The notes under the pieces are model-generated. The model was not told where the DNA came from. It saw only the letters and a program-made list of their open reading frames with translations, and did not search any database. Both the position numbers and the translations under genes were made by a program. Shown piece by piece: positions 1-64,000 of a stretch of 64,000 nt of DNA. Numbering within the stretch: the stretch's first letter is position 1; each line of letters starts with the position of its first letter. The stretch is from the NCBI RefSeq assembly GCF_900177665.1, contig NZ_FXAW01000001.1:682001-746000 (forward strand), given 5' to 3'. This stretch comes from Marivirga sericea. Its GTDB lineage: Bacteria; Bacteroidota; Bacteroidia; Cytophagales; Cyclobacteriaceae.

Positions 1-2174
1 CTGCTATGCGTTATACAGAGGCGCGTCTGAAAAGGATAGCAGAAGAAATGTTAACTGATATCAATAAGAACACAGTTGACTTTCAATTCAACTTTGACGA
101 TTCCTTAAAGGAACCTACCGTATTGCCGGCTAAAGTCCCTAATTTATTATTAAATGGTGCTTCAGGTATTGCTGTTGGTATGGCTACGAATATGGCTCCT
201 CATAATCTAACGGAGGTTGTCAATGGAATCAATGCCTATATTGACAATAATGATATCACTGTAGCAGAATTAATGGAGCATGTTTCTGCTCCTGATTTCC
301 CCACAGGAGCCTCAATATATGGTTATCAAGGCGTAAAAGCAGCATTTGAAACCGGTCGTGGTCGAATTGTGATGCGTGCCAAAGCAGAGATTGAAGTTTT
401 GAAATCAGGGAGAGAAAGGATTATTGTAACTGAGATTCCTTATATGGTCAATAAGGCCAATATGATTGAGAAAACTGCTGGTTTAGTAAATGAAAAGAAA
501 ATTGAGGGTATTTCAGACATCAGAGATGAATCTGATAGAAATGGCTTAAGAATAGTATATGAAGTTCGTAAAGATGCTATCCCAAATGTTGTTTTAAATA
601 ACCTTTACAAATATACACAGCTTCAAACTTCTTTCAGTGTCAATAATGTAGCATTGGTTAAGGGAAGACCAGAGACATTGAACCTGAAGGATATGATTAA
701 ACATTATGTTAATCACAGGCATGATGTAATCGTAAGAAGAACAAAATACGAATTAGAAGAAGCTCAGAAAAGAGCTCACATTCTAGAAGGATATTTGATT
801 GCCTTAGATAACCTTGACGAAGTAATCAAATTAATTCGTGAATCAAGAGATCCAGAAATTGCCAGAACAGGCTTGATGGATAAATTTGAACTATCTGAAA
901 TTCAGGCTAAAGCCATTTTGGACATGCGACTCCAAAGGTTAACCGGTCTTGAAAGAGAGAAGATCATTAAGGAATACGAAGAAATTAAGAAACTCATCGA
1001 GTACTTAGAATCAATCTTGGCAGACGAGGACTTAAGAATGAAGATCATCAAGGACGAGATGCAGGAGATGAAGGATAGATATGGTGACGAAAGAAGAACA
1101 GAAATCATCCATAGCGCAGAGGAGTTTACTGATGAGGATATGATTCCTAATGAGGATGTGGTGATTACCCTATCTCATCAGGGATATATTAAAAGAACCT
1201 TACTGAACGAATATAAAACTCAGGGAAGAGGCGGAGTTGGCTCTAAAGGAGCGGGAAGCAAGGACGATGATTTTACTGAGTTACTTTTTGTTGCTAAAAC
1301 CCATAACTACCTATTGATCTTCACAGAACTAGGTAAAGTGTATTGGATTAAGGTTTACAGATTACCAGAAGGATCTAAAACATCAAAAGGAAGAGCTATC
1401 CAGAATCTGATCAATATTGAATCTGAAGATTCTGTGAGGGCAGTAATTAATGTTGAAAATCTCGATGATGAGGATTACATCAACAATAATTTCGTAGTAA
1501 TGTGTACTCAGAAAGGTACAATTAAGAAGACAACCTTGGAAGCGTACTCAAGACCAAGAGCAAATGGTATAAATGCTATCTCCATAAATGAAGGAGATAG
1601 ATTATTAAACGTGAAGCTTACTAATGGTGATAACAATATCATAATTGCAGCACGTTCTGGAAGAGCCATTCGTTTTCACGAAAGCAATGTTAGACCAATG
1701 GGTAGAACAGCTGCCGGTGTTAGAGGAATCACCTTAAAGGATTCTAATGATATAGTGGTGGAGATGGTAGCCATTACTAGAGAGAATGCGAATTTATTGG
1801 TAGTTTCAGAAAAGGGCTATGGAAAACGCTCGGATATAGAAGATTACCGCATTACCAAAAGAGGCGGTAAAGGGGTCAAGACGTTGAATGTTACTGAAAA
1901 AACAGGTGAATTAGTCGCTATCAAAGAAGTGATTGATACTGATGACTTGATGATCATCAATAAATCCGGAATCACGATTCGTATGGCAGTTGAAAGCTTG
2001 AGAGTAATGGGACGTGCCACACAGGGTGTTCGATTGATAAAAGTAAATGAAAATGATAGCATTTCTTCTGTAGAAAAAGTTGAACAAATTGATGACATTG
2101 ATATCGAATTGGAAGAGCAAGAAGGTGACGAAAAGCCCACCAACCCAAATGAAGAGGAGAATAGTGAATCATAA
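1..2174 (+). CDS. gyrA: DNA gyrase subunit A (5' partial)
   Basis: This is the breakage-reunion and C-terminal part of gyrase subunit A, which cuts and reseals DNA during ATP-driven negative supercoiling. The reading frame is already open at the left edge; the first whole codons read A-M-R-Y-T-E-A-R-L, where the Tyr at 12-14 is the catalytic tyrosine, so roughly 120 N-terminal residues lie outside the window. The coiled-coil/tower region follows, then a C-terminal beta-pinwheel with a GyrA-box-like QGRGGVG at about residue 405 of the visible part, which favours GyrA over ParC. The last 30 residues are very acidic, as is common in Bacteroidota GyrA. The internal ATG at position 6 is not the start. 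Identification is very secure. Confidence 0.97.
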
Positions 2175-2230
2175 TTGATTAAAAATAGTATAATAGGTTA
2201 ATAATTGTTTTAAAAAAAAATAAGATAGAA

Positions 2231-3391
2231 ATGAAAAAACTCGCGTTATTTTTCGCCTTTGTATTAGTTGCAGGGCTTTCGTTTGCGCAGAATTCTAACG
2301 TTCGTAAAGCGGACAGGGCTTTAGAAAATGGCGATTTGCAAGAAGCTAAAGACCTTATAAATGAAGCTGCAGAGCATGAAAAAACCATAAATGATCCAAA
2401 GACATGGTATACCAGAGGAACAATTTATCAAGCAATCCTGAATGACGAAGGATATTCTGAAGAATTAGTTAAAGAAGCAGCAAAAAGCTATGATAAAGTA
2501 TTTTCCATGGTTGAAGAAGGGGATAAGTACTTCACATTATCGGATTTAAAGGTCCAAGAGCTTTGGGGCGGATTCGTTAATGAAGGCTCTGAAGCATATT
2601 CTGCTCAAAAATATGAAGATGCAGTAAAAGCTTTTGACAAGGCACTCTTGGTGATTCCTGATGATACAACAGCTACTTTATATGCTGGTGTCGCATCACA
2701 ACAATTGCAAAATAATCAAGATGCCTTAAAATATTATTACAGACTTTTAGATCTGGATTATCATTCAGAAGATATTTATGGAAGCATAATTTCTATTGAA
2801 AGATATGGTAATGAAGATATGGAAAAAGCTTTGGAAATGACTAGAATAGCTAAAGAGAAGTTTCCTGAGAATGACACTTTTGAAAAGCAGGAAATCAATC
2901 TCTTAATTAATTCAGGTCAAGTTGACGTTGCTAAAGACAGAATTAATGATGCAATAGAAAAAGATCCTAATAATGCCAATCTGTATTTCAATTTAGGATA
3001 TTTGTACGAACAACTGGAGCAACCAGATAAAGCTGAAGAAGCTTATTTAAAGGCAATAGAAATTGATCCTGATTATTTAGATGCCAATTTTAATTATGCT
3101 GTATACTATTATAATAAGGCTGCAGATTTGTTAGCAAAAGCTAGAGATATGGATTTGCAAACGTATAGAAAAAAAGGGAAAGCGCTAGAGAAAGAGGCTG
3201 TTGGTTATCTTGAAAAATCAAAGCCTTATTTTGAGAAGGCTTTAGAGATTGCGCCAGAAGAATTGGCAGTAATTGAAACTTTGCAAACTGTTTACGCACA
3301 GTTGGGAGAAAACGAGAAGTCTGAGGAAATGAGAAAGAAGGCTGAAAAGCTTGGTGCAGATGGTAAAGCAAAAATGACAGATAAGAAATAG
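2231..3391 (+). CDS. Exported tetratricopeptide-repeat protein
   Basis: A 386-residue periplasmic or envelope TPR protein. A signal peptide is clear (MKKLALFF..., cleavage after FAQ near residue 20). The rest is TPR-like helical repeats, best seen at residues 240-285 (NNANLYFNLGYLYEQLEQPD and the next repeat with YLKAIEIDPDYLDANFNYAV). The C-terminal 40 residues are Lys/Glu rich. Genes of this type directly after gyrA are common in Cytophagales, but I know no specific function; TPR proteins usually act as scaffolds for partner proteins. It lies 56 bp after gyrA with no terminator between them, so it may be co-transcribed, and it is followed by its own terminator. No enzyme motif is seen. Confidence 0.85.
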   Translation: MKKLALFFAFVLVAGLSFAQNSNVRKADRALENGDLQEAKDLINEAAEHEKTINDPKTWYTRGTIYQAILNDEGYSEELVKEAAKSYDKVFSMVEEGDKYFTLSDLKVQELWGGFVNEGSEAYSAQKYEDAVKAFDKALLVIPDDTTATLYAGVASQQLQNNQDALKYYYRLLDLDYHSEDIYGSIISIERYGNEDMEKALEMTRIAKEKFPENDTFEKQEINLLINSGQVDVAKDRINDAIEKDPNNANLYFNLGYLYEQLEQPDKAEEAYLKAIEIDPDYLDANFNYAVYYYNKAADLLAKARDMDLQTYRKKGKALEKEAVGYLEKSKPYFEKALEIAPEELAVIETLQTVYAQLGENEKSEEMRKKAEKLGADGKAKMTDKK

Positions 3392-3413
3392 TTAAAGTAA
3401 CATTTTCTTTTTA

Positions 3414-3446
3414 AAAAGGTTATCTCAATAGATAGCCTTTTTTTGT
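3414..3446 (+). terminator. Rho-independent terminator after the TPR gene
   Basis: An 8-bp stem, AGGTTATC with GATAGCCT (one G-T pair), and a 6-nt loop are followed by a run of seven T. It sits 27 bp after the TPR stop codon and ends the gyrA-TPR unit. Confidence 0.8.
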
Positions 3447-3476
3447 GTCTAGGCTTTGAATTTAAGTTTGATATTG

Positions 3477-4025
3477 ATGGATTCCAAGAATAAAAATTTT
3501 GAAAAAGCAACCTTTGGAGCCGGCTGTTTCTGGTGTATAGATGCGGTACTAAGAAAGCTGAAAGGAGTAGAAAAAGTAGAATCCGGCTTTGCAGGCGGAC
3601 ATATAAAAAACCCTCCGTACAGGGAAGTAGTTCAAGGCCGAACGGGTCATGCAGAAGTGGCTCAAGTTACTTTTGATCCAGATATTATTTCATATCAACA
3701 ATTACTGGAAGTATTTTGGCAAGTTCATGATCCTACTACATTAAATAGACAGGGAGCAGATGTTGGCGAGCACTACAGATCCATCATTTTAGCTCATAAT
3801 GCTGAGCAGACAAAAATTGCTGAGCAAATGAAGGAAAAATTAAATAGTTCTTCAGTTTTCGATGATCCTGTTGTAACAGAGATTAAAGCATTTGAAACGT
3901 TTTATCCAGCAGAAGAAGTACACCAAGATTTCTATACTAGAAATGAAGGAATGCCTTACTGCACTTTTGTTATAAAACCAAAGATTGATAAAATCAAAAG
4001 ACTGTTTGCAGAGAATTTAAAATAG
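3477..4025 (+). CDS. msrA: Peptide-methionine (S)-S-oxide reductase MsrA
   Basis: MsrA reduces methionine-S-sulfoxide in free or protein-bound form and protects against oxidative damage. The catalytic motif GCFWC is present with the nucleophilic Cys at residue 17, followed by the family signature around GGHIKNPPYREVVQGRTGHAE and the later VGEHYRSI and FYPAEEVHQDFY motifs. With the start at ATG 3477 the protein has 182 residues, typical of the compact MsrA class; an upstream TTG at 3456 would add seven residues (NLSLIL) unlike the family and is less likely. No MsrB domain is fused and no msrB lies nearby. The gene stands alone between two terminators. Confidence 0.95.
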   Translation: MDSKNKNFEKATFGAGCFWCIDAVLRKLKGVEKVESGFAGGHIKNPPYREVVQGRTGHAEVAQVTFDPDIISYQQLLEVFWQVHDPTTLNRQGADVGEHYRSIILAHNAEQTKIAEQMKEKLNSSSVFDDPVVTEIKAFETFYPAEEVHQDFYTRNEGMPYCTFVIKPKIDKIKRLFAENLK

Positions 4026-4037
4026 TTTCAGTCTTTT

Positions 4038-4087
4038 AAAAAAGTAAACGCTAATAGCCTTCTAAGGCTCTTGCGTTTACTTTTTAA
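4038..4087. terminator. Bidirectional-type terminator after msrA
   Basis: A 12-bp perfect stem (AAAAGTAAACGC with GCGTTTACTTTT) contains an inner AGCCTT/AAGGCT hairpin. A-rich and T-rich flanks would allow it to work on either strand. It begins 14 bp after the msrA stop. Confidence 0.8.
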
Positions 4088-4590
4088 TCCTTTTTCCTTA
4101 AGCTAGAAAGCAAATTCCGTTGGCTTGATATACGAGTATCAATAGTAGCCTACTTCCCCGAGCAAAGTCTCACAACTAAAACATATCCATTTATCTTGTC
4201 AGTACCTATCACTTATTGATGACATCATTCGCTTCAAATACCAGCCTTTTTTGGCATTTAGTTTTCTATATAAATGTTGGATGACAAGGGGTTAATTTTC
4301 ATTTACAGTGGACAAGCTTACCACTTACTTCTAAATACAGATTGAATTGCTGCCCTATTCGATATTATATGGTAATTACTTCAATATTGTCGCACTTAAA
4401 TTAAGTAGCGAAATCTATTATATCTTACATTTAAGGTCGTTGATCGAATAATTTGAATACTAATAATATTATTTCTTTAATTAAATTTTATTATTTATAT
4501 TTATTATGTTCAATAGTTAATATATAATATTTCTTATACTATAACTTTCATCATTTGTAAAAAACTACACTAACTAAATTTTTGAATTAT
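4088..4590. other. Gene-free AT-rich stretch
   Basis: About 500 bp without a credible reading frame. The second half is extremely AT-rich (long runs of A/T between 4440 and 4560) and probably contains the promoter of the downstream secreted module. I found no tRNA, transposon end or clear TAnnTTTG element. It separates housekeeping DNA from the frameshifted gene and the LamG/caspase genes. Confidence 0.5.
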
Positions 4591-5374
4591 ATGTATTTTA
4601 AGTATAGTCTAAAATATATTTTACAGACCTTCTTTCCTAGTAGTGTTTCATTATTACTATTGATCTTCTCATTGCTTATTGTTAGTTACAATTCGCAAAG
4701 TCAGACCGTTGAAAATGTAACAGCAACTGTGAAGGGTGATATTATAATTGTATCCTACGATTTAGTATCCACTTCTGATGAGTTATTTAATATCAACCTA
4801 TATTCTTCCAAGGACAATTTTGAAAAGCCGCTTGCTTTAGTAACTGGCGATGTGGGTCCAAACATAGCTAACGGAAAGGAAAAAAATAGAGTGGTTAGCA
4901 AAAAATGAACTTCTAGAATATACCGGTAATCTCATTTTTGAAGTGAGGGCATTTTTACCGGAGGCTGCTTTTGATCCTTTAGAATTCAAGAACTTCTCAA
5001 TTTCGGAAATTAAAAGCGGTAAAAGTTACAGATTACAATGGACAGGAGGAAAGAAAAATGAGGATATCGATATTTACTTGTTTGAAAATGGTAGTCAGAA
5101 GGCTAAAATTGTTACAATAGGTAATAGTGGGCAATATTTATGGAAAATACCGAAAGGAAAAAAGTCCGCAACCTACCAAGTGCAACTCAGAGGGGAGACT
5201 GGGATAATAGCAAGCAATGACTTTCGAATAAAGAGAGGGTTTCCCGTTTTAGCGGTAGGAGGTGGGGTTATTGTAACTGCTGGAGTAATTATCTATTTAT
5301 TAACGAGAGATTCTGCAACAGTGCCTGATCCGAGCGATCCCAGTGAACTACCAGTTCCTCCTGAGCCCAATTGA
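4591..5374 (+). pseudogene. Frameshifted membrane protein with Ig-like (Kre9/Knh1-type) domain
   Basis: Two reading frames make one protein. The first (from ATG 4591, or TTG 4582) has a signal peptide ending near NSQSQ and a beta-rich segment, then stops at 4906-4908. The second frame is open from 4886 on and continues the same protein (IEWLAKNELLEYTGNLIFEV...). The switch falls at seven A's (4880-4886); removing one A joins the frames into about 260 residues. The second half has an Ig-like segment (FSISEIKSGKSYRLQWTGGK) resembling the Ser/Thr-rich Kre9/Knh1 family, a membrane helix (VLAVGGGVIVTAGVIIYLL) and a proline-rich acidic tail. It may be a true pseudogene, a homopolymer sequencing error, or expressed by slippage. 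It lies 23 bp before the LamG gene. Confidence 0.7.
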
Positions 5375-5397
5375 ATTGAACATGATATCTACTTAAA

Positions 5398-8300
5398 ATG
5401 AAAAAAGCGTATATAAAATACTATCTGTTATCGATTCTTCTTATTCCTTATTATGGCGTAGTCGCTCAAATTGATTCAAATAGTGTCCTGTCATCAAGTT
5501 TCAATTCATCTTATCAAGTTATAGAAGATACTCTTGCTAGATACACCTTTAGTGGCAGTGCAGAGGATGTGAGTGGTAATGGTGCAAATGGTACAGTGAA
5601 CGGTCAAAGCTTAACTCAAGATCGATTTGGCAGAAACGGCAACGCAATTCTCTTCAATGGTAATAATTCAGGAATTCAAACCCCTTTTGTAGAACAACCT
5701 GATGCGATTTCTTTATGGTTTCAAACTACAGCTGAAGCAGGAACTCTGTTATCATGGGGCTCGGGTAGTGAAGGGGTTTATGGTTACGTGGTGAATGTTC
5801 TTCCAACTGGTATTGAATTGGTGTATAATTCAGGGGATGGTGTAACTGATGGTAGTACGTTTACTGGAGTTTCAATTAACAATCTCGAAGATGGAAATTG
5901 GCACCATTTGGTTATTAATATTGATATCACTAATAATGAATTTGAATTCTATGTTGATAATGAGCGAATAGGAGCGACCCCTATTTTCGAAGATGGTATC
6001 TTATGGGCTACGATCAATAGTGTCGGAATGAAGATTGGTCCGCAATTCACAGGCAAAATTGATGATCTGATATTCTTTTCAGGTATTTTGTCGGAATTTC
6101 AGGTCTCAAAAGCTTTCCATCAGTTCGGGTGGGCTGTACAAGCTAACACTTTGGTGTTGGGATATGAATTTACAGATGGTGTATTATTTGACTTAAGTGG
6201 CTATGAATTTGATGCATCCGTGGTTTTAGCTACTCTAACCCCTGATCGATTCGGTGAGCAGGGCCAAGCTGCTGCATTTAATGGAATAGATAATTATATT
6301 CAAACTCCCGGAGTACCTACTTATGATAATTTTAGTATTTCTACGTGGTTCAAAACTTCACAAGATTTTTCAAGTGGATTCCGACAGATTATAGATTTAT
6401 TTGGTGTGGGCGCCATTTCTATTGGATCAAATAATTTTCTAGAGGGTAGTCTAAGGTTTGGTGACTCCGATTTTCTAATATTAAATAGTGGAGTAGAGGT
6501 GAACGATAATGAATGGCACCACGCAGTATTAACTTATAATGGCAGTAGTGCTAATCTATTTTTAGATAACCAGCTAGTGCAGAGCGTTTCTGAAAACAGG
6601 TCACTGTTTAGGACATCAATTGCTACTTTTCTAAATGTGGGCTTGTTATTCGAACCAGGAAATTCGTTGTTATTTACAGGTTCCATTGACGATATCTATT
6701 ATTATAATTACGCATTAAGTGAAGCCGAAGTGAGCTCTTTATTTTCAATAGGTACTGAGCCTGATAATCAAGGTGCTTTTGCCAGTTATTTTTTCAATGG
6801 GAACGTAGACGATGATAGCGGAAATGATTTGAATGGAGGTGCTGTTAATGCTGTCTTAACTGAAGATAGATTTGGTAATCCTCAAAAGGCCTACAATTTT
6901 GAAGGACCAGTTTACTTGACTATTCCTGACAATAATCTATTTGATATTGGTTTTAGTACTGATTTGGCAATATCTGGTTGGTTCAGAACTACCTCTACTA
7001 GTGGAATACTAGTCTCTAAATCTAATCAGAATACAGGATTTTGGATTCAAATTCCGGATGATGGGTCGAATTTACTAGAGTTTGTATTGTTAGAAAGTGG
7101 TTTAGGGATCAGCATGACAAGTGATGTAGGATTCAATGACGGAGAGTGGCATCATTTTGTCATCCAGACAGATAGAGATGGGACTTCGGAGATGTATATA
7201 GATGGTTTATTTAATGCCGAAAATATCGAAACCTTCTCAGGAGGTGCAAATCCTGATAGTAACGGGGCATTGCAAATGGGTGGATCAGGAGGAAATGATA
7301 CTTATGAGGGTGACCTGGACGATATTCAACTGTATAAAACTCTTCTAACAGAAGAACAGATCAGATCTTTATACACTGCTGGAAATTACCCAAAAATAGA
7401 AAGTGCTGAAATCGAAGGGAATCAATTTGAAAATAATCGCATATTGGATTCATACTATCAGTCAACTACCCTATTTGGAAATGCGGTAATAGTGCCTGCT
7501 GGCCAAATTCGTTTTATATTAAATCAGGACATCGACAGACCGTATGGTGATGATAATGAAGATAATACATTGGAATTATTAGGAGCAGAAATTACGGTGG
7601 AAAGTGGACTAAACTTAATGAAAATCGATAACGATAGTAGAAATTATGTGGCCAGCAAAATAGCTTCAATGGGATTTATAGGGAGTGCTTTAACTGGAAG
7701 TGAAGAAGATTGGAGTGGTGACGATATTGAAATGGAAAACTTAGGGGAAGGTATATTTCAGCTTAGCCAAGTTCAGTTATTTAATGGAGAATGGAAGATT
7801 AGAGCAAATGATGATTGGGCATTTGCCAATTGGGGAATGTCCGAGGAAGAAGGTAAGTTAGCACTGAATGGAGCTAATATTCCTGTGACTGCTGGAACTT
7901 ACAATATTGTAGTGGACGTAATTAACAAGACTTATACATTTGAAACTGTTGGTGGTGACAATACTGCTCCTATTATCTCAAACCTTGCATATCAGAATGA
8001 AATCAGCGTAGGTAACCCTGTTAGTATTACCGCAAGGGTAGTCGATCAGGAATCTTCTGTCCAAGAAGTAGTTGTTCAGTACATTATTCCAGGGTCTAAC
8101 AACTTTGATAATCCAAATACTATTGAAATGGAGGCTTCTGGTAATGAATATAGTGTCGAATTGCCTGAAGTGACCGAAGTGGGTTTAGAGTTTAAGATTT
8201 TTGCTAAAAATGGCGCTAATCTTGAAGAGCTAACAGATTTACAATCAATTATTGTTAGATATGATGAAGGCTTAAGCATTCCGTACAACTCTTTTGGTTC

Positions 8301-9549
8301 TCAACAAGCGAATTATAGAATAGTTTCAGTACCTCTGATCTTAAATAGTAAGTCTATCGATGAGGTTTTTGGTATTGAGCTGGGAACTTATGGAGATAAG
8401 TCGAAATGGAGAATGTTTAGATATGATAATGAATCAACTAGGGAATTGTCAGGTAATTCTACATTAAACCCTGGCCTTGCATATTGGTTAATTGTGAATG
8501 ATGGAGAGGGTTCATTTAATACTGGAAATGGCAAAAGTGTTGATGCGGATAGTGAAGAGCCTTTTGAAATCATATTGAAGCCCGGCTGGAATTTAATAGG
8601 GAATCCTTACCCATATAATGTTTCATGGAGTGATATTCAGCAATTCAATAATGAGGAGTTTGCACTGAGAGTATTTAATGGATCTTTTAGAAACGGAACC
8701 TCTCTTCCAGCGTTTTCCGGTGGCTTTGTCAACTGGCCTAACTCTACTGATTTTACATTACTTATACCTCGAACTTCTCTTTCCCAGAGTCAAAATAGAA
8801 CCTTGGATGATGAAACCGATCAAGGATGGGAATTAGATTTTGTATTAGAAAAAGATGAAGTTGTAAATGAGTTGACTGGTTTTGGAATGCATAAAAATGC
8901 ACAAGATGATTTAGATAGGAAAGATCAGTTTAATTTGCCTCGATTTTTAAATTATATAGATCTCAAGTATGAATTGAAAGCAAATGGATTTCATGTAGCC
9001 AAAAATATTGCAGCAATGCATGAAGAATATACATGGAAGTTTGATATTGAGTCCAATATGAGTGTTGACGGACTAACTGTGAAATGGAAAATTCCTAATA
9101 ATCCGCATTTTAATAAAAACAATGAACTTATGCTATGGGACCCTTCATCAGGCAATTTAGTTGATATGAAGGCCGCCAATCACTATAAATTACGATATAG
9201 TGATGGAAGAAATCTCAGAGTTATTTATGGTTCCCTGGAGTATGTCCATAGTTTTGTTGATGTTAGTAGCTTGAAAATAGCTGACCCCTATCCCAATCCA
9301 TCGTCAGGAACTATTAATATCCAGTATCATATTCCCAAAGACCAAATTAAATCTGATTTACTATTTGAATTATTCGATTTAAATGGGAGATTAATCAATA
9401 AGCATTTGCACAAGACTGATGAATTCGGTCATGACGTGTTTGAATGGAATGTCAGAGAATCATCTAATGACTATCTTTCAGGCGTTTACTTGCTACGAAT
9501 CTCAAATGGAACAAATAGTATAAATAAAAAGATAATAATGAATCACTAA
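5398..9549 (+). CDS. Large secreted LamG-repeat protein with T9SS type A sorting domain
   Basis: A 1383-residue exported protein. After a signal peptide (cleavage near GVVAQ) come three LamG/concanavalin-A-like jelly rolls at about residues 45-235, 250-445 and 455-660, each with the marks 'DxSGNxxxG', 'NGxxxxIQTP' and 'DGxWHHxV'. A segment at about 665-850 resembles SusE/SusF outer-membrane glycan-binding domains (GEWKIRANDDWAFANWG), followed by an Ig-like domain with an APIIS start. The last 85 residues are a type A sorting domain (PYPNPSSGTINI, FDLNGR, YLSGVYLLRI), which directs transport by the type IX system and surface anchoring. Binding of polysaccharide or glycoprotein is likely; no catalytic domain is seen. 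It sits between the frameshifted membrane protein and a caspase-like protein, all in one direction with short gaps. Confidence 0.88.
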   Translation: MKKAYIKYYLLSILLIPYYGVVAQIDSNSVLSSSFNSSYQVIEDTLARYTFSGSAEDVSGNGANGTVNGQSLTQDRFGRNGNAILFNGNNSGIQTPFVEQPDAISLWFQTTAEAGTLLSWGSGSEGVYGYVVNVLPTGIELVYNSGDGVTDGSTFTGVSINNLEDGNWHHLVINIDITNNEFEFYVDNERIGATPIFEDGILWATINSVGMKIGPQFTGKIDDLIFFSGILSEFQVSKAFHQFGWAVQANTLVLGYEFTDGVLFDLSGYEFDASVVLATLTPDRFGEQGQAAAFNGIDNYIQTPGVPTYDNFSISTWFKTSQDFSSGFRQIIDLFGVGAISIGSNNFLEGSLRFGDSDFLILNSGVEVNDNEWHHAVLTYNGSSANLFLDNQLVQSVSENRSLFRTSIATFLNVGLLFEPGNSLLFTGSIDDIYYYNYALSEAEVSSLFSIGTEPDNQGAFASYFFNGNVDDDSGNDLNGGAVNAVLTEDRFGNPQKAYNFEGPVYLTIPDNNLFDIGFSTDLAISGWFRTTSTSGILVSKSNQNTGFWIQIPDDGSNLLEFVLLESGLGISMTSDVGFNDGEWHHFVIQTDRDGTSEMYIDGLFNAENIETFSGGANPDSNGALQMGGSGGNDTYEGDLDDIQLYKTLLTEEQIRSLYTAGNYPKIESAEIEGNQFENNRILDSYYQSTTLFGNAVIVPAGQIRFILNQDIDRPYGDDNEDNTLELLGAEITVESGLNLMKIDNDSRNYVASKIASMGFIGSALTGSEEDWSGDDIEMENLGEGIFQLSQVQLFNGEWKIRANDDWAFANWGMSEEEGKLALNGANIPVTAGTYNIVVDVINKTYTFETVGGDNTAPIISNLAYQNEISVGNPVSITARVVDQESSVQEVVVQYIIPGSNNFDNPNTIEMEASGNEYSVELPEVTEVGLEFKIFAKNGANLEELTDLQSIIVRYDEGLSIPYNSFGSQQANYRIVSVPLILNSKSIDEVFGIELGTYGDKSKWRMFRYDNESTRELSGNSTLNPGLAYWLIVNDGEGSFNTGNGKSVDADSEEPFEIILKPGWNLIGNPYPYNVSWSDIQQFNNEEFALRVFNGSFRNGTSLPAFSGGFVNWPNSTDFTLLIPRTSLSQSQNRTLDDETDQGWELDFVLEKDEVVNELTGFGMHKNAQDDLDRKDQFNLPRFLNYIDLKYELKANGFHVAKNIAAMHEEYTWKFDIESNMSVDGLTVKWKIPNNPHFNKNNELMLWDPSSGNLVDMKAANHYKLRYSDGRNLRVIYGSLEYVHSFVDVSSLKIADPYPNPSSGTINIQYHIPKDQIKSDLLFELFDLNGRLINKHLHKTDEFGHDVFEWNVRESSNDYLSGVYLLRISNGTNSINKKIIMNH

Positions 9550-9568
9550 AAACTATAAAATTGTTGAT

Positions 9569-10474
9569 ATGAAAATGAAGGTTCACCTATTAATCTTTAC
9601 AATGGTTTTTACAGCCCATTTAGGATTAGCCCAGACGTTTTCGGGTAGAAGTAATAGTGTAGCAGTTGATTATACAGCTGAAAAACGGAGTGGAGATTTA
9701 AAAATTGCTTCTTCAGAGAAAAAAGAAACGATTAAAGAGGCTTTAAGGTCCTCAACCGAACCTGTTTATCATGCTTTAATTATTGGAGTCTCAAACTATG
9801 AATATGCCGGCGCAAATTTACCAAATCTAGATAAGCCAAATAAAGATGCAGAAGAATTATATTCAGTACTAACAAAAAAATATAATTTTGATCCTTCAAA
9901 TGTAACATTGCTAAAAGATCCAAATAGAGCAGAGGTGATTGATACTTTTTACGGATTAGCAGACAAGGTTACGGAGAAAGATAACTTACTAATATTTTAT
10001 GCAGGACATGGTTACTATGATAAACCAAAAGATTTTGGGTACTGGTTGCCATCAGATGCACGAGCAGAGAGTACAGCAAACTGGATACCAAATAGTACTA
10101 TTAAAGACTATATAAGTGCTATACCCTCAAAACATACGCTATTAGTAACAGACGCCTGTTTTGGAGGTAGTATTTTTAAAACAAGAGCAGTTGGCGGAAT
10201 GAGTCAATTGAAAGTTCACGAACTCTATAAAAATAGAAGTAGGAAGGCAATCACAAGTGGCAGCCTTACGGAAGTACCTGATGAAAGCTTTTTTGTTTAC
10301 ATGCTGATAAAAACTTTAGATGAGAATGATTTTGATTACCTGCCGGCCTCAACTGTATATTCTAGAATCTACGAACCTGTTATGAACAACGCACCATCAG
10401 TACCGCAATTTGGAGTTATTCAAGGTGCCGGTGACGAGGGAGGTGATTTTATATTTATAAGAAGGAAAGAGTGA
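9569..10474 (+). CDS. Exported caspase-family (peptidase C14) protein
   Basis: A 301-residue metacaspase-like cysteine protease. A signal peptide (MKMKVHLLIFTMVFTAHLGLA) indicates export, unusual compared with the cytoplasmic caspases of defence systems. The p20-like fold is visible: HALIIGVSNYEYAG (strand 1), the catalytic His147 in YAGHG, and the catalytic Cys197 in TDACFGG. The segment before the protease domain (about residues 22-65) is Ser/Lys rich and probably flexible. No WD40, TPR or other effector domain is fused. It starts 19 bp after the LamG gene and probably shares its transcript. Substrates are unknown; processing of an envelope protein such as its neighbour is one possibility. 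Confidence 0.88.
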   Translation: MKMKVHLLIFTMVFTAHLGLAQTFSGRSNSVAVDYTAEKRSGDLKIASSEKKETIKEALRSSTEPVYHALIIGVSNYEYAGANLPNLDKPNKDAEELYSVLTKKYNFDPSNVTLLKDPNRAEVIDTFYGLADKVTEKDNLLIFYAGHGYYDKPKDFGYWLPSDARAESTANWIPNSTIKDYISAIPSKHTLLVTDACFGGSIFKTRAVGGMSQLKVHELYKNRSRKAITSGSLTEVPDESFFVYMLIKTLDENDFDYLPASTVYSRIYEPVMNNAPSVPQFGVIQGAGDEGGDFIFIRRKE

Positions 10475-10527
10475 CTTCTGCAAAGCGAGATATTGAATAG
10501 AATAGAGGCTATTACCATTAGATAATT

Positions 10528-11607
10528 TCAAAACCTCAAAGTTAATTGACCATGTTCATTTACTTTATTGGTAATTTCAAAATTAGATAATGAACAGCCT
10601 ACTAAACGAACAGGCTCCTTCATTTCAAATGAATCCATCAGGCTTTCTAAACCTTGATCGAACATATATGCTGAATTGATTGCTTCTTCGAAGGTTTTGC
10701 TTCTAGTGATTTGTTTAAAATCATCAAACTTGATTTTTAATGTTATAGAATGAGCATTAGCCTCGCTCTGTTTATAACGTTTCCAGCATTTTTCAGCTAC
10801 GGGTTGCAAAGCATCCCAAATTTCGGCTTTCGTTTTTAAGCTGATTCCAAAAGTATTTTCAGCACCGACAGACTTTCGAATTCTATTGGGGTTAACTTTT
10901 CTAAAATCTTCTCCACGACTTACAGAAAAAAAATATCGACCTTGTTTCCCAAAATGCTTAACCAGTTCCTTAATAGATTTATTTTGTAAATCAGCACCCT
11001 TAGTAATATTTAGTGAATGCATTCTCTCTGCCGTTTTTTTACCAACCCCAAAAAACTTCTCGATTGGGAGTTCTTCAATAAAGGGCAATACTTGATGCGG
11101 CTTAATTATAAACAATCCATCTGGTTTTCGATAATCAGAGGCAATTTTAGCTAGAAATTTATTGATGGATACTCCTGCGGAGGCAGTTAGCCCCACTTCA
11201 TTTTTAATAGCTTTTTTGATATCTAGTGCAATTTCAGTAGCAGTAGAAATCCCCATTTTATTTTCTGTCACATCCAAATAGGCCTCGTCTAAAGACAAAG
11301 GTTCCACCAAGTCTGTATATCGAAAGAATATTTCTCTAATCTGGTGGCTCAGTTCTCTGTACCTTTCAAAACGAGCTTTAACAAAAATCAAATCTCTACA
11401 CTTTGATGCTGCAATTTTTGAAGGCATAGCAGAATGCACTCCAAATTTTCTAGCTTCATAACTGGCTGCGGCTACTACGCCTCTTTGCCGATTTCCACCC
11501 ACAGCAACGGGCTTTCCTTTCAATTTAGGATAGTCCATTTGCTCAACAGAAGCGTAGAAGGCGTCCATATCTACGTGAATTATTTTGCGTTCTCTTTCCT
11601 TTTCCAA
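10528..11607 (-). CDS. dinB: DNA polymerase IV (Y-family translesion polymerase)
   Basis: A 359-residue Y-family polymerase that copies past damaged bases. Catalytic carboxylates are visible in HVDMDAFYASVE near the N terminus and in LSLDEAYLDV at about residue 102; the thumb helix-hairpin-helix (FFGVGKKTAERM) and the little-finger domain follow. It lacks an obvious C-terminal clamp-binding extension and ends at QLTLRF, which may itself serve as the beta-clamp motif. The start is a TTG at 11607: a stop codon in frame lies only two codons upstream and the next Met is inside the active site. It converges with the caspase gene and diverges from tldD. No LexA-like operator was recognised. Confidence 0.95.
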   Translation of the reverse strand: MEKERERKIIHVDMDAFYASVEQMDYPKLKGKPVAVGGNRQRGVVAAASYEARKFGVHSAMPSKIAASKCRDLIFVKARFERYRELSHQIREIFFRYTDLVEPLSLDEAYLDVTENKMGISTATEIALDIKKAIKNEVGLTASAGVSINKFLAKIASDYRKPDGLFIIKPHQVLPFIEELPIEKFFGVGKKTAERMHSLNITKGADLQNKSIKELVKHFGKQGRYFFSVSRGEDFRKVNPNRIRKSVGAENTFGISLKTKAEIWDALQPVAEKCWKRYKQSEANAHSITLKIKFDDFKQITRSKTFEEAINSAYMFDQGLESLMDSFEMKEPVRLVGCSLSNFEITNKVNEHGQLTLRF

Positions 11608-11722
11608 AGCTTATCCGCTTAAAGTTTTCTATTGCCGTTTATCCTTTTGTACTAGCTAAATATTGAAATAAAACGGATATTATTTTTACAAAATAAATCA
11701 ATTCATTTTTAATATTAACCAA

Positions 11723-13363
11723 ATGAAGAGAAGAGAGTTTTTACAACTAGCAGGAATGGGTGTAGGAGGTGCATTATTAACCGTACCATTAATAGGTAAT
11801 GCGGTAGATATGGAAAGACTTCTGGAAAACCCGATAGATGTTTTAGAGAAAAAAAGGTTGGCTGATATCGGACTAAATGCTGCCAAAGCGAATGGTGCTA
11901 CTTATGCAGATGTTCGAATTGGACGATATCTAAACCAGTATATTTTTACTAGAGAGGATAAATTGCAGAATGCTGTCAATACTGAATCTTTTGGAGTAGG
12001 AGTAAGGGTAATAGCCAATGGAACTTGGGGCTTTGCATCAACTTTAGATGTAAGTGATGCCGGAATTCAGAAAGCTGCAGAAACAGCAACAGCCATAGCG
12101 AAAGCAAACGGCAAAATCCAAACTGAACCAGTGAAATTAGCACCAGTTCAGTCTTACGGAGAGGTAAGTTGGAAGACCCCACTTGAAAAAAATGCAGTGG
12201 CAGTTCCTTTAAAAGAAAAAGTTGATCTACTGCTTTCTGCTAATGCAGAAGCGATTAATAATGGAGCTAATTATGTTAATAGTGCTTTGTTTATGATTAA
12301 TGAACAAAAGTATTTTGCTAGTACTGAAGGTTCTTATATCGATCAAGATGTTCATAGGATTTGGCCAAATTTCAATGTAACAGCTATTGATCCCGATAGC
12401 GGAAAGTATAAGTCTAGACAGGCTTTGAGTTCGCCTATGGGAATGGGATTCGAATATATGGATCCAAGAGCCTCCAGCAAAAAGGAAGGGCCGGGCGGTA
12501 CTATGCATTACTATGACAGATATGACATGATAGAGGATGCTGGACTTGCAGGTAAGCAGACAAAAGAGATGCTAAAAGCTGATTCAATAAAAGCCGGGAA
12601 GTATGATCTTGTTTTAGATCCAAATCACCTTGGTCTGACCATTCATGAAAGTATAGGTCATGCTACCGAATTAGACCGTGTTTTAGGATATGAAGCCAAC
12701 TATGCAGGTACTAGTTTTGCTACTTTGGATAAATGGAAAAGCAAAGATTTCAAATATGGTAGTGATATTGTAAATGTATTTGCTGACAAGACTCAAGAAG
12801 GTTCTTTAGGTGCCGTTGGGTATGATGACGAAGGAGTAAAAACGAAACGTTGGGATTTAATTAAAGACGGAGTATTAGTAAATTATCAGGCTATCAGAGA
12901 CCAAGCTCACATTATAAATGAAGATGAGTCTCATGGATGCTGCTATTCTCAAAGCTGGAATGATGTTCAGTTCCAGAGAATGCCAAACGTTTCATTAGAA
13001 CCTGGTAAAGAAGAATACAGTCCGGATGAAATGATTAAAGATGTTGAAAAAGGAATTTATATAGTCGGAAGAGGTTCTTACTCCATTGATCAGCAGCGTT
13101 ATAATTTTCAATTTGGAGGTACTTTATTTTTCGAAATAGAAGATGGGAAAATTAAGGGGCCTGTAAATGATGTGGCTTATCAATCCAATACGCAAGAGTT
13201 TTGGAATTCATGTTCTAAGATTTGTGATAAGAGCGACTATAAAACATTTGGTTCTTTCTTTGATGGAAAAGGTCAGCCGTCACAAATTAGTTCAGTTTCT
13301 CACGGTAGTGCTACTACTCGTTTTGACGGAGTGAATGTTATCAATACAGCAAGAAATATATAA
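11723..13363 (+). CDS. tldD: TldD-family metalloprotease with Tat-type signal
   Basis: TldD pairs with TldE to form a heteromeric metalloprotease that degrades unfolded peptides and matures some peptide natural products. The zinc motif HESIGH (His308, Glu309, His313) is intact, so this is the catalytic subunit. At 546 residues it is longer than the usual 480 or so because of an N-terminal extension, which begins MKRREFLQLAGMG: a textbook twin-arginine (RRxFL) export signal with a following hydrophobic stretch. This predicts periplasmic action, unlike the cytoplasmic E. coli protein. The partner gene follows after 63 bp. Export of the partner is not obvious, so how the two meet is unclear. Confidence 0.92.
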   Translation: MKRREFLQLAGMGVGGALLTVPLIGNAVDMERLLENPIDVLEKKRLADIGLNAAKANGATYADVRIGRYLNQYIFTREDKLQNAVNTESFGVGVRVIANGTWGFASTLDVSDAGIQKAAETATAIAKANGKIQTEPVKLAPVQSYGEVSWKTPLEKNAVAVPLKEKVDLLLSANAEAINNGANYVNSALFMINEQKYFASTEGSYIDQDVHRIWPNFNVTAIDPDSGKYKSRQALSSPMGMGFEYMDPRASSKKEGPGGTMHYYDRYDMIEDAGLAGKQTKEMLKADSIKAGKYDLVLDPNHLGLTIHESIGHATELDRVLGYEANYAGTSFATLDKWKSKDFKYGSDIVNVFADKTQEGSLGAVGYDDEGVKTKRWDLIKDGVLVNYQAIRDQAHIINEDESHGCCYSQSWNDVQFQRMPNVSLEPGKEEYSPDEMIKDVEKGIYIVGRGSYSIDQQRYNFQFGGTLFFEIEDGKIKGPVNDVAYQSNTQEFWNSCSKICDKSDYKTFGSFFDGKGQPSQISSVSHGSATTRFDGVNVINTARNI

Positions 13364-13426
13364 TCTAAGGGTTTTTGACTTTAATTAGTTATAAAATCTA
13401 TTAGTCTAAAACTAAAATCTTTAACA

Positions 13427-14743
13427 ATGGCAATATTATCTAAAGAAGAAGCAAAGCAAATATTGGAGAAGGTGATGAGCTTTTCCACTGCTGATAGCTT
13501 GGAGGCTGGCCTTTCTGGAAGCGGCAGAGGAAATATCCGATATGCTAGAAATACAGTTACTACCAGCGGTTTCAATGACGACATTAGCTTAGGAGTAACC
13601 GCTAATTTTGGAAAAAAATCAGCATCCTCGACTATTAATGAATTTGACGATGAATCATTAAGAAAAGTGGTAAAGAGAGCCGAAGAATTGGCTAAACTGG
13701 CTCCTGAAAACCCTGAATTTATGGAACCTTTAGGCCCACAGGAATATAAGGATTCTAAAACATATTATAAAAGCACAGCAGATATTAGTCCTGAATACAG
13801 GGCCGAAATTGCAAAGAACAGTATTGAGCCTGCAAGAGCAAAAGATGTAACTGCAGCAGGATACTTAGAGGATACCTCTGGTTTTTCAAGCATCATGAAC
13901 TCTAAGGGTTTGTTCGCTTATTCACAAGATTCTCAACTAGAATTTACTGTGACCATGCGAACTAATGACGGGACAGGTTCAGGCTGGGTGACGCGTGATT
14001 TCAATGACGTGAACCAATTCAATGGTGCAGAAGCTTCCTCTGTTGCTTTAGAAAAAGCACTGATGAGTAGAGAAGCAAAAGCGATTGAGCCTGGAAAATA
14101 TACTGTGATACTTGAACCAGCAGCTTCCGTTCAGCTTTTAGGGAACATGCTTTTCAATATGGGGGCAAGACAGGCCGATGAAGGTAGAAGTTTTCTCTCA
14201 AAAAAGGGAGGCGGTACTAAAATTGGTGAAAAGCTGGTAGATGAAAGAGTTAATATATATTCTGATCCATTTAATGAAAAAGTGCCGGCAAATGCCTGGT
14301 CTGGAGATGGATTACCAAGAGGGCGTACTAGCTGGATAGAAGATGGAGTGGTCAAAAATATGTCTTACGGAAGATATTGGGCCAAAAAACAAGGGGTAGA
14401 ACCTGTTCCTGGACCAGCGAACGGCATTATGGTTGGAGGAGATGCCACAACTGAAGACCTGATAAAAAGCACTAAAAGAGGGATTTTAGTTACTCGGTTG
14501 TGGTATATCAGAACAGTGGATCCTCAGACGTTACTTTATACAGGACTAACTAGAGATGGTACTTTCTATATTGAAAACGGTAAAATAAAACATCCTATTA
14601 AGAATATGCGATTTAATGAAAGTCCTATTATTATGTTGAATAATTTGGAAGAATTAGGACTGCAACAGCGCATAAACGGAAATTTAATTCCTGTTATGAA
14701 AATTCGTGATTTTACTTTTACGAGTTTGTCGGATGCTGTATAA
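13427..14743 (+). CDS. tldE: TldE/PmbA-family protein, non-catalytic partner of TldD
   Basis: A 438-residue homologue of TldE (PmbA), the subunit that lacks the zinc motif and forms the proteolytic chamber with TldD. The family pattern is visible in the N-terminal GSGRGNIRYARNTVTTSGF and the C-terminal YTGLTRDGTFYIENGKIKHP. No HExxxH motif is present, as expected. It follows tldD by 63 bp and ends at a strong terminator, so the pair is an operon. No signal peptide or Tat motif is seen at MAILSKEEAKQILEKV, in contrast to its exported-looking partner. Confidence 0.9.
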   Translation: MAILSKEEAKQILEKVMSFSTADSLEAGLSGSGRGNIRYARNTVTTSGFNDDISLGVTANFGKKSASSTINEFDDESLRKVVKRAEELAKLAPENPEFMEPLGPQEYKDSKTYYKSTADISPEYRAEIAKNSIEPARAKDVTAAGYLEDTSGFSSIMNSKGLFAYSQDSQLEFTVTMRTNDGTGSGWVTRDFNDVNQFNGAEASSVALEKALMSREAKAIEPGKYTVILEPAASVQLLGNMLFNMGARQADEGRSFLSKKGGGTKIGEKLVDERVNIYSDPFNEKVPANAWSGDGLPRGRTSWIEDGVVKNMSYGRYWAKKQGVEPVPGPANGIMVGGDATTEDLIKSTKRGILVTRLWYIRTVDPQTLLYTGLTRDGTFYIENGKIKHPIKNMRFNESPIIMLNNLEELGLQQRINGNLIPVMKIRDFTFTSLSDAV

Positions 14744-14765
14744 ATATTCAAACTATTTTGTTAAA

Positions 14766-14798
14766 AGAGCTTTGGAGCACCCAAAGCTCTTTTTTTTT
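14766..14798 (+). terminator. Rho-independent terminator after tldD-tldE
   Basis: A perfect 10-bp stem AGAGCTTTGG / CCAAAGCTCT with a 5-nt loop is followed by eight T. It lies 23 bp after the tldE stop. Confidence 0.9.
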
Positions 14799-14887
14799 CA
14801 TAAATACAGATATGTAGGGCAAAACCAGTTTAAAATTGATAAATCTCGTTATACACTGTGAATCAAATAATTAGCTAAGCCCCTAAA

Positions 14888-16714
14888 ATGAACTATCGAC
14901 CAAATAAAAATTTCAAAATCAGATCTTTGGCTTTTGCTACTGCAATCGGGCTGATTTCTGCCATACTATTTTCAATTCTAATTATCGTTAGTTATCAGTA
15001 TTACCAAAAGCAGAAATACCAACAATTACAGTCTGAACTAAACATGATTACCGAAAATATTAGGAAAATTATGATTAATAGTAATCTGGCAGCTTTTTCG
15101 GTAGGCCTAACCATTAGTCCTATCACCGATACTGTAAGTAATTTCGATTTTGTAGCTAAGGAAATTATGGAGCGCCACCCATATTTATATGGCGTTCAGA
15201 TTTTAAAGAAAGGGGTTATACAGTATGTCTATCCTTCCAGTATACACAGCAGCGTTATTGGTTACGATATCTTGAAGGATTCTTCTACAAGAAATGAGGC
15301 TCAAAAAGCCATCCATAAAAAGGAAATATATTATGCAGGGCCTTTGGAATTTAAACAGGGAGGCAAAGGAATCATTGGCAGGTTACCTATTTTTCATAGA
15401 AATGAATTTTGGGGCTTCTCCGCAGTGCTTATGACCATGGATGATTTTCTGTCGTATTCCGGAATTAAGAATAGTCAGCTGCCATTTGTTAGTTTTCAAT
15501 TATCGAAAGTAGACCCAAACACTGGAGAAGAGGAGATTTTCACTAGTAGCCAGAAGAAAAGTGAGCTGTCATTGGATTATACATTTTCAGAGGCAGGCTG
15601 GAAGGTTACTGCTTTCTACGAACAAGATGCTGTGGTTTACATTTTACTAGGCCTCGTTATTTTTCTGGCTTTCTCGTCCTCTATAGGTAGTGGCTTTTAC
15701 GTTTTTCATGTGTATCAGGAACCTGAGCGATTGCAAGCACTTTTAAGCAAAAAAACTAAAGAGATAGCAGAAAATAACAGATACTTAGCTTCGATGGTCA
15801 AGGCAATTCCTGATTTGATTTTTGTTTACGACAAAGATGCCAAATATCTTGATTTTCATGCTTATCAACGATCCCTATTATACTACCTCCCGCAACATTT
15901 TATTGGCAAGTCCAGTTATGATTTATTTCCAAAAGACTTTGCAACAAAGATTCACGAGAATATTAAAGCAGCATTGACTTCAAATCGAGTTGAAGAACAT
16001 TCATACTACCTCGATTTTAAAAGAGAAAGAAAATATTTTGAAGCGAGGTATATTGCAATAAATTCAGAAGAAGTACTAGCTGTAGTGCGAGATGTTACGG
16101 AAAGTAAATTGGCCGCAGAAAAACTGGAAAAGAGTGAGCAAAAATATAGGGAATTAGTATCTCAGGCATCAGATGCAATACTGTTAGCAGATGAAAACGG
16201 TAATCTATTGGAATTAAATCATAAAGGGTCTGAAATGACTGGTATTCCCAATGAAGAAATCACAAAATATAATTTGAGTCAGATTATTAAATTTGAGAAA
16301 AAAGACGGTTTTACACTAACTGAGCTTATTCATAGGTCGGGCTCAATTTTTGAAGAAGCTTGTTTAATTCCTTTAAATGGCATAGAAGCAGCTGTAGAAA
16401 TAAGTTGTAAGCTTACTCCGTCTAAGCAGATTCAAGGTATCGTCAGAGATATTACCGCTAAACATAATTTTATCAAATCCATCAGAAATCAAAATAATCA
16501 ACTAAGGGAAATAGCATGGGTTCAGAGCCATGAAGTACGGGCCCCCTTGGCAAGGCTTCTCGGCTTGATCGATTTCATTGAAAAATACCAAAACGGAAGT
16601 CAGGAAGAACAAAGGAAAGTTACTCATTCTATAAGAAGTAGCGCATTAGAGCTTGATATCATCATTCGAGATGTAGTTCGCAGAACTGAAGAAGCTGAAG
16701 ATTCTATTTCTTAG
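14888..16714 (+). CDS. Membrane PAS sensor protein ending in a DHp domain without an ATPase domain
   Basis: A 608-residue sensor protein. An N-terminal membrane helix (about 16-38) precedes an extracytoplasmic CHASE-like region (about 40-250, with FDFVAKEIMERHPYLYGVQI), a second helix (about 253-275), a PAS domain (about 300-400) and a second PAS domain (about 418-530). The final segment holds a histidine-kinase H-box, QSHEVRAPLARLLGL, with the phospho-accepting His548. Only 60 residues follow, enough for the two DHp helices, and the gene then stops; the N, G1 and G2 boxes of a HATPase domain are absent and not found in the DNA after the stop. It may be a phosphotransfer or dimerisation partner of another kinase. 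No response regulator is adjacent. Confidence 0.8.
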   Translation: MNYRPNKNFKIRSLAFATAIGLISAILFSILIIVSYQYYQKQKYQQLQSELNMITENIRKIMINSNLAAFSVGLTISPITDTVSNFDFVAKEIMERHPYLYGVQILKKGVIQYVYPSSIHSSVIGYDILKDSSTRNEAQKAIHKKEIYYAGPLEFKQGGKGIIGRLPIFHRNEFWGFSAVLMTMDDFLSYSGIKNSQLPFVSFQLSKVDPNTGEEEIFTSSQKKSELSLDYTFSEAGWKVTAFYEQDAVVYILLGLVIFLAFSSSIGSGFYVFHVYQEPERLQALLSKKTKEIAENNRYLASMVKAIPDLIFVYDKDAKYLDFHAYQRSLLYYLPQHFIGKSSYDLFPKDFATKIHENIKAALTSNRVEEHSYYLDFKRERKYFEARYIAINSEEVLAVVRDVTESKLAAEKLEKSEQKYRELVSQASDAILLADENGNLLELNHKGSEMTGIPNEEITKYNLSQIIKFEKKDGFTLTELIHRSGSIFEEACLIPLNGIEAAVEISCKLTPSKQIQGIVRDITAKHNFIKSIRNQNNQLREIAWVQSHEVRAPLARLLGLIDFIEKYQNGSQEEQRKVTHSIRSSALELDIIIRDVVRRTEEAEDSIS

Positions 16715-16757
16715 CGGGAATCTACCTAATATTTAGCTATATATCCCTGCTATTCAT

Positions 16758-16765
16758 TACCTTTG
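16758..16765 (+). promoter_or_regulatory. Candidate Bacteroidota -7 promoter element (TACCTTTG)
   Basis: TACCTTTG matches the TAnnTTTG consensus of the primary Bacteroidota sigma factor and lies about 40 bp before the TTG start of the DEAD-box helicase gene. No convincing -33 TTTG is seen upstream, so this is a motif match only. Confidence 0.45.
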
Positions 16766-16805
16766 ATCTAAACTGCAAAGTTTTAAATCATTAAAAATTA
16801 AGAAA

Positions 16806-18023
16806 TTGGAATTTAAAGAATTGAACTTTCATCCTTCGCTAAGCGAGGGTTTGGAAATGATGGGCTTCCAAAAAGCCACCCCCATACAAACAGAAGCCAT
16901 TCCTAAGATATTAGACGGCAAAGATTTAATAGCCTGTGCGCAAACGGGAACTGGTAAAACCGCAGCCTTTGTATTGCCAGTCTTACATAAAATTGCCATT
17001 GGTGGTGAAACAAAAGGTGTTAATACCTTGATCATTGCTCCCACACGTGAATTAGTGCAGCAAATAGATCAGCAAATTGAAGGCTTTTCATACTTTACGA
17101 ACGCAAGTAGCATTGCAATATACGGTGGTGGAGACGGTGCTGCCTGGGAGCAGCAGAAAAAAGCGATTAGAGCTGGAGTAGATATCTTAGTAGCTACTCC
17201 GGGAAGGCTTATTGCACTTTTAAACTCTAATGAAACACAATTAGATAATGTGCAACACCTGATCCTAGATGAGGCAGATAGAATGTTGGATATGGGATTC
17301 CATGATGATATCATGAGGATTGTGAAGCAACTGCCTGAGAAGAGACAAACACTACTGTTTTCAGCCACTATGCCTCCAAAAATCAAAAAGCTGGCAGGTG
17401 CAATTTTAAATCAACCTGAAGAAATTAGTTTATCAATTTCAAAGCCAGCAGCGGGAATATCTCAAAAAGCATTTTTAGCTCATGATGGACAAAAAACTCC
17501 GCTCTTAAAATTCATTTTAGGTTCAGGTATCTATGAAACTGCAATTGTATTTGCTGGTAAAAAGGATAAAGTAAAAACTTTAGAACGTGAGTTAAAAGAT
17601 ATAGGGATGTCAGTGAAGGCTTTTTCTAGCGACCTAGATCAAAAGGAAAGAGAAATTATCATGCGAGATTTTAGAGCTAAAAAGGTTCAAGTCTTAATTG
17701 GTACTGATATCATATCTCGTGGAATCGATGTAGAAAATATCAGTTTAGTTGTAAATTATGATGTACCTGGAGATCCTGAAGACTATGTTCATAGAATTGG
17801 TAGGACTGCTCGTGCAGCCACTAAAGGAGAAGCTATAACCTTCATCAATGAAGTCGATATGGAAAAATTCAATCGTATAGAAGCATTGATTGAAAAATCT
17901 ATCATGAAAACGAATAGTTTGCCAAATCAAATCGGACAAGGACCAGAATATGAGGAAAATGCTCGTAAAAGGAAACCAGGTGGCTTCAAAAAAAAGAAAC
18001 CTTTTAGAAGAAAGAATAAATAA
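16806..18023 (+). CDS. DEAD-box RNA helicase (first of tandem pair)
   Basis: A 405-residue ATP-dependent RNA helicase, probably acting in ribosome assembly or mRNA turnover. Motifs in order: Q motif (F...ATPIQTEAIP), I AQTGTGKT, Ia PTRELV, TPGR, II DEAD (LILDEADRML), III SAT, and VI HRIGRTAR. The C-terminal tail is short and very basic (RKRKPGGFKKKKPFRRKNK), typical of the RhlE-like group for non-specific RNA binding. The start is a TTG at 16806; the N-terminal sequence after it (EFKELNFHPSL) fits the family, and no ATG in frame precedes it. A second DEAD-box gene follows after 17 bp, so the two are co-transcribed. Confidence 0.92.
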   Translation: MEFKELNFHPSLSEGLEMMGFQKATPIQTEAIPKILDGKDLIACAQTGTGKTAAFVLPVLHKIAIGGETKGVNTLIIAPTRELVQQIDQQIEGFSYFTNASSIAIYGGGDGAAWEQQKKAIRAGVDILVATPGRLIALLNSNETQLDNVQHLILDEADRMLDMGFHDDIMRIVKQLPEKRQTLLFSATMPPKIKKLAGAILNQPEEISLSISKPAAGISQKAFLAHDGQKTPLLKFILGSGIYETAIVFAGKKDKVKTLERELKDIGMSVKAFSSDLDQKEREIIMRDFRAKKVQVLIGTDIISRGIDVENISLVVNYDVPGDPEDYVHRIGRTARAATKGEAITFINEVDMEKFNRIEALIEKSIMKTNSLPNQIGQGPEYEENARKRKPGGFKKKKPFRRKNK

Positions 18024-18040
18024 TATCACGAATACGAATC

Positions 18041-19156
18041 ATGACATTTAAAGAATTAGGAATATCTGATAAACTTATAAAAGGATTATCAGAGTTGAAT
18101 ATAAAAAGTCCGACCAGGATTCAAGAACTGGTAATTGGTCATTTAATGCAAAATACTGGAGACTTGGTAGCACAAGCTCAAACCGGAACAGGCAAAACCG
18201 CAGCCTTTGGATTACCAATTTTAGAACGAATTAACCCTAAAGATGATAAGATTCAGGCAGTGATTTTATCTCCTACCAGGGAGCTAGCACAGCAGATTAA
18301 ACATCAATTATTCAAATTCACCAAGTTTTCCGACCAGATTTTTATGGAAGTAGTTTTTGGTGGAGAGAAAATTGATAAGCAAATTCAAAATCTTAAAAGG
18401 CCAACCCAGATTTTAGTGGCTACTCCCGGGAGGCTTAATGATTTAATAAGGAGAAAAGCTGTTGATATCCGAGAAGCGAAATTAATGGTATTGGATGAAG
18501 CAGATGAGATGTTGAGTATGGGTTTCAAAAAAGAGTTGGAATTCATTCTAAGCACCATAAAACATAAAAAAGATATTTGGCTGTTTTCTGCTACAATACC
18601 GACAGACATTAAGTATATTATTAAGCAATATTTGGATCCTAATGCCAAACAGATCAAAGCATCTGGCAATGAATTAGTGAATGAAAAGATTTTGCATCAA
18701 TATGTTCCTTGCGACTCTGATGAAAAAATGATGGTCTTAGATTATTTCCTGAAAACCCAGAAAAATGAGAGAGGTATTATTTTCTGTAATACAAAGAATT
18801 CTGCTAGAGCGCTTCATGAACAATTGAATGCAAGAAAAATCTCAACAGGTATATTAGAGGGCGATATGCATCAGAAGGATAGGGATAAGGAAATGAGAGC
18901 TTTCAAAAGTAAAAAGATTGATATGCTGATTGCAACAGATGTGGCTGCAAGAGGAATAGATATTGCGAATTTGGCTTTTGTAGTTCATTATGAAATTCCA
19001 AAACAAATAGATTATTATATCCACCGAAGCGGTAGAACGGCACGAGCTGGTAAAACTGGAATCAGCATGGCGCTTTGTACAAAAAATGAAGTAACACAAA
19101 TCAAAAAGGTGCAACAAGAGCTGGGGATCAAAATCAAACAGGTGCCATTTGGTTAA
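18041..19156 (+). CDS. DEAD-box RNA helicase (second of tandem pair)
   Basis: A 371-residue helicase core with all motifs: IKSPTRIQELVI (Q), AQTGTGKT, PTRELAQQ, TPGR, LDEADEM, FSAT, and HRSGRTARAG. Unlike its neighbour it has no C-terminal extension and stops just after the second RecA domain, so it is among the smallest DEAD proteins and may need a partner for RNA targeting. Sequence similarity to the preceding helicase is that of the family in general, with clear divergence, so it is not a recent duplicate. It starts 17 bp after the first gene. Confidence 0.92.
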   Translation: MTFKELGISDKLIKGLSELNIKSPTRIQELVIGHLMQNTGDLVAQAQTGTGKTAAFGLPILERINPKDDKIQAVILSPTRELAQQIKHQLFKFTKFSDQIFMEVVFGGEKIDKQIQNLKRPTQILVATPGRLNDLIRRKAVDIREAKLMVLDEADEMLSMGFKKELEFILSTIKHKKDIWLFSATIPTDIKYIIKQYLDPNAKQIKASGNELVNEKILHQYVPCDSDEKMMVLDYFLKTQKNERGIIFCNTKNSARALHEQLNARKISTGILEGDMHQKDRDKEMRAFKSKKIDMLIATDVAARGIDIANLAFVVHYEIPKQIDYYIHRSGRTARAGKTGISMALCTKNEVTQIKKVQQELGIKIKQVPFG

Positions 19157-19272
19157 GTTATTGCCCTTTGCACAGTATTAAAAGACAAGAAGATTTAAAG
19201 TTTTCCTGATCCTATTCTCAAAATGCCCTAAGGATAAAAATACTGTTTAAAATTGTTAGATATTGAAGAGAA

Positions 19273-20292
19273 ATGAAAAATTCCATTCTTATTATTGTTA
19301 TGGTAGTCCTGGTAGCTTGTTCGACAAAAGAACAGCGGCAGGAAAGTCTAATTCAGAAAGGCTATCAATCATTAGAAAAAGGCCAAACCAAACAGGCATT
19401 TAATTACTTTGAAAGCGCGATTGATCTAGATAATAAGAATCCATCTGCTTGGAACGGTCTAGGAGTAACTCATTATCAGAATGGACATCCTTATGAAGCT
19501 ATTCAAGCATTTGAGAAAGCTTTGCAACACAAGCCTGATTATATAAGGGCCTATTATAATAGGAGTAATGCTTTTTATCAAACAGGTGAATATTATAGAG
19601 CACTAGATGATTTAGAACCTGTCTTAAAGACTTATAAGGATTCAGCATTCGCCCATTTAGCAAAAGGATTAGCCCTAGTGGGACTAAAAAAATATGAACA
19701 GGCAGAAGAATCATTCTCGCAGGCTTTAGAGATAGACGCAAAAAACGCGGAAATTCATACGAATTTAGCAGCTGTTGCCTATTATCAAAAAGAATTTGAA
19801 GCCGCTATACAATACCTTGATAAGGCATTAGAATTGAATCCTAGTGAATCAAATGCATGGAATCTGTTAGCATTAGTTCAATCAGAAAAGAGCGACTATG
19901 AAAAAGCACTTGCATCAGTCAATAAGGCCATAGATTTGCAACGGAATCAACCTTACTTTTTAAACAATCGAGGTTACATCTATACGTTCTTGGGTGAATT
20001 TGACAAAGCTTACGCAGATTTGAGAAAAAGCATAGTAGCAGATGAAAAAAATCCATTTGTATATAGGAATTTAGGTATTTTAGCTCTGAAAAAAGAGGAT
20101 TATGCAGAAGCAATTAGGCAATTAGAAAATGCATTAAGTAAGCGGATTGATCTGCCTTCCACACATTTTTACCTAGGGGAAGCTCTAAGATTAGATAACC
20201 AACTTGAAAAGGCTTGTATCGCATACAAAGAATCAATTGAACTTAATGACCAGCAAGGAATAGCGGCATTCGAGAAATACTGCAATGAATAG
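19273..20292 (+). CDS. TPR lipoprotein
   Basis: A 339-residue lipoprotein. The signal peptide ends in a lipobox, LVAC, with the lipid-anchored Cys at residue 16 (VLVACSTKEQ). The mature part is nearly all tetratricopeptide repeats of about 34 residues: PSAWNGLGVTHYQNGHPYEA, YIRAYYNRSNAFYQTGEYYR, and five or six more through residue 330. Such proteins act as docking scaffolds on the periplasmic face of the outer or inner membrane. It stands alone between the helicase pair and ffh. No specific partner can be inferred. Confidence 0.88.
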   Translation: MKNSILIIVMVVLVACSTKEQRQESLIQKGYQSLEKGQTKQAFNYFESAIDLDNKNPSAWNGLGVTHYQNGHPYEAIQAFEKALQHKPDYIRAYYNRSNAFYQTGEYYRALDDLEPVLKTYKDSAFAHLAKGLALVGLKKYEQAEESFSQALEIDAKNAEIHTNLAAVAYYQKEFEAAIQYLDKALELNPSESNAWNLLALVQSEKSDYEKALASVNKAIDLQRNQPYFLNNRGYIYTFLGEFDKAYADLRKSIVADEKNPFVYRNLGILALKKEDYAEAIRQLENALSKRIDLPSTHFYLGEALRLDNQLEKACIAYKESIELNDQQGIAAFEKYCNE

Positions 20293-20335
20293 TATTCAAA
20301 ACCGCTAACTACTCGGATTAAAACAATAAATTTCT

Positions 20336-20343
20336 TACTTTTG
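20336..20343 (+). promoter_or_regulatory. Candidate -7 promoter element before ffh (TACTTTTG)
   Basis: TACTTTTG fits the TAnnTTTG consensus. It is about 120 bp before the ffh start, implying a leader of about 115 nt. No good -33 element is visible, so confidence is moderate. Confidence 0.45.
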
Positions 20344-20466
20344 CCCAAAATTTATCCATTAAAATGAGCCGATTAGGCTATTGCCTGATAAAATTTTATT
20401 ACTATTTGATTAGAAATTTTAAGTAGTAAATTTTAATAGTATTCATTATTAGATACAGTATAAGAT

Positions 20467-21798
20467 ATGTTCGATAATCTCAGTTATAAGTTAGATCGCG
20501 CCTTTAAAACTCTGAAAGGTCAGGGGCAAATTACAGAAGTAAACGTAGCAACTACTGTTAAAGAAATTAGAAGAGCATTGGTCGATGCTGATGTGAATTT
20601 CAAAGTAGCAAAGGAAGTTACTGATAGAATTAAGGAAGAGGCTTTAGGACGTGATGTATTAATATCAGTTTCACCTGGTCAACTCTTGGTAAAGATTACC
20701 CAAGAAGAGTTAGCCAAAATGATGGGGGAGAAGCAAGAGGATATCAGTATTGAAGGATCACCTGCCACTATTTTAATTTCAGGTCTACAAGGATCGGGTA
20801 AAACTACTTTCTCAGGAAAGCTCGCCAACCGTCTTAAAAAGCAAGGTAAGCAAGTTCTTTTGGCCGCTTGCGATATTTATCGACCTGCCGCCATAGATCA
20901 ATTGAAAGTTTTAGGAGAGCAAATAGGAGTTGAAGTTTATGCTGAGCCTGATAATAAAGATGCCGTTAAAATCGCAAATAATGCTATAAAGTATGCTAAA
21001 GCCAATGGTAAAAGCATTGTTATAGTCGATACTGCGGGTCGTTTGGCGGTAGATGAAACCATGATGAAGGAGATTTCAAGCTTGAAAAAAGAGCTTAAAC
21101 CTTCAGAGACCTTGTTTGTAGTAGATTCAATGACTGGTCAAGATGCAGTAAATACTGCTAAGACCTTTAATGAGCAACTTGATTTTGATGGTGTTGTATT
21201 GACTAAATTAGATGGTGATACGAGAGGTGGTGCTGCGCTATCCATTCGAAATGTAGTTGAAAAACCCATAAAATTTGTTAGCAGCGGTGAGAAAATGGAT
21301 GCCATAGATCTCTTCTATCCTGATAGGATGGCTCAAAGGATTCTCGGTATGGGAGATGTTGTTTCTTTGGTTGAGAAGGCACAGGAAACCTTTGACCAAG
21401 AAGAAACTGATCGTCTGTCGAAGAAAATTCGCAAAAATCAATTTGATTTCGAAGATTTCTTATCTCAGTTGCAGCAAATTAAGAAAATGGGGAATGTAAA
21501 AGATCTATTGGGTATGTTGCCAGGCATGGGAAAACAAATCAAAGATTTGGATATAGACGATGATGCATTCAAACCTGTAGAAGCTATTATTCGATCCATG
21601 ACAAAAGAGGAAAGATCTAATCCTGAGTTAATGAACGCAAGCAGAAAACAAAGAATTGCAACGGGTAGTGGAACTTCAGTACAGGAAATCAATAATTTGC
21701 TTAAGCAGTTTAAGGATATGAGAAAGATGATGAAGACTATGAATAAAATGAGCGGAAGCAAAAGAGGTTTAGCAGGTTTTAACCCTTTTGGAAAATAA
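20467..21798 (+). CDS. ffh: Signal recognition particle GTPase Ffh (SRP54)
   Basis: Ffh binds 4.5S RNA and signal sequences of nascent membrane proteins and delivers ribosomes to FtsY. The 443-residue protein has the N helical bundle, the G domain (P loop GLQGSGKTT, DTAGRL, TKLDGDTRGGAAL) and the methionine-rich M domain (LLGMLPGM, SMTKEERSNPELMNASRKQR, RKMMKTMNKMSG), ending in the common Bacteroidota tail GFNPFGK. No deviation from the family is seen. The gene is single and followed by a strong terminator. I did not find a 4.5S RNA gene in this window. Confidence 0.97.
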   Translation: MFDNLSYKLDRAFKTLKGQGQITEVNVATTVKEIRRALVDADVNFKVAKEVTDRIKEEALGRDVLISVSPGQLLVKITQEELAKMMGEKQEDISIEGSPATILISGLQGSGKTTFSGKLANRLKKQGKQVLLAACDIYRPAAIDQLKVLGEQIGVEVYAEPDNKDAVKIANNAIKYAKANGKSIVIVDTAGRLAVDETMMKEISSLKKELKPSETLFVVDSMTGQDAVNTAKTFNEQLDFDGVVLTKLDGDTRGGAALSIRNVVEKPIKFVSSGEKMDAIDLFYPDRMAQRILGMGDVVSLVEKAQETFDQEETDRLSKKIRKNQFDFEDFLSQLQQIKKMGNVKDLLGMLPGMGKQIKDLDIDDDAFKPVEAIIRSMTKEERSNPELMNASRKQRIATGSGTSVQEINNLLKQFKDMRKMMKTMNKMSGSKRGLAGFNPFGK

Positions 21799-21849
21799 AT
21801 ATTCGGTAGGAACCTTTTTCTTACATTGATTTAAGGAGCTTTTTTGTTT

Positions 21850-21891
21850 AGCCTGATATTACAAATTTAGTAGTATCAGGCTATTTTTTTG
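21850..21891 (+). terminator. Rho-independent terminator after ffh
   Basis: A perfect 9-bp stem, AGCCTGATA / TATCAGGCT, with a 15-nt loop precedes seven T. It lies about 50 bp after the ffh stop. Confidence 0.85.
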
Positions 21892-22143
21892 TCCATAAAT
21901 AGGTAAGCAGCTTATATTCAACAGTATAGCCTATTGTTGTTCGGTTATATTTTATTTAAATCAATAGTTTAGTCGAAAAGGTATTAAATTAATATAATGA
22001 TTTCTTGTTTTTAAGAGTAATATTTTATTAAATTGACACTTCAATGAAAATAGCATAAACTGCTGATAACTAATGTGTTTTGACTATTTAAAAAAACTAT
22101 AAAACTTTTTATCATTAATAGCATTATTTTTAGACTGGTATTT
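21892..22143. other. Intergenic AT-rich region before the histidine kinase gene
   Basis: Together with the ffh terminator this makes 345 bp without a gene. It is strongly AT-rich, and presumably carries the promoter of the following kinase. No repeat, RNA gene or clear consensus element was recognised. Confidence 0.4.
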
Positions 22144-23439
22144 GTGAAAAACTATTTCAACTATTGTATTTCTATTACCCTATTAAGCCTATTGCTTATA
22201 TTGATGGTTCAACCAGCCAATGGTTCAGCTTTACAAGCTTCTGTCTTTACAGCCCAATCTGCAGCGATTGGATATTTATTTGTTAATACTCCGGAAAACA
22301 TTACTGACATTATTCAGTCAATTTTTATCTTATTGTTAAGTGTAGGAATCTTTGGCATCGCATTTAGTTTTATCAGCTTGGGTTCCAAAAGGATTAGAAG
22401 GCATAATGATTACCTAGAATCACTGGTGAAGGACAGGACGAAAACGCTAGAGGAAAAGCATAACCAATTAAAATTGCAAAATGAAGATTATAGGGAGGCA
22501 ATCGCACTTATTCAAGAACAGAAAGAAGAGATTGAAACTGCTCAACATGATGTATTGCAGAAGAATAAAGACCTAACCGAAGCATTTGAAGAAATACTAT
22601 CTCAAAATGAGCTTTTAGATTATGAAAGAGCTAAACTTGAGCAAGCCAAGCGAATTATTCAAAGCCAGAACACCAAACTATTAGGTATTGCGCGTAGTTT
22701 AGATCAGCAAGTTCAAGATAGGACAAAAGAATTATCTCACTCAAATAATTTACTTTTAGAGAAGAATAAAGAGCTTGATGAATTCATCTATAAATCCGCT
22801 CATGACTTAAGAGGGCCGATTGCTCGATTCAAAGGCTTGAGTCAACTGATTCAGATGGAGTATGATCAGAAAAGTGATATTAGTGCTCATTTGGAACATC
22901 TCAATCATTCAGCAAATCATATGGACAATATGCTGAAAAGGTTAAGTAATGTTTATGAAATTAGTGCTCGACCTATAACACCCCAAAAAATTAAAATAGA
23001 CTTAATTCTTGATACAGTTTTTGACCGCTTAAAAGGAGAAGAAAATCTAGACGCTGTTACAGTAGACGTCAATAACACTGTAAATCACCCTATTCAAATT
23101 GACCCTAGCTTGTTGCATTTAATTCTCAAGAATCTGATTGGAAACGCTGTGCGATTTCATGATCCTTTGAAGCTAAAAAGGTGGGTTAAAGTTAACATTG
23201 AAATTGTTGATAAGAACATGGTTATCAATGTGAAAGATAATGGAATAGGAATCAAAAAAGAGCAGAAAGAAAATATATTTGATTTATTTTATGTGGGCTC
23301 TGAACTCCCTAAAGGTCCTGGACTAGGTTTGTACATATGCAAAATAATCACCAAAAAGCTGAATGGAAATATTACCTTGAACTATTCAGATATTGAAAAG
23401 GAAACTGAATTTAAAGCTTCAATTCCAATCAAGGCTTAA
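22144..23439 (+). CDS. Orphan sensor histidine kinase with long coiled coil
   Basis: A 431-residue kinase starting at GTG 22144. An N-terminal hydrophobic segment and a second membrane helix (about 58-80) enclose only about 30 external residues, so external sensing would be minimal. A long cytoplasmic coiled coil (about 88-205, rich in Glu/Gln/Lys) leads to the H-box, KSAHDLRGPIARFKGL, with His220. The HATPase domain is complete: N box NLIGNAVRF, G1 DNGIGI, F box and G2 GPGLGLYI. No response regulator or receiver domain is nearby. The catalytic core resembles that of the kinase at 33006 (both have the FYVGSE motif before G2), so they belong to one local subfamily. Confidence 0.87.
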   Translation: MKNYFNYCISITLLSLLLILMVQPANGSALQASVFTAQSAAIGYLFVNTPENITDIIQSIFILLLSVGIFGIAFSFISLGSKRIRRHNDYLESLVKDRTKTLEEKHNQLKLQNEDYREAIALIQEQKEEIETAQHDVLQKNKDLTEAFEEILSQNELLDYERAKLEQAKRIIQSQNTKLLGIARSLDQQVQDRTKELSHSNNLLLEKNKELDEFIYKSAHDLRGPIARFKGLSQLIQMEYDQKSDISAHLEHLNHSANHMDNMLKRLSNVYEISARPITPQKIKIDLILDTVFDRLKGEENLDAVTVDVNNTVNHPIQIDPSLLHLILKNLIGNAVRFHDPLKLKRWVKVNIEIVDKNMVINVKDNGIGIKKEQKENIFDLFYVGSELPKGPGLGLYICKIITKKLNGNITLNYSDIEKETEFKASIPIKA

Positions 23440-23486
23440 CTTGTTTTCCCAAAATCATTAAATTGGTTAATTCATTTGAATTATGA

Positions 23487-24230
23487 CTAAAACAAATTGA
23501 TATGATAGCCCTCTTTAAGCACCTGATGATATTTAGTTTTATCAAATTTATAAACTATAGGGGCACGATTGTTTGAACCCATTCTTTTTTCTTTTGTATC
23601 TATTATAATATTCAGGCTTAGAATTTTCCTTCTGAAGTTTCTTCTATCTATCTTCTTTTGCAATATGGTTTCATACAAAGCTTGTAATTCAGGCATAGTA
23701 AATTTTTCGGGTAATAAATTTATACCAACAGGTTTTTGATATAAATCCTGATTAAGTCTAACGTAAGCCCTCTTAATAATTTCCTCATGGTCTAACATCA
23801 GCTCAGGTAGTTCATCCAAGGAAACCCATTGGCATTTTTCAGAAAGAAAATCAGGTTCAGGTTTATTTACCTTTGAATATTCAACTAATGCATAATATCC
23901 TATAGATATAAATCTATTTTTAAACCATCCAAGCACATCTTTATCTAAAACATCATTTGAAATTAATTGCTCAATATGGGAAGTTTGAGACCTTTCTGGG
24001 TCAGTAAATACATGAAATTGCTGTTGATATATGCCCTCCAAACCAGTTCTATCTTTTAGCACTTTATCAGCTGCTATTGTTGCGCTCTGATTATTTTCAA
24101 TAAAACCACCTGGCAAAGCCCACAAATTCAAGTGTTTTAATTTTAACATTAAAACTTTCAACTGATTCTGATGAAATCCAAATACTACACAATCAACAGA
24201 TACTGAGGGCACATAATCTGAAAAATCCAT
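23487..24230 (-). CDS. Nudix-domain transcriptional regulator (NrtR/AraR-like)
   Basis: A 247-residue protein with an N-terminal Nudix fold and a C-terminal winged helix (LPEKFTMPELQALYETIL, then RRNFRRKI), the arrangement of NrtR-type regulators, which in Bacteroidota include sugar-responsive AraR-type repressors. The Nudix box is degenerate: the REUxEE core reads DKVLKD, so hydrolysis is unlikely and the domain probably senses a ligand. The gene diverges from a GH3 beta-glucosidase gene, and two perfect inverted repeats lie in the 126-bp gap. I infer control of glycoside use and autoregulation; the ligand (a sugar or sugar phosphate) is a guess. Confidence 0.85.
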   Translation of the reverse strand: MDFSDYVPSVSVDCVVFGFHQNQLKVLMLKLKHLNLWALPGGFIENNQSATIAADKVLKDRTGLEGIYQQQFHVFTDPERSQTSHIEQLISNDVLDKDVLGWFKNRFISIGYYALVEYSKVNKPEPDFLSEKCQWVSLDELPELMLDHEEIIKRAYVRLNQDLYQKPVGINLLPEKFTMPELQALYETILQKKIDRRNFRRKILSLNIIIDTKEKRMGSNNRAPIVYKFDKTKYHQVLKEGYHINLF

Positions 24231-24263
24231 ATAAACTGTTTTAATCTTTAATAAAATTTCATA

Positions 24264-24288
24264 CTATTGTGTAATAATGACACAATAG
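24264..24288. promoter_or_regulatory. Perfect 9-bp inverted repeat, candidate operator 1
   Basis: CTATTGTGT - AATAATG - ACACAATAG, a 25-bp palindrome with 7-bp spacer, lies between the Nudix regulator gene and the GH3 gene. Its size and position fit the operator of an NrtR-type dimer, closer to the regulator's own start (34 bp). Confidence 0.6.
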
Positions 24289-24301
24289 GATTTAAAATCA
24301 T

Positions 24302-24323
24302 ATGATAAACTCAAATTTATCAT
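24302..24323. promoter_or_regulatory. Perfect 8-bp inverted repeat, candidate operator 2
   Basis: ATGATAAA - CTCAAA - TTTATCAT, 33 bp before the GH3 start. Its sequence differs from the first palindrome, so it may bind another factor or be chance in AT-rich DNA. Confidence 0.4.
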
Positions 24324-24356
24324 TATTATTTTATCCAGTAATCTAACATCATAACT

Positions 24357-26816
24357 ATGGAGAAAAAATTGTTTAACATTAAGCCAAAACTGAGACCATA
24401 CAAGATATTCATTTTTGTATTGCTCAGCGGTATTGCTTTTTCTTGTTCAACTCCAGAAGAACAGAATGAGAAAAAGGAATTTGACATCTCTTCTGTGATT
24501 GAAAAAATGTCTGTGGAAGAAAAAGCTCGATTAGTAGTAGGTACTGGTATGTATCTTCCATTACCAGATTCTATAAAGGCCATGATACCAGAAGGCCTTA
24601 GAAAAGAATTAGACACCACCACTGCTTATGGTAAAATGGTGACTAAAATACGCCAATATTTGCCAGGTACTGCAGGTGTAACGGCTGAATTTCCAAAATA
24701 TGGAATTACGAGTCAGACATTGGCTGACGGTCCCGCAGGATTAAGGATATCTCCTGTAAGAGAAGGGAAGGAAGGGACTTTTTATGCCACTGCTTTTCCG
24801 ATTGCTACTGTTTTGGCATCTACCTGGGATACTGACCTAATTGAAAATGTTGGACAAGCCATGGGGGAGGAAGTTTTGGAATATGGTGCTGATATAATCT
24901 TAGCTCCAGGTTTGAATCTGCAGCGTGACCCACTTAATGGAAGAAACTTCGAATATTATTCTGAAGATCCACTGGTTACGGGTAAAATGGCATCTGCCAT
25001 GATCAATGGAATTCAATCTAATGGAGTTGGGACTTCGATTAAACATTTTGCGGTTAACAATCAAGAAACCAATCGTTTATCTGTAAATACAATCTTAAGT
25101 GAACGAGCTTTGCGCGAAATGTATTTAAAAGGTTTTGAGATAGCGGTTAAGGAAAGTCAACCCTGGACTGTCATGTCTTCATATAATAAAGTAAATGGAC
25201 TATATACTTCAGAAGACCCTGAATTATTGATAACTATATTACGAGATGAATGGGGTTTTGATGGATATGTAATGACCGACTGGGGCGGAGGAAGTGACAT
25301 TGTAGCCCAATTAAAAGCAGGAAATGATATGATTCAACCCGGTTCACCTGAACAAATTCAGGCTGTTGTTGAGGCTGTTGAAAATGGAGAATTAGAAGAG
25401 AATATTTTAGACACCAATGTTGAAAGAATATTATCAGTTATGGTAAAAACTCCTCGTTTCAGGGGTTATGAGAATTCAAACAAACCTGATTTAGAGGCTC
25501 ATGCTGCAATAACACGCCAAGCTGCTACAGATGGTATGATCCTACTTGAAAATAAGGATAATGCGCTTCCATTTGAATCTTCTGTTAAAAATATAGCAGC
25601 ATTTGGTGCCAATTCTTATGATTTTATATCAGGTGGTACAGGAAGTGGTGATGTTAATGAAGCCTATACAATTTCACTAATTGAGGGTTTGCAAAAAGCT
25701 GACTATGAGATTGATGAAGAATTAAAGGATATCTATGATAATTATATTAAAAAGACACGAGCAAATCAGCCACCACCAGAAAATCTCTTAACAGCACTAT
25801 TGGGAGGAAAACAACCCATTCCAGAAATGGAATTAGATGAATCAATCGCTAAGGAAATGGCTTCTAAGTCAGATATTGCTTTGATTACTGTAGGCAGAAA
25901 TGCTGGTGAAGGAGATGACAGAAAAGCGGAGGCTGGAGATTTCTATTTGAATGATAAAGAAAAATCAATGATTGAAATGGTTACTAAAGCTTTTCATGCC
26001 GAAGGTAAAAAAGCTGTTGTAATCTTAAATATCGCTGGAGTAATTGAAACGGCTAGCTGGAAAAATATTCCGGATGCTGTGTTATGCTCATGGTTACCGG
26101 GACAAGAAGCTGGAAATTCGGTGGTAGATGTTTTAAGCGGAAAAGTAAATCCATCAGGAAAATTAGCTATTACATTTCCAACTACTTATGAAGATGCTTC
26201 TACAGCTAAGAACTTTCCTGGAAGTAGTGTAAAAGGCGAAACGGATGATAAAGAAGATGAATCAGGATTTTCTTTTATGAAAAGAGTGCCTTGGGAAGTG
26301 ATTTATGAAGAGGATATTTATGTTGGCTACCGGTATTACCAGACTTTTGATGTTCCCGTTTCCTATGAATTCGGATATGGAAAATCATATACTTCATTTG
26401 AGTATAGTAACTTAACTTTAAATACTGATTCCTTTATAGATCAACTGGAAATTACCGTTGACATCAAGAATGCTGGACAGCTTGCGGGTAAAGAAGTAGT
26501 TCAAATTTATGTGAAAGCTCCTTCCGATCAATTGGAAAAACCAGAATCGCAATTAATTGCCTTTGGAAAAACTTCATTATTGAAACCTAATGCTAGCGAA
26601 AAATTGAGCTTTACAATAGCTGCAAAAGACCTAGCATCCTTTGATGAAACAAATTCAAGATGGTTGGTAGAAAGTGGGGAATACACAATCCGAATAGGTG
26701 CTTCTTCTCAAGACATTAAATTGACTGATAAATTTTTTGTGAAAGAAGATATTACAGTCGAAAATGTGAATAAAGTAATGACTCCAAATAGGGACATAGA
26801 ATTGCTAAGACAATAG
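24357..26816 (+). CDS. GH3-family beta-glucosidase lipoprotein
   Basis: An 819-residue glycoside hydrolase family 3 enzyme, probably a beta-glucosidase or related exo-acting enzyme. The signal peptide ends in a lipobox (AFSC, Cys about residue 32), so it is lipid-anchored in the envelope. The (beta/alpha)8 domain carries the substrate-binding KHFAVNNQE and the catalytic nucleophile Asp308 in VMTDWGGG. The second alpha/beta domain (about 395-660, with ISGGTGSGDVN) and a C-terminal fibronectin III-like domain (LTLNTDSF... to about 785) complete the common three-domain form. An acidic insert (ETDDKEDESG) precedes the FnIII domain. The gene is divergent from a Nudix-type regulator and ends at a terminator; no SusC/SusD pair is adjacent. 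Confidence 0.92.
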   Translation: MEKKLFNIKPKLRPYKIFIFVLLSGIAFSCSTPEEQNEKKEFDISSVIEKMSVEEKARLVVGTGMYLPLPDSIKAMIPEGLRKELDTTTAYGKMVTKIRQYLPGTAGVTAEFPKYGITSQTLADGPAGLRISPVREGKEGTFYATAFPIATVLASTWDTDLIENVGQAMGEEVLEYGADIILAPGLNLQRDPLNGRNFEYYSEDPLVTGKMASAMINGIQSNGVGTSIKHFAVNNQETNRLSVNTILSERALREMYLKGFEIAVKESQPWTVMSSYNKVNGLYTSEDPELLITILRDEWGFDGYVMTDWGGGSDIVAQLKAGNDMIQPGSPEQIQAVVEAVENGELEENILDTNVERILSVMVKTPRFRGYENSNKPDLEAHAAITRQAATDGMILLENKDNALPFESSVKNIAAFGANSYDFISGGTGSGDVNEAYTISLIEGLQKADYEIDEELKDIYDNYIKKTRANQPPPENLLTALLGGKQPIPEMELDESIAKEMASKSDIALITVGRNAGEGDDRKAEAGDFYLNDKEKSMIEMVTKAFHAEGKKAVVILNIAGVIETASWKNIPDAVLCSWLPGQEAGNSVVDVLSGKVNPSGKLAITFPTTYEDASTAKNFPGSSVKGETDDKEDESGFSFMKRVPWEVIYEEDIYVGYRYYQTFDVPVSYEFGYGKSYTSFEYSNLTLNTDSFIDQLEITVDIKNAGQLAGKEVVQIYVKAPSDQLEKPESQLIAFGKTSLLKPNASEKLSFTIAAKDLASFDETNSRWLVESGEYTIRIGASSQDIKLTDKFFVKEDITVENVNKVMTPNRDIELLRQ

Positions 26817-26842
26817 TTAGTTTAGTTTTATAGATTGGTTTT

Positions 26843-26877
26843 AAGGCAGTAACTTTTTTAGGGTACTGCCTTTTTTA
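26843..26877 (+). terminator. Rho-independent terminator after the GH3 gene
   Basis: A 9-bp stem AAGGCAGTA / TACTGCCTT is followed by a T run. It begins 27 bp after the stop. Confidence 0.8.
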
Positions 26878-27273
26878 TGGCCTTGCTTTAAAGGGATTAG
26901 ACGGATAAATCTGTCTCATTCTTAATGGTTATGGCAAAGGCTATCATTAAGACGATGTACTAAGCCAACAATGAAAACTTAGAGTTCTCAATGAATTTAA
27001 GGCTTTGGTTGACAAACAGTTGGAACGAATGGCTTCAGTGGTTTTGTCAGTTATTTTTAGCTCACTTAATGCTAAAATTTATCTTGATTTAAGATAAATG
27101 TAGCAGTTAGTCCCATTAACAAACCGACCTACTAAACCAAAAGTATAATTTAAAGTGATATTACTTTAATTATTTACCTATATAAAATAGAATAAGTTTT
27201 TTTATTCATTTCCTTTTACATAAATTACTCTTTATAATAATTTAAACATTACAAGGCTGTAATTTATCTCGAA
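26878..27273. other. Intergenic region before the HYR operon
   Basis: Roughly 400 bp without a credible gene. The last 150 bp are very AT-rich and likely hold the operon promoter. A short inverted repeat, CTTAATG (26921-26927) with CATTAAG (26945-26951), is present but has no T run. No mobile-element trace was recognised. Confidence 0.4.
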
Positions 27274-30200
27274 GTGTATCGAAAAGTAATTATTCTAATA
27301 TTTTACTTCATTTCTTTTAGTTTCTTTGAAGTTAGGAGTGAAGAAAATCATGCTATATTTGAAGAGGGCTTTTCAGAAGTGAACAAGGGTTCTAAAAATG
27401 AACATACTGATCAAATTTTTGCGTTGAATTGTCCCTCCAATATAATTCAATCGGTTACAAGTGCCTGTGAAAAATCAGTCTCTTGGCCAGCACCAACATC
27501 AGATAATACGGATGTAGTAGAAATTATCTCAATACCCGCTTCTGGCTCCTTATTCCGCTTGGGACAAACTACCGTAGAAGTTCAAGGTAAAAACAGTTCA
27601 GGAGATATAATTGAAACTTGCAGCTTTACTGTCACTTTAAATTTAAGCAACCCGTATTCCTATATATTTCCAGATGTGCAATGCGCACCGAGTCAGACAA
27701 TAACTTTACTCAATAGTTGTAACAGAACAGTAAGCTGGACGGAACCCACCTCGCCATGTTCGGAAATAACATTTACCAAAACTGCTGTTCCTGGAATTAC
27801 CCAATTTAATATAGGTGAAAACGAAGTTTTTTACCGAGCAAATCTAAACGGGGTTGAAATTGCTTCTTGTAGCTTTACCATCACCTTGGTTGATAATATT
27901 CCTCCAGTATTTGAGAGTTGTCCAAGCAATATAACATTAGATGCTAATGAAGATTGCCAAGCCGTTGCCGATTGGACTGTTCCAGAAGCAAGTGACAATT
28001 GCGGCTTTGCACCCAATTTAACTACTAATTTTGAACCGGGTAGCATTTTTCCGATAGGAACTACTGAAGTGGTCTATACGGCAACTGATGAAGGTGGCAA
28101 TACTGTTGAATGCTCATTTGATGTCATCGTAGAGGATAATACTGCACCAGAATTCCTTAACGCACCCACGGAGATACGAATTTCTGCCAATGAGATCTGT
28201 CAGGCAACACCCACTTGGACTGAGATAAGTGCAGTCGATAATTGCAGTGCTGATGTTACCATTAATAGTAACTTTTCTTCGGGCGAAATTTTTGATCTGG
28301 GTGAAACTGTGGTTGAATATACAGCAGAAGATGAAGCAGGAAATGTGCAAACTACCTCTTTTAATGTCATTGTCGAGGATGATACTGCTCCAGCTTTAGA
28401 TGCAGGTACTTGCCCAACAAATATTACTGTTTCCGCAGCAACAAACTGTGAAGGAATAGCAACGTGGGATGCACCGACTTTCAGTGATAATTGCAATAAT
28501 TTTCAAATAAGTTCTTCCCATGATTCTGGAGATGCATTTCCTTTTGGAGATACTCAAGTAACCTACAAAGCCACTGATGCCTCAGGAAATCAGTCGTTAT
28601 GTAGTTTTACAGTCACTGTTGAAGATGATACTGCACCGCAAATTTTAGAGCAACCTGATGATATTTTCATTTCTGCTGCGAATGATGCCTGCGAAGCTTC
28701 AGTTACTTGGGATGAGATTATTGCAGAGGATAATTGTAGTGAGCAGCTAAGTATTGCGACAAATTTCAATTCTGGAGATTTGTTTCCTTTGGGCGAATCC
28801 GTTGTTGAAATTAGTGTCAAAGATGAATCGGACAATGAAACAATCTCTTCATTTAAAATTACAGTTGAAGATAATACGGGTCCTGAAGTACGTAATTGCC
28901 CATCCGATATAACTGTTTCAGCCGTAGCTAATTGTCAATCATCAGTAAATTGGATTCCGCCCTCTTTTTTAGATAATTGCGATTCAGATGTAACTTTAAC
29001 TTCCAGCCATGAACCAAGAGCCCAATTTCCAGTAGGCATAACAGTAGTTTCATATACTGCCACTGATAATGCTGGTAATACAAGCACCTGTAGCTTTAAC
29101 GTTATAGTTGAAGATGATGTAGCACCATTATTTACAAATTGCATAGCAGATATTCTACTATCAGCAAATGATGATTGTGAGCAAATTGTAGAATGGGTGA
29201 CTCCAGTAGTCTCTGATAATTGTGATCCCGAGGTTAATTTAGAAAGCGATTTTACATCCGGTGATTCCTTTCCTGTAGGAACAACGCTGGTTACCTATAC
29301 TGCTGCAGACGAAGCAGGTAATACGAGTGTTTGTTCATTTAATGTAGTGATTGAGGACAAAAGTGCTCCTCTAGTAAGCTTTTGTCCAGACGATCTTAAG
29401 ATTAGTACCGCGGAAAATTGCGTTGGAATGGCTCAGTGGGATGAGCCTGTCTTCGAAGATTGCTCTAATCTTGACATCAGCAGTAATTGGCAACTAGGTG
29501 ATGAGTTACCAGTTGGCTTCACCACTATTGAATACACAGCAACAGATGAAAATGGATTGGTTGCTACTTGCTCATTTGAAGTTGAAGTTTTAGATCAAAC
29601 TGTACCAGAAGTGTTGAATTGTGTAGAGGATATAACTGTTTCGGCTTCGGATAACTGTAATGCGATTGTGGAATGGGAGGAGCCTACCGCCAATGACAAT
29701 TGTTCCACTGTCATTATCAGTTCAAATTACGAATCCGGAAGTTCATTTCCTTTTGGAATCACTACTGTTGAATATGAGTTTACGGACGAAGAAGGTAATA
29801 GCAGTTTTTGTATTTTTGATGTAAACGTTATTGATGAATCTGAATTAATAGTGAGTAACTGCCCAGAAAATATTGTTATAAGAGCAGATAATAATACTGG
29901 AACTACCGCGGTGACATGGGAAGAGCCAACAGCAACAACAGCATGCTCTGATATTGTGGTAAACGCCAGTCATGAGCCAGGAAGTTCTTTCGATGTAGGA
30001 ACTACTATAGTTCGTTATAATTTTACTACAGAAGCTGGTAAAAGCAGTGAATGTAGCTTTGAAGTAACAGTAGAGCCAATTTTGCTGGAGATAAATTTCA
30101 ATAAATTGATGACCCCTAATGGTGACGGTAATAATGACTCGTGGATAATAAGCGGTATAGAGAATTTTCCAGATAATGAAGTAATTATAGTTGATCGGTG

Positions 30201-30369
30201 GGGAACCGAAATCTTTTCTGCGCAAGGTTATAACAACGAAGAAGTGGTATGGAAAGGAGAAAATAGAGGCGGAGAACTCGTACCTAGAGGTACTTACTAT
30301 TATTTCATTTCCGTGAGAAATGATCAAGATGGCATCCAAAGAAAAGGATTTTTAGAAGTGTTGAGATGA
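27274..30369 (+). CDS. HYR-repeat surface protein with T9SS type B (CHU_C) sorting domain
   Basis: A 1031-residue secreted protein starting at GTG 27274 with a signal peptide (VIILIFYFISFSFFEVRS). It holds eleven consecutive HYR (hyalin) repeats of about 80 residues, an Ig-like fold linked to adhesion; each has CPSNI-type entry, W..P, DNC, SG..FP.GTT.V.YTATDEAGN and CSF.V.V.D. Repeats 3-10 are the most regular; repeats 1, 2 and 11 are diverged. Conserved Cys pairs suggest disulfides. The C terminus is a gliding-associated type B sorting domain (LMTPNGDGNNDSW, VIIVDRWGTEIF, PRGTYYYFI). Its stop overlaps the start of a PorP-like gene, the usual partner of type B substrates. Confidence 0.93.
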   Translation: MYRKVIILIFYFISFSFFEVRSEENHAIFEEGFSEVNKGSKNEHTDQIFALNCPSNIIQSVTSACEKSVSWPAPTSDNTDVVEIISIPASGSLFRLGQTTVEVQGKNSSGDIIETCSFTVTLNLSNPYSYIFPDVQCAPSQTITLLNSCNRTVSWTEPTSPCSEITFTKTAVPGITQFNIGENEVFYRANLNGVEIASCSFTITLVDNIPPVFESCPSNITLDANEDCQAVADWTVPEASDNCGFAPNLTTNFEPGSIFPIGTTEVVYTATDEGGNTVECSFDVIVEDNTAPEFLNAPTEIRISANEICQATPTWTEISAVDNCSADVTINSNFSSGEIFDLGETVVEYTAEDEAGNVQTTSFNVIVEDDTAPALDAGTCPTNITVSAATNCEGIATWDAPTFSDNCNNFQISSSHDSGDAFPFGDTQVTYKATDASGNQSLCSFTVTVEDDTAPQILEQPDDIFISAANDACEASVTWDEIIAEDNCSEQLSIATNFNSGDLFPLGESVVEISVKDESDNETISSFKITVEDNTGPEVRNCPSDITVSAVANCQSSVNWIPPSFLDNCDSDVTLTSSHEPRAQFPVGITVVSYTATDNAGNTSTCSFNVIVEDDVAPLFTNCIADILLSANDDCEQIVEWVTPVVSDNCDPEVNLESDFTSGDSFPVGTTLVTYTAADEAGNTSVCSFNVVIEDKSAPLVSFCPDDLKISTAENCVGMAQWDEPVFEDCSNLDISSNWQLGDELPVGFTTIEYTATDENGLVATCSFEVEVLDQTVPEVLNCVEDITVSASDNCNAIVEWEEPTANDNCSTVIISSNYESGSSFPFGITTVEYEFTDEEGNSSFCIFDVNVIDESELIVSNCPENIVIRADNNTGTTAVTWEEPTATTACSDIVVNASHEPGSSFDVGTTIVRYNFTTEAGKSSECSFEVTVEPILLEINFNKLMTPNGDGNNDSWIISGIENFPDNEVIIVDRWGTEIFSAQGYNNEEVVWKGENRGGELVPRGTYYYFISVRNDQDGIQRKGFLEVLR

Positions 30370-31358
30370 AATTGATACTGTTTGATAAAATATTTGATAA
30401 CATACTATACAGCGACAATTTAATTATTGTGAATAAAATTGAATTACACATAAAGAATTTGCTGCTTACTCTGACAATTATTGTTGGGTCAGCAACTCTT
30501 GGGTATGCGCAACAAGGTGTACAGTATACTCAGTATATGTACGATGGCTCTCTCATTAATCCTGCATATGCTGGTGCAGAAGATGCATTAAGTATTTCTT
30601 TATTGCATAGAGATCAGTGGAGTGGGCTAGAAGGAGCTCCTCAATCACAAACCTTTTCATTGCATACACCACTTAAGAGTCCGAAGGTCGGAACTGGGCT
30701 ATTTCTCCACAGAGAAAGTATTGGAGTTCATCAAAACCTGACCATCGCTACGAATTTAGCATATCACTTACCCTTGGGCAATAACAGATATTTTTCGTTC
30801 GGACTTAAAGCAGGTATGATAAATGTTAGATCAGACTATCAGTCTCTGCAAAACGGGAATCCTGACCCTTCTGTAAATGATGAGCTCTTTTCAGGTACAG
30901 ATTTCAATGCCGGTTTCGGGTTTTATTATAAAAGCAAAAAGTTTGAAGCAGGCTATTCAATTCCTTCTATTGTGAATAGATCAATTAATGTTAACGATTC
31001 TGTAAGCTTAGATCCTATTAATCTTAATCACCTTCTATTCAGTCAATATCATATTCCTGTAGGAAAAAACTTAGTCATTAGCCCCGGTATTTTGTTAAAA
31101 TATTTACAAGGTATTCCAGTAAGCTACGATCTTAATTTACTAACTACTTTCAAAAATGTTATAACTGCAGGAGTTTCATATCGAAAGCAAGAATCTGTTG
31201 ATTTCCTAGTGAGGTTCAACCTTACACCTCAATTTCAAATGGCTTATGCCTATGATTATCCTATTGGAAATGTCAGCAGGCTTGCTCAGGCCTCCAATGA
31301 GATTATGCTGCGGTATATTTTCAAATTCAGATATGAAAATGTGAATTCACCACAATGA
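30366..31358 (+). CDS. PorP/SprF-family type IX secretion membrane protein
   Basis: A 330-residue predicted outer-membrane beta barrel. The family signature is clear: QYTQYMYDGSLINPAYAGAE, then LLHRDQWSGLEGAPQSQTF and the C-terminal MLRYIFKF. PorP/SprF proteins recruit or retain type B sorting-domain substrates at the cell surface, and here the substrate gene is directly upstream. The first ATG (30366) overlaps the upstream stop by 4 bp (ATGA), implying translational coupling. A GTG at 30429 would give a cleaner signal peptide (VNKIELHIKNLLLTLTIIVG..., cleavage after GYAQ), so the true start may be there. The downstream gene also overlaps by 4 bp. Confidence 0.92.
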   Translation: MKLILFDKIFDNILYSDNLIIVNKIELHIKNLLLTLTIIVGSATLGYAQQGVQYTQYMYDGSLINPAYAGAEDALSISLLHRDQWSGLEGAPQSQTFSLHTPLKSPKVGTGLFLHRESIGVHQNLTIATNLAYHLPLGNNRYFSFGLKAGMINVRSDYQSLQNGNPDPSVNDELFSGTDFNAGFGFYYKSKKFEAGYSIPSIVNRSINVNDSVSLDPINLNHLLFSQYHIPVGKNLVISPGILLKYLQGIPVSYDLNLLTTFKNVITAGVSYRKQESVDFLVRFNLTPQFQMAYAYDYPIGNVSRLAQASNEIMLRYIFKFRYENVNSPQ

Positions 31359-33013
31359 AATTGATTAAAAAGTCATCTAAAATGCTTATTTTCAGTAAAT
31401 TAAAGATTTTATTGGCGCTAATTTTTCTTTCGATTAGTGCGTATTCATTTGGGCAAGAGTCTGTGTTTACTGCCTTAAATAAATCAATAGTAGATGCTGA
31501 TAAAGCTTTTATTTCAAAAAATTATAGTACAGCCCTGAGCATTTATGAAGATATTGCATTGGATGATAATGCTCCTGAAAACATTGACTTACGCCTGGCT
31601 AGGAGTTACTTTTTCACTTATCAATATGATAGAGCTGTTAAGTACTATCAGCAGCACAAAGAAACCAATTTGGAATTTCCAGTAGAAGACTACTTTTATT
31701 TTGCTGAAGCACTATTATCGATTGGCAATACAATGGATGCGCTAGAATACTTTCAGATTTGTCTGGATAAGAAGCCTAATAATGACCTATATGCGAGTAG
31801 AATTTGGAGGCTAAGCAATTTATCGTATTTGTATGAAGACTCCCTAAAAAACATGGCGCATAGGGCTAAGCTCAATACCAATAAAAGTGAACTTCAAATG
31901 CTCCAGTTTTCTGAAAAAGAAGTCTATTTAGTGAGTAATCAACCGCAGGTGGAGATTATTAAAAAAGTAGATTCTAAAGAGAATTCCTCTTTTTATAATT
32001 TGCAGAAAATTGAAACTTACGAGGATCCCTTTTCAATAGTCGCTTTAAATTATGAAAATGCGAAGCCTATCGGTAAAAGCCTGAAAATCCCTTTTCATGT
32101 ATCAGCTATCAATAGTTTTGAGGAGGGAGATCATATGATTTATGCCGCATCTTCAAAACAAAAAAATGTGAAAGGTAATTATCCTTTACAGTTATATTTT
32201 GCTGAAATTAAAAGAGGTAAATGGACTAGAACTGCAGCTTATGAACATAATGATCTACTTTTTGATATGTCAGAACCCTCTGTCAGCAATGATGGTAAGC
32301 TATTAATTTTTAGTGCGAACTTTGACAGCGGGCTAGGTGGTAAAGATCTCTATAAATCAATAAAAACAGAGGAAGGCTGGTCTAAACCTGAAAATTTGGG
32401 CGATCGTATTAATACTGAGCGTGATGAACGCTTTCCCTTTCTTCAAGGCTCTAATCTATATTTTTCCTCAAATGGCCATGCTGGCCTTGGCGGATTTGAT
32501 TTATATAAATCAAAATTAATTGATAATCAGCTAGGGGAAATTGAGAACTTAGGTTATCCAGTTAATTCTAATTATGATGAGTTATCTCTTAGCATTGACA
32601 GTTTGGGTCAACAAGGATTTTTAAGCTCTAATAGGCAAAATGGGGGCTTTGATTTTGATATTTTTGAGTTTGCCCTTGACTTGCAAATATATCCTCTTGC
32701 AGTAGAGGGGATAGTGAAATTTATTGAACATAATTGGATGGACTCATCTGAATTAGAAGTATTGTCTAATGTTGCTTTGGAGCTGATTGATAGAACAGGA
32801 AACAATGTAGTTGCGGAAACGATGACTGATTCTAGCGGAAAATTTAATTTAAAAGTTCCGTATTACAGCAAGTACAAAATCAGAATTCGAGGAGAAGATT
32901 TAGATGGATTTGTAAGTTTTGAGGTTCCAAAATTTGCGAAACAAGATTTAAGCTACGAAATCGTGGTGGTAAATGATGATTTTAAAAATAGTTTGAGGGA
33001 AGAAAATGAGTAA
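31355..33013 (+). CDS. PorE-like envelope protein: TPR, PD40 propeller and carboxypeptidase-regulatory-like domain, no OmpA domain
   Basis: A 552-residue exported protein (cleavage near YSFGQ). Residues about 30-150 form TPR-like helices, about 200-440 form a PD40/WD40-like propeller (SEPSVSNDGKLLIFSANFDS; GLGGKDLYKS; GLGGFDLYKS), and about 450-545 form a carboxypeptidase-regulatory-like sandwich (VALELIDRTGNNVVAETMTD). This is the order in PorE-type T9SS proteins, but PorE ends in a peptidoglycan-binding OmpA domain and this one stops before it. It follows the PorP-like gene with a 4-bp overlap and overlaps the kinase gene by 8 bp. It may link the PorP barrel to the kinase's periplasmic part instead of to peptidoglycan (inference). 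Confidence 0.82.
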   Translation: MKLIKKSSKMLIFSKLKILLALIFLSISAYSFGQESVFTALNKSIVDADKAFISKNYSTALSIYEDIALDDNAPENIDLRLARSYFFTYQYDRAVKYYQQHKETNLEFPVEDYFYFAEALLSIGNTMDALEYFQICLDKKPNNDLYASRIWRLSNLSYLYEDSLKNMAHRAKLNTNKSELQMLQFSEKEVYLVSNQPQVEIIKKVDSKENSSFYNLQKIETYEDPFSIVALNYENAKPIGKSLKIPFHVSAINSFEEGDHMIYAASSKQKNVKGNYPLQLYFAEIKRGKWTRTAAYEHNDLLFDMSEPSVSNDGKLLIFSANFDSGLGGKDLYKSIKTEEGWSKPENLGDRINTERDERFPFLQGSNLYFSSNGHAGLGGFDLYKSKLIDNQLGEIENLGYPVNSNYDELSLSIDSLGQQGFLSSNRQNGGFDFDIFEFALDLQIYPLAVEGIVKFIEHNWMDSSELEVLSNVALELIDRTGNNVVAETMTDSSGKFNLKVPYYSKYKIRIRGEDLDGFVSFEVPKFAKQDLSYEIVVVNDDFKNSLREENE

Positions 33014-35084
33014 TGTGAATTTTGAACACTGTAGAAATGCTCCCCATCTTTTAATAGTTACAATATTATTTGTACTGACGTTATTTGTCCATTCACATGA
33101 CATATTTGCTCAAAGCAATCAAGTTATTCAGGTGAAAGCTTTTTCAGAAGATCTTACTGTATATCCAAATCTCAGCCTATCTATTAATAAAGGCGAATTT
33201 GTAAATCTTAATGATAAAGGGATGGTATTTGTTAATTTGAAATCTTCAGATCTTCCTGTGCAATCAATTAAACCAAGAGATGAGTCTTTGGAGGCAGCTT
33301 CTTGGAACTTGAGTAAAGGTGTTTTAGAAGTGATAATTCGTAAAAAAAGCTATATCGACAAGCCTATTAAGATTATTAGTAGCAATGGAAGTGGAATAGA
33401 AGGAATTGAAGTGCAATTTAGGGGAGACAAAAGCATTAGCAAACAAACAAATTCAGCCGGAATTATATCAATCCCTCTCGGTTTAAATGAAAAAATTAAA
33501 AGTCCTGACCAGTTTAAAATTCCGGGCTATGATATTTTGAAGTTCAGTAATGAAGAGTTGGTCTTAATCTCTGTTGAAAAGATAACATCTAAAGTAGAAG
33601 CAGCACCACAGATAGTTGAAAAACAGTCCAACCAAAATAGAGCAAAAAAAGAAACAGGTTCATCATTTCTGCAAATAGATACGATTAACTCTTTACGTTC
33701 ATTTTACAACCTGTTAAATACTATTCAAAGGGAAAATTTAAGTCAGAATGATCAGCTACAATTAGATCAAAAATTTGATGAGCTGCTTACGAATATTACT
33801 AAAGGGAATAATGCTGACTCTATTGATTTATTGGCACAAATTTCAGACACCACTATTGTAGAAAATGATATTAACAAAATTTTTCAACAAGTAATGAAAG
33901 ACAATACCAGTATGTCTAAACAACGGCTGGCTTTAGAAGAAAAGATTCAAATGGTCATAGATAAGCTAAATGCAGGCTTTGAAAACATGTCCGAGGAATC
34001 AAAAGAAAATTTGCTTGATGACATAGAGGAACTTGAAAGTACATTGAGAAACAATAAAAATGAATTGAATGAAAATTTGAATAATTATTTACGAGTCATC
34101 AATGAATTAAAGAGACGATTTTTTGATTTGCAAGAACTTGAAAGCCGACTGTCTGAAAGCGAGAGAGAACGTAAAAAAGAGCGAGAAATATACCGGCAGA
34201 GGTTACTGATTACCTTAGGAATAGTATTGCTTTTTGCATTTCTAATTATCCTGCTCTTTTATTTCCGGTCAAGGCTAAAAAGGCAAAAAGCTGCTTTAAT
34301 TGAGGCTAATAAGGTCGTGAAGCTGACGAACGAAAATTTAGAAAATATAGTGTTTGAAAGGACTTTTCTTTTGCATAAAACATTTAAAGAGTTAGATACA
34401 GTTTTATATAAAGCCTCACATGATTTACGAGCTCCGCTCAGTTCTATAGCGGGAATTAGTGATCTGATAAAGCGAGAGACAAATAATAATGAGCTTACTG
34501 GTCTGCTATTCAAGACTAATAAAAGAATGGATAAGCTCCTCAAGAAACTAAGCACAGTGAGTGAAATTCATCAGCCAGGTGAATTTGAGCAGTTTGATAT
34601 TAACATCATTTCTAATCAAGTGATAGCTTCCTTTAGTCAAACTATTAGGGAACGAGGAATTAAATTCACCTCAAATATAGACGCACAAGATAAAGTATTG
34701 AGTATTCCCAAGCTATTTGAAGTGATTTTATTCCATCTGTTGGAAAATGCATTATTCTTTAGTTGGATTGATAATGAGAAGACAGGTGAGGTTGACCTGA
34801 AGGTCTCCATTCAAAATGATAATATTGAAATTTCTGTTACTGATAATGGGATGGTTATAGATAATTCCATTAAGTTTAAAATATTTGAAATGTTCTACGT
34901 GGGGAGTGAATACTCAGATGGAAATGGTTTGGGCCTGTACATAGTCCAAAAGTCGGCAGAGCTTTTAAATGGGACAGTAGAGGTCAATACTAATTCTCAA
35001 GGAGGGACAAGGTTCATTGTGAAATTGCCTACAGATGGAAAGGGGAGTAATACACTTGAATTTTTAAGCAGCTTAAATGTTTAA
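33006..35084 (+). CDS. Sensor histidine kinase encoded in the HYR-PorP-PorE operon
   Basis: A 692-residue kinase. After an N-terminal hydrophobic segment (about 14-35) comes a large extracytoplasmic part: a beta-rich stretch with a carboxypeptidase-regulatory-like repeat (GSGIEGIEVQFRGDKSI), then helical coiled coil (about 215-395). A single membrane helix (about 399-420) leads to a coiled coil and the H-box, KASHDLRAPLSSIAGI (His472). The ATPase domain has N box LLENALFFSW, G1 DNGMVI and G2 GNGLGLYI; G1 lacks its second glycine (usual DxGxG), yet the other boxes look active. It overlaps the PorE-like gene by 8 bp. No response regulator is in the operon. A role in sensing the state of the secreted adhesin or its transporter is inferred from the operon only. 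Confidence 0.87.
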   Translation: MSNVNFEHCRNAPHLLIVTILFVLTLFVHSHDIFAQSNQVIQVKAFSEDLTVYPNLSLSINKGEFVNLNDKGMVFVNLKSSDLPVQSIKPRDESLEAASWNLSKGVLEVIIRKKSYIDKPIKIISSNGSGIEGIEVQFRGDKSISKQTNSAGIISIPLGLNEKIKSPDQFKIPGYDILKFSNEELVLISVEKITSKVEAAPQIVEKQSNQNRAKKETGSSFLQIDTINSLRSFYNLLNTIQRENLSQNDQLQLDQKFDELLTNITKGNNADSIDLLAQISDTTIVENDINKIFQQVMKDNTSMSKQRLALEEKIQMVIDKLNAGFENMSEESKENLLDDIEELESTLRNNKNELNENLNNYLRVINELKRRFFDLQELESRLSESERERKKEREIYRQRLLITLGIVLLFAFLIILLFYFRSRLKRQKAALIEANKVVKLTNENLENIVFERTFLLHKTFKELDTVLYKASHDLRAPLSSIAGISDLIKRETNNNELTGLLFKTNKRMDKLLKKLSTVSEIHQPGEFEQFDINIISNQVIASFSQTIRERGIKFTSNIDAQDKVLSIPKLFEVILFHLLENALFFSWIDNEKTGEVDLKVSIQNDNIEISVTDNGMVIDNSIKFKIFEMFYVGSEYSDGNGLGLYIVQKSAELLNGTVEVNTNSQGGTRFIVKLPTDGKGSNTLEFLSSLNV

Positions 35085-35175
35085 TTTATGAAAGTACTAA
35101 TAAAGAAATCATAAAAATCACAGTTACAACTGAATAGAACCTCTTAATTTTAAGGTTCAAGTTAATAAAAAAAAT

Positions 35176-35427
35176 ATGTTTAACGGAGCAGCATTTCCGA
35201 AACCTTTGGAAGAGTCTACTTTTGAAGAGTGGTTTAATATTGGTAGGGCAAGCAAAATTGGATATAAGTATATGCTAGTCATTTGGGATAACTACGATGA
35301 TGAATACCAAGCGGTATATGTAGAAGAGCGTGAGAGCATACATAAATATGAGCGGTATGAAAGCTCCACTGGCCGTGAATCGCTCGTTGCGGCTTATGAT
35401 TTGTATTCAGAAAGTAGAGTAGCATAG
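35176..35427 (+). CDS. Small conserved-looking protein of unknown function
   Basis: An 83-residue soluble, acidic and aromatic-rich protein (FEEWFNIGRASKIGYKYMLV, then WDNYDDEYQAVYVEE). No signal peptide, membrane helix or Cys is present. I do not recognise a family. Its stop codon is directly followed by the ATG of the reductase gene with no gap, so the two are almost surely translated from one mRNA. Codon use is like that of the neighbours, which supports a real gene. Confidence 0.7.
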   Translation: MFNGAAFPKPLEESTFEEWFNIGRASKIGYKYMLVIWDNYDDEYQAVYVEERESIHKYERYESSTGRESLVAAYDLYSESRVA

Positions 35428-36669
35428 ATGACTGACTCAAGCTATGTTTTCGATCTCCTTATTGTAGGAGCTGGCCCCGCCGGATTTGCTTGTGCCTATC
35501 AGCTTAGGAACCAAGATTTAAAAATTGCGATTATAGATCAGGCTACTTTTCCTCGAGATAAGATTTGTGGAGATGCCCTCAGTGCTGATGTGGTCAATCA
35601 GCTCTATAGAATGGAGGAGTCTTTGGGGGAAAAATTTGAGAAATTTGCTGAGAAAATAGATTCTCACGGAGTCAGATTTGTGGCTCCTAATCATACTAGC
35701 CTAGCAATTAATTACCAAAATCCCAATCAAGGAAATGCAGCAGGTTACATAAGTAAACGACTTGATTTTGATCATTTTCTTTTTCAAGAGATTGAAAATC
35801 AGTCTAATGTTGAAATATTTCAGGGCGAAAAAGTACTTGACATACTAAGTTCTTCGGATGGCATTGAACTGAATACGGCTACAGCAAAGTTCAGTGGATC
35901 CATTATTGTTGGGGCAGATGGTGCGCATTCTATAGTGAATAGAAAACTTGGCAATATCAAAGTAGAGAAAGACCACTATTGCGCAGGAATTAGACAATAC
36001 TATGAAGGGGTTTCCGGTTTCCATGAGGATCAACATATTGAACTCCATTTTTATAAAGAACTATTGCCCGGCTACTTCTGGATATTTCCCTTGCCTAATG
36101 GACAAGCAAATGTAGGCTTGGGCATGTTATCTAGTGAAGTAAGCAAAAGGAAAATTGATTTGAAAAAGGCTTTAACTGACCTTATTCAATCTAAACCACA
36201 CTTAAGGAATCGGTTCAAAAATTCAATCCCTCTTGAAAAACCTCAAGGTTTTGGTTTACCCATTGGCTCCAAAAAGAGACCTATTTCCGGAGACCGCTTT
36301 CTATTGTTAGGTGATGCTGCGAGCTTGATTGACCCATTTACAGGAGAAGGTATTGGTAATGCTCTAAGAAGCGGGAGAATTGCTGCTGAATATATCATTA
36401 AAGCATTTGAAAATCAGAACTTTACTTCTGATGCTCTCAAGCAATATGATAAGATGATTTATCATAAAATGTGGAATGAATTGCGTGTTAGTCGACAGCT
36501 ACAAAAGCTATTGAAATACCCCAGACTCTTTAACTTTGTTGTGAAGCAAGCGAATAATAATTCCTCAGTCAGAACACTCTTAACTTCAATGTTGGACAAT
36601 GTGGATTTGAAAAAGGAGTTGGTGAAGCTGGGGTTCTACCTAAAGCTTTTGTTTGGAGATATTAGATAG
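35428..36669 (+). CDS. Geranylgeranyl-reductase-family FAD flavoprotein
   Basis: A 413-residue FAD-dependent oxidoreductase. The N-terminal dinucleotide fold has VGAGPAGFACAYQL, then the family motif PRDKICGDALS, and the C-terminal FAD motif LLGDAASLIDPFTGEGIGNAL. Members reduce isoprenoid double bonds (chlorophyll or archaeal lipid side chains, menaquinone tails) or act as less defined oxidoreductases. In a non-photosynthetic Bacteroidota the likely targets are polyprenyl or menaquinone-type compounds, but this is inference. It begins immediately after the small unknown gene, with zero spacing. No membrane anchor is seen. Confidence 0.85.
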   Translation: MTDSSYVFDLLIVGAGPAGFACAYQLRNQDLKIAIIDQATFPRDKICGDALSADVVNQLYRMEESLGEKFEKFAEKIDSHGVRFVAPNHTSLAINYQNPNQGNAAGYISKRLDFDHFLFQEIENQSNVEIFQGEKVLDILSSSDGIELNTATAKFSGSIIVGADGAHSIVNRKLGNIKVEKDHYCAGIRQYYEGVSGFHEDQHIELHFYKELLPGYFWIFPLPNGQANVGLGMLSSEVSKRKIDLKKALTDLIQSKPHLRNRFKNSIPLEKPQGFGLPIGSKKRPISGDRFLLLGDAASLIDPFTGEGIGNALRSGRIAAEYIIKAFENQNFTSDALKQYDKMIYHKMWNELRVSRQLQKLLKYPRLFNFVVKQANNNSSVRTLLTSMLDNVDLKKELVKLGFYLKLLFGDIR

Positions 36670-36917
36670 AAAAGCGCTATACTATACAGAAATTTTGAAC
36701 AGCCGAATAGTATTAAACCTCATAAACATATTTATTAAATCAATTAGTATAACAGAACATTTCAATTACCTATTAGATAGGTTTTTATCATTCATCATCT
36801 GGAAACCTATTCCCCTTATTAGTTATACATCGTTTGTTGAAATATTAACCAAGTATTTCCTTTTTCCTTATGAATTATCTATTTTTATTAGACATAGGTA
36901 GGCAATCTGTATCAACA

Positions 36918-38795
36918 ATGGGTGAACAAAACGTAAACTTAGATTTAAATAATGCTCTTCGAACTTCATTTATAGAACATTTGCTCACCGATATAAAGTC
37001 GCTGGAGCAAATGCTTGAGCAGGGTATGATCGAAGATGATATTACTAGAATAGGAGCAGAGCAAGAATTTTGTCTTGTGAATAATAATTGGCGACCTTCT
37101 CAAAAATCAGTAGAAATTCTGGAAGCTATCAATGATCCTCATTTTACCACGGAGTTAGCACGTTATAACCTCGAAATTAATCTTGACCCAATCAAACTAG
37201 AGGGTAAGTGCTTTAGTAAGTATGAAAAAAGCCTCGATCTATTTTTAGAAAAAGCAGCTACAGCTGCAGCTGAGAAAGAGAATAGAGTGATTTTGGCCGG
37301 TATATTACCTACTATTTCAAAGAATGAGTTAGGGATGGATTTCATGACTCCGAGCCCACGGTATTACGCTCTCAATGATACCATAAAGGCGCATCGTGGT
37401 AAAGATATTGATTTACGAATCAGAGGAATTGATCAATTATCTATTATACACGACTCTGTTTTATTTGAAGCATGCAATACTAGCTTTCAAATGCACTTGC
37501 AAATTGCACCTGACGACTTCATATCCAGTTATAACTGGGCACAAGCTATTTCAGGACCTTTACTAAGCATATGCTGTAATTCACCTTTGCTTCTAGGTCG
37601 TGAATTATGGAGTGAAACCCGCATTGCACTTTTTCAGCAAAGTATTGACACCAGAAGCTCATCTTTTGCCCTTAAGGATCAACGAGCACGGGTAACTTTT
37701 GGAAACGCATGGGTATCAGGATCTATTGCTGAAATATTTAAAGACGACATTGCTCGATATAAACTACTAATCGCTAGAGAAATTGAGCAAAATTCTTCGG
37801 AGGAATTAGCCAAAGGAAACACTCCTAAGCTTCAGGCACTCAATTTACATAATGGCACAATTTATCATTGGAACAGGTGTTGCTACGGAGTAGGAAATGG
37901 CAAAGCACATGTCAGAATAGAAAATAGATATATACCAGCGGGCCCAACCGTAAAAGATGAAATAGCAAATTTTGCGTTTTGGATCGGTATGATGATGGGC
38001 AGACCGAAAGAATTTGATGATATGGAAAGCGTGATGGAGTTCAGAGATGCTAAATCAAATTTCATTAAGGCTGCACGCACTGGTAAAGAATCTGTTTTGC
38101 GCTGGAAGGGAGAGCAGTATTCTGCTAGGGAGCTCATTACGAAAGAGCTCTTGCCCATAGCTCGTGTGGGCTTAGAACGTGCTAAAATTGCGAAAGAGGA
38201 TATAGATTATTATTTAGGGATCATTGAAGAACGATTGACCAAAGAAACGGCTTCCCGTTGGTGCATCCGCAATTACCGCAAGCTAAAGCAAACACATAAA
38301 AAAGATGATGCCCTACTCATGCTAACCAAAGCAATGCATGCCAATCAGAAGATAGGTCATGTATCTCATGACTGGCCAGAGGTGGACCCTAGCTTGGAAG
38401 CGCATGAGGCTGCTTATATGGCAGCACATATCATGAGCACTGAACTGTTCACAGTTACCGAAAATGATCTTGCCGATTTGGCCACAAGTGTCATGCTGTG
38501 GAAAAACATTCATCATCTTCCAGTAGAAAATAAAAAAGGAGAACTGTGTGGCTTACTTACTTGGTCACATCTTGAAAAATATAGAAAAGATGTAGGCAAT
38601 ACTGAGGCATTGCCCGTTTCAGACATTATGACCAAAGATATCATTACCGTCAGACCTGAAACTACCATAGAAAATGCACTGGTGATCATGAAGAAGAATA
38701 GCATTGGTTGTGTTCCGGTTACGCATGACCAGCATATGGTCGGAATTATTACTATTGATGATATACTACCTTATGACAATGGCAAAAGTGTATAG
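36918..38795 (+). CDS. GCS2-family carboxylate-amine ligase fused to a CBS-domain pair
   Basis: A 625-residue protein. Residues about 1-480 are a glutamate-cysteine-ligase-family-2 (YbdK-like) catalytic domain: GAEQEFCLV, the acidic NLEINLDPI, FQMHLQI and RIENRYIPAGPT. These enzymes join an amine to a glutamate side chain or a similar carboxylate using ATP. The C-terminal 120 residues are two CBS motifs (MSTELFTVTENDLADLATSV and IMTKDIITVRPETTIENALV), which usually bind adenine nucleotides and suggest regulation by energy charge. ATG 36918 is chosen because family members begin MGEQ; the longer frame from 36870 adds unlike sequence. The downstream aspartoacylase gene overlaps its 3' end. The substrate is unknown; glutathione synthesis is possible but no gshB is present here. 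Confidence 0.87.
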   Translation: MGEQNVNLDLNNALRTSFIEHLLTDIKSLEQMLEQGMIEDDITRIGAEQEFCLVNNNWRPSQKSVEILEAINDPHFTTELARYNLEINLDPIKLEGKCFSKYEKSLDLFLEKAATAAAEKENRVILAGILPTISKNELGMDFMTPSPRYYALNDTIKAHRGKDIDLRIRGIDQLSIIHDSVLFEACNTSFQMHLQIAPDDFISSYNWAQAISGPLLSICCNSPLLLGRELWSETRIALFQQSIDTRSSSFALKDQRARVTFGNAWVSGSIAEIFKDDIARYKLLIAREIEQNSSEELAKGNTPKLQALNLHNGTIYHWNRCCYGVGNGKAHVRIENRYIPAGPTVKDEIANFAFWIGMMMGRPKEFDDMESVMEFRDAKSNFIKAARTGKESVLRWKGEQYSARELITKELLPIARVGLERAKIAKEDIDYYLGIIEERLTKETASRWCIRNYRKLKQTHKKDDALLMLTKAMHANQKIGHVSHDWPEVDPSLEAHEAAYMAAHIMSTELFTVTENDLADLATSVMLWKNIHHLPVENKKGELCGLLTWSHLEKYRKDVGNTEALPVSDIMTKDIITVRPETTIENALVIMKKNSIGCVPVTHDQHMVGIITIDDILPYDNGKSV

Positions 38796-39975
38796 TAAAG
38801 CACTGAGACAAACCATAGAGGTCGATCGTTTTATTGGGAAAATCAGATCAACTAGTGAGGGGCCTTCCGTGATTTTTATAGGAGGTATACACGGCAATGA
38901 ACCCGCTGGAGTTTTAGCCTTGGACCGTCTGATATCTTTTGTACAAAATAATAAGATCTCTTTAAAAGGAAATTTATATGCTCTCGCAGGAAGTCTATGG
39001 GCATTGGAGCATGGCGAGAGATACCATAAGCAGGATCTGAACAGATTATGGACGAAGGATAGATTGCTCCAAATACAAAAGGGAGAAATAGCGATTGAAG
39101 ATAAAGACACCATCGAACAGATTGAATTATATAAGTGTATTAAAAATATTATAACTCAGGATGAGGGCCCATTTTATTTTATTGATCTTCATACCACTTC
39201 CTGCGAAACCAGTCCTTTTATCGTAATGAACGATAGCCTGCTGAATAGGCGATTCACCGGTCTATATCCATTGCCTTCAATACTAGGAATCGAAGAATAT
39301 CTGGAAGGGCCTGTACTTAGCTATATTAATGAATTGGGTTATGTAGCCTTCGGTTTTGAAGCAGGCCAACACGATGACAAGTCCTCAGTTGATAATCATT
39401 TTGCTTTTTGTATGTTATCAATGCAGTTTACTGGACTTATCGAAAAAGGGGAGATTGATTTTGAAGAGTACTACAATATACTTTCTAAAAACAGTATAAG
39501 CGCGCAAAATTTCTTTGAAATATTATATCGCTATAAAATTGAGCCAAGTGAGGATTTTAAGATGCTACCCGGCTATGTAAATTTCCAGCGGATTAAGAAG
39601 GGAGAAAAGCTGGCTCTAAGTAATAGCAAATCAGTCATTGCTGAGACCAGCTCAAGAATTTTCATGCCTCTTTATCAGGCTAAAGGCTCTGAAGGCTTCT
39701 TTGCTATAAAAAGAGTCTCGCTTTTTGCTCTGAAACTATCAGCAGTCTTACGAAATATGGGCTTTGAGAGACTATTGCGCTACCTACCGGGAGTTTCCTA
39801 TGAAAAACAGGCCACATTAAAGGTAAATAGAAGAATTGCTCGTTTTTTCACAAAACAGTTCTTCCATCTGCTGGGCTACAGAAGTATCCGACTTAATGAA
39901 GACTATTATTTGATGAGCAATAGAGAGGCTGCTTCACGTACCAAGGAGTATGAAGAGGAAAGCTGGTTCAATTAA
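38773..39975 (+). CDS. Succinylglutamate desuccinylase/aspartoacylase-family hydrolase
   Basis: A 400-residue zinc-dependent amide hydrolase of the AstE/ASPA branch of M14-like peptidases. Zinc ligands lie in GGIHGNEPAG (HxxE) and IDLHTTS (His), with a catalytic Glu in FGFEAGQHD. The last 90 residues (from about residue 310) exceed the usual domain and are basic, function unknown. The start at ATG 38773 (or 38779) overlaps the ligase gene by 17-23 bp; a longer frame reaching back to 38704 is buried in that gene and not needed. Tight coupling with a GCS2 amidoligase suggests that one enzyme makes and the other breaks a related amide bond. Confidence 0.87.
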   Translation: MTMAKVYSKALRQTIEVDRFIGKIRSTSEGPSVIFIGGIHGNEPAGVLALDRLISFVQNNKISLKGNLYALAGSLWALEHGERYHKQDLNRLWTKDRLLQIQKGEIAIEDKDTIEQIELYKCIKNIITQDEGPFYFIDLHTTSCETSPFIVMNDSLLNRRFTGLYPLPSILGIEEYLEGPVLSYINELGYVAFGFEAGQHDDKSSVDNHFAFCMLSMQFTGLIEKGEIDFEEYYNILSKNSISAQNFFEILYRYKIEPSEDFKMLPGYVNFQRIKKGEKLALSNSKSVIAETSSRIFMPLYQAKGSEGFFAIKRVSLFALKLSAVLRNMGFERLLRYLPGVSYEKQATLKVNRRIARFFTKQFFHLLGYRSIRLNEDYYLMSNREAASRTKEYEEESWFN

Positions 39976-40280
39976 ATATTTCATGTGAGAATGATGCTAA
40001 TAGACTTTCATACCTCGTTTATGTTAATTTAAGCTTAAAAACAAAAAAATTATTCTTCCACGTCTAATTTTATTTATCTGTCTACAAGTATAGAAATTAA
40101 GGATGAAATACTTTCATTTGGATTGACATTCTAAAACAGTATTTCATTAACATTCAAGGCATTCTTATAATTATTCGGCATGGTAGATTCTTTGCAGATC
40201 AACGTTAGAACTTATAGGTTAAAGTAAAGTCTATACGCCCATACGCCAACGTCCTCTCGATATAAAATCATCCATTTTCG
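39976..40280. other. Intergenic region before the nifJ-rnf cluster
   Basis: Part of a 372-bp gap. It has no credible gene. A small inverted repeat ATGAAATACTTTCAT lies near 40103-40117. The end of the gap carries a Crp/Fnr-type box, listed separately. Confidence 0.4.
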
Positions 40281-40292
40281 TGATTTATGTCA
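40281..40292. promoter_or_regulatory. Crp/Fnr-type box upstream of the HEPN-nifJ-rnf unit
   Basis: TGATTTATGTCA fits TGA-N6-TCA. It ends 55 bp before the first gene. A -7-like TTTATTTG at 40320-40327 lies at a distance that would place the box near -41, the position of class II activation. Almost the same 12 bp recur at 51969 and 56764. Confidence 0.55.
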
Positions 40293-40347
40293 TAATATGA
40301 GTCAATTCCAATTCGTAGATTTATTTGTATAACAAAATCCGACTAAT

Positions 40348-40707
40348 ATGGAACCGATGACTAAAACCCTCCTAGAAACAGCTGATGAGCTATTAGCTAG
40401 GGCCAATAATGAGTTATGCAAGCCTGAAGAAGACGTAGTACACTACAGCGTTTGTCAGAATGCATATGACGCTATCGTAAATTATTTGGGAAGTTTCCTT
40501 TTAGATAATGATGTTGAGTTTGAAAAAACTTCAAATGTTGAGGATCTGCTGTCAAACTGTAGGTCAATTGACAAAAGATTCAATGAGCTAAACCTTGCAC
40601 CTCTTTATAATCCTACAAAGAGTGAAGACACTTGGATGAGCCTAAATACTGCCAACAGCTTTACGGCAATGGCTGAAAATACACGCAAAATGGTTCGCGA
40701 AGAATAA
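40348..40707 (+). CDS. Small helical protein, possibly HEPN-like
   Basis: A 119-residue, all-helical-looking cytoplasmic protein. The pattern ELLARANNELCK ... VHYSVCQNAYDAIVNYLGSF resembles the core helices of HEPN domains, but the RNase motif Rx4-6H is not seen, so a nuclease role is not supported. Two Cys (in NELCK and SVCQN) are present. It lies 22 bp upstream of nifJ and is the first gene of the unit. It may be a regulator or assembly partner of the oxidoreductase; this is inferred from position alone. Confidence 0.65.
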   Translation: MEPMTKTLLETADELLARANNELCKPEEDVVHYSVCQNAYDAIVNYLGSFLLDNDVEFEKTSNVEDLLSNCRSIDKRFNELNLAPLYNPTKSEDTWMSLNTANSFTAMAENTRKMVREE

Positions 40708-40729
40708 TTCAAAATTAAATAACACTGCT

Positions 40730-43700
40730 ATGAGCAAAAGTATCAAACCCAAATATCCCGGAATATCTGCAGCTATGGATGGAAATACTGCTGCTATCAT
40801 GTGTGAAAGAGAATCTTCAGATGCTGCAGGGGCATATCCCATTACGCCATCAACCCAGATGGGAGAGTATTGGGCAGAAGAAGCTGCTAAGGGACACCTC
40901 AATATTTCTAACAAGCCTCTAATATTCATTGAGCCTGAAGGCGAACATGCAGCCGCAGCCGTTACAGCTGGGCTATCAATGACCGGCCAACGGGCTGCAA
41001 ATTTCTCGTCTGGGCAAGGTATAGCTTATATGCACGAGTCTTTGTATGCTGCAGTGGGTAAAAGGCTAACCTATGTGTTAAATATCGGTACGCGAGCCAT
41101 GACAAAATCAACCCTCAATGTGCATGCCGGACACGATGATTATCATGCTGTAGATGACACCGGATTTTTCCAGCTCTTTGCAAAAAATGCACAACATGTA
41201 GCAGATTTAAATGTAATTGCCCACCGGGTGGCCGAGTTGGCACTTACACCTGGAATTATAGCCCAAGATGGATTTTTGACCACCCACTTAATAGAAAGCC
41301 TTTTGATCCCTGAACGGGAGCTAATAAATGAGTTTTTGGGTAGACCGGATGATCTAATTGATACACCTACACCTGCTCAAAAGATAATCTTTGGAGATCA
41401 GCGCAGGCGCATTCCTGAGCTGTGGGATGTAGACAATCCTGTGATGGCTGGAATTGTGCAAAATCAGGATTCTTATATGCAAAGTGTAGCTGCACAACGG
41501 CCTTTCTTTTTTGATCATATTAAAGACTTGACGGACCTTGCTTTTAAGGAATATGGACAACTAACTGGTCGCAATTACAAACGGGTTATGTCCTATAGAG
41601 CTGAAGATGCTGATTACCTTATATTAGGTCAAGGCAGTGTTATCCCAAGCGCTGAAGCAGTAGTGGATTATCTTAGAACTACTCGAAAGCTCAAAGTAGG
41701 GGTAGTGGATTTAGTGATGTTTCGTCCATTCCCAGCTGACCATTTATCAAAAATTCTAAAAGGTAAAAAAGGAGTAGTGGTTTTGGAAAGACTGGATCAA
41801 CCATTAGCAGAAGACTTGCCCATTGCCCGTGAACTTCGAGCCGTGATGACAAAATGCCTCGAAAATGGACTTTCAAAAACCGATAAGTCTTATCCTGAAA
41901 TCGAATCCTATCAGCCAAAAGATGTACCTAGAATCTATTCTGGTTCATTTGGAATGGGTAGCCGTGATTTGCAGGCCGAAGGCATCATTGGGGCTATTGA
42001 AAATATGCTTCCCGATGGCAAACATAAAAAGTTATTCTATTTGTCTATTGATTTTATTAGGGACAATCCCTTCACACCTAAGCAAAGAGCTCATCAAGAA
42101 ACCATAGAAGCTGCCTACCCGAAGGTTAAAGAATTGGCAGTGCATGGTTCTGAGAGTCCGAATCTTATGCCCAAAGGAGCTACTACCGTTCGCTTCCACT
42201 CTGTTGGTGGATGGGGTGCTATTACCACTGGTAAAAACCTGGCGATGACCCTTTATGATCTGCTGGGATATGACATAAAAGCAAATCCTAAATATGGTTC
42301 AGAGAAGAAAGGCCAACCCACCACTTATTACTTAGCAGCAGCTCCTGAACCTATTCGCATGAACTGTGAATTCTACTTTGTTGATGTGGTATTGTCACCT
42401 GATCCTAACGTATTTAAACATACCAATGCATTGGCAGGCTTGAAAGAGGGAGGATGTTTCATCATTCAAAGCGATAAAGCGAATCAGGAGGAAGTTTGGG
42501 CTACTATACCAAAGCAGTATCAAAAATTAATTGTGAAGAATAATATCCGGGTCTACTACATTGATGGTTTTAAAATCGCCCGAGAGGAAGCTTCAGATCC
42601 TGAGCTTCAGTTGCGCATGCAGGGAATTGCCTTCCAAGGTGCCTTCTTTGCAGCCTCTCCATTGATGAAAACGGCTGGACTAAATGAAAAGGAATTATTG
42701 CAAGCCATTGAAGATCAACTTCAATCCAAATTTGGTGGTAAAGGCCAAAGGGTTGTGGATGATAATATGCGTGTAGTAAAACGTGGTTTTACAGAGATTA
42801 ATGAAGTTACGATTAAAGAAGTTCAAACAGCTTCTAATGGCCACGCCAATGGAACAGTAGGGATACCGATTCCACAAATGTTGAAGGAGATGCCAAAAAG
42901 TGAATCTAACTTAAGTGACATCCATCGCTTTTGGGAGCAGACAGGTAACTTCTATGCCCAAGGAATAGGAAATGATAATATTACTGATCCCTTTATTGGC
43001 TTGAGCGTAATGCCGGCAGTTTCCTCAGTATTTCGTGATATGACTGGTATTCGTTTCGAGCATCCGGAGTGGATAGCCAATAATTGCACCGCATGTGGTA
43101 AATGTTATACAGTTTGCCCTGATACCGCTATACCTGGATTAGTTAGTGAACTAAAAGATGTGCTTGATACAGTGGTGAAGCGGGTGAAAAAGAACAATGA
43201 AGGTGTAAAGCATTTGCAGAAAGCTGTCCGTACAATGGAAGGTAAAGTAAGGACACAATTTAATTCATCAGGCAATGGTGCAACGGTCAATAATTATATT
43301 CAAGAAGCTATTGACCAGATGATTGAAGAGAATAAAGATCAGACTGATATGGTACAAGAGCTGGGCTGGTTTAGAGAAGAGCTAGGCGATTTTCAATTTG
43401 CACTTACCAGACCATATTATGATCTACATGAGAAGAAATCACCCAATAGCGGAGGTCTATTTAGCATTACGATTAACCCCAACACTTGCAAGGGCTGCAA
43501 CGAATGTATTCAGGTCTGCGAAGATGACGCTTTAAGACCTATTATCCAGACCGATGGCACCGTTGCTAAACTGAGAAAAGACTGGGATTTATGGACTGAT
43601 CTGCCAACAACGCCAGAGAAGTACAATCGCATTGATGATCTGGAAGAGAAAATTGGGCCATTGGAAACCTTGCTTTTAAACAAAGAAGCCTACATGAATT

Positions 43701-45688
43701 TCGCAAGTGGCGATGGAGCCTGCTTAGGATGTTCTGAAAAATCTGTAGTGCATTTATTTACAGCGACATTAGAGTCTCTGATGCAGCCCCGCATTAAAAA
43801 GCACATCGCTTATTTAGATGATCTCATTAAACAGATGGAACAACACATCCAGGCTCGTTTAATAGAAAATGTCAATATAAATGATACTGATGCAATAGAA
43901 AGAATTCTTAAAGATACACATGATTCAGATTTAACCATGTCTGGCATTGCCGCCAAGTTGGAAGCTGAACGTGGAAGCAAACCAATTGACCAAGATTGGT
44001 TGAAGGAAACAACACATACACTTTCCCAATTAAAGCGACTGAAATGGAAGTATACTGATGGGACCACAGGTAAGGGCAGGTCTTCAATGGGCATGACGAA
44101 TGCCACTGGATGCACATCCGTTTGGGGCAGTACTTATCCTTACAATCCTTATCCTTTCCCTTGGGCTAATCACCTATTTCAAGATTCAACCTCTATGGCA
44201 ATGGGTATTTTCGAAGGGCATATGGCTAAAATGGCGGAAGGCTTTACCACTATCCGTAAAGCAGAACTGGAATTAAAAGGAAAATACCGTCCTGAAGAAG
44301 ATAAAGACTTCTTTACCTATTTCAACTGGCATCAATTTACAGATGAGGAGTGGCTCTTATGCCCACCGGTGGTAGCTTTAGGAGGCGATGGGGCTATGTA
44401 TGACATAGGTTTTCAAAATCTATCCCGTATGATGGCATCTGGCAAGCCTATCAAAGTAATTGTGGTCGATACTCAAGTGTATTCTAATACAGGTGGACAA
44501 GCTTGTACTTCAGGCTTTATCGGACAGATTTCTGATATGGCACAATACGGACAGGTATGGAAAGGAAAAGCTGAGCCAAGAAAAGAGATTGGCTTAATCG
44601 CAATGGCACATCGAAATACATATGTCATGCAAGCTACTCTGGCCAATACCAGCCATATGATAGAAGGTTTTATTGACGGTTTAACTACACGAAGACCAGC
44701 ATTATTTAACTTATACACTACTTGCCAACCAGAACATGGTGTAGCAGATGATTTAGGGGTACATCAAGCAAAATTAGCGGTAGAGTCAAGAGCTTATCCA
44801 ATATTTAAGTACAATCCTGATCTGGGGGTAAAAGTACAGCAGGCTTTAGATCTTACAGGAAACCCTGCAATGGATCAAGATTGGCCAACCTATGAGTTGA
44901 AATACGAGGAAAATGGCATCCAAAAAACAATGGAGGTTCCTATGACCTTTGCCGATTTTGCCATAACTGAGGGACGTTTTAGAAAACATTTCAGGAATGT
45001 ACCACGCAACTCTTGGAACGACAATATGATCTTGCTGACAGACTTCTTAGCGCTAAATGAAAGCGAAAGAGAGGATAAGTTCCCATTTATTTGGGCGGTT
45101 AACAGAACAGGCGAGTTGAGTAGAGTATTGGTGGCTAAACCAATAGTAGAATCATGTGAAGAACGCAGGGATTTCTGGATTCTGCTCCGCGACCTTTCTA
45201 GCACCAAGCAGGAAAGCGGTTCAGATGGCGATCTAGAAAGCAGAATTAGAGCAGAGGTGGTCGGTAAGATTACTCAAAAGCTCATGCAGCTTGCTGGAGG
45301 AGATGGTGTTACAATGCCTGCTGCAGATCAGCTATTGAAGAAAACGGCTGCACAGCCTACCAAGACTGAAAAGAAAGAGAATGTGGCAGTTGCTGATAGT
45401 CCGCAGCCGAAAGCTGAGCCTAGTGCAACAAGTGAAGCCACATCAGCTCCTTGGCTAGAAAGTGATGAGTGCACTTCTTGTGATGAGTGCATCAACATCA
45501 ATTCTAAGATATTTGCTTATAACGATGACAAGCAGGCTTATATCAAAGATCCTAAGGGAGGACCATACCAAGATTTGGTGACTGCAGCTGAAAAATGCAC
45601 CGCACAAGTGATTCATCCTGGATTACCAGCCGATCCAAATGCTAAGGATATGGAAAAATGGATAAAAAGAGGAGAGAAATTTAATTAA
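40730..45688 (+). CDS. nifJ: Giant pyruvate:ferredoxin (flavodoxin) oxidoreductase
   Basis: NifJ decarboxylates pyruvate to acetyl-CoA and reduces ferredoxin. Visible domains: pyrimidine-binding (YPITPSTQMGE), gamma domain (about 485-690, GGWGAITTGKNLA), [4Fe-4S] cysteines from 786 (CTACGKC...CP) and from 920 (CKGCNEC...CE), TPP-domain cluster CLGC at 998 and 1001, and the TPP motif with GDG at 1219-1221 followed by YSNTGGQ. At 1652 residues it is about 450 longer than standard NifJ. The extra parts are a 120-residue helical insert between the two ferredoxin clusters, an insert after CLGC (about 1010-1110), and a C-terminal Ala/Pro/Thr linker plus a domain with Cys1581, 1584, 1587 and 1623, probably another iron-sulfur site. 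The rnf operon begins 6 bp downstream. Confidence 0.94.
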   Translation: MSKSIKPKYPGISAAMDGNTAAIMCERESSDAAGAYPITPSTQMGEYWAEEAAKGHLNISNKPLIFIEPEGEHAAAAVTAGLSMTGQRAANFSSGQGIAYMHESLYAAVGKRLTYVLNIGTRAMTKSTLNVHAGHDDYHAVDDTGFFQLFAKNAQHVADLNVIAHRVAELALTPGIIAQDGFLTTHLIESLLIPERELINEFLGRPDDLIDTPTPAQKIIFGDQRRRIPELWDVDNPVMAGIVQNQDSYMQSVAAQRPFFFDHIKDLTDLAFKEYGQLTGRNYKRVMSYRAEDADYLILGQGSVIPSAEAVVDYLRTTRKLKVGVVDLVMFRPFPADHLSKILKGKKGVVVLERLDQPLAEDLPIARELRAVMTKCLENGLSKTDKSYPEIESYQPKDVPRIYSGSFGMGSRDLQAEGIIGAIENMLPDGKHKKLFYLSIDFIRDNPFTPKQRAHQETIEAAYPKVKELAVHGSESPNLMPKGATTVRFHSVGGWGAITTGKNLAMTLYDLLGYDIKANPKYGSEKKGQPTTYYLAAAPEPIRMNCEFYFVDVVLSPDPNVFKHTNALAGLKEGGCFIIQSDKANQEEVWATIPKQYQKLIVKNNIRVYYIDGFKIAREEASDPELQLRMQGIAFQGAFFAASPLMKTAGLNEKELLQAIEDQLQSKFGGKGQRVVDDNMRVVKRGFTEINEVTIKEVQTASNGHANGTVGIPIPQMLKEMPKSESNLSDIHRFWEQTGNFYAQGIGNDNITDPFIGLSVMPAVSSVFRDMTGIRFEHPEWIANNCTACGKCYTVCPDTAIPGLVSELKDVLDTVVKRVKKNNEGVKHLQKAVRTMEGKVRTQFNSSGNGATVNNYIQEAIDQMIEENKDQTDMVQELGWFREELGDFQFALTRPYYDLHEKKSPNSGGLFSITINPNTCKGCNECIQVCEDDALRPIIQTDGTVAKLRKDWDLWTDLPTTPEKYNRIDDLEEKIGPLETLLLNKEAYMNFASGDGACLGCSEKSVVHLFTATLESLMQPRIKKHIAYLDDLIKQMEQHIQARLIENVNINDTDAIERILKDTHDSDLTMSGIAAKLEAERGSKPIDQDWLKETTHTLSQLKRLKWKYTDGTTGKGRSSMGMTNATGCTSVWGSTYPYNPYPFPWANHLFQDSTSMAMGIFEGHMAKMAEGFTTIRKAELELKGKYRPEEDKDFFTYFNWHQFTDEEWLLCPPVVALGGDGAMYDIGFQNLSRMMASGKPIKVIVVDTQVYSNTGGQACTSGFIGQISDMAQYGQVWKGKAEPRKEIGLIAMAHRNTYVMQATLANTSHMIEGFIDGLTTRRPALFNLYTTCQPEHGVADDLGVHQAKLAVESRAYPIFKYNPDLGVKVQQALDLTGNPAMDQDWPTYELKYEENGIQKTMEVPMTFADFAITEGRFRKHFRNVPRNSWNDNMILLTDFLALNESEREDKFPFIWAVNRTGELSRVLVAKPIVESCEERRDFWILLRDLSSTKQESGSDGDLESRIRAEVVGKITQKLMQLAGGDGVTMPAADQLLKKTAAQPTKTEKKENVAVADSPQPKAEPSATSEATSAPWLESDECTSCDECININSKIFAYNDDKQAYIKDPKGGPYQDLVTAAEKCTAQVIHPGLPADPNAKDMEKWIKRGEKFN

Positions 45689-45694
45689 TCCCTT

Positions 45695-47023
45695 ATGAAA
45701 ACAGCTAAACAGACTTTCAAGCACGGAATACATCCTCCTGAAAATAAGGAGGAAACGAATGGGTTACCTATTCGACAGTTTTCCTTTGCGCCTTTGATTA
45801 TTCTGCCTTTGGCTCAGCATATAGGAGCTCCATCTAAATTGGTGATCAGAGAAGGACAGGAGGTCGTTAGAGGACAGATCTTGGCAGAATCAGATGGATA
45901 TCTATCTGTTCCGTTACATGCCCCCGTGAGCGGATTGGTGAAGAAAATTGCTTATGTTCCGACTATCTCTGGCAAGATGACCACAGGAATATATCTTGAA
46001 CCATTTCCTTCTTCCACTCAGGAGACATTAGAGGGCGAGGCAATTGACATTGACTCAGCATCACCAGAAGAAATACTAATAGGTATCCAGCAGGCTGGAA
46101 TTGTAGGCCTGGGAGGGGCGGCATTTCCGACCCATGCTAAATTGAAAATTCCTGATGGCAAACATTGCGATACTTTGATTATTAATGGCATTGAATGTGA
46201 ACCTTATCTGACCACTGATCATCGGGTAATGCTTGAGCAATCAGATGATATATTCTTAGGAATCAAATACTTAATGAAAGCTACCGGTGCAAAACGCACC
46301 ATTATTGGTATTGAAGCAAACAAACAGGATGCAGCGGATTTGCTACGGGAACGACTACCGAAAAATGAAGCCATTTCAGTAGAGGTAGTGCCTGTAAAGT
46401 ATCCTCAAGGCGCAGAGAAAATGCTAATTACAGCGCTCTTAGGAAAAGAAGTGCCTTCAAGAGGATTGCCAATTGATGTGAATGCGGTGGTCGTAAATGT
46501 AGCCACTACTGCTGAAATTGGACGACTATTGCCTCATGGTAGAGGAATTCAAGAACGAGTGATCACCATTACAGGACCAGGGGTCAAGAAAAAAGGAAAC
46601 TATTTGATTCCCATTGGAACACCACTTCGATATGTATTGGAGCAGGTCGGAGTGGACGAATCTGTTAGTGAGGTCTATATGGGCGGACCCATGATGGGAG
46701 TTGCTGTGGCTAATCTAGATATTTCAATTGTAAAGGGAACTTCCGGCATAGTAGTCTTTAACAAAGAGCAAATTGAGCAAGCACCTCAAGTTTACCCGTG
46801 TATCAAATGTGGCGCCTGTGTAGATGCATGCCCACTTTCATTAAATCCTTCGAAGTTAGGTATTCTTGCAAAATTTGAATCCTACGAAAAAATGGCTGAG
46901 GAATATCATTTGATGGATTGCTTTGAATGTGGTTCCTGCTCTTATGTATGTCCATCCCACATTCCATTAGTGCAATACTTCCGACTATCAAAATCTATTG
47001 TACGAAAACGAAAAGTAGCCTGA
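45695..47023 (+). CDS. rnfC: Electron transport complex subunit RnfC
   Basis: A 442-residue Rnf subunit carrying FMN/NADH-binding and two [4Fe-4S] clusters; it is the NAD-side module of the ion-pumping ferredoxin:NAD+ oxidoreductase. Motifs: GLGGAAFPTHAKL and ECEPYLTTDHR (NuoF-like NADH/FMN region), then CIKCGACVDACP (about residue 369) and CFECGSCSYVCP (about 408). The C terminus is short, without the long Ala/Lys repeats of gammaproteobacterial RnfC. It begins 6 bp after nifJ and overlaps rnfD by one base, so ferredoxin producer and consumer are made together. Confidence 0.95.
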   Translation: MKTAKQTFKHGIHPPENKEETNGLPIRQFSFAPLIILPLAQHIGAPSKLVIREGQEVVRGQILAESDGYLSVPLHAPVSGLVKKIAYVPTISGKMTTGIYLEPFPSSTQETLEGEAIDIDSASPEEILIGIQQAGIVGLGGAAFPTHAKLKIPDGKHCDTLIINGIECEPYLTTDHRVMLEQSDDIFLGIKYLMKATGAKRTIIGIEANKQDAADLLRERLPKNEAISVEVVPVKYPQGAEKMLITALLGKEVPSRGLPIDVNAVVVNVATTAEIGRLLPHGRGIQERVITITGPGVKKKGNYLIPIGTPLRYVLEQVGVDESVSEVYMGGPMMGVAVANLDISIVKGTSGIVVFNKEQIEQAPQVYPCIKCGACVDACPLSLNPSKLGILAKFESYEKMAEEYHLMDCFECGSCSYVCPSHIPLVQYFRLSKSIVRKRKVA

Positions 47024-48036
47024 TGAAAAAGCAAACACTCCATATCAGTACATCGCCTCACCTAGCACAAGGTACTAGTGTAGAGGTGATTATGCGAAAT
47101 GTTGTTATTGCATTGATGCCTGCTGCTTTGTTTTCGATCTACGCTTTCGGATGGAATGCTGCTTTAGTTCTGATTACGGCAGTTGTTTCGTGTCTGCTTA
47201 CTGAGCACATTTTATGCCGTCTGGCTAATAAAAGGAGTACTGTTTCTGACTGGTCTGCCATTATCACCGGACTGCTTTTGGGCTTAACATTACCACCTAT
47301 TTTCCCGCTTTGGATGACCTTTTTGGGTGGTGTCTTTGCCATAGGTATGGGTAAGTTCCTTTTTGGAGGTTTAGGATACAATGTATTTAACCCTGCATTA
47401 GTAGGAAGGGCAGTGTTGCAAGGGGCGTTTCCGGTTGCGATTACGACTTGGTACGCTAGCTTTTCTGCTGAACGTTTTACCACACTTCATTCTGCAGTCT
47501 TAGCAGTCCCTTTTATGGAACCTGTTATTGATGGAACTTCAGGAGCTACACCACTTTCAGCATTCAAGTTTGATGGAATCACTTCTGAAGCAAGCGATTT
47601 AGCATTAGGTTTAGTGAGCGGATCAACAGGAGAAACATCTTCTGTTTTTATCCTTCTGGGAGGATTGTATTTGGTATGGCGCAATTTCATGAACTGGAGG
47701 ATACCTGTAGCCATACTCGCTACTGTATTCGTATTCAGTGGCATCCTTTATTGGATTGATCCCATAGAATATCCCTCTCCATTATTTATGCTTTTTTCTG
47801 GTGGCTTAATGTTGGGAGCGGTATTTATGGCTACCGATATGGTTGCTTCCCCTATAACGAGCTGGGGAGTAATAATTTATGGAATTATCATTGGAGCTTT
47901 AGTTGTGATTATACGGCTATGGGGAGGTTTACCGGAAGGCGTGATGTACGCTATTTTATTGGGTAATGCCATCTCACCTCATATAGATAGATTAGTTCGA
48001 TATAGAGTTTACGGTACTTCATTAAAAACCTCATGA
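47023..48036 (+). CDS. rnfD: Electron transport complex subunit RnfD
   Basis: A 337-residue integral membrane protein with about nine helices and a covalently bound FMN; it forms part of the ion path. The flavinylation motif is DGTSGATPLS with the acceptor Thr176. Start at 47023 is within the rnfC stop (TGATG), which gives an N terminus (MKKQTLHISTSPHL) like the family; a longer frame from 46927 lies inside rnfC and is rejected. It overlaps rnfG by 4 bp (ATGA). An ApbE-type flavin transferase would be needed and is not in this window. Confidence 0.95.
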   Translation: MKKQTLHISTSPHLAQGTSVEVIMRNVVIALMPAALFSIYAFGWNAALVLITAVVSCLLTEHILCRLANKRSTVSDWSAIITGLLLGLTLPPIFPLWMTFLGGVFAIGMGKFLFGGLGYNVFNPALVGRAVLQGAFPVAITTWYASFSAERFTTLHSAVLAVPFMEPVIDGTSGATPLSAFKFDGITSEASDLALGLVSGSTGETSSVFILLGGLYLVWRNFMNWRIPVAILATVFVFSGILYWIDPIEYPSPLFMLFSGGLMLGAVFMATDMVASPITSWGVIIYGIIIGALVVIIRLWGGLPEGVMYAILLGNAISPHIDRLVRYRVYGTSLKTS

Positions 48037-48704
48037 ACAAGCAAGAGACCATAGCGCCCAACAGTTTCAAAATGATCAGAGCTATGGCTGGAATCGGTAT
48101 TTTATGCGGTCTGCTGATCGTATTTACCTATGAAGGCACAAAACCTCGTATCGAAACTTTGAGAGCAGAAGCCTTAAAAGAAGCTATTTTCAAAGTTATT
48201 CCGGGAAGTACTCAAATGCAACCCTATGTTTATCAAGACAATACATTCAAACCAGCGAATAAGTCTGATGAAGATGTCATTTACGCTGGCTATGACGATA
48301 GCGGTGTTTTCAAAGGACTAGCCATCGTTGCAGCGGGACAGGGATATGCAGACATTATACGAATCATATATGGGTATAGCATTGATCAACAGGAGGTTAT
48401 AGGGTTTTATGTATTAGAAAGTAAGGAGACGCCTGGCCTGGGTGATAAGATCGAAAAAGATCCTGATTTCCTCGACAACTTCACTGATCTCGATGTCTCC
48501 TTAAACGAGGATAAAGATGCCCTTAAGAATAAAGTGACCACCGTGAAAAGTGGCTCTAAAGTAAATGAATATGAAATTGATGGAATTACAGGGGCTACCA
48601 TTTCCTCTCGAGCTATAGAAGATATCATAGCAAGCAGTGCAGAAAAGTGGATGCCAATTATTCATAAGAATAGGAGCATTTTTAAAAATATCGATAATGA
48701 GTAA
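48033..48704 (+). CDS. rnfG: Electron transport complex subunit RnfG
   Basis: A 223-residue membrane-anchored periplasmic subunit with covalent FMN. One N-terminal helix (about 13-32), then the FMN-binding domain with GLGDKIEKDPDF and the flavinylation motif DGITGATISS (acceptor Thr189). It overlaps rnfD by 4 bp and rnfE by 8 bp. Confidence 0.95.
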   Translation: MNKQETIAPNSFKMIRAMAGIGILCGLLIVFTYEGTKPRIETLRAEALKEAIFKVIPGSTQMQPYVYQDNTFKPANKSDEDVIYAGYDDSGVFKGLAIVAAGQGYADIIRIIYGYSIDQQEVIGFYVLESKETPGLGDKIEKDPDFLDNFTDLDVSLNEDKDALKNKVTTVKSGSKVNEYEIDGITGATISSRAIEDIIASSAEKWMPIIHKNRSIFKNIDNE

Positions 48705-49338
48705 TAATCAAAACCATAACGAAAGCTTAAAAACTGTCCCCACTTCCACTGATGAGTTCATTAAAGGCCTGTGGAGGGAAAATCCGGTTTTTGTACAAGT
48801 ATTGGGAATGTGCCCGGTTTTAGCAGTTTCCAATACAGCAGAAAATGCGCTCGCCATGGGAGTAGCCACGGCATTTGTATTGCTGATGTCCAATATTCTG
48901 GTATCCTTGCTCCGGAATTTCATCCCTAAGGAAGTACGAATCGCTTCCTACATTCTTATCATCGCCACATTTGTCACCATTACAGATTATGTCATTCAAG
49001 CGATTAGCGTGGATTTGCATAAAAGCTTGGGAGCATTTATCTCACTAATTGTGGTGAACTGTCTGATATTAAGCAGGGCAGAAGCCTTTGCTTCAAAAAA
49101 CACCGTAGGAAAGTCCATCATGGATGCACTGGGAATGGGTATTGGATTTATTATAGCACTGTTTAGCCTTGGAGCGGTACGGGAGATACTGGGAAACGGG
49201 GCGTTTTTTGGATTTAGCTTGTTTCCTGATGGTTTTCAGGAGTGGGTAATTATGATCCTTCCGGCTGGAGGTTTTTTTACCCTGGCCGCTTGGTTATTGA
49301 TTTTCAATTTAATTAAACAAAAAAGAGCTCAATCATGA
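48697..49338 (+). CDS. rnfE: Electron transport complex subunit RnfE
   Basis: A 213-residue membrane protein with six helices that, with RnfA, holds an intramembrane iron centre. Family motifs are NPVFVQVLGMCPVLAVSNTA (with the conserved Cys) and VVNCLILSRAEAFASKN (second Cys). ATG 48697 overlaps the rnfG end by 8 bp and gives the expected length; an upstream frame from 48637 is inside rnfG. RnfA follows with a 4-bp overlap. Confidence 0.95.
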   Translation: MSNNQNHNESLKTVPTSTDEFIKGLWRENPVFVQVLGMCPVLAVSNTAENALAMGVATAFVLLMSNILVSLLRNFIPKEVRIASYILIIATFVTITDYVIQAISVDLHKSLGAFISLIVVNCLILSRAEAFASKNTVGKSIMDALGMGIGFIIALFSLGAVREILGNGAFFGFSLFPDGFQEWVIMILPAGGFFTLAAWLLIFNLIKQKRAQS

Positions 49339-49919
49339 ATCAGGAATCATATAGTCAGATATTCATCAGTGCCTGCTTAGTGAACAACTTCGTGTTAGCT
49401 TACTTCCTGGGCATCTGCCCATTCCTTGGTGTTTCAGGAAAAATTGAAACCTCCAGTAAAATGGGGGCGGCTGTCACATTTGTGATGTTAATCAGTTCGA
49501 TCTGTGCCTATGGAATTCATGAATTATTGGTGGCGATCAATGCTCCATTTCTACAATTGATCAGCTATATCGTGGTGATTGCTTCCACAGTTCAGTTGGT
49601 GGAAATGTTTGTTAAGAAAATGAGCCCTGCACTTTTCAAGGCATTGGGTATTTTCTTACCCTTGATCACCACCAATTGTGCAATTCTGGCGGTTGCCTTG
49701 TTCCAAACGAACAAAGGATATGATTTTTTTCAAAGTATAGTCTACGCCTTGGGTGCCGGGGCAGGTTTTACATTGGCTTTACTTTTAATCTCAGGACTTA
49801 GAGAGCAGCTTGAATTAGCTGAAGTACCCACTGCAATTAAAGGGACAGTTTTGACTTTGATAGTAGCCGGCATTTTGTCCTTGGCTTTTATGGGATTTTC
49901 AGGTTTAGGAAGTAATTGA
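49335..49919 (+). CDS. rnfA: Electron transport complex subunit RnfA
   Basis: A 194-residue, six-helix membrane subunit, the inverted-topology partner of RnfE. The Cys motifs VLAYFLGICPFLGVSGK and LPLITTNCAILAVAL are intact, consistent with ligands for the [2Fe-2S] or Fe centre between RnfA and RnfE. It ends 9 bp before the small NqrM-like gene. Confidence 0.95.
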   Translation: MNQESYSQIFISACLVNNFVLAYFLGICPFLGVSGKIETSSKMGAAVTFVMLISSICAYGIHELLVAINAPFLQLISYIVVIASTVQLVEMFVKKMSPALFKALGIFLPLITTNCAILAVALFQTNKGYDFFQSIVYALGAGAGFTLALLLISGLREQLELAEVPTAIKGTVLTLIVAGILSLAFMGFSGLGSN

Positions 49920-49928
49920 TTAAGAATT

Positions 49929-50120
49929 ATGTTAAAATATTTAATAGGAATAATCGGTATTACAGGCTTAATGATCCTTTGGGTCATTATTCAGAACCTA
50001 TGGCGAAGGACCTTTTCTGATCAGCAAAAGGATGAAGATGTGTTAGCTGGCAGATCAACTTGTGGAAGTTGTGGTTGCGGTACCATTTGTAAGAATAAAA
50101 AAGTAGAATTAAAGAATTAA
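49929..50120 (+). CDS. NqrM-like small membrane protein with four cysteines
   Basis: A 63-residue protein: one N-terminal membrane helix (about 3-23), a short polar linker and a Cys cluster CGSCGCGTIC followed by a basic tail. This is the form of NqrM (DUF539), which delivers iron to the NqrD/NqrE site in Na+-NQR. RnfA and RnfE are homologues of NqrE and NqrD, and the gene sits directly after rnfA, so a role in maturing the RnfA/E iron centre is a good inference. Sequence identity to known NqrM cannot be judged here. Confidence 0.65.
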   Translation: MLKYLIGIIGITGLMILWVIIQNLWRRTFSDQQKDEDVLAGRSTCGSCGCGTICKNKKVELKN

Positions 50121-50132
50121 AACGATAAAGCC

Positions 50133-50990
50133 ATGGCACATTTATCAGATTACGACACTAGAAAGCAATATTTCGCAATTGTTAAAAAGACGCGAAGGCT
50201 AAGTCCGGAAGATAGCGAAGAAGTACGAGAATTAGTGCTTGAAGTGAAAGATCCAGAGTTTGGTTGTGAAATCGATCAAAGCTTTGGTGTTTTGGTGAAA
50301 TCTTATGACGACTTTGGGAATACAGATCATCTGCGCCTCTATAGCGTTGCAGACCTTCCAAAAAGGACTAAAAACCATACTACGATAACTATGTTGGTGA
50401 AGCGCTGCTCTTATGTAGATGCTTTCAGTGGTGAGCTTTATGATGGAATTGTCTCCAACTATTTATGCGATAGGAAAGCGGGAGATAAAATCACGATCAC
50501 CGGACCTTATGAACTGCCTTTTAAAATACCGGAAGACAGAAGTGCCAATCTAATTCTAATAGGAATGGGAACGGGCATTGCCCCATTTAGAGCCTTCATA
50601 AAGCATATTTATAATAATATTGAAGATTGGACTGGCAGAATTCTTCTCTTTTACGGGGCAAAAACAGGCCTAGAGCTATTGTATCAAAATGAAAAAGATG
50701 ATGATCTCACAAATTACTATAGCGAAGATACATTCAAGGCCATTCACGCCTATAGTCCTCGGCCACTTTGGAACGATACGGTTGTCCTTGACCAATCAAT
50801 AGAAGAGCGTGCCGAAGAGATAGTTGATATGTTATCAGTTCTGAATACCTATATCTATGTTGCTGGGCATGCAAAAGTTAAAGAAGGCCTTGATAAAGCA
50901 TTTTCGGAAATTATGGGGTCAGAGGAAAAATGGCAAGCCCGAAAAGCAGAGCTTGTTGCAGGGAAAAAGTGGGTTGAATTAATTTATTAA
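50133..50990 (+). CDS. Ferredoxin-NADP+ reductase-type flavoprotein within the rnf operon
   Basis: A 285-residue plant-type FNR. The FAD motif RLYSVA (about residue 69) and the pyridine-nucleotide motif GMGTGIAPFRAF (about 149-160) are clear, and the C-terminal end WVELIY resembles FNRs in ending with an aromatic residue, which stacks on FAD. It would move electrons between ferredoxin and NADP(H). Its place between rnfA and rnfB is unusual; rnf operons normally contain only Rnf subunits. It may supply a second electron route beside Rnf or make NADPH from NifJ/Kor ferredoxin. Gaps to its neighbours are 12 and 10 bp. Confidence 0.88.
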   Translation: MAHLSDYDTRKQYFAIVKKTRRLSPEDSEEVRELVLEVKDPEFGCEIDQSFGVLVKSYDDFGNTDHLRLYSVADLPKRTKNHTTITMLVKRCSYVDAFSGELYDGIVSNYLCDRKAGDKITITGPYELPFKIPEDRSANLILIGMGTGIAPFRAFIKHIYNNIEDWTGRILLFYGAKTGLELLYQNEKDDDLTNYYSEDTFKAIHAYSPRPLWNDTVVLDQSIEERAEEIVDMLSVLNTYIYVAGHAKVKEGLDKAFSEIMGSEEKWQARKAELVAGKKWVELIY

Positions 50991-51000
50991 ATCATATTAC

Positions 51001-51867
51001 ATGACTATCATCATTGCTATACTTGCATTAGGGGGATTGACATTAGTCTTGTCAATCATGTTGGTAATTGCCAACAAGAAACTCTATGTCTACGAAGACC
51101 CACGCATTGATGTAGTAGAAGATATGTTGCCGCATGCGAACTGTGGTGCTTGTGGATTTCCTGGCTGTCGACCTTTTGCTGAAGCCTTAGTTTCTGGTGA
51201 GGTCTTACCCGGAAAATGTACGGTTAGCTCAGACGAGGGAAGAGCCGAGATTGGAGCTTATCTTGGAGTATCAGTTGGAGCTGAAGAAAAACAAGTAGCT
51301 CGTCTTGCCTGTGCAGGCGGGACAAATGTGGCCAGAAACAAAGCGGAATATGAAGGCTTGCAAAATTGCCAAGCTGCCGCCTTAGTATCAGGAGGTGGAA
51401 AAGGATGTTTCTGGGGCTGTTTGGGCTTTGGCGACTGCATGAATGTTTGTGATTTTGATGCTATTCATATGGATGAACATGGCCTGCCCGTGGTGGATGT
51501 AGACAAATGCACGGCATGCGGAGATTGTGTGGAAGTCTGTCCAAAAGACTTATTTTCAATAGAGCCGGTGAGCCACCAGCTATGGGTGGCTTGTAAAAAC
51601 CTCGAAAAAGGGGATGAAGTGCTGGAGGAATGCCAGGTAGCTTGTACTGCATGTGGACGCTGTGCCATGGATGCTCCCGGAGACCTGATTACGATGGAAT
51701 ATAACCTTCCTGTGGTTAATTATTCTATTGCAGAACAAACCCCATTACCTATACAAAGATGCCCAACGGGGGCTATTGTCTGGCTAGATAAGAAAGCAGG
51801 GGCTATCAAAGGCAAAGACAGTAAGAAGATCGTGAGAAAAGGGGAGCGAAATATGGGCTATTCATAA
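51001..51867 (+). CDS. rnfB: Electron transport complex subunit RnfB
   Basis: A 288-residue iron-sulfur subunit that accepts electrons from ferredoxin. An N-terminal membrane helix (about 2-24) is followed by the RnfB cluster CGACGFPGC, then GCFWGCLGFGDCMNVC, CTACGDCVEVCP and CTACGRCAM, together enough for three or four [4Fe-4S] clusters. It is last in the rnf operon, after the FNR gene, whereas rnfB is typically next to rnfA or rnfC. No terminator is seen behind it; a 164-bp gap with a Crp/Fnr-type box leads to the kor genes. Confidence 0.95.
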   Translation: MTIIIAILALGGLTLVLSIMLVIANKKLYVYEDPRIDVVEDMLPHANCGACGFPGCRPFAEALVSGEVLPGKCTVSSDEGRAEIGAYLGVSVGAEEKQVARLACAGGTNVARNKAEYEGLQNCQAAALVSGGGKGCFWGCLGFGDCMNVCDFDAIHMDEHGLPVVDVDKCTACGDCVEVCPKDLFSIEPVSHQLWVACKNLEKGDEVLEECQVACTACGRCAMDAPGDLITMEYNLPVVNYSIAEQTPLPIQRCPTGAIVWLDKKAGAIKGKDSKKIVRKGERNMGYS

Positions 51868-51968
51868 TTGCTTAAAGCTTTTCAGTTGCCAGTAGGAATC
51901 CTAAAAGGTAGAATCCGTGACAAAAAGTAGTTTAAACAGGAAGAGTTGATTTTAATCCTTGTTTCATA

Positions 51969-51980
51969 TGATTTACATCA
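51969..51980. promoter_or_regulatory. Crp/Fnr-type box upstream of the kor genes
   Basis: TGATTTACATCA has the FNR core TGAT-N4-ATCA and is nearly the same as the boxes at 40281 and 56764. It ends 51 bp before the ATG of the alpha-subunit gene. Confidence 0.55.
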
Positions 51981-52031
51981 GGGAAAAGTAGCGTAAAATT
52001 ATCTTAATTGATTAATGATAAAGTAGAAATC

Positions 52032-53924
52032 ATGAGCAATAATTCTGAAACCATAAAGTCTGAGCCAGTCAAAATTAAAAGGGAGCAAATTAGAGAGGCT
52101 GTCGTTGAAATAGTCAGTGATTCAGGGGAAGGAGCACAAAAATGTGGTCAAAGCCTGGGGACGATCTCGGCAAAAATGGGGAATGGCGTATGGACGGTAG
52201 AAATTATCCCTGCAGAAATACGCCCACCAGCTAGGTCAAAAGCAGGTGCTTCTGGGATAAGGGTAAGAATGGGCAGCAAGAAAGTCACCAATATGGGAGA
52301 TCATGCCGATATGGTAGTGGCTTTAAATGAGCAAGTTTTGTATGGTAGAATAGATCAAAATGCATATAAACCTGGCACTTATCTACTCATTGAAAATAAA
52401 TGGGCCACCGATACAGAAGAATCAAATGCAGCCTATACGGAGTCAATTCAAAAGTTCAAGGCGCTTGGCTATATCATCCATGAAATCCCAATGGAAAAAG
52501 AATGTCTAAAACACGTAAGCGATCCTCGAAAGGGCAAGAATATGTGGGTGCTTGGCTTGTTATGCAATATTTATGACAGAGATCTTAATATTGCAGCTGC
52601 GCAGGTCAAAGCTATATTCAGTAAAAAGAGTGATGACATTATTCAAAGCAATATAGACTTATTGCATGCCGGATATGCATATGCAAACGATAACCTCCCT
52701 ATGCATTTTACCATAGCAAGTAAAGTAAGTAAAGAAGATTTTGTCGTGATGAATGGAAATGAGGCGGTTAGTTTAGGAGTAATGGCTGCAGGAATTGAAG
52801 TATGTTCGATGTATCCGATTACACCTGCCACTTCAGCAAGCCATGCTATGGCCGAGAAAATGGAATCAGCAGGAGGCCTCATTCATCAAGCTGAAGATGA
52901 AATAGCAGCAATAGGATTCGCAATTGGAGCTTCATACGCAGGTCAAACAGCTGTCACTATCACATCAGGTCCAGGGATAGCGCTAAAGACCGAATTTATA
53001 GGACTCGCAGTTATGGCCGAGGTTCCACTGGTGATTGTGGATGTGCAGCGGGGAGGCCCCTCAACGGGATTGCCTACCAAGGTAGAACAGGGCGATCTTT
53101 TGGCAGTATTATACGGGGCAGCAGGTGATGCACCTAAAATTGTATTGGCTCCATCCACCATTGAAGAGTGCTTTCATTATATCATTTTAGCCAGAAAATT
53201 AGCAGAGTCATTCAGGACTCCTGTCTTTGTGTTGACCGATGCCAATCTAGCAACTGGTGTGCAACCCTTTCCCAGACCTAAGATTAAATCAGCTTGGTTT
53301 CCAGATCCAATTGATCAAAGTAAATGGGAAGAAGGAGTGAAGGCCTACGATTGGGATCCAAAAACCGGATTGAGCAAACGTCCGATCCCGGGTCAAAAAG
53401 GAGGCATGTACACCCTTACAGGGCTTGCACACGATGAAGAGAGTCATGTGGCTTATGACCCTTCTATCAACCAACGTGCCGCTGAAAGCAGAAGCCGAAA
53501 GTTGGCCGCCTTGCATAAAACGCTCAAGGAACCAAAGATACTGGGTGATAAATCAGGTGACTTATTGCTAGTGGGATGGGGTTCAACCAGAGGTGCAATT
53601 GAGGAAGCAGTGGAAAGGGCACGCGAGAGGGGGGCAAAAGTTAGTAGCCTCCATCTTCACTTTTTAAGTCCCATGGAACCAGGTCTGAAATCTATATTCA
53701 AAAATTTCAAAAAGGTAATGACGGTGGAAATTAACTATAGCGATACCATTGGCAATTCCTTGATAACAGAAGAGAACAGGCGTTATGCGCAATTAGCCTG
53801 GTACCTGCGGGCACAAACGCTAACAGACATAGACTGCTTTAGCAATGTCTATGGTCAGCCCTTGAGCCCGATCCAAATATTGGAAATGCTTGAGAAGAAA
53901 CTTGATTTAACTTTAACAGAATAA
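52032..53924 (+). CDS. korA: 2-oxoacid:ferredoxin oxidoreductase, fused gamma-alpha subunit
   Basis: A 630-residue subunit of a 2-oxoacid:acceptor oxidoreductase, probably acting on 2-oxoglutarate or related acids and reducing ferredoxin. Residues about 20-195 are the gamma domain (GEGAQKCGQSLGTISAKMG), about 240-440 the pyrimidine-binding alpha domain (CSMYPITPATSASHAMAE, VQRGGPSTGLPTK), then the C-terminal transketolase-like domain. No ferredoxin domain is fused. ATG 52032 is preferred over a TTG at 52008, which adds eight unrelated residues. The beta gene follows after 3 bp. The assignment to Kor rather than another 2-oxoacid specificity is by general likeness. Confidence 0.88.
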   Translation: MSNNSETIKSEPVKIKREQIREAVVEIVSDSGEGAQKCGQSLGTISAKMGNGVWTVEIIPAEIRPPARSKAGASGIRVRMGSKKVTNMGDHADMVVALNEQVLYGRIDQNAYKPGTYLLIENKWATDTEESNAAYTESIQKFKALGYIIHEIPMEKECLKHVSDPRKGKNMWVLGLLCNIYDRDLNIAAAQVKAIFSKKSDDIIQSNIDLLHAGYAYANDNLPMHFTIASKVSKEDFVVMNGNEAVSLGVMAAGIEVCSMYPITPATSASHAMAEKMESAGGLIHQAEDEIAAIGFAIGASYAGQTAVTITSGPGIALKTEFIGLAVMAEVPLVIVDVQRGGPSTGLPTKVEQGDLLAVLYGAAGDAPKIVLAPSTIEECFHYIILARKLAESFRTPVFVLTDANLATGVQPFPRPKIKSAWFPDPIDQSKWEEGVKAYDWDPKTGLSKRPIPGQKGGMYTLTGLAHDEESHVAYDPSINQRAAESRSRKLAALHKTLKEPKILGDKSGDLLLVGWGSTRGAIEEAVERARERGAKVSSLHLHFLSPMEPGLKSIFKNFKKVMTVEINYSDTIGNSLITEENRRYAQLAWYLRAQTLTDIDCFSNVYGQPLSPIQILEMLEKKLDLTLTE

Positions 53925-53927
53925 GAC

Positions 53928-54890
53928 ATGATTAGCTTACAGCCGGATTTTTGCGATATAGAAATACCAGAAAAAGAGCATTATAGCATCGAGGACTATT
54001 CAAGCAGCAAGGCGCGATGGTGTTCTGGTTGCGGTGCGCACACTATTTTACATTCCGTGCAAAAGCTTTGTACTGATGAACAATTACCACCCGAAAAAAC
54101 GGTTTTTGTATCTGGAATAGGCTGTAGTAGCCGGTTTCCACATTATATGAAGACTTACGGCTTTCACGGACTTCATGGCAGAGCTTTTCCTGTAGCGAGC
54201 GGAATAAAGTTTCGGAGACCTGACTTGCATGTGTTCGTGATCACAGGAGACGGGGATTGTTGTTCTATTGGTGCAGGGCATTGGGTACATGCGATCAGGT
54301 ATAATATGAAAATGGTGGTATTGCTTTTTGATAATTCTATTTATGGACTGACTAAAAAGCAGACTTCTCCTACCAGTCCGCTGGGAACCCATACAAATAC
54401 TCACCCGACAGGCTCGGTTCTTCCGCCTATAAACCCTATACAATCTACCTTAGGCTTAGCAAATGTCTCTTTTGTGGCGCAAACCGTTGATTGGAAACCC
54501 GCTCATTTGAACGCTACCCTTAAGAAGGCCTACGACCATCCTGGTTTAGCTTTTGTTCGAATAGTGCAAAGATGTCCGATTTGGATGCGAGAGAACTATG
54601 AGCCTACTGTTAAAGATCCTGATGCTATAACCGTTTTGAACCATGAGAATGGAATTGTATTGGAAGAGAATGCCTTGAAGAAATTTAGACATATTCAAGA
54701 GCATGACCCATCAAATCTTGTGAAAGCAAGAGAAGTAGCCGAATTGGTTAAGACCACTACACCTATAGGGCTTTTTTACCAGAATAAAGAAGCTATTAGA
54801 TATGATGAATATGGTGCCCATAATCTGGGAGTTCCGGTTGAAGACCGAATAAACGCTATTAACTCACTTATGGATAAATATGCTATTTAA
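53928..54890 (+). CDS. korB: 2-oxoacid:ferredoxin oxidoreductase beta subunit
   Basis: A 320-residue TPP-binding subunit. The four expected [4Fe-4S] ligands are present: two in RWCSGCGAH, one in GIGCSSRFPHY and one in QRCPIWM. The TPP motif starts ITGDGDCCSIG and ends near LLFDNSIYGLTKKQTSPTSP. It lies 3 bp after the alpha gene and 11 bp before the NifJ-like degenerate protein, so the three are an operon. Compared with standard KorB (about 340 residues) nothing is missing. Confidence 0.92.
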   Translation: MISLQPDFCDIEIPEKEHYSIEDYSSSKARWCSGCGAHTILHSVQKLCTDEQLPPEKTVFVSGIGCSSRFPHYMKTYGFHGLHGRAFPVASGIKFRRPDLHVFVITGDGDCCSIGAGHWVHAIRYNMKMVVLLFDNSIYGLTKKQTSPTSPLGTHTNTHPTGSVLPPINPIQSTLGLANVSFVAQTVDWKPAHLNATLKKAYDHPGLAFVRIVQRCPIWMRENYEPTVKDPDAITVLNHENGIVLEENALKKFRHIQEHDPSNLVKAREVAELVKTTTPIGLFYQNKEAIRYDEYGAHNLGVPVEDRINAINSLMDKYAI

Positions 54891-54901
54891 CAGAATGTAT
54901 T

Positions 54902-56698
54902 ATGGAAACTCCTAATAAGCTATCGCCAAATACCTCTTCCTTTTATTGGAAGAAAAGTGATCCTGCTCCTGAATTGGAAATGCAATCTTTCTGGAAAAAG
55001 TTAAGGCATTTTTATAGAACAGGAAAGCATTCTGACTCGCATCAAGAGTCCTTTTCTTCGGCCTTGTTGCGTTTTTTGGATGATAAGCAATCAGCATATC
55101 CTTTTACACTGGAGGGAAATTCCAAAAAAGCAGTGATTGAGCTGGAGGAAAAAACGCCTTTCTACTTTCTTGACTTTATGCTTTCAGAACTCCATCAAGA
55201 ACATCGAAAAGCATTTAAAGGGCAATTAGCTTCACTTATTACAGGTTTAAATAAATTATTGCAAATTGAAGATAAAGACGCTGAAGTTGAGACACTTAAA
55301 GGAGATTATGATTTTGCGAATGAGTTGATTGCTTTTGATCAAATGGCGGACATGATCCCAAAATCTAAGGGAGAAGAGTTGTCCCAAGCGCGGTCATCTC
55401 GTCTGATCTCAGTAATTGGCACATTGAAAGAAGGACTGGAACTATTTGGTAAGCATGAAGGAATAGTGCTGCTTGAAAAGGAAGTTAAAAAGAGCCTGGA
55501 GAAAGCTCCGCTTTTTCAGAATACACTGCTAATTGAGACCAAAGATGACGTTTTTGAGCATTGTCAAAAGCTATTTCAGAAAGAAGTGAAATCTTTTACT
55601 TCCTTGATGAAAGCCTATCGAATAGCAAAACTGGAAATTGAGGGGGAATACCAAGAGGATATCCATAAAGACTATTTTGAAGACTTCAATTGGTATCGAT
55701 TATTGGCTGAAGAGTTAAAGCTTTTTTATCCGATAGTAGTAGTTGTTAATCAACCCTATGTGTTTGATCATCTAAGCTCTCTTTCAAGTCTAATGGCATC
55801 AAACAAACCCATAAAGGTGGTAGTATTAAACCACGAACATATTTCTACTCCCAACCAAGAGCTAATGTGGGAAGATGCCTCTCATCAATTCAGACAAGAA
55901 GTTGCTGCATTGGCGATGGCGCATCGCAACGTGTATACCTTCCAAAGTAGTATGGCTGATCCTTCGAACGTACACCAAGGATTAACGAATTGTTTCAAGT
56001 CCACAGCTCCAGGATTATGTCACCTATCTGTACCAATGCAGGATGTATCAGCTGAAATGAGTCAATACCTCGTGGCAAAAGCAGCAAATGCGAGCCGTTA
56101 CTTTCCTGCTATCCAATATGACCCTGCAAAAGGCAGTAAATGGGGAGCAAGGTTTGATTTGACAGATAATATTAAAGCAGAAGAGAGCTGGCCGAACTTT
56201 GTTTTAAATGCAAATACTTCTGAAACCGAAAAAATCGAAATTACTGCAGCCTTTACCTATGCCGACTATAAAGCTTGCTTTTCGCAAAAAGTTAAGGAAC
56301 TGATGATAGTACCTGATGCTTACAACACTGATTATTTAATTCCGCTTAGCGACTATTTGGAATTAGATGAGGCAAAGCTTTATGGTAAAATTCCTTTTAT
56401 TTGGCTCATCGATGAGGAAAACCAATTGCACAGAGCTGCAGTGCCTAATGTTTGGGTGGTTTCTTGTCAGGAGCGATTAGATTTTTGGCTTTTTCTACAA
56501 GAGCTAGGAGGTTTTAATAAAGCCAAGGACAAAGAGGCTATACAGCAAAAAGAGAGAGAAATGACCCTTTTATTAGAAGAACAAAAAGCAAAAATGGATC
56601 AAGCTAATCAGCAAATCAGTGAAACTGCTCAAGAAGAAGCCACTTCGAAAGCTGTTGAGCGACTTGTTAAGGCCTTGCTCAATGATGAAGAATTGTAA
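54902..56698 (+). CDS. Degenerate NifJ C-terminal-half paralogue (predicted pseudoenzyme)
   Basis: A 598-residue protein that aligns with residues from about 725 onward of the giant NifJ in this window. Pairs: FWKKLRHFYRTG with FWEQTGNFYAQG; DYFEDFNWY with DFFTYFNWH; SLMASNKPIKVVVL with RMMASGKPIKVIVV; ALAMAHRNVYTFQSSMAD with AMAHRNTYVMQATLAN; KIPFIWLIDEENQLHRA with KFPFIWAVNRTGELSRV. All cofactor motifs are gone: GGDGAMYD is VNQPYVFD, YSNTGGQ is HISTPNQ, CLGC and both CxxCxxC motifs are absent, and only five scattered Cys remain. The N-terminal 45 residues and the long C-terminal coiled coil (about 545-598) are intact and the frame is open, so it is a maintained gene, probably a structural or regulatory partner of KorAB or NifJ. 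Confidence 0.85.
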   Translation: METPNKLSPNTSSFYWKKSDPAPELEMQSFWKKLRHFYRTGKHSDSHQESFSSALLRFLDDKQSAYPFTLEGNSKKAVIELEEKTPFYFLDFMLSELHQEHRKAFKGQLASLITGLNKLLQIEDKDAEVETLKGDYDFANELIAFDQMADMIPKSKGEELSQARSSRLISVIGTLKEGLELFGKHEGIVLLEKEVKKSLEKAPLFQNTLLIETKDDVFEHCQKLFQKEVKSFTSLMKAYRIAKLEIEGEYQEDIHKDYFEDFNWYRLLAEELKLFYPIVVVVNQPYVFDHLSSLSSLMASNKPIKVVVLNHEHISTPNQELMWEDASHQFRQEVAALAMAHRNVYTFQSSMADPSNVHQGLTNCFKSTAPGLCHLSVPMQDVSAEMSQYLVAKAANASRYFPAIQYDPAKGSKWGARFDLTDNIKAEESWPNFVLNANTSETEKIEITAAFTYADYKACFSQKVKELMIVPDAYNTDYLIPLSDYLELDEAKLYGKIPFIWLIDEENQLHRAAVPNVWVVSCQERLDFWLFLQELGGFNKAKDKEAIQQKEREMTLLLEEQKAKMDQANQQISETAQEEATSKAVERLVKALLNDEEL

Positions 56699-56763
56699 AA
56701 TTATAGAGTCTTAACTCTCGATTTCAATTGCAGAGGTAATAAATACACTTCTTGCTAAATACA

Positions 56764-56775
56764 TGACTTATATCA
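56764..56775. promoter_or_regulatory. Crp/Fnr-type box upstream of the sqr unit
   Basis: TGACTTATATCA, the third member of the TGAYTTAYRTCA set. It ends 95 bp before the sqr start. Confidence 0.5.
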
Positions 56776-56870
56776 CCTTTTCTGGCTATTAATAATCAGT
56801 GTTTAGCGATAAATAATTCGCGAAATTTATGTAGTAAATAAAAGAAGAAAACCCTTTAAATCTACATATC

Positions 56871-58163
56871 ATGAAAAAGCTATTAATATTAGGAGCAGGC
56901 ACAGCGGGCACGATGATGCTCAATAAGCTTGATAAGAGAATAGATAAAGAGGAATGGGACATCACCATTATTGATAAAGACAACACCCACTATTATCAGC
57001 CCGGATTTTTGTTCATTCCTTTCGGTATATATCAACCTTCCGATGTAGTCAAGACTAGAAAGGAGTTTTTTCCTAAGGGGACTAACTTTATTATGGATGA
57101 GGTCGAAGAAATAAATGCAGCAGATAAGGAAGTAATCCTTAAAAGCGGCAAAGAATTGTCCTATGATCTCTTAGTAATAGCAACCGGTACTAAACCTGTT
57201 CCGAGTGAAACAGAAGGGCTGGATGGACCACTTTGGTATAAGGATATTTTTGACTTCTATACCTTTGAAGGTGCTACTTTACTAGCCAAAAAACTACGCG
57301 ATTGGAAAGGTGGAAAATTGGTCATTAACTTGGCTGAAACCATTATAAAATGCCCAGTAGCACCTTTAGAATTTGCCTTTTTGGCAGATGCTTACTTCAC
57401 TGAAAAAGGGATAAGAGATAAAGTAGATATTCAATATGTTACCCCTCTTTCTGGAGCTTTCACTAAACCGATAGCAACAAAAATGCTAAGTCAACTTATG
57501 GAAGAAAAGAACATCCATGTGGTTCCTGATTTTTATATAGAGCATGTTGACAATGAGAATAAGAAAATCGTGTCTTATGATGGCTTGGAAGTAGATTTTG
57601 ATTTGCTGGTGAGCATCCCTACTAATATGGGCTCTGAAATGGTCGAAAATAGCAATATGAGCGATGAGGATGATTTGAATTTTATCCCAACCAATAAGCA
57701 TACACTACAACATAAAGAGCATGAAAATATCTTTGTGATTGGAGATGCTACCAACTTACCAACTTCTAAAGCAGGTTCCGTAGCACACTTTGAGGGGGAG
57801 ATTTTGATAGAGAATATCTTGGATTTTATGAACAATAAGCCTCTATCTGCAAATTTTGATGGTCATGCCAACTGCTTTATAGAAACTGGCTTTGGGAAAG
57901 CAGCATTAATTGACTTTAACTATACTACCGAGCCTTTACCCGGCCAATTTCCGATACCCATATTAGGGCCAATGGGATTATTGAAGGAAACACGAATTAA
58001 TCATATGGGTAAATTAGCCTTCAAGTGGGTGTATTGGCATATGTTGTTAACTGGTAAGTCTTTACCAGTAAGTACAAATATGAGTATGAGCGGAAAAAAA
58101 GCGCCTAAAAAAGAAGAAAATAAAGAGAAAGAAGAGCCTCAGCAAGAGGAAGTTTTATTATAA
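56871..58163 (+). CDS. sqr: Sulfide:quinone oxidoreductase-type flavoprotein
   Basis: A 430-residue FAD protein that would oxidise sulfide and pass electrons to the quinone pool at the membrane. The Rossmann motif is LILGAGTAGT; ATGTKPVPS and IGDATNLPTSKAG mark the FAD sites. The two redox Cys of SQR correspond to Cys161 (IKCPVAPLEFAF) and Cys335 (ANCFIETGFGKA), so the catalytic pair is retained. A C-terminal amphipathic region (MGKLAFKWVYWHMLLTGK) fits monotopic membrane binding, followed by a Lys/Glu-rich tail of about 25 residues not usual in the family. It heads a unit with a DsrC/TusE-like and a DsrE2-like gene. Confidence 0.88.
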   Translation: MKKLLILGAGTAGTMMLNKLDKRIDKEEWDITIIDKDNTHYYQPGFLFIPFGIYQPSDVVKTRKEFFPKGTNFIMDEVEEINAADKEVILKSGKELSYDLLVIATGTKPVPSETEGLDGPLWYKDIFDFYTFEGATLLAKKLRDWKGGKLVINLAETIIKCPVAPLEFAFLADAYFTEKGIRDKVDIQYVTPLSGAFTKPIATKMLSQLMEEKNIHVVPDFYIEHVDNENKKIVSYDGLEVDFDLLVSIPTNMGSEMVENSNMSDEDDLNFIPTNKHTLQHKEHENIFVIGDATNLPTSKAGSVAHFEGEILIENILDFMNNKPLSANFDGHANCFIETGFGKAALIDFNYTTEPLPGQFPIPILGPMGLLKETRINHMGKLAFKWVYWHMLLTGKSLPVSTNMSMSGKKAPKKEENKEKEEPQQEEVLL

Positions 58164-58179
58164 CAAAAACATCAAAACC

Positions 58180-58491
58180 ATGGACACATTAACAATTAAC
58201 AACGCAGAAATTAAGGTAAATGAAGAAGGCTATTTCACTGATCCATCTCAATGGAGTGAAGATATAGCCATAGAAATGGCTAAGAAAGAAAACATAGACC
58301 TCACCGATAAACATTTTGAAGTCTTGAATTTCTTGAGAAGCAAGCATGCGGAAGAAGTACCGCTTTCAATTCGAAAGGTAGGGAAGTCTGGAGTGGTGAA
58401 TATCAAAGAGTTTTACGCTCTCTTTCCTGGTGGTCCCTTAAAAATCTCCAGTAAAATAGCGGGGATTCCTAAACCAGTAAGCTGTGTATAA
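58180..58491 (+). CDS. DsrC/TusE-family sulfur-carrier protein
   Basis: A 103-residue member of the TusE/DsrC family, small proteins that carry persulfide sulfur on a flexible C-terminal arm. Family motifs: NEEGYFTDPSQWSEDIA, FLRSKHAEEVPLSIRK, and the C-terminal KIAGIPKPVSCV with the invariant penultimate Cys102. True DsrC proteins have a second Cys about ten residues before; here that place is Ser (ISSKIAG), so the protein is of the one-Cys, TusE-like kind. It lies 16 bp after sqr and 19 bp before the DsrE2 gene, which suggests it receives sulfur from that system. Confidence 0.88.
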   Translation: MDTLTINNAEIKVNEEGYFTDPSQWSEDIAIEMAKKENIDLTDKHFEVLNFLRSKHAEEVPLSIRKVGKSGVVNIKEFYALFPGGPLKISSKIAGIPKPVSCV

Positions 58492-58510
58492 CCTTTTAAA
58501 TTAAGAAATA

Positions 58511-59038
58511 ATGGAAGCTTTAGAAACAAAAACTCTCGAAAATAATACGAGTGTAAAAGATAAAAAAAGAGTCAAAAAAATGATGGTGATTTGTGCCAGA
58601 GGTACATTGGAAGACGTTTATGCAGCATTAATTATGGCAAATGGTGCATTAGCAGAGGGCATGGAGGCCAATATGTTCTTTACATTTTTCGGCTTAGATG
58701 CTATTACCAAAAAGAAAGCAGATCATTTGCATACCGCAACAGTAGGAAACCCAGCTTTTATGAGAGGTATGCCTACCATGATCGGGGGTCTACCAGGATT
58801 TGAAGCCTTAGCTTCTAGCATGATGAAAAAGGAAATGGATAAACTAGATATTCCGCCAGTTAGCGAATTTCTGGAAATGATTGAAGCAGGAGGTGGCGGT
58901 ATTTATGCTTGCAAACTCGCTGCTGATATGTTCCACATCACCAAAGATGATTTGGTTCCTGAGGTGAAAGATATCATCACAGTTGGGCAAATGTATGAAC
59001 TAGCCGAAGGCGAAGGGACTCATATGGTATTCATTTGA
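58511..59038 (+). CDS. DsrE/DsrF-like (DsrE2-type) sulfurtransferase
   Basis: A 175-residue protein of the DsrE/DsrF/DrsH-like family. The Rossmann-like start KKMMVICARGTLEDVYAALI, the FFGLDAI motif and the conserved Cys134 in GIYACKLAADMF, the likely persulfide site, are present. DsrE2-type proteins are often membrane-linked; here no clear transmembrane helix is seen. The first 25 residues are charged and probably disordered. It ends the sqr unit and is followed by a strong terminator. A sulfur relay from SQR products to the DsrC-like carrier is inferred. Confidence 0.85.
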   Translation: MEALETKTLENNTSVKDKKRVKKMMVICARGTLEDVYAALIMANGALAEGMEANMFFTFFGLDAITKKKADHLHTATVGNPAFMRGMPTMIGGLPGFEALASSMMKKEMDKLDIPPVSEFLEMIEAGGGGIYACKLAADMFHITKDDLVPEVKDIITVGQMYELAEGEGTHMVFI

Positions 59039-59056
59039 TCCTTAAAGTTCTTCTAT

Positions 59057-59113
59057 CAAAAAGCAGCTCTTTTGATTGGCTTTAGTTGCCAGTCAAAAAG
59101 TTGCTTTTTTTTT
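59057..59113 (+). terminator. Rho-independent terminator after the sqr unit
   Basis: A long imperfect hairpin: AAAAAGCAGCTCTTTTGATTGGC against GCCAGTCAAAAAGTTGCTTTTT, ending in a run of nine T. It begins 19 bp after the DsrE2 stop. Confidence 0.85.
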
Positions 59114-59222
59114 GTTATAAGAGCTTTCAGTTTCTTTTTGACATCTCTTTACACAAATAATTTACATCCAATACTTTATCATTAACCAAAAAGTAGCTAT
59201 AGGTAGATATCATTAATTCTTC

Positions 59223-59230
59223 TATATTTG
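59223..59230 (+). promoter_or_regulatory. Candidate -7 promoter element (TATATTTG)
   Basis: TATATTTG matches TAnnTTTG and lies 22 bp before the start of the monooxygenase gene. No good -33 element is seen. Confidence 0.45.
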
Positions 59231-59252
59231 ATTAAGAAGATCACATATATCA

Positions 59253-60716
59253 ATGGAGAAAAAAGTATATGATGTTTTAATTATTGGTGCTGGTATTTCA
59301 GGCATCGGCATGGGCTATTGGCTAAATGAAAAATGTCCTAATAAGAATTACAAGATTTTAGAAGCAAGAAACAAAATAGGAGGGACTTGGTCGCTATTTC
59401 AATATCCCGGTGTCCGTTCAGATTCCGATATGTTTACCTTCGGTTATCGGTTTAAACCATGGAATGATCCTGAATCTATTTCAAGCGGTGATAAAATTTT
59501 AAAATACCTTCAAAGCACCACTGCTGAGCATAACATAGATAAGAATATTCTTTTTAACCATAAAATGATTCATGCCAACTGGTCTGATCAAAATAAAGCT
59601 TGGGAACTTGAAGTAGAAACATCAGAGGGCACTAGCAGTTATCACTGTAAATTTTTGAGTATTTGTACGGGCTATTATGACTATAAAGAATCTTATCGAC
59701 CTAAATTTAAGCAGGAAGAAGATTTTAAAGGAAAAATAGTAGTCCCTCAATTTTGGCCTGAAGATTTAGACTATACCGGTAAAAAAGTGGCCATTGTGGG
59801 TAGTGGCGCCACCGCAGTTACCTTAGTTCCCGCTATGGTTGCCGGCGGGGCAGAACATGTCACCATGATTCAAAGATCTCCCACCTACATCATGAATCTG
59901 CCCAACCGAAATCAAATGTTTATCAGTCTGAAAAAATACATCTCATTAAAATGGGCATATAAAGTTACCAGATGGAAAAATATTGGGCTACAGATGTTTT
60001 CATACGGACTTTCCAGAGTATTTCCAAAATGGATGAAGAGCATGTTGATGAAGGCAGCAGCTAAGCAATTACCTGAAGATTATCCAGTGGAGAAACATTT
60101 CAACCCTAGCTATAACCCCTGGGATCAGAGACTCTGCGTAGTTCCTGATGGAGATCTTTTTAGCGTAATTAAGGAAGGAAGAGCAAGTGTTGCTACGGAT
60201 CATATTTCTCACTTTACAGAAGAGGGGATCAGCCTAAATTCCGGAGAAATGATTGAAGCAGATCTTGTGGTGTTAGCTACCGGTTTAAAGGTGCAGCTTC
60301 TAGGGGGATCGGCCCTTAGTGTAAATGACCAAGTAGCAAAAGTCAATCAATCCATGATCTATAAAGGCATGATGGTCAGCAATATACCCAACCTCATTTA
60401 TGCTTTTGGTTATACCAATGCCTCCTGGACTTTAAAAGTAGATTTGACTGCCAATTATCTCTGTAAACTTTTGAAATTCATGGATAAAAAAGGCTATGAA
60501 GTAGTGGTTCCTAATGAAAAAAATGTGGCTTCTGATGAGAGCTTTCTAAACTTGAATTCAGGTTATATAGAAAGAGCCAAAGATGTTTTGCCAAAGCAGG
60601 GAAAAAGAAGGCCGTGGCGAGTGTATCAAAGCTATTTGATGGATATGTTAGCCACACGTTTTGGTAGAATAAATGATCATGCGCTGCAATTTGATAGCTC
60701 AAAAGAAGAAAAATAA
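59253..60716 (+). CDS. EthA-like flavin monooxygenase with altered Baeyer-Villiger fingerprint
   Basis: A 487-residue flavoprotein. The FAD motif GAGISGIGMGYWL and the second nucleotide motif VAIVGSGATAVTLVPAM are clear, and TWSLFQYPGVRSDSDMFTFG is typical of EthA-like Baeyer-Villiger monooxygenases. The family fingerprint FxGxxxHxxxWP appears as FKGKIVVPQFWP at residues 158-169, with Val164 in place of the usual His. The enzyme may still oxygenate ketones or sulfur compounds, or may have another activity. It is preceded by a -7 candidate and followed after 68 bp by a kinase gene. Confidence 0.87.
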   Translation: MEKKVYDVLIIGAGISGIGMGYWLNEKCPNKNYKILEARNKIGGTWSLFQYPGVRSDSDMFTFGYRFKPWNDPESISSGDKILKYLQSTTAEHNIDKNILFNHKMIHANWSDQNKAWELEVETSEGTSSYHCKFLSICTGYYDYKESYRPKFKQEEDFKGKIVVPQFWPEDLDYTGKKVAIVGSGATAVTLVPAMVAGGAEHVTMIQRSPTYIMNLPNRNQMFISLKKYISLKWAYKVTRWKNIGLQMFSYGLSRVFPKWMKSMLMKAAAKQLPEDYPVEKHFNPSYNPWDQRLCVVPDGDLFSVIKEGRASVATDHISHFTEEGISLNSGEMIEADLVVLATGLKVQLLGGSALSVNDQVAKVNQSMIYKGMMVSNIPNLIYAFGYTNASWTLKVDLTANYLCKLLKFMDKKGYEVVVPNEKNVASDESFLNLNSGYIERAKDVLPKQGKRRPWRVYQSYLMDMLATRFGRINDHALQFDSSKEEK

Positions 60717-60784
60717 AGTTTAAATCGCTTCGCTCTGTGCTTCTGACTTGATGATTTAATGAAAAAGAGACAAATTGCATCTCT

Positions 60785-61756
60785 ATGATCGAGGTTGAGC
60801 GAGAGATACTATCCATTTCAGGAGCACTGAGTATAAAGAAGACAGAATCAGTCCAAATGCTTTGGAGCGATTATGGTGAAATCAAACGATATTTCCTTGA
60901 AGAAGGGAAGTACTCCAGTCTAATCGTTAAGCACATTCAGCTACCTGATTCCAGCCAGCATCCGAAAGGGTGGAATACGGACTTATCTCATCAGCGAAAG
61001 CTAAAGTCTTATCAGGTCGAACGCGAATGGTATCAAGAATTCGCACATAAGACTGACACTGACTGTAGAGTACCTAAGAGCTTTCATGCTGTGGAAGCTG
61101 GTAATGAACTCTTGCTCATCATGGAGGATCTAGATGCTAGTGGCTTTCCAATTCGCTTACATCATAATGACGTTAGCTTGAGCCATACTAAAAGCTGTGT
61201 AAAATGGCTGGCTCATTTTCATGCTAAATTTATGAACACATCGGCAGAAGGCTTATGGCCTATCGGAACCTATTGGCATCTGCAGACACGGCCCGATGAA
61301 TGGGAACGAATGCAAAACACTCCCTTGAAAAATGCTGCAAAAGCTATAGACGAACACCTTCAACAATCTAATTATCAAACGATTATACATGGAGATGCCA
61401 AACTGGCTAATTTTTGCTTTAGTGAAAATGGAGATGTCGCTGCAGTTGATTTTCAATATGTAGGCAAAGGCTGTGGCATGAAAGATGTTGCTTATTTTAT
61501 CAGCAGTTGTTTTGAAGCGGACGAATGCCAACAATACGAAGAAGAACTACTCGATCATTACTTTAAGCATCTCAAAATCGCCTTAGGTCAAAGCACTGTA
61601 TTTCAAAGTATTAAAGAGGAATGGACCAAACTATATCCTTATGCTTGGGCCGATCTGTACCGCTTTCTGGATGGATGGAGCCCTGGGCACTGGAAGATGC
61701 ATGGTTATAGTGAACAACTCACAACGAAGGTTCTGAAAGAATTAGATAGCAAATGA
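60785..61756 (+). CDS. Phosphotransferase of the ecdysteroid/choline-kinase-like group
   Basis: A 323-residue protein with the aminoglycoside/choline kinase fold. The ATP-lobe region includes LLLIMEDLDASGFP; the catalytic loop is HGDAKLANF (His202, Asp204, Asn209) followed by AAVDFQYVGKG with the metal-binding Asp, and WADLYRFLDGWSPGHW near the end. Such kinases phosphorylate small hydroxylated or amino compounds; the substrate is unknown. It overlaps the inositol-monophosphatase-family gene by 4 bp, so kinase and phosphatase are translationally coupled. Confidence 0.85.
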   Translation: MIEVEREILSISGALSIKKTESVQMLWSDYGEIKRYFLEEGKYSSLIVKHIQLPDSSQHPKGWNTDLSHQRKLKSYQVEREWYQEFAHKTDTDCRVPKSFHAVEAGNELLLIMEDLDASGFPIRLHHNDVSLSHTKSCVKWLAHFHAKFMNTSAEGLWPIGTYWHLQTRPDEWERMQNTPLKNAAKAIDEHLQQSNYQTIIHGDAKLANFCFSENGDVAAVDFQYVGKGCGMKDVAYFISSCFEADECQQYEEELLDHYFKHLKIALGQSTVFQSIKEEWTKLYPYAWADLYRFLDGWSPGHWKMHGYSEQLTTKVLKELDSK

Positions 61757-62637
61757 TACTGAGCACTCAAGACTTAAACACACTTTGCAGTACCGCAGAA
61801 ACTGCTGCCAGAAAAGCAGGAGATTATATACAATCACGCTTTGATCAGCATTTTGACAAGACCAACAAAGAAGGTGGCGATTCATTGGCCTCGCAGGTAG
61901 TTACGGAAGTTGATTTAAAAGCACAGGAAATTATACTTGAGCATTTGCATGAAAGCATCCAGAAATATGATCTGGGATTGTTAACAGAAGAAGCAGCAGA
62001 TGATTCTTCCAGGCTTGAAAAAGACTATTTTTGGTGTGTAGATCCGATGGACGGGACCTTAGCATTTACAGAAAGCAGGAGCGGTTACTCGGTTTCCATA
62101 GCCCTTATATCAAAGGCAGGGGACCCTATTATTGGAGCAGTCTGTATACCTGATAAGATGGAAGTATACAGTTCGATACTGGGTAAAGGTCTGCAATTAA
62201 ATGGTGAAAAATTCAAGCATCCTACTACAAACGATCAGAAGCTTCATTTCTATAGAGATAACAGCATGGAAAAAGAAAGTTATTATGATCCAGTAGTAAG
62301 AGAATTAAGGAATTGGGTATCAAACAGGAGCTTGGAGTTGGAGGTGCATGTGGGTTACGGTGCAGTAAGAAATGCTATAGCAGTAATACATTCCTCTAAA
62401 AGCTGTTATTTTAAATTTCCTAAGAAACGTAAAGGAGGAGGTAGCATATGGGATTTTGCAGCGACCAGGCTTTTTTTCGAAGAACTGGGTTTGCCTTGTT
62501 CAGATAGTTTTGGTGAAAAATTAGAGCTCAACAATCCGAATACCACTTTTATGAATGATGTAGGAGTCCTGTATACGAATGAAGAAAAGTTATCGAATTA
62601 TATTTTGAATTTGGCAAGATCATTGGCGAGTGAATAG
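61753..62637 (+). CDS. Inositol-monophosphatase-family phosphatase
   Basis: A 294-residue Mg-dependent phosphatase. Metal-site motifs: LTEEAAD, WCVDPMDGTLAFTE, and the C-terminal GGGSIWDFAAT. The family includes inositol phosphatases, fructose-1,6-bisphosphatases and CysQ-type 3'(2'),5'-bisphosphate nucleotidases; which applies here cannot be told. The ATG lies within the kinase stop region (ATGA overlap). With a sulfur-oxidation region nearby CysQ is tempting but not supported by direct motifs. Confidence 0.87.
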   Translation: MILSTQDLNTLCSTAETAARKAGDYIQSRFDQHFDKTNKEGGDSLASQVVTEVDLKAQEIILEHLHESIQKYDLGLLTEEAADDSSRLEKDYFWCVDPMDGTLAFTESRSGYSVSIALISKAGDPIIGAVCIPDKMEVYSSILGKGLQLNGEKFKHPTTNDQKLHFYRDNSMEKESYYDPVVRELRNWVSNRSLELEVHVGYGAVRNAIAVIHSSKSCYFKFPKKRKGGGSIWDFAATRLFFEELGLPCSDSFGEKLELNNPNTTFMNDVGVLYTNEEKLSNYILNLARSLASE

Positions 62638-62803
62638 AAGCTCATATTCCAATTAGTAATGCCCTTAAAAATTTTTCGAAACCTCATAATTCTACTTTTA
62701 GTCGACTTAATTTAACTAATTCGTACTTCCTAACTTCTTTTTAAGAATAATTTTAGCTATCTTAATTTTTAACCTTAAAAGCATTCCTACTCAAAATCTC
62801 CAC

Positions 62804-64000
62804 ATGCCAAAATTAAATTTAAGTAATTACGATACCACTCATTTTCTTGATGAAATGTTAGATGAGAACGGCCAGATTAGGTCTTCCTACACACTTTTTC
62901 GAGACCGAATTGAAAAAATGGGTTGGAAAAAACTTAACTTCCTGCAGAAATCAACTGATCGAGCACAGCTTTCACTCGGAATGACCTTTAACGTCTATAG
63001 CGACAATCAGGGTACAGAACGTATACTACACTTAGACATTATTCCAAGGATAATAGATGGGGTGGAATGGGACAAACTGGAAAGAGGACTAAAGCAGAGA
63101 ATAACTGCACTCAATATGTTTGTAGCGGATATTTATGGCGAACAGAAAGTACTAAAAGATAAGATTGTACCAAAAGAGCTTATTTTTTCAAGTGCCACAT
63201 ATCTGAAAGAGTGCATAGGACTAAAGCCGCCTAAAGGCGTATGGTGTCATATTTCAGGATCAGACTTGATCAAAGGAGATGATAATCAGTTTTATGTACT
63301 TGAGGATAATTTACGATGTCCGTCTGGGGTTTCTTATATGTTGGAAAATAGAGAGATCTTAAAGCGAACCTTTCCTGAAATATTCGAAAAGTTAAAAGTT
63401 CGACCAGTCAATAATTACGCACATAATTTACGAGATATGCTGGAATCATTGTCTCCGCAGTCTGAAGCAACTATTGCTGTAATGACTCCAGGAGCTTATA
63501 ATTCAGCCTATTTTGAGCATGCCTATTTAGCGCAACAAATTGGAGCCGAACTGGTAGAGGGAAGGGATTTGGTAGTTCAGGATGATTGTGTGTATATGAT
63601 TACCACTAAAGGACTAAAAAGGGTTCATATTATCTATAGAAGGGTAGATGATGATTTCATTGACCCTTTAATCTTTAACCCCAACTCATTACTGGGAACT
63701 CCTGGTCTTTTCAATGCCTACAAAAAGGGAAATGTCGTTTTGGTGAATGCTCCTGGGACAGGAGTTGCTGATGATAAGGCAGTCTATGCGTACATTCCAA
63801 GAATCATAAAATATTATTTAGGAGAGGAGCCTATTCTGGAGAACGTCCAAACTTATATCTGCGATGAAGAAGCAGACCGAAAGTACGTACTTGAAAATAT
63901 CGCCAATTTAGTGATAAAGCAAACCGATGCTTCTGGTGGTTATGGGATGTTAATCGGTCCTAAATCTACTTTAAAAGAACAAGAAGAGTTTAAAGCTAAG
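62804..64000 (+). CDS. Circularly permuted ATP-grasp type 2 protein (3' partial)
   Basis: The first 399 codons of a protein that continues past the right edge. It begins MPKLNLSNYDTTHFLDEMLD and contains the circularly permuted ATP-grasp (DUF404/DUF407) features: ALNMFVADIYGEQKVL, GSDLIKGDDNQFYVLEDNLRCPSGVSYML spread over 63260-63345, NAPGTGVADDKAVYAY and the ATP-binding VIKQTDASGGYGMLIGP. Proteins of this family usually occur with an alpha-E domain protein (DUF403) and a transglutaminase-like protein, likely just beyond the window, and are thought to form a peptide or amide bond. A 166-bp AT-rich gap precedes the start. Confidence 0.87.
   Translation, partial: MPKLNLSNYDTTHFLDEMLDENGQIRSSYTLFRDRIEKMGWKKLNFLQKSTDRAQLSLGMTFNVYSDNQGTERILHLDIIPRIIDGVEWDKLERGLKQRITALNMFVADIYGEQKVLKDKIVPKELIFSSATYLKECIGLKPPKGVWCHISGSDLIKGDDNQFYVLEDNLRCPSGVSYMLENREILKRTFPEIFEKLKVRPVNNYAHNLRDMLESLSPQSEATIAVMTPGAYNSAYFEHAYLAQQIGAELVEGRDLVVQDDCVYMITTKGLKRVHIIYRRVDDDFIDPLIFNPNSLLGTPGLFNAYKKGNVVLVNAPGTGVADDKAVYAYIPRIIKYYLGEEPILENVQTYICDEEADRKYVLENIANLVIKQTDASGGYGMLIGPKSTLKEQEEFKAK

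Follow-up and report, generated by a model that had tools for sequence, protein, structure and literature searches.

The 2-oxoacid:ferredoxin oxidoreductases (OFORs) occur in several subunit compositions, and in the four-subunit forms a delta subunit brings a ferredoxin domain. We describe here a protein related to these enzymes, a pseudoenzyme (PSI) encoded in a stretch of 64,000 nucleotides of Marivirga sericea (contig NZ_FXAW01000001.1) that is called the window throughout. It is homologous to domains V and VI of the NifJ PFOR (TIGR02176; PDB 6CIN and 1B0P), whose fold the predicted one matches, but it lacks the TPP motif, the internal FeS motifs and domains I to III of NifJ, and no family model matches it. 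Its domain VI fold is common to the OFOR beta subunits (PorB/KorB, oxalate oxidoreductase beta), which, according to PMC5020499, bind TPP and a [4Fe-4S] cluster; the pseudoenzyme differs in having neither a TPP nor a cluster motif, and a real KorB is encoded next to it. Relatives of the pseudoenzyme resemble the OFOR delta subunits (PorD/KorD, OorD) in that they likewise bring a ferredoxin domain, here to a two-subunit KorAB. The delta subunit, however, is a small two-cluster ferredoxin, whereas in these relatives a single-cluster Fer4_13 domain ends a large dead TPP-enzyme scaffold. The two-subunit OFORs of Sulfolobus tokodaii are described in PMC5020499 as having no intramolecular ferredoxin domain and a single cluster near the pocket that possibly takes an external ferredoxin, instead of which the operon presented below would offer a dedicated protein. 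Passages of four further papers (PMC6315080, PMC11636981, PMC4914600, PMC4478896) concern ordinary KorAB, NifJ and Rnf. No description of such a pseudoenzyme was found in titles and abstract openings of the open-access literature, and the literature searched held no description of an OFOR in which one subunit is a dead version of the enzyme's own catalytic domain.

The operon in the window

The pseudoenzyme gene ends a series of genes coding for a giant NifJ, an Rnf complex and KorAB (Table 1). Its 598 codons are free of stops and begin 11 bp past the korB stop, the distance given in an earlier note made from the sequence alone. NifJ, KorA and KorB of the window each match their own family models in Pfam or NCBIfam, and KorB has its TPP motif and cysteine motifs; the pseudoenzyme matched no model in Pfam, NCBIfam or PHROGs. 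A promoter and terminator scan did no better than on shuffled sequence. Genes for a pyridine-nucleotide-disulphide oxidoreductase, a DsrC-like and a DsrE-like protein follow the operon at 56871-59038; genomes G003, G005, G006 and G009 have other sequence in that place.

Table 1. Coordinates of the genes discussed, in the window unless a locus is named
Feature	Positions	Strand	Product and evidence
HEPN-domain ORF	40348..40707	+	PF05168 E 9.5e-5; upstream of nifJ
giant NifJ	40730..45688	+	1652 aa; catalytic relative of the pseudoenzyme, with motifs for TPP, FeS and the C-terminal ferredoxin
rnfC, rnfD, rnfG, rnfE, rnfA	45695..49919	+	TIGR01945, 01946, 01947 (just under cut-off), 01948, 01943
FAD/NAD(P) oxidoreductase, FNR-like (our label)	50133..50990	+	Pfam NAD_binding_1; between rnfA and rnfB
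rnfB	51001..51867	+	TIGR01944 E 6e-26, above cut-off
korA	52008..53924	+	2-oxoacid:acceptor oxidoreductase alpha; TIGR03710 E 4e-163, above cut-off; start codon uncertain
korB	53928..54890	+	2-oxoacid:acceptor oxidoreductase beta; TIGR02177 E 9e-67 (below curated cut-off), Pfam TPP_enzyme_C
pseudoenzyme (PSI)	54902..56698	+	598 aa; homologous to NifJ domains V-VI; TPP and FeS motifs absent
psiNifJ2	L021 15927-19703; L081 11805-15503; L155 10401-14201; L165 10521-14639; others

Ancestry and predicted fold

BLASTP aligns residues 227-591 of the pseudoenzyme with the NifJ of the window (E 3e-45, 28% identity), and profiles extend the match over residues 78-598. Profile-profile comparison of 14 members of the pseudoenzyme family with 15 NifJ C-terminal halves gives a probability of 100 and an E value of 7e-86 over 592 columns, which take in the C-terminal ferredoxin where it is present. 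At the level of these profiles a chance likeness is excluded, and the earlier note's view that NifJ ancestry covers most of the protein is borne out by the profile search it had proposed. The likeness is to the C-terminal half of NifJ only, domains I, II and III being absent.

Structure prediction, proposed in the same note, returned a PFOR/OFOR-like fold. The first AlphaFold2 model, whose input alignment included NifJ rows, has a mean pLDDT of 85 and a pTM of 0.79; Foldseek retrieves with it 23 PDB chains at E <=0.001, all of them PFOR or OFOR, with a best PFOR hit at E 1.2e-9. A control model computed from the pseudoenzyme family alone, without NifJ rows (pLDDT 82, pTM 0.76), agrees with the first and retrieves 24 chains, again all PFOR or OFOR (best E 5.4e-9). 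The fold of domain VI is recognized in these predicted models. Query-normalised TM-scores are low (<=0.35) because the TPP-domain part alone is common to the known structures.

Gene order and distribution

Loci carrying the pseudoenzyme gene were sorted by gene order into two types, the labels being our own. Type I, with 15 genomes or records counting the window, reads nifJ-rnfCDGEA-fnr-rnfB-korA-korB-pseudoenzyme, as far as the contigs show. Its first part, nifJ-rnfCDGEA-fnr-rnfB, is found without kor genes in relatives G045, G018, G010, G035, G177 and G405. Type II (16 genomes or records, three of them pieced together from two contigs each) reads korA-korB-long pseudoenzyme-rnfB-psiNifJ2. 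NCBIfam models back the rnf naming in the window as well as for two genes of type II. The FNR-like flavoprotein gene holds the same position in type I loci and was seen in none of the type II loci read. The HEPN ORF stands directly 5' of the giant nifJ in 11 of the 11 gene-bearing type I loci that have this place in view.

PsiNifJ2, about 1250 amino acids long and TPP-less, still has domain II, the two ferredoxin-like FeS motifs and a domain I that is degenerate. This second and larger dead NifJ of Rnf operons is arguably as interesting as the pseudoenzyme. Thirteen psiNifJ2 loci extend far enough to show what comes next, and in 12 of them, including G119 whose upstream side is not in view, this is rnfC. 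In the remaining one, G023, psiNifJ2 is preceded by a 467-bp spacer and followed by a different ORF. The pseudoenzyme gene of two loci stands outside both types, with neither psiNifJ2 nor rnfB next to it. G1122 carries an Nfn-like pair (PRK06222, gltA-like), then korA-korB-pseudoenzyme, then a second, distant korAB, and neither a giant NifJ nor psiNifJ2 was detected in it; L075, cut upstream so that this side is out of view, has no rnfB or psiNifJ2 after the pseudoenzyme.

The idea that type II genomes are devoid of catalytic NifJ is contradicted by the giant NifJ (75-78%) found in G015, G174, G119 and G971. G023 and G086 have a divergent, unlinked giant NifJ (38-39%), while G083, G674, G1098 and G145 have unlinked PFOR-like frames, and in G085, G685 and G738 the pseudoenzyme and psiNifJ2 are the only matches. 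Divergent giant NifJs, 36-39% identical, are encoded at L161 4006-8649 and on G086:C50 and G023:C216, and the match to them stops short of the C-terminal ferredoxin; L161 has a HEPN-like gene downstream. Elsewhere in the phylum NifJ is split into adjacent alpha-like and beta-like genes (L167 10012-13550, L168 8961-12524).

Sampling within the family gave the pseudoenzyme in 17 of 295 genomes; the order yielded 6 in 390, the class 6 in 395, including one fragment, and the phylum 4 in 345. These samples overlap, their positives are rows counted from tables, and the best two to three candidates were scored per genome, which makes absence weaker here than where all candidates were scored. The total is 33 genomes or records in one phylum, named loci included, plus the fragment in G971. 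All 17 named loci are from Bacteroidota, among them Marivirga arenosa (L064) and Fulvivirga lutimaris (L065). Within the genus of the window, 5 of 10 genomes have the gene intact behind korB, and the other five gave no match, whether searched with KorB or with the pseudoenzyme, a query that picks up giant NifJ as well. The earlier note would have taken a broken gene in close relatives as refutation; no such copy was seen among the relatives carrying the gene.

Association with KorAB

In all 31 loci with upstream sequence in view, korB lies directly 5' of the pseudoenzyme gene; the other 4 of the 35 locus rows start at contig ends, and negative korB gaps reflect over-extended ORF starts. The fragment in G971 also adjoins korB. 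Among 59 relatives, a KorB of at least 58% identity is present in seven, exactly the seven that have the pseudoenzyme, and none of the 17 with a distant KorB only (33-49%) has it. Among 31 chosen genomes, KorB of at least 81% identity occurs in 7 of 7 with the pseudoenzyme and in 0 of 24 with a giant NifJ but no pseudoenzyme. All candidates were scored in both sets, and the genome of the window is counted in both. The TPP-side and cysteine motifs are retained in 28-31 of 31 KorB proteins and in 28-29 of 30 KorA proteins. The co-occurrence with korAB for which the earlier note had asked is thus found, in the genomes tested, with one clade of KorB, and the link to KorAB is stronger than the single sequence before that note could show.

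In the pseudoenzyme tree, made by a quick method with a midpoint root and with long branches (among them G1098, G1122, G083 and G015) and unlike composition flagged, the family forms one group with an SH-aLRT of 100. A recent duplication of the neighbouring NifJ is rejected on this ground, and by this tree the pseudoenzyme is an old separate group. The 15 type I members form one group (100) nested among the others. The KorB tree likewise has the type I rows in one nested group (100/99), next to G971, G685/G738 and G674; the group labelled type II in it also held G1122, with its Nfn neighbourhood, and G971, whose downstream side is out of view. G1098 and G1122 are placed differently by the two trees. 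Because type I is nested among the others in both midpoint-rooted trees, a three-gene korA-korB-pseudoenzyme cassette seems to have been added to the NifJ-Rnf operon from a type II operon. The trees suggest that the older operon was korA-korB-pseudoenzyme-rnfB-psiNifJ2-rnfCDGEA, in which NifJ would have been replaced by a second dead version keeping its FeS motifs.

Loss of the cofactor motifs

Motifs were compared in an alignment of 64 proteins: 32 of 35 pseudoenzyme rows, 19 of 24 giant NifJ rows and 13 of 16 psiNifJ2 rows, with fragments, near-copies and truncated rows omitted. GDG and NTGGQ, the TPP motifs, occur in 19/19 giant NifJs, 0/32 pseudoenzymes and 0/13 psiNifJ2s, and the proximal-cluster motif GDGACxGC has the same distribution (19/19, 0/32 and 0/13). 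The two internal CxxCxxCxxxC motifs are found in 19/19 giant NifJs, 0/32 pseudoenzymes and 13/13 psiNifJ2s. Scanned singly, no pseudoenzyme matched a TPP-enzyme model at E 0.01; the protein is without a TPP_enzyme_C domain and without cluster-binding cysteines of the KorB type.

The GGDG of the NifJ TPP site (1218-1221) is aligned to V282-N283-Q284-P285 of the pseudoenzyme, GDG therefore corresponding to N283-Q284-P285, and SNTGGQ is aligned to S-T-P-N-Q-E. Both motifs are replaced, as the earlier note had stated; its residue mapping was one off in each case, which leaves the point unchanged. The three internal cysteine motifs are gone, also as claimed, but a fourth, the C-terminal ferredoxin, had been overlooked. 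Homologues retaining the motifs would have spoken against that reading: none of the 32 retains the TPP motifs, but most do keep this one cysteine motif. Judged by the motif alignment and the two predicted models, the proposal that the fold was retained and catalysis lost is supported, and the pseudoenzyme is an enzyme fold without its catalytic residues.

Fate of the C-terminal ferredoxin

The C-terminal single-cluster ferredoxin, CTSCDEC in the window NifJ, is absent from the window pseudoenzyme. In the alignment it is present in 17/19 giant NifJs, 22/32 pseudoenzymes and 0/13 psiNifJ2s, and Fer4_13 matches 22 of the 32 pseudoenzymes in individual scans. Since 22 members keep this domain, redox centres have not vanished from the family altogether. 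For two of the ten pseudoenzymes lacking it, L153 and L157, the contig ends before the gene does, and the tail absent from L157 was found on L158, ferredoxin included. The ferredoxin is missing in 8 of the 14 type I pseudoenzymes with a complete C-terminus versus 0 of 18 others. By sequence comparison, the lineage of the window has lost it, and our own reading of the tree places losses within type I on three or more separate branches. A supposed free-standing small ferredoxin gene in G738 is really one gene split over two contigs.

The type I NifJ carries its own C-terminal ferredoxin in 14 of 15 genomes; in the exception, G229, the ferredoxin is on the pseudoenzyme and not on NifJ. This distribution fits one ferredoxin shared within one assembly. 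Being a single case, it is not significant, because G229 is the only type I genome without a NifJ ferredoxin, and with 6/14 type I members keeping theirs the pattern is expected by chance about 4 times in 10. A reciprocal loss in G229 alone among 15 type I genomes was accordingly rejected as proof of a NifJ-pseudoenzyme heterodimer.

Selection

The dN/dS of the pseudoenzyme gene is 0.37, 0.16, 0.14 and 0.15 in four pairs of genomes, dS being near saturation in the last. Values for the other operon genes are 0.00-0.23 where computable (dS is not computable for rnfG and korA in G133/G063). In the pair G000/G003 the 0.37 of the pseudoenzyme compares with 0.01-0.23 for its neighbours. The gene is under purifying selection and less constrained than most of its catalytic neighbours, its constraint being weak because it evolves faster than they do. 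Open frames and dN/dS below 1 led us to reject a pseudogene.

Proposed role

We lean, somewhat beyond an even chance, towards the hypothesis that the pseudoenzyme is a maintained, catalytically dead third subunit of KorAB, derived from the C-terminal half of a giant NifJ and linking KorAB to an electron acceptor. The hypothesis builds on the homology, the loss of the TPP and FeS motifs, the purifying selection, the adjacency to and co-occurrence with KorAB and the ferredoxin of the relatives; physical binding, electron transfer and a division of labour with NifJ are what we infer from these. Domains V and VI and the ferredoxin tail would have come from a giant NifJ-type PFOR. KorAB would supply the TPP site and, going by its cysteine motifs, a single FeS site, and the pseudoenzyme may dock on it by surfaces left from domain VI, joining it to the electron acceptor whose genes are close by. 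The pseudoenzyme ferredoxin of most relatives would pass electrons to RnfB/RnfC or to Nfn, with the FeS-bearing psiNifJ2 where present. In the lineage of the window the protein cannot transfer electrons without a partner, since it has no cofactor motif of its own, and the C-terminal ferredoxin of NifJ, or RnfB, may take over the job of the lost one.

Weighing against the hypothesis are the weak constraint on the gene, the conflict between the two trees over G1098 and G1122, and the two loci that have neither psiNifJ2 nor rnfB next to the gene, G1122 and L075, the latter with its upstream side out of view; ferredoxin complementarity with NifJ has G229 as its single case. Operon position alone would also fit a chaperone or a regulator. 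The pseudoenzyme could then be a domain VI decoy that stays outside the working enzyme and assists KorAB or NifJ in FeS/TPP loading or holds back their activity, as the missing cofactor motifs of the window protein and its relaxed sequence constraint would allow. We hold this unlikely: a ferredoxin kept in most of the family is more like a redox subunit, and the 17 genomes with a distant KorB only manage without the pseudoenzyme. Partnership with NifJ itself, which the earlier note had named beside docking on KorAB, is also to be considered, the pseudoenzyme forming a heterodimer with giant NifJ (or psiNifJ2) through domain VI dimer contacts and its place beside korB reflecting co-regulation. 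The OFOR dimer interface is made mainly by domains I, II and VI, as PMC5020499 has it, and 29 of the 40 strongly conserved positions of the pseudoenzyme are common to NifJ; a giant NifJ accompanies the gene in the same genome or contig in the 15 type I loci, psiNifJ2 does so in the 16 of type II, and G229 has the ferredoxin on the pseudoenzyme in place of NifJ. This is nonetheless quite improbable, as the 24 genomes with a giant NifJ in which no pseudoenzyme was found also lack this clade of KorB, G1122 has korAB and the pseudoenzyme with no giant NifJ or psiNifJ2 detected, and the nesting of type I appears in the KorB tree too.

Retention of the fold in a maintained gene might also mean that the old pocket was redirected to another reaction. 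Such a new enzyme is very improbable, and a new catalytic pocket is disfavoured by the variability at the old site: the former active-site columns vary more than average within the family, at an entropy of 2.7-2.9 where the mean is 2.18, and what is conserved is largely what NifJ shares. There is hardly any likelihood left for a decaying nifJ relic. Its faster evolution than the neighbours and the repeated ferredoxin loss read from the tree could be taken for decay, but the family rows read are uninterrupted frames across large divergence, dN/dS stays below 1 in all four pairs, and genomes of the genus either have an intact gene behind korB or give no match for the gene or for KorB.

Beyond the third-subunit hypothesis, we consider as a tentative and rather doubtful extension that dead PFORs serve Bacteroidota as an electron-wiring chassis. 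Pseudoenzyme and psiNifJ2 would together mimic a NifJ dimer that plugs KorAB into RnfB/RnfC, such that 2-oxoacid oxidation could drive the Rnf pump in one complex without free ferredoxin, and a working NifJ would have replaced psiNifJ2 in the lineage of the window.

Significance

If the third-subunit hypothesis is true, the pseudoenzyme would be a new type of subunit for an old enzyme class, giving an OFOR with pseudoenzyme subunits. The pseudoenzyme and psiNifJ2 would be two distinct groups in which a large metalloenzyme was reused as a scaffold. Direct electron hand-over from an OFOR to Rnf or Nfn would then be testable in the isolates Marivirga arenosa and Fulvivirga lutimaris, which both carry the operon.
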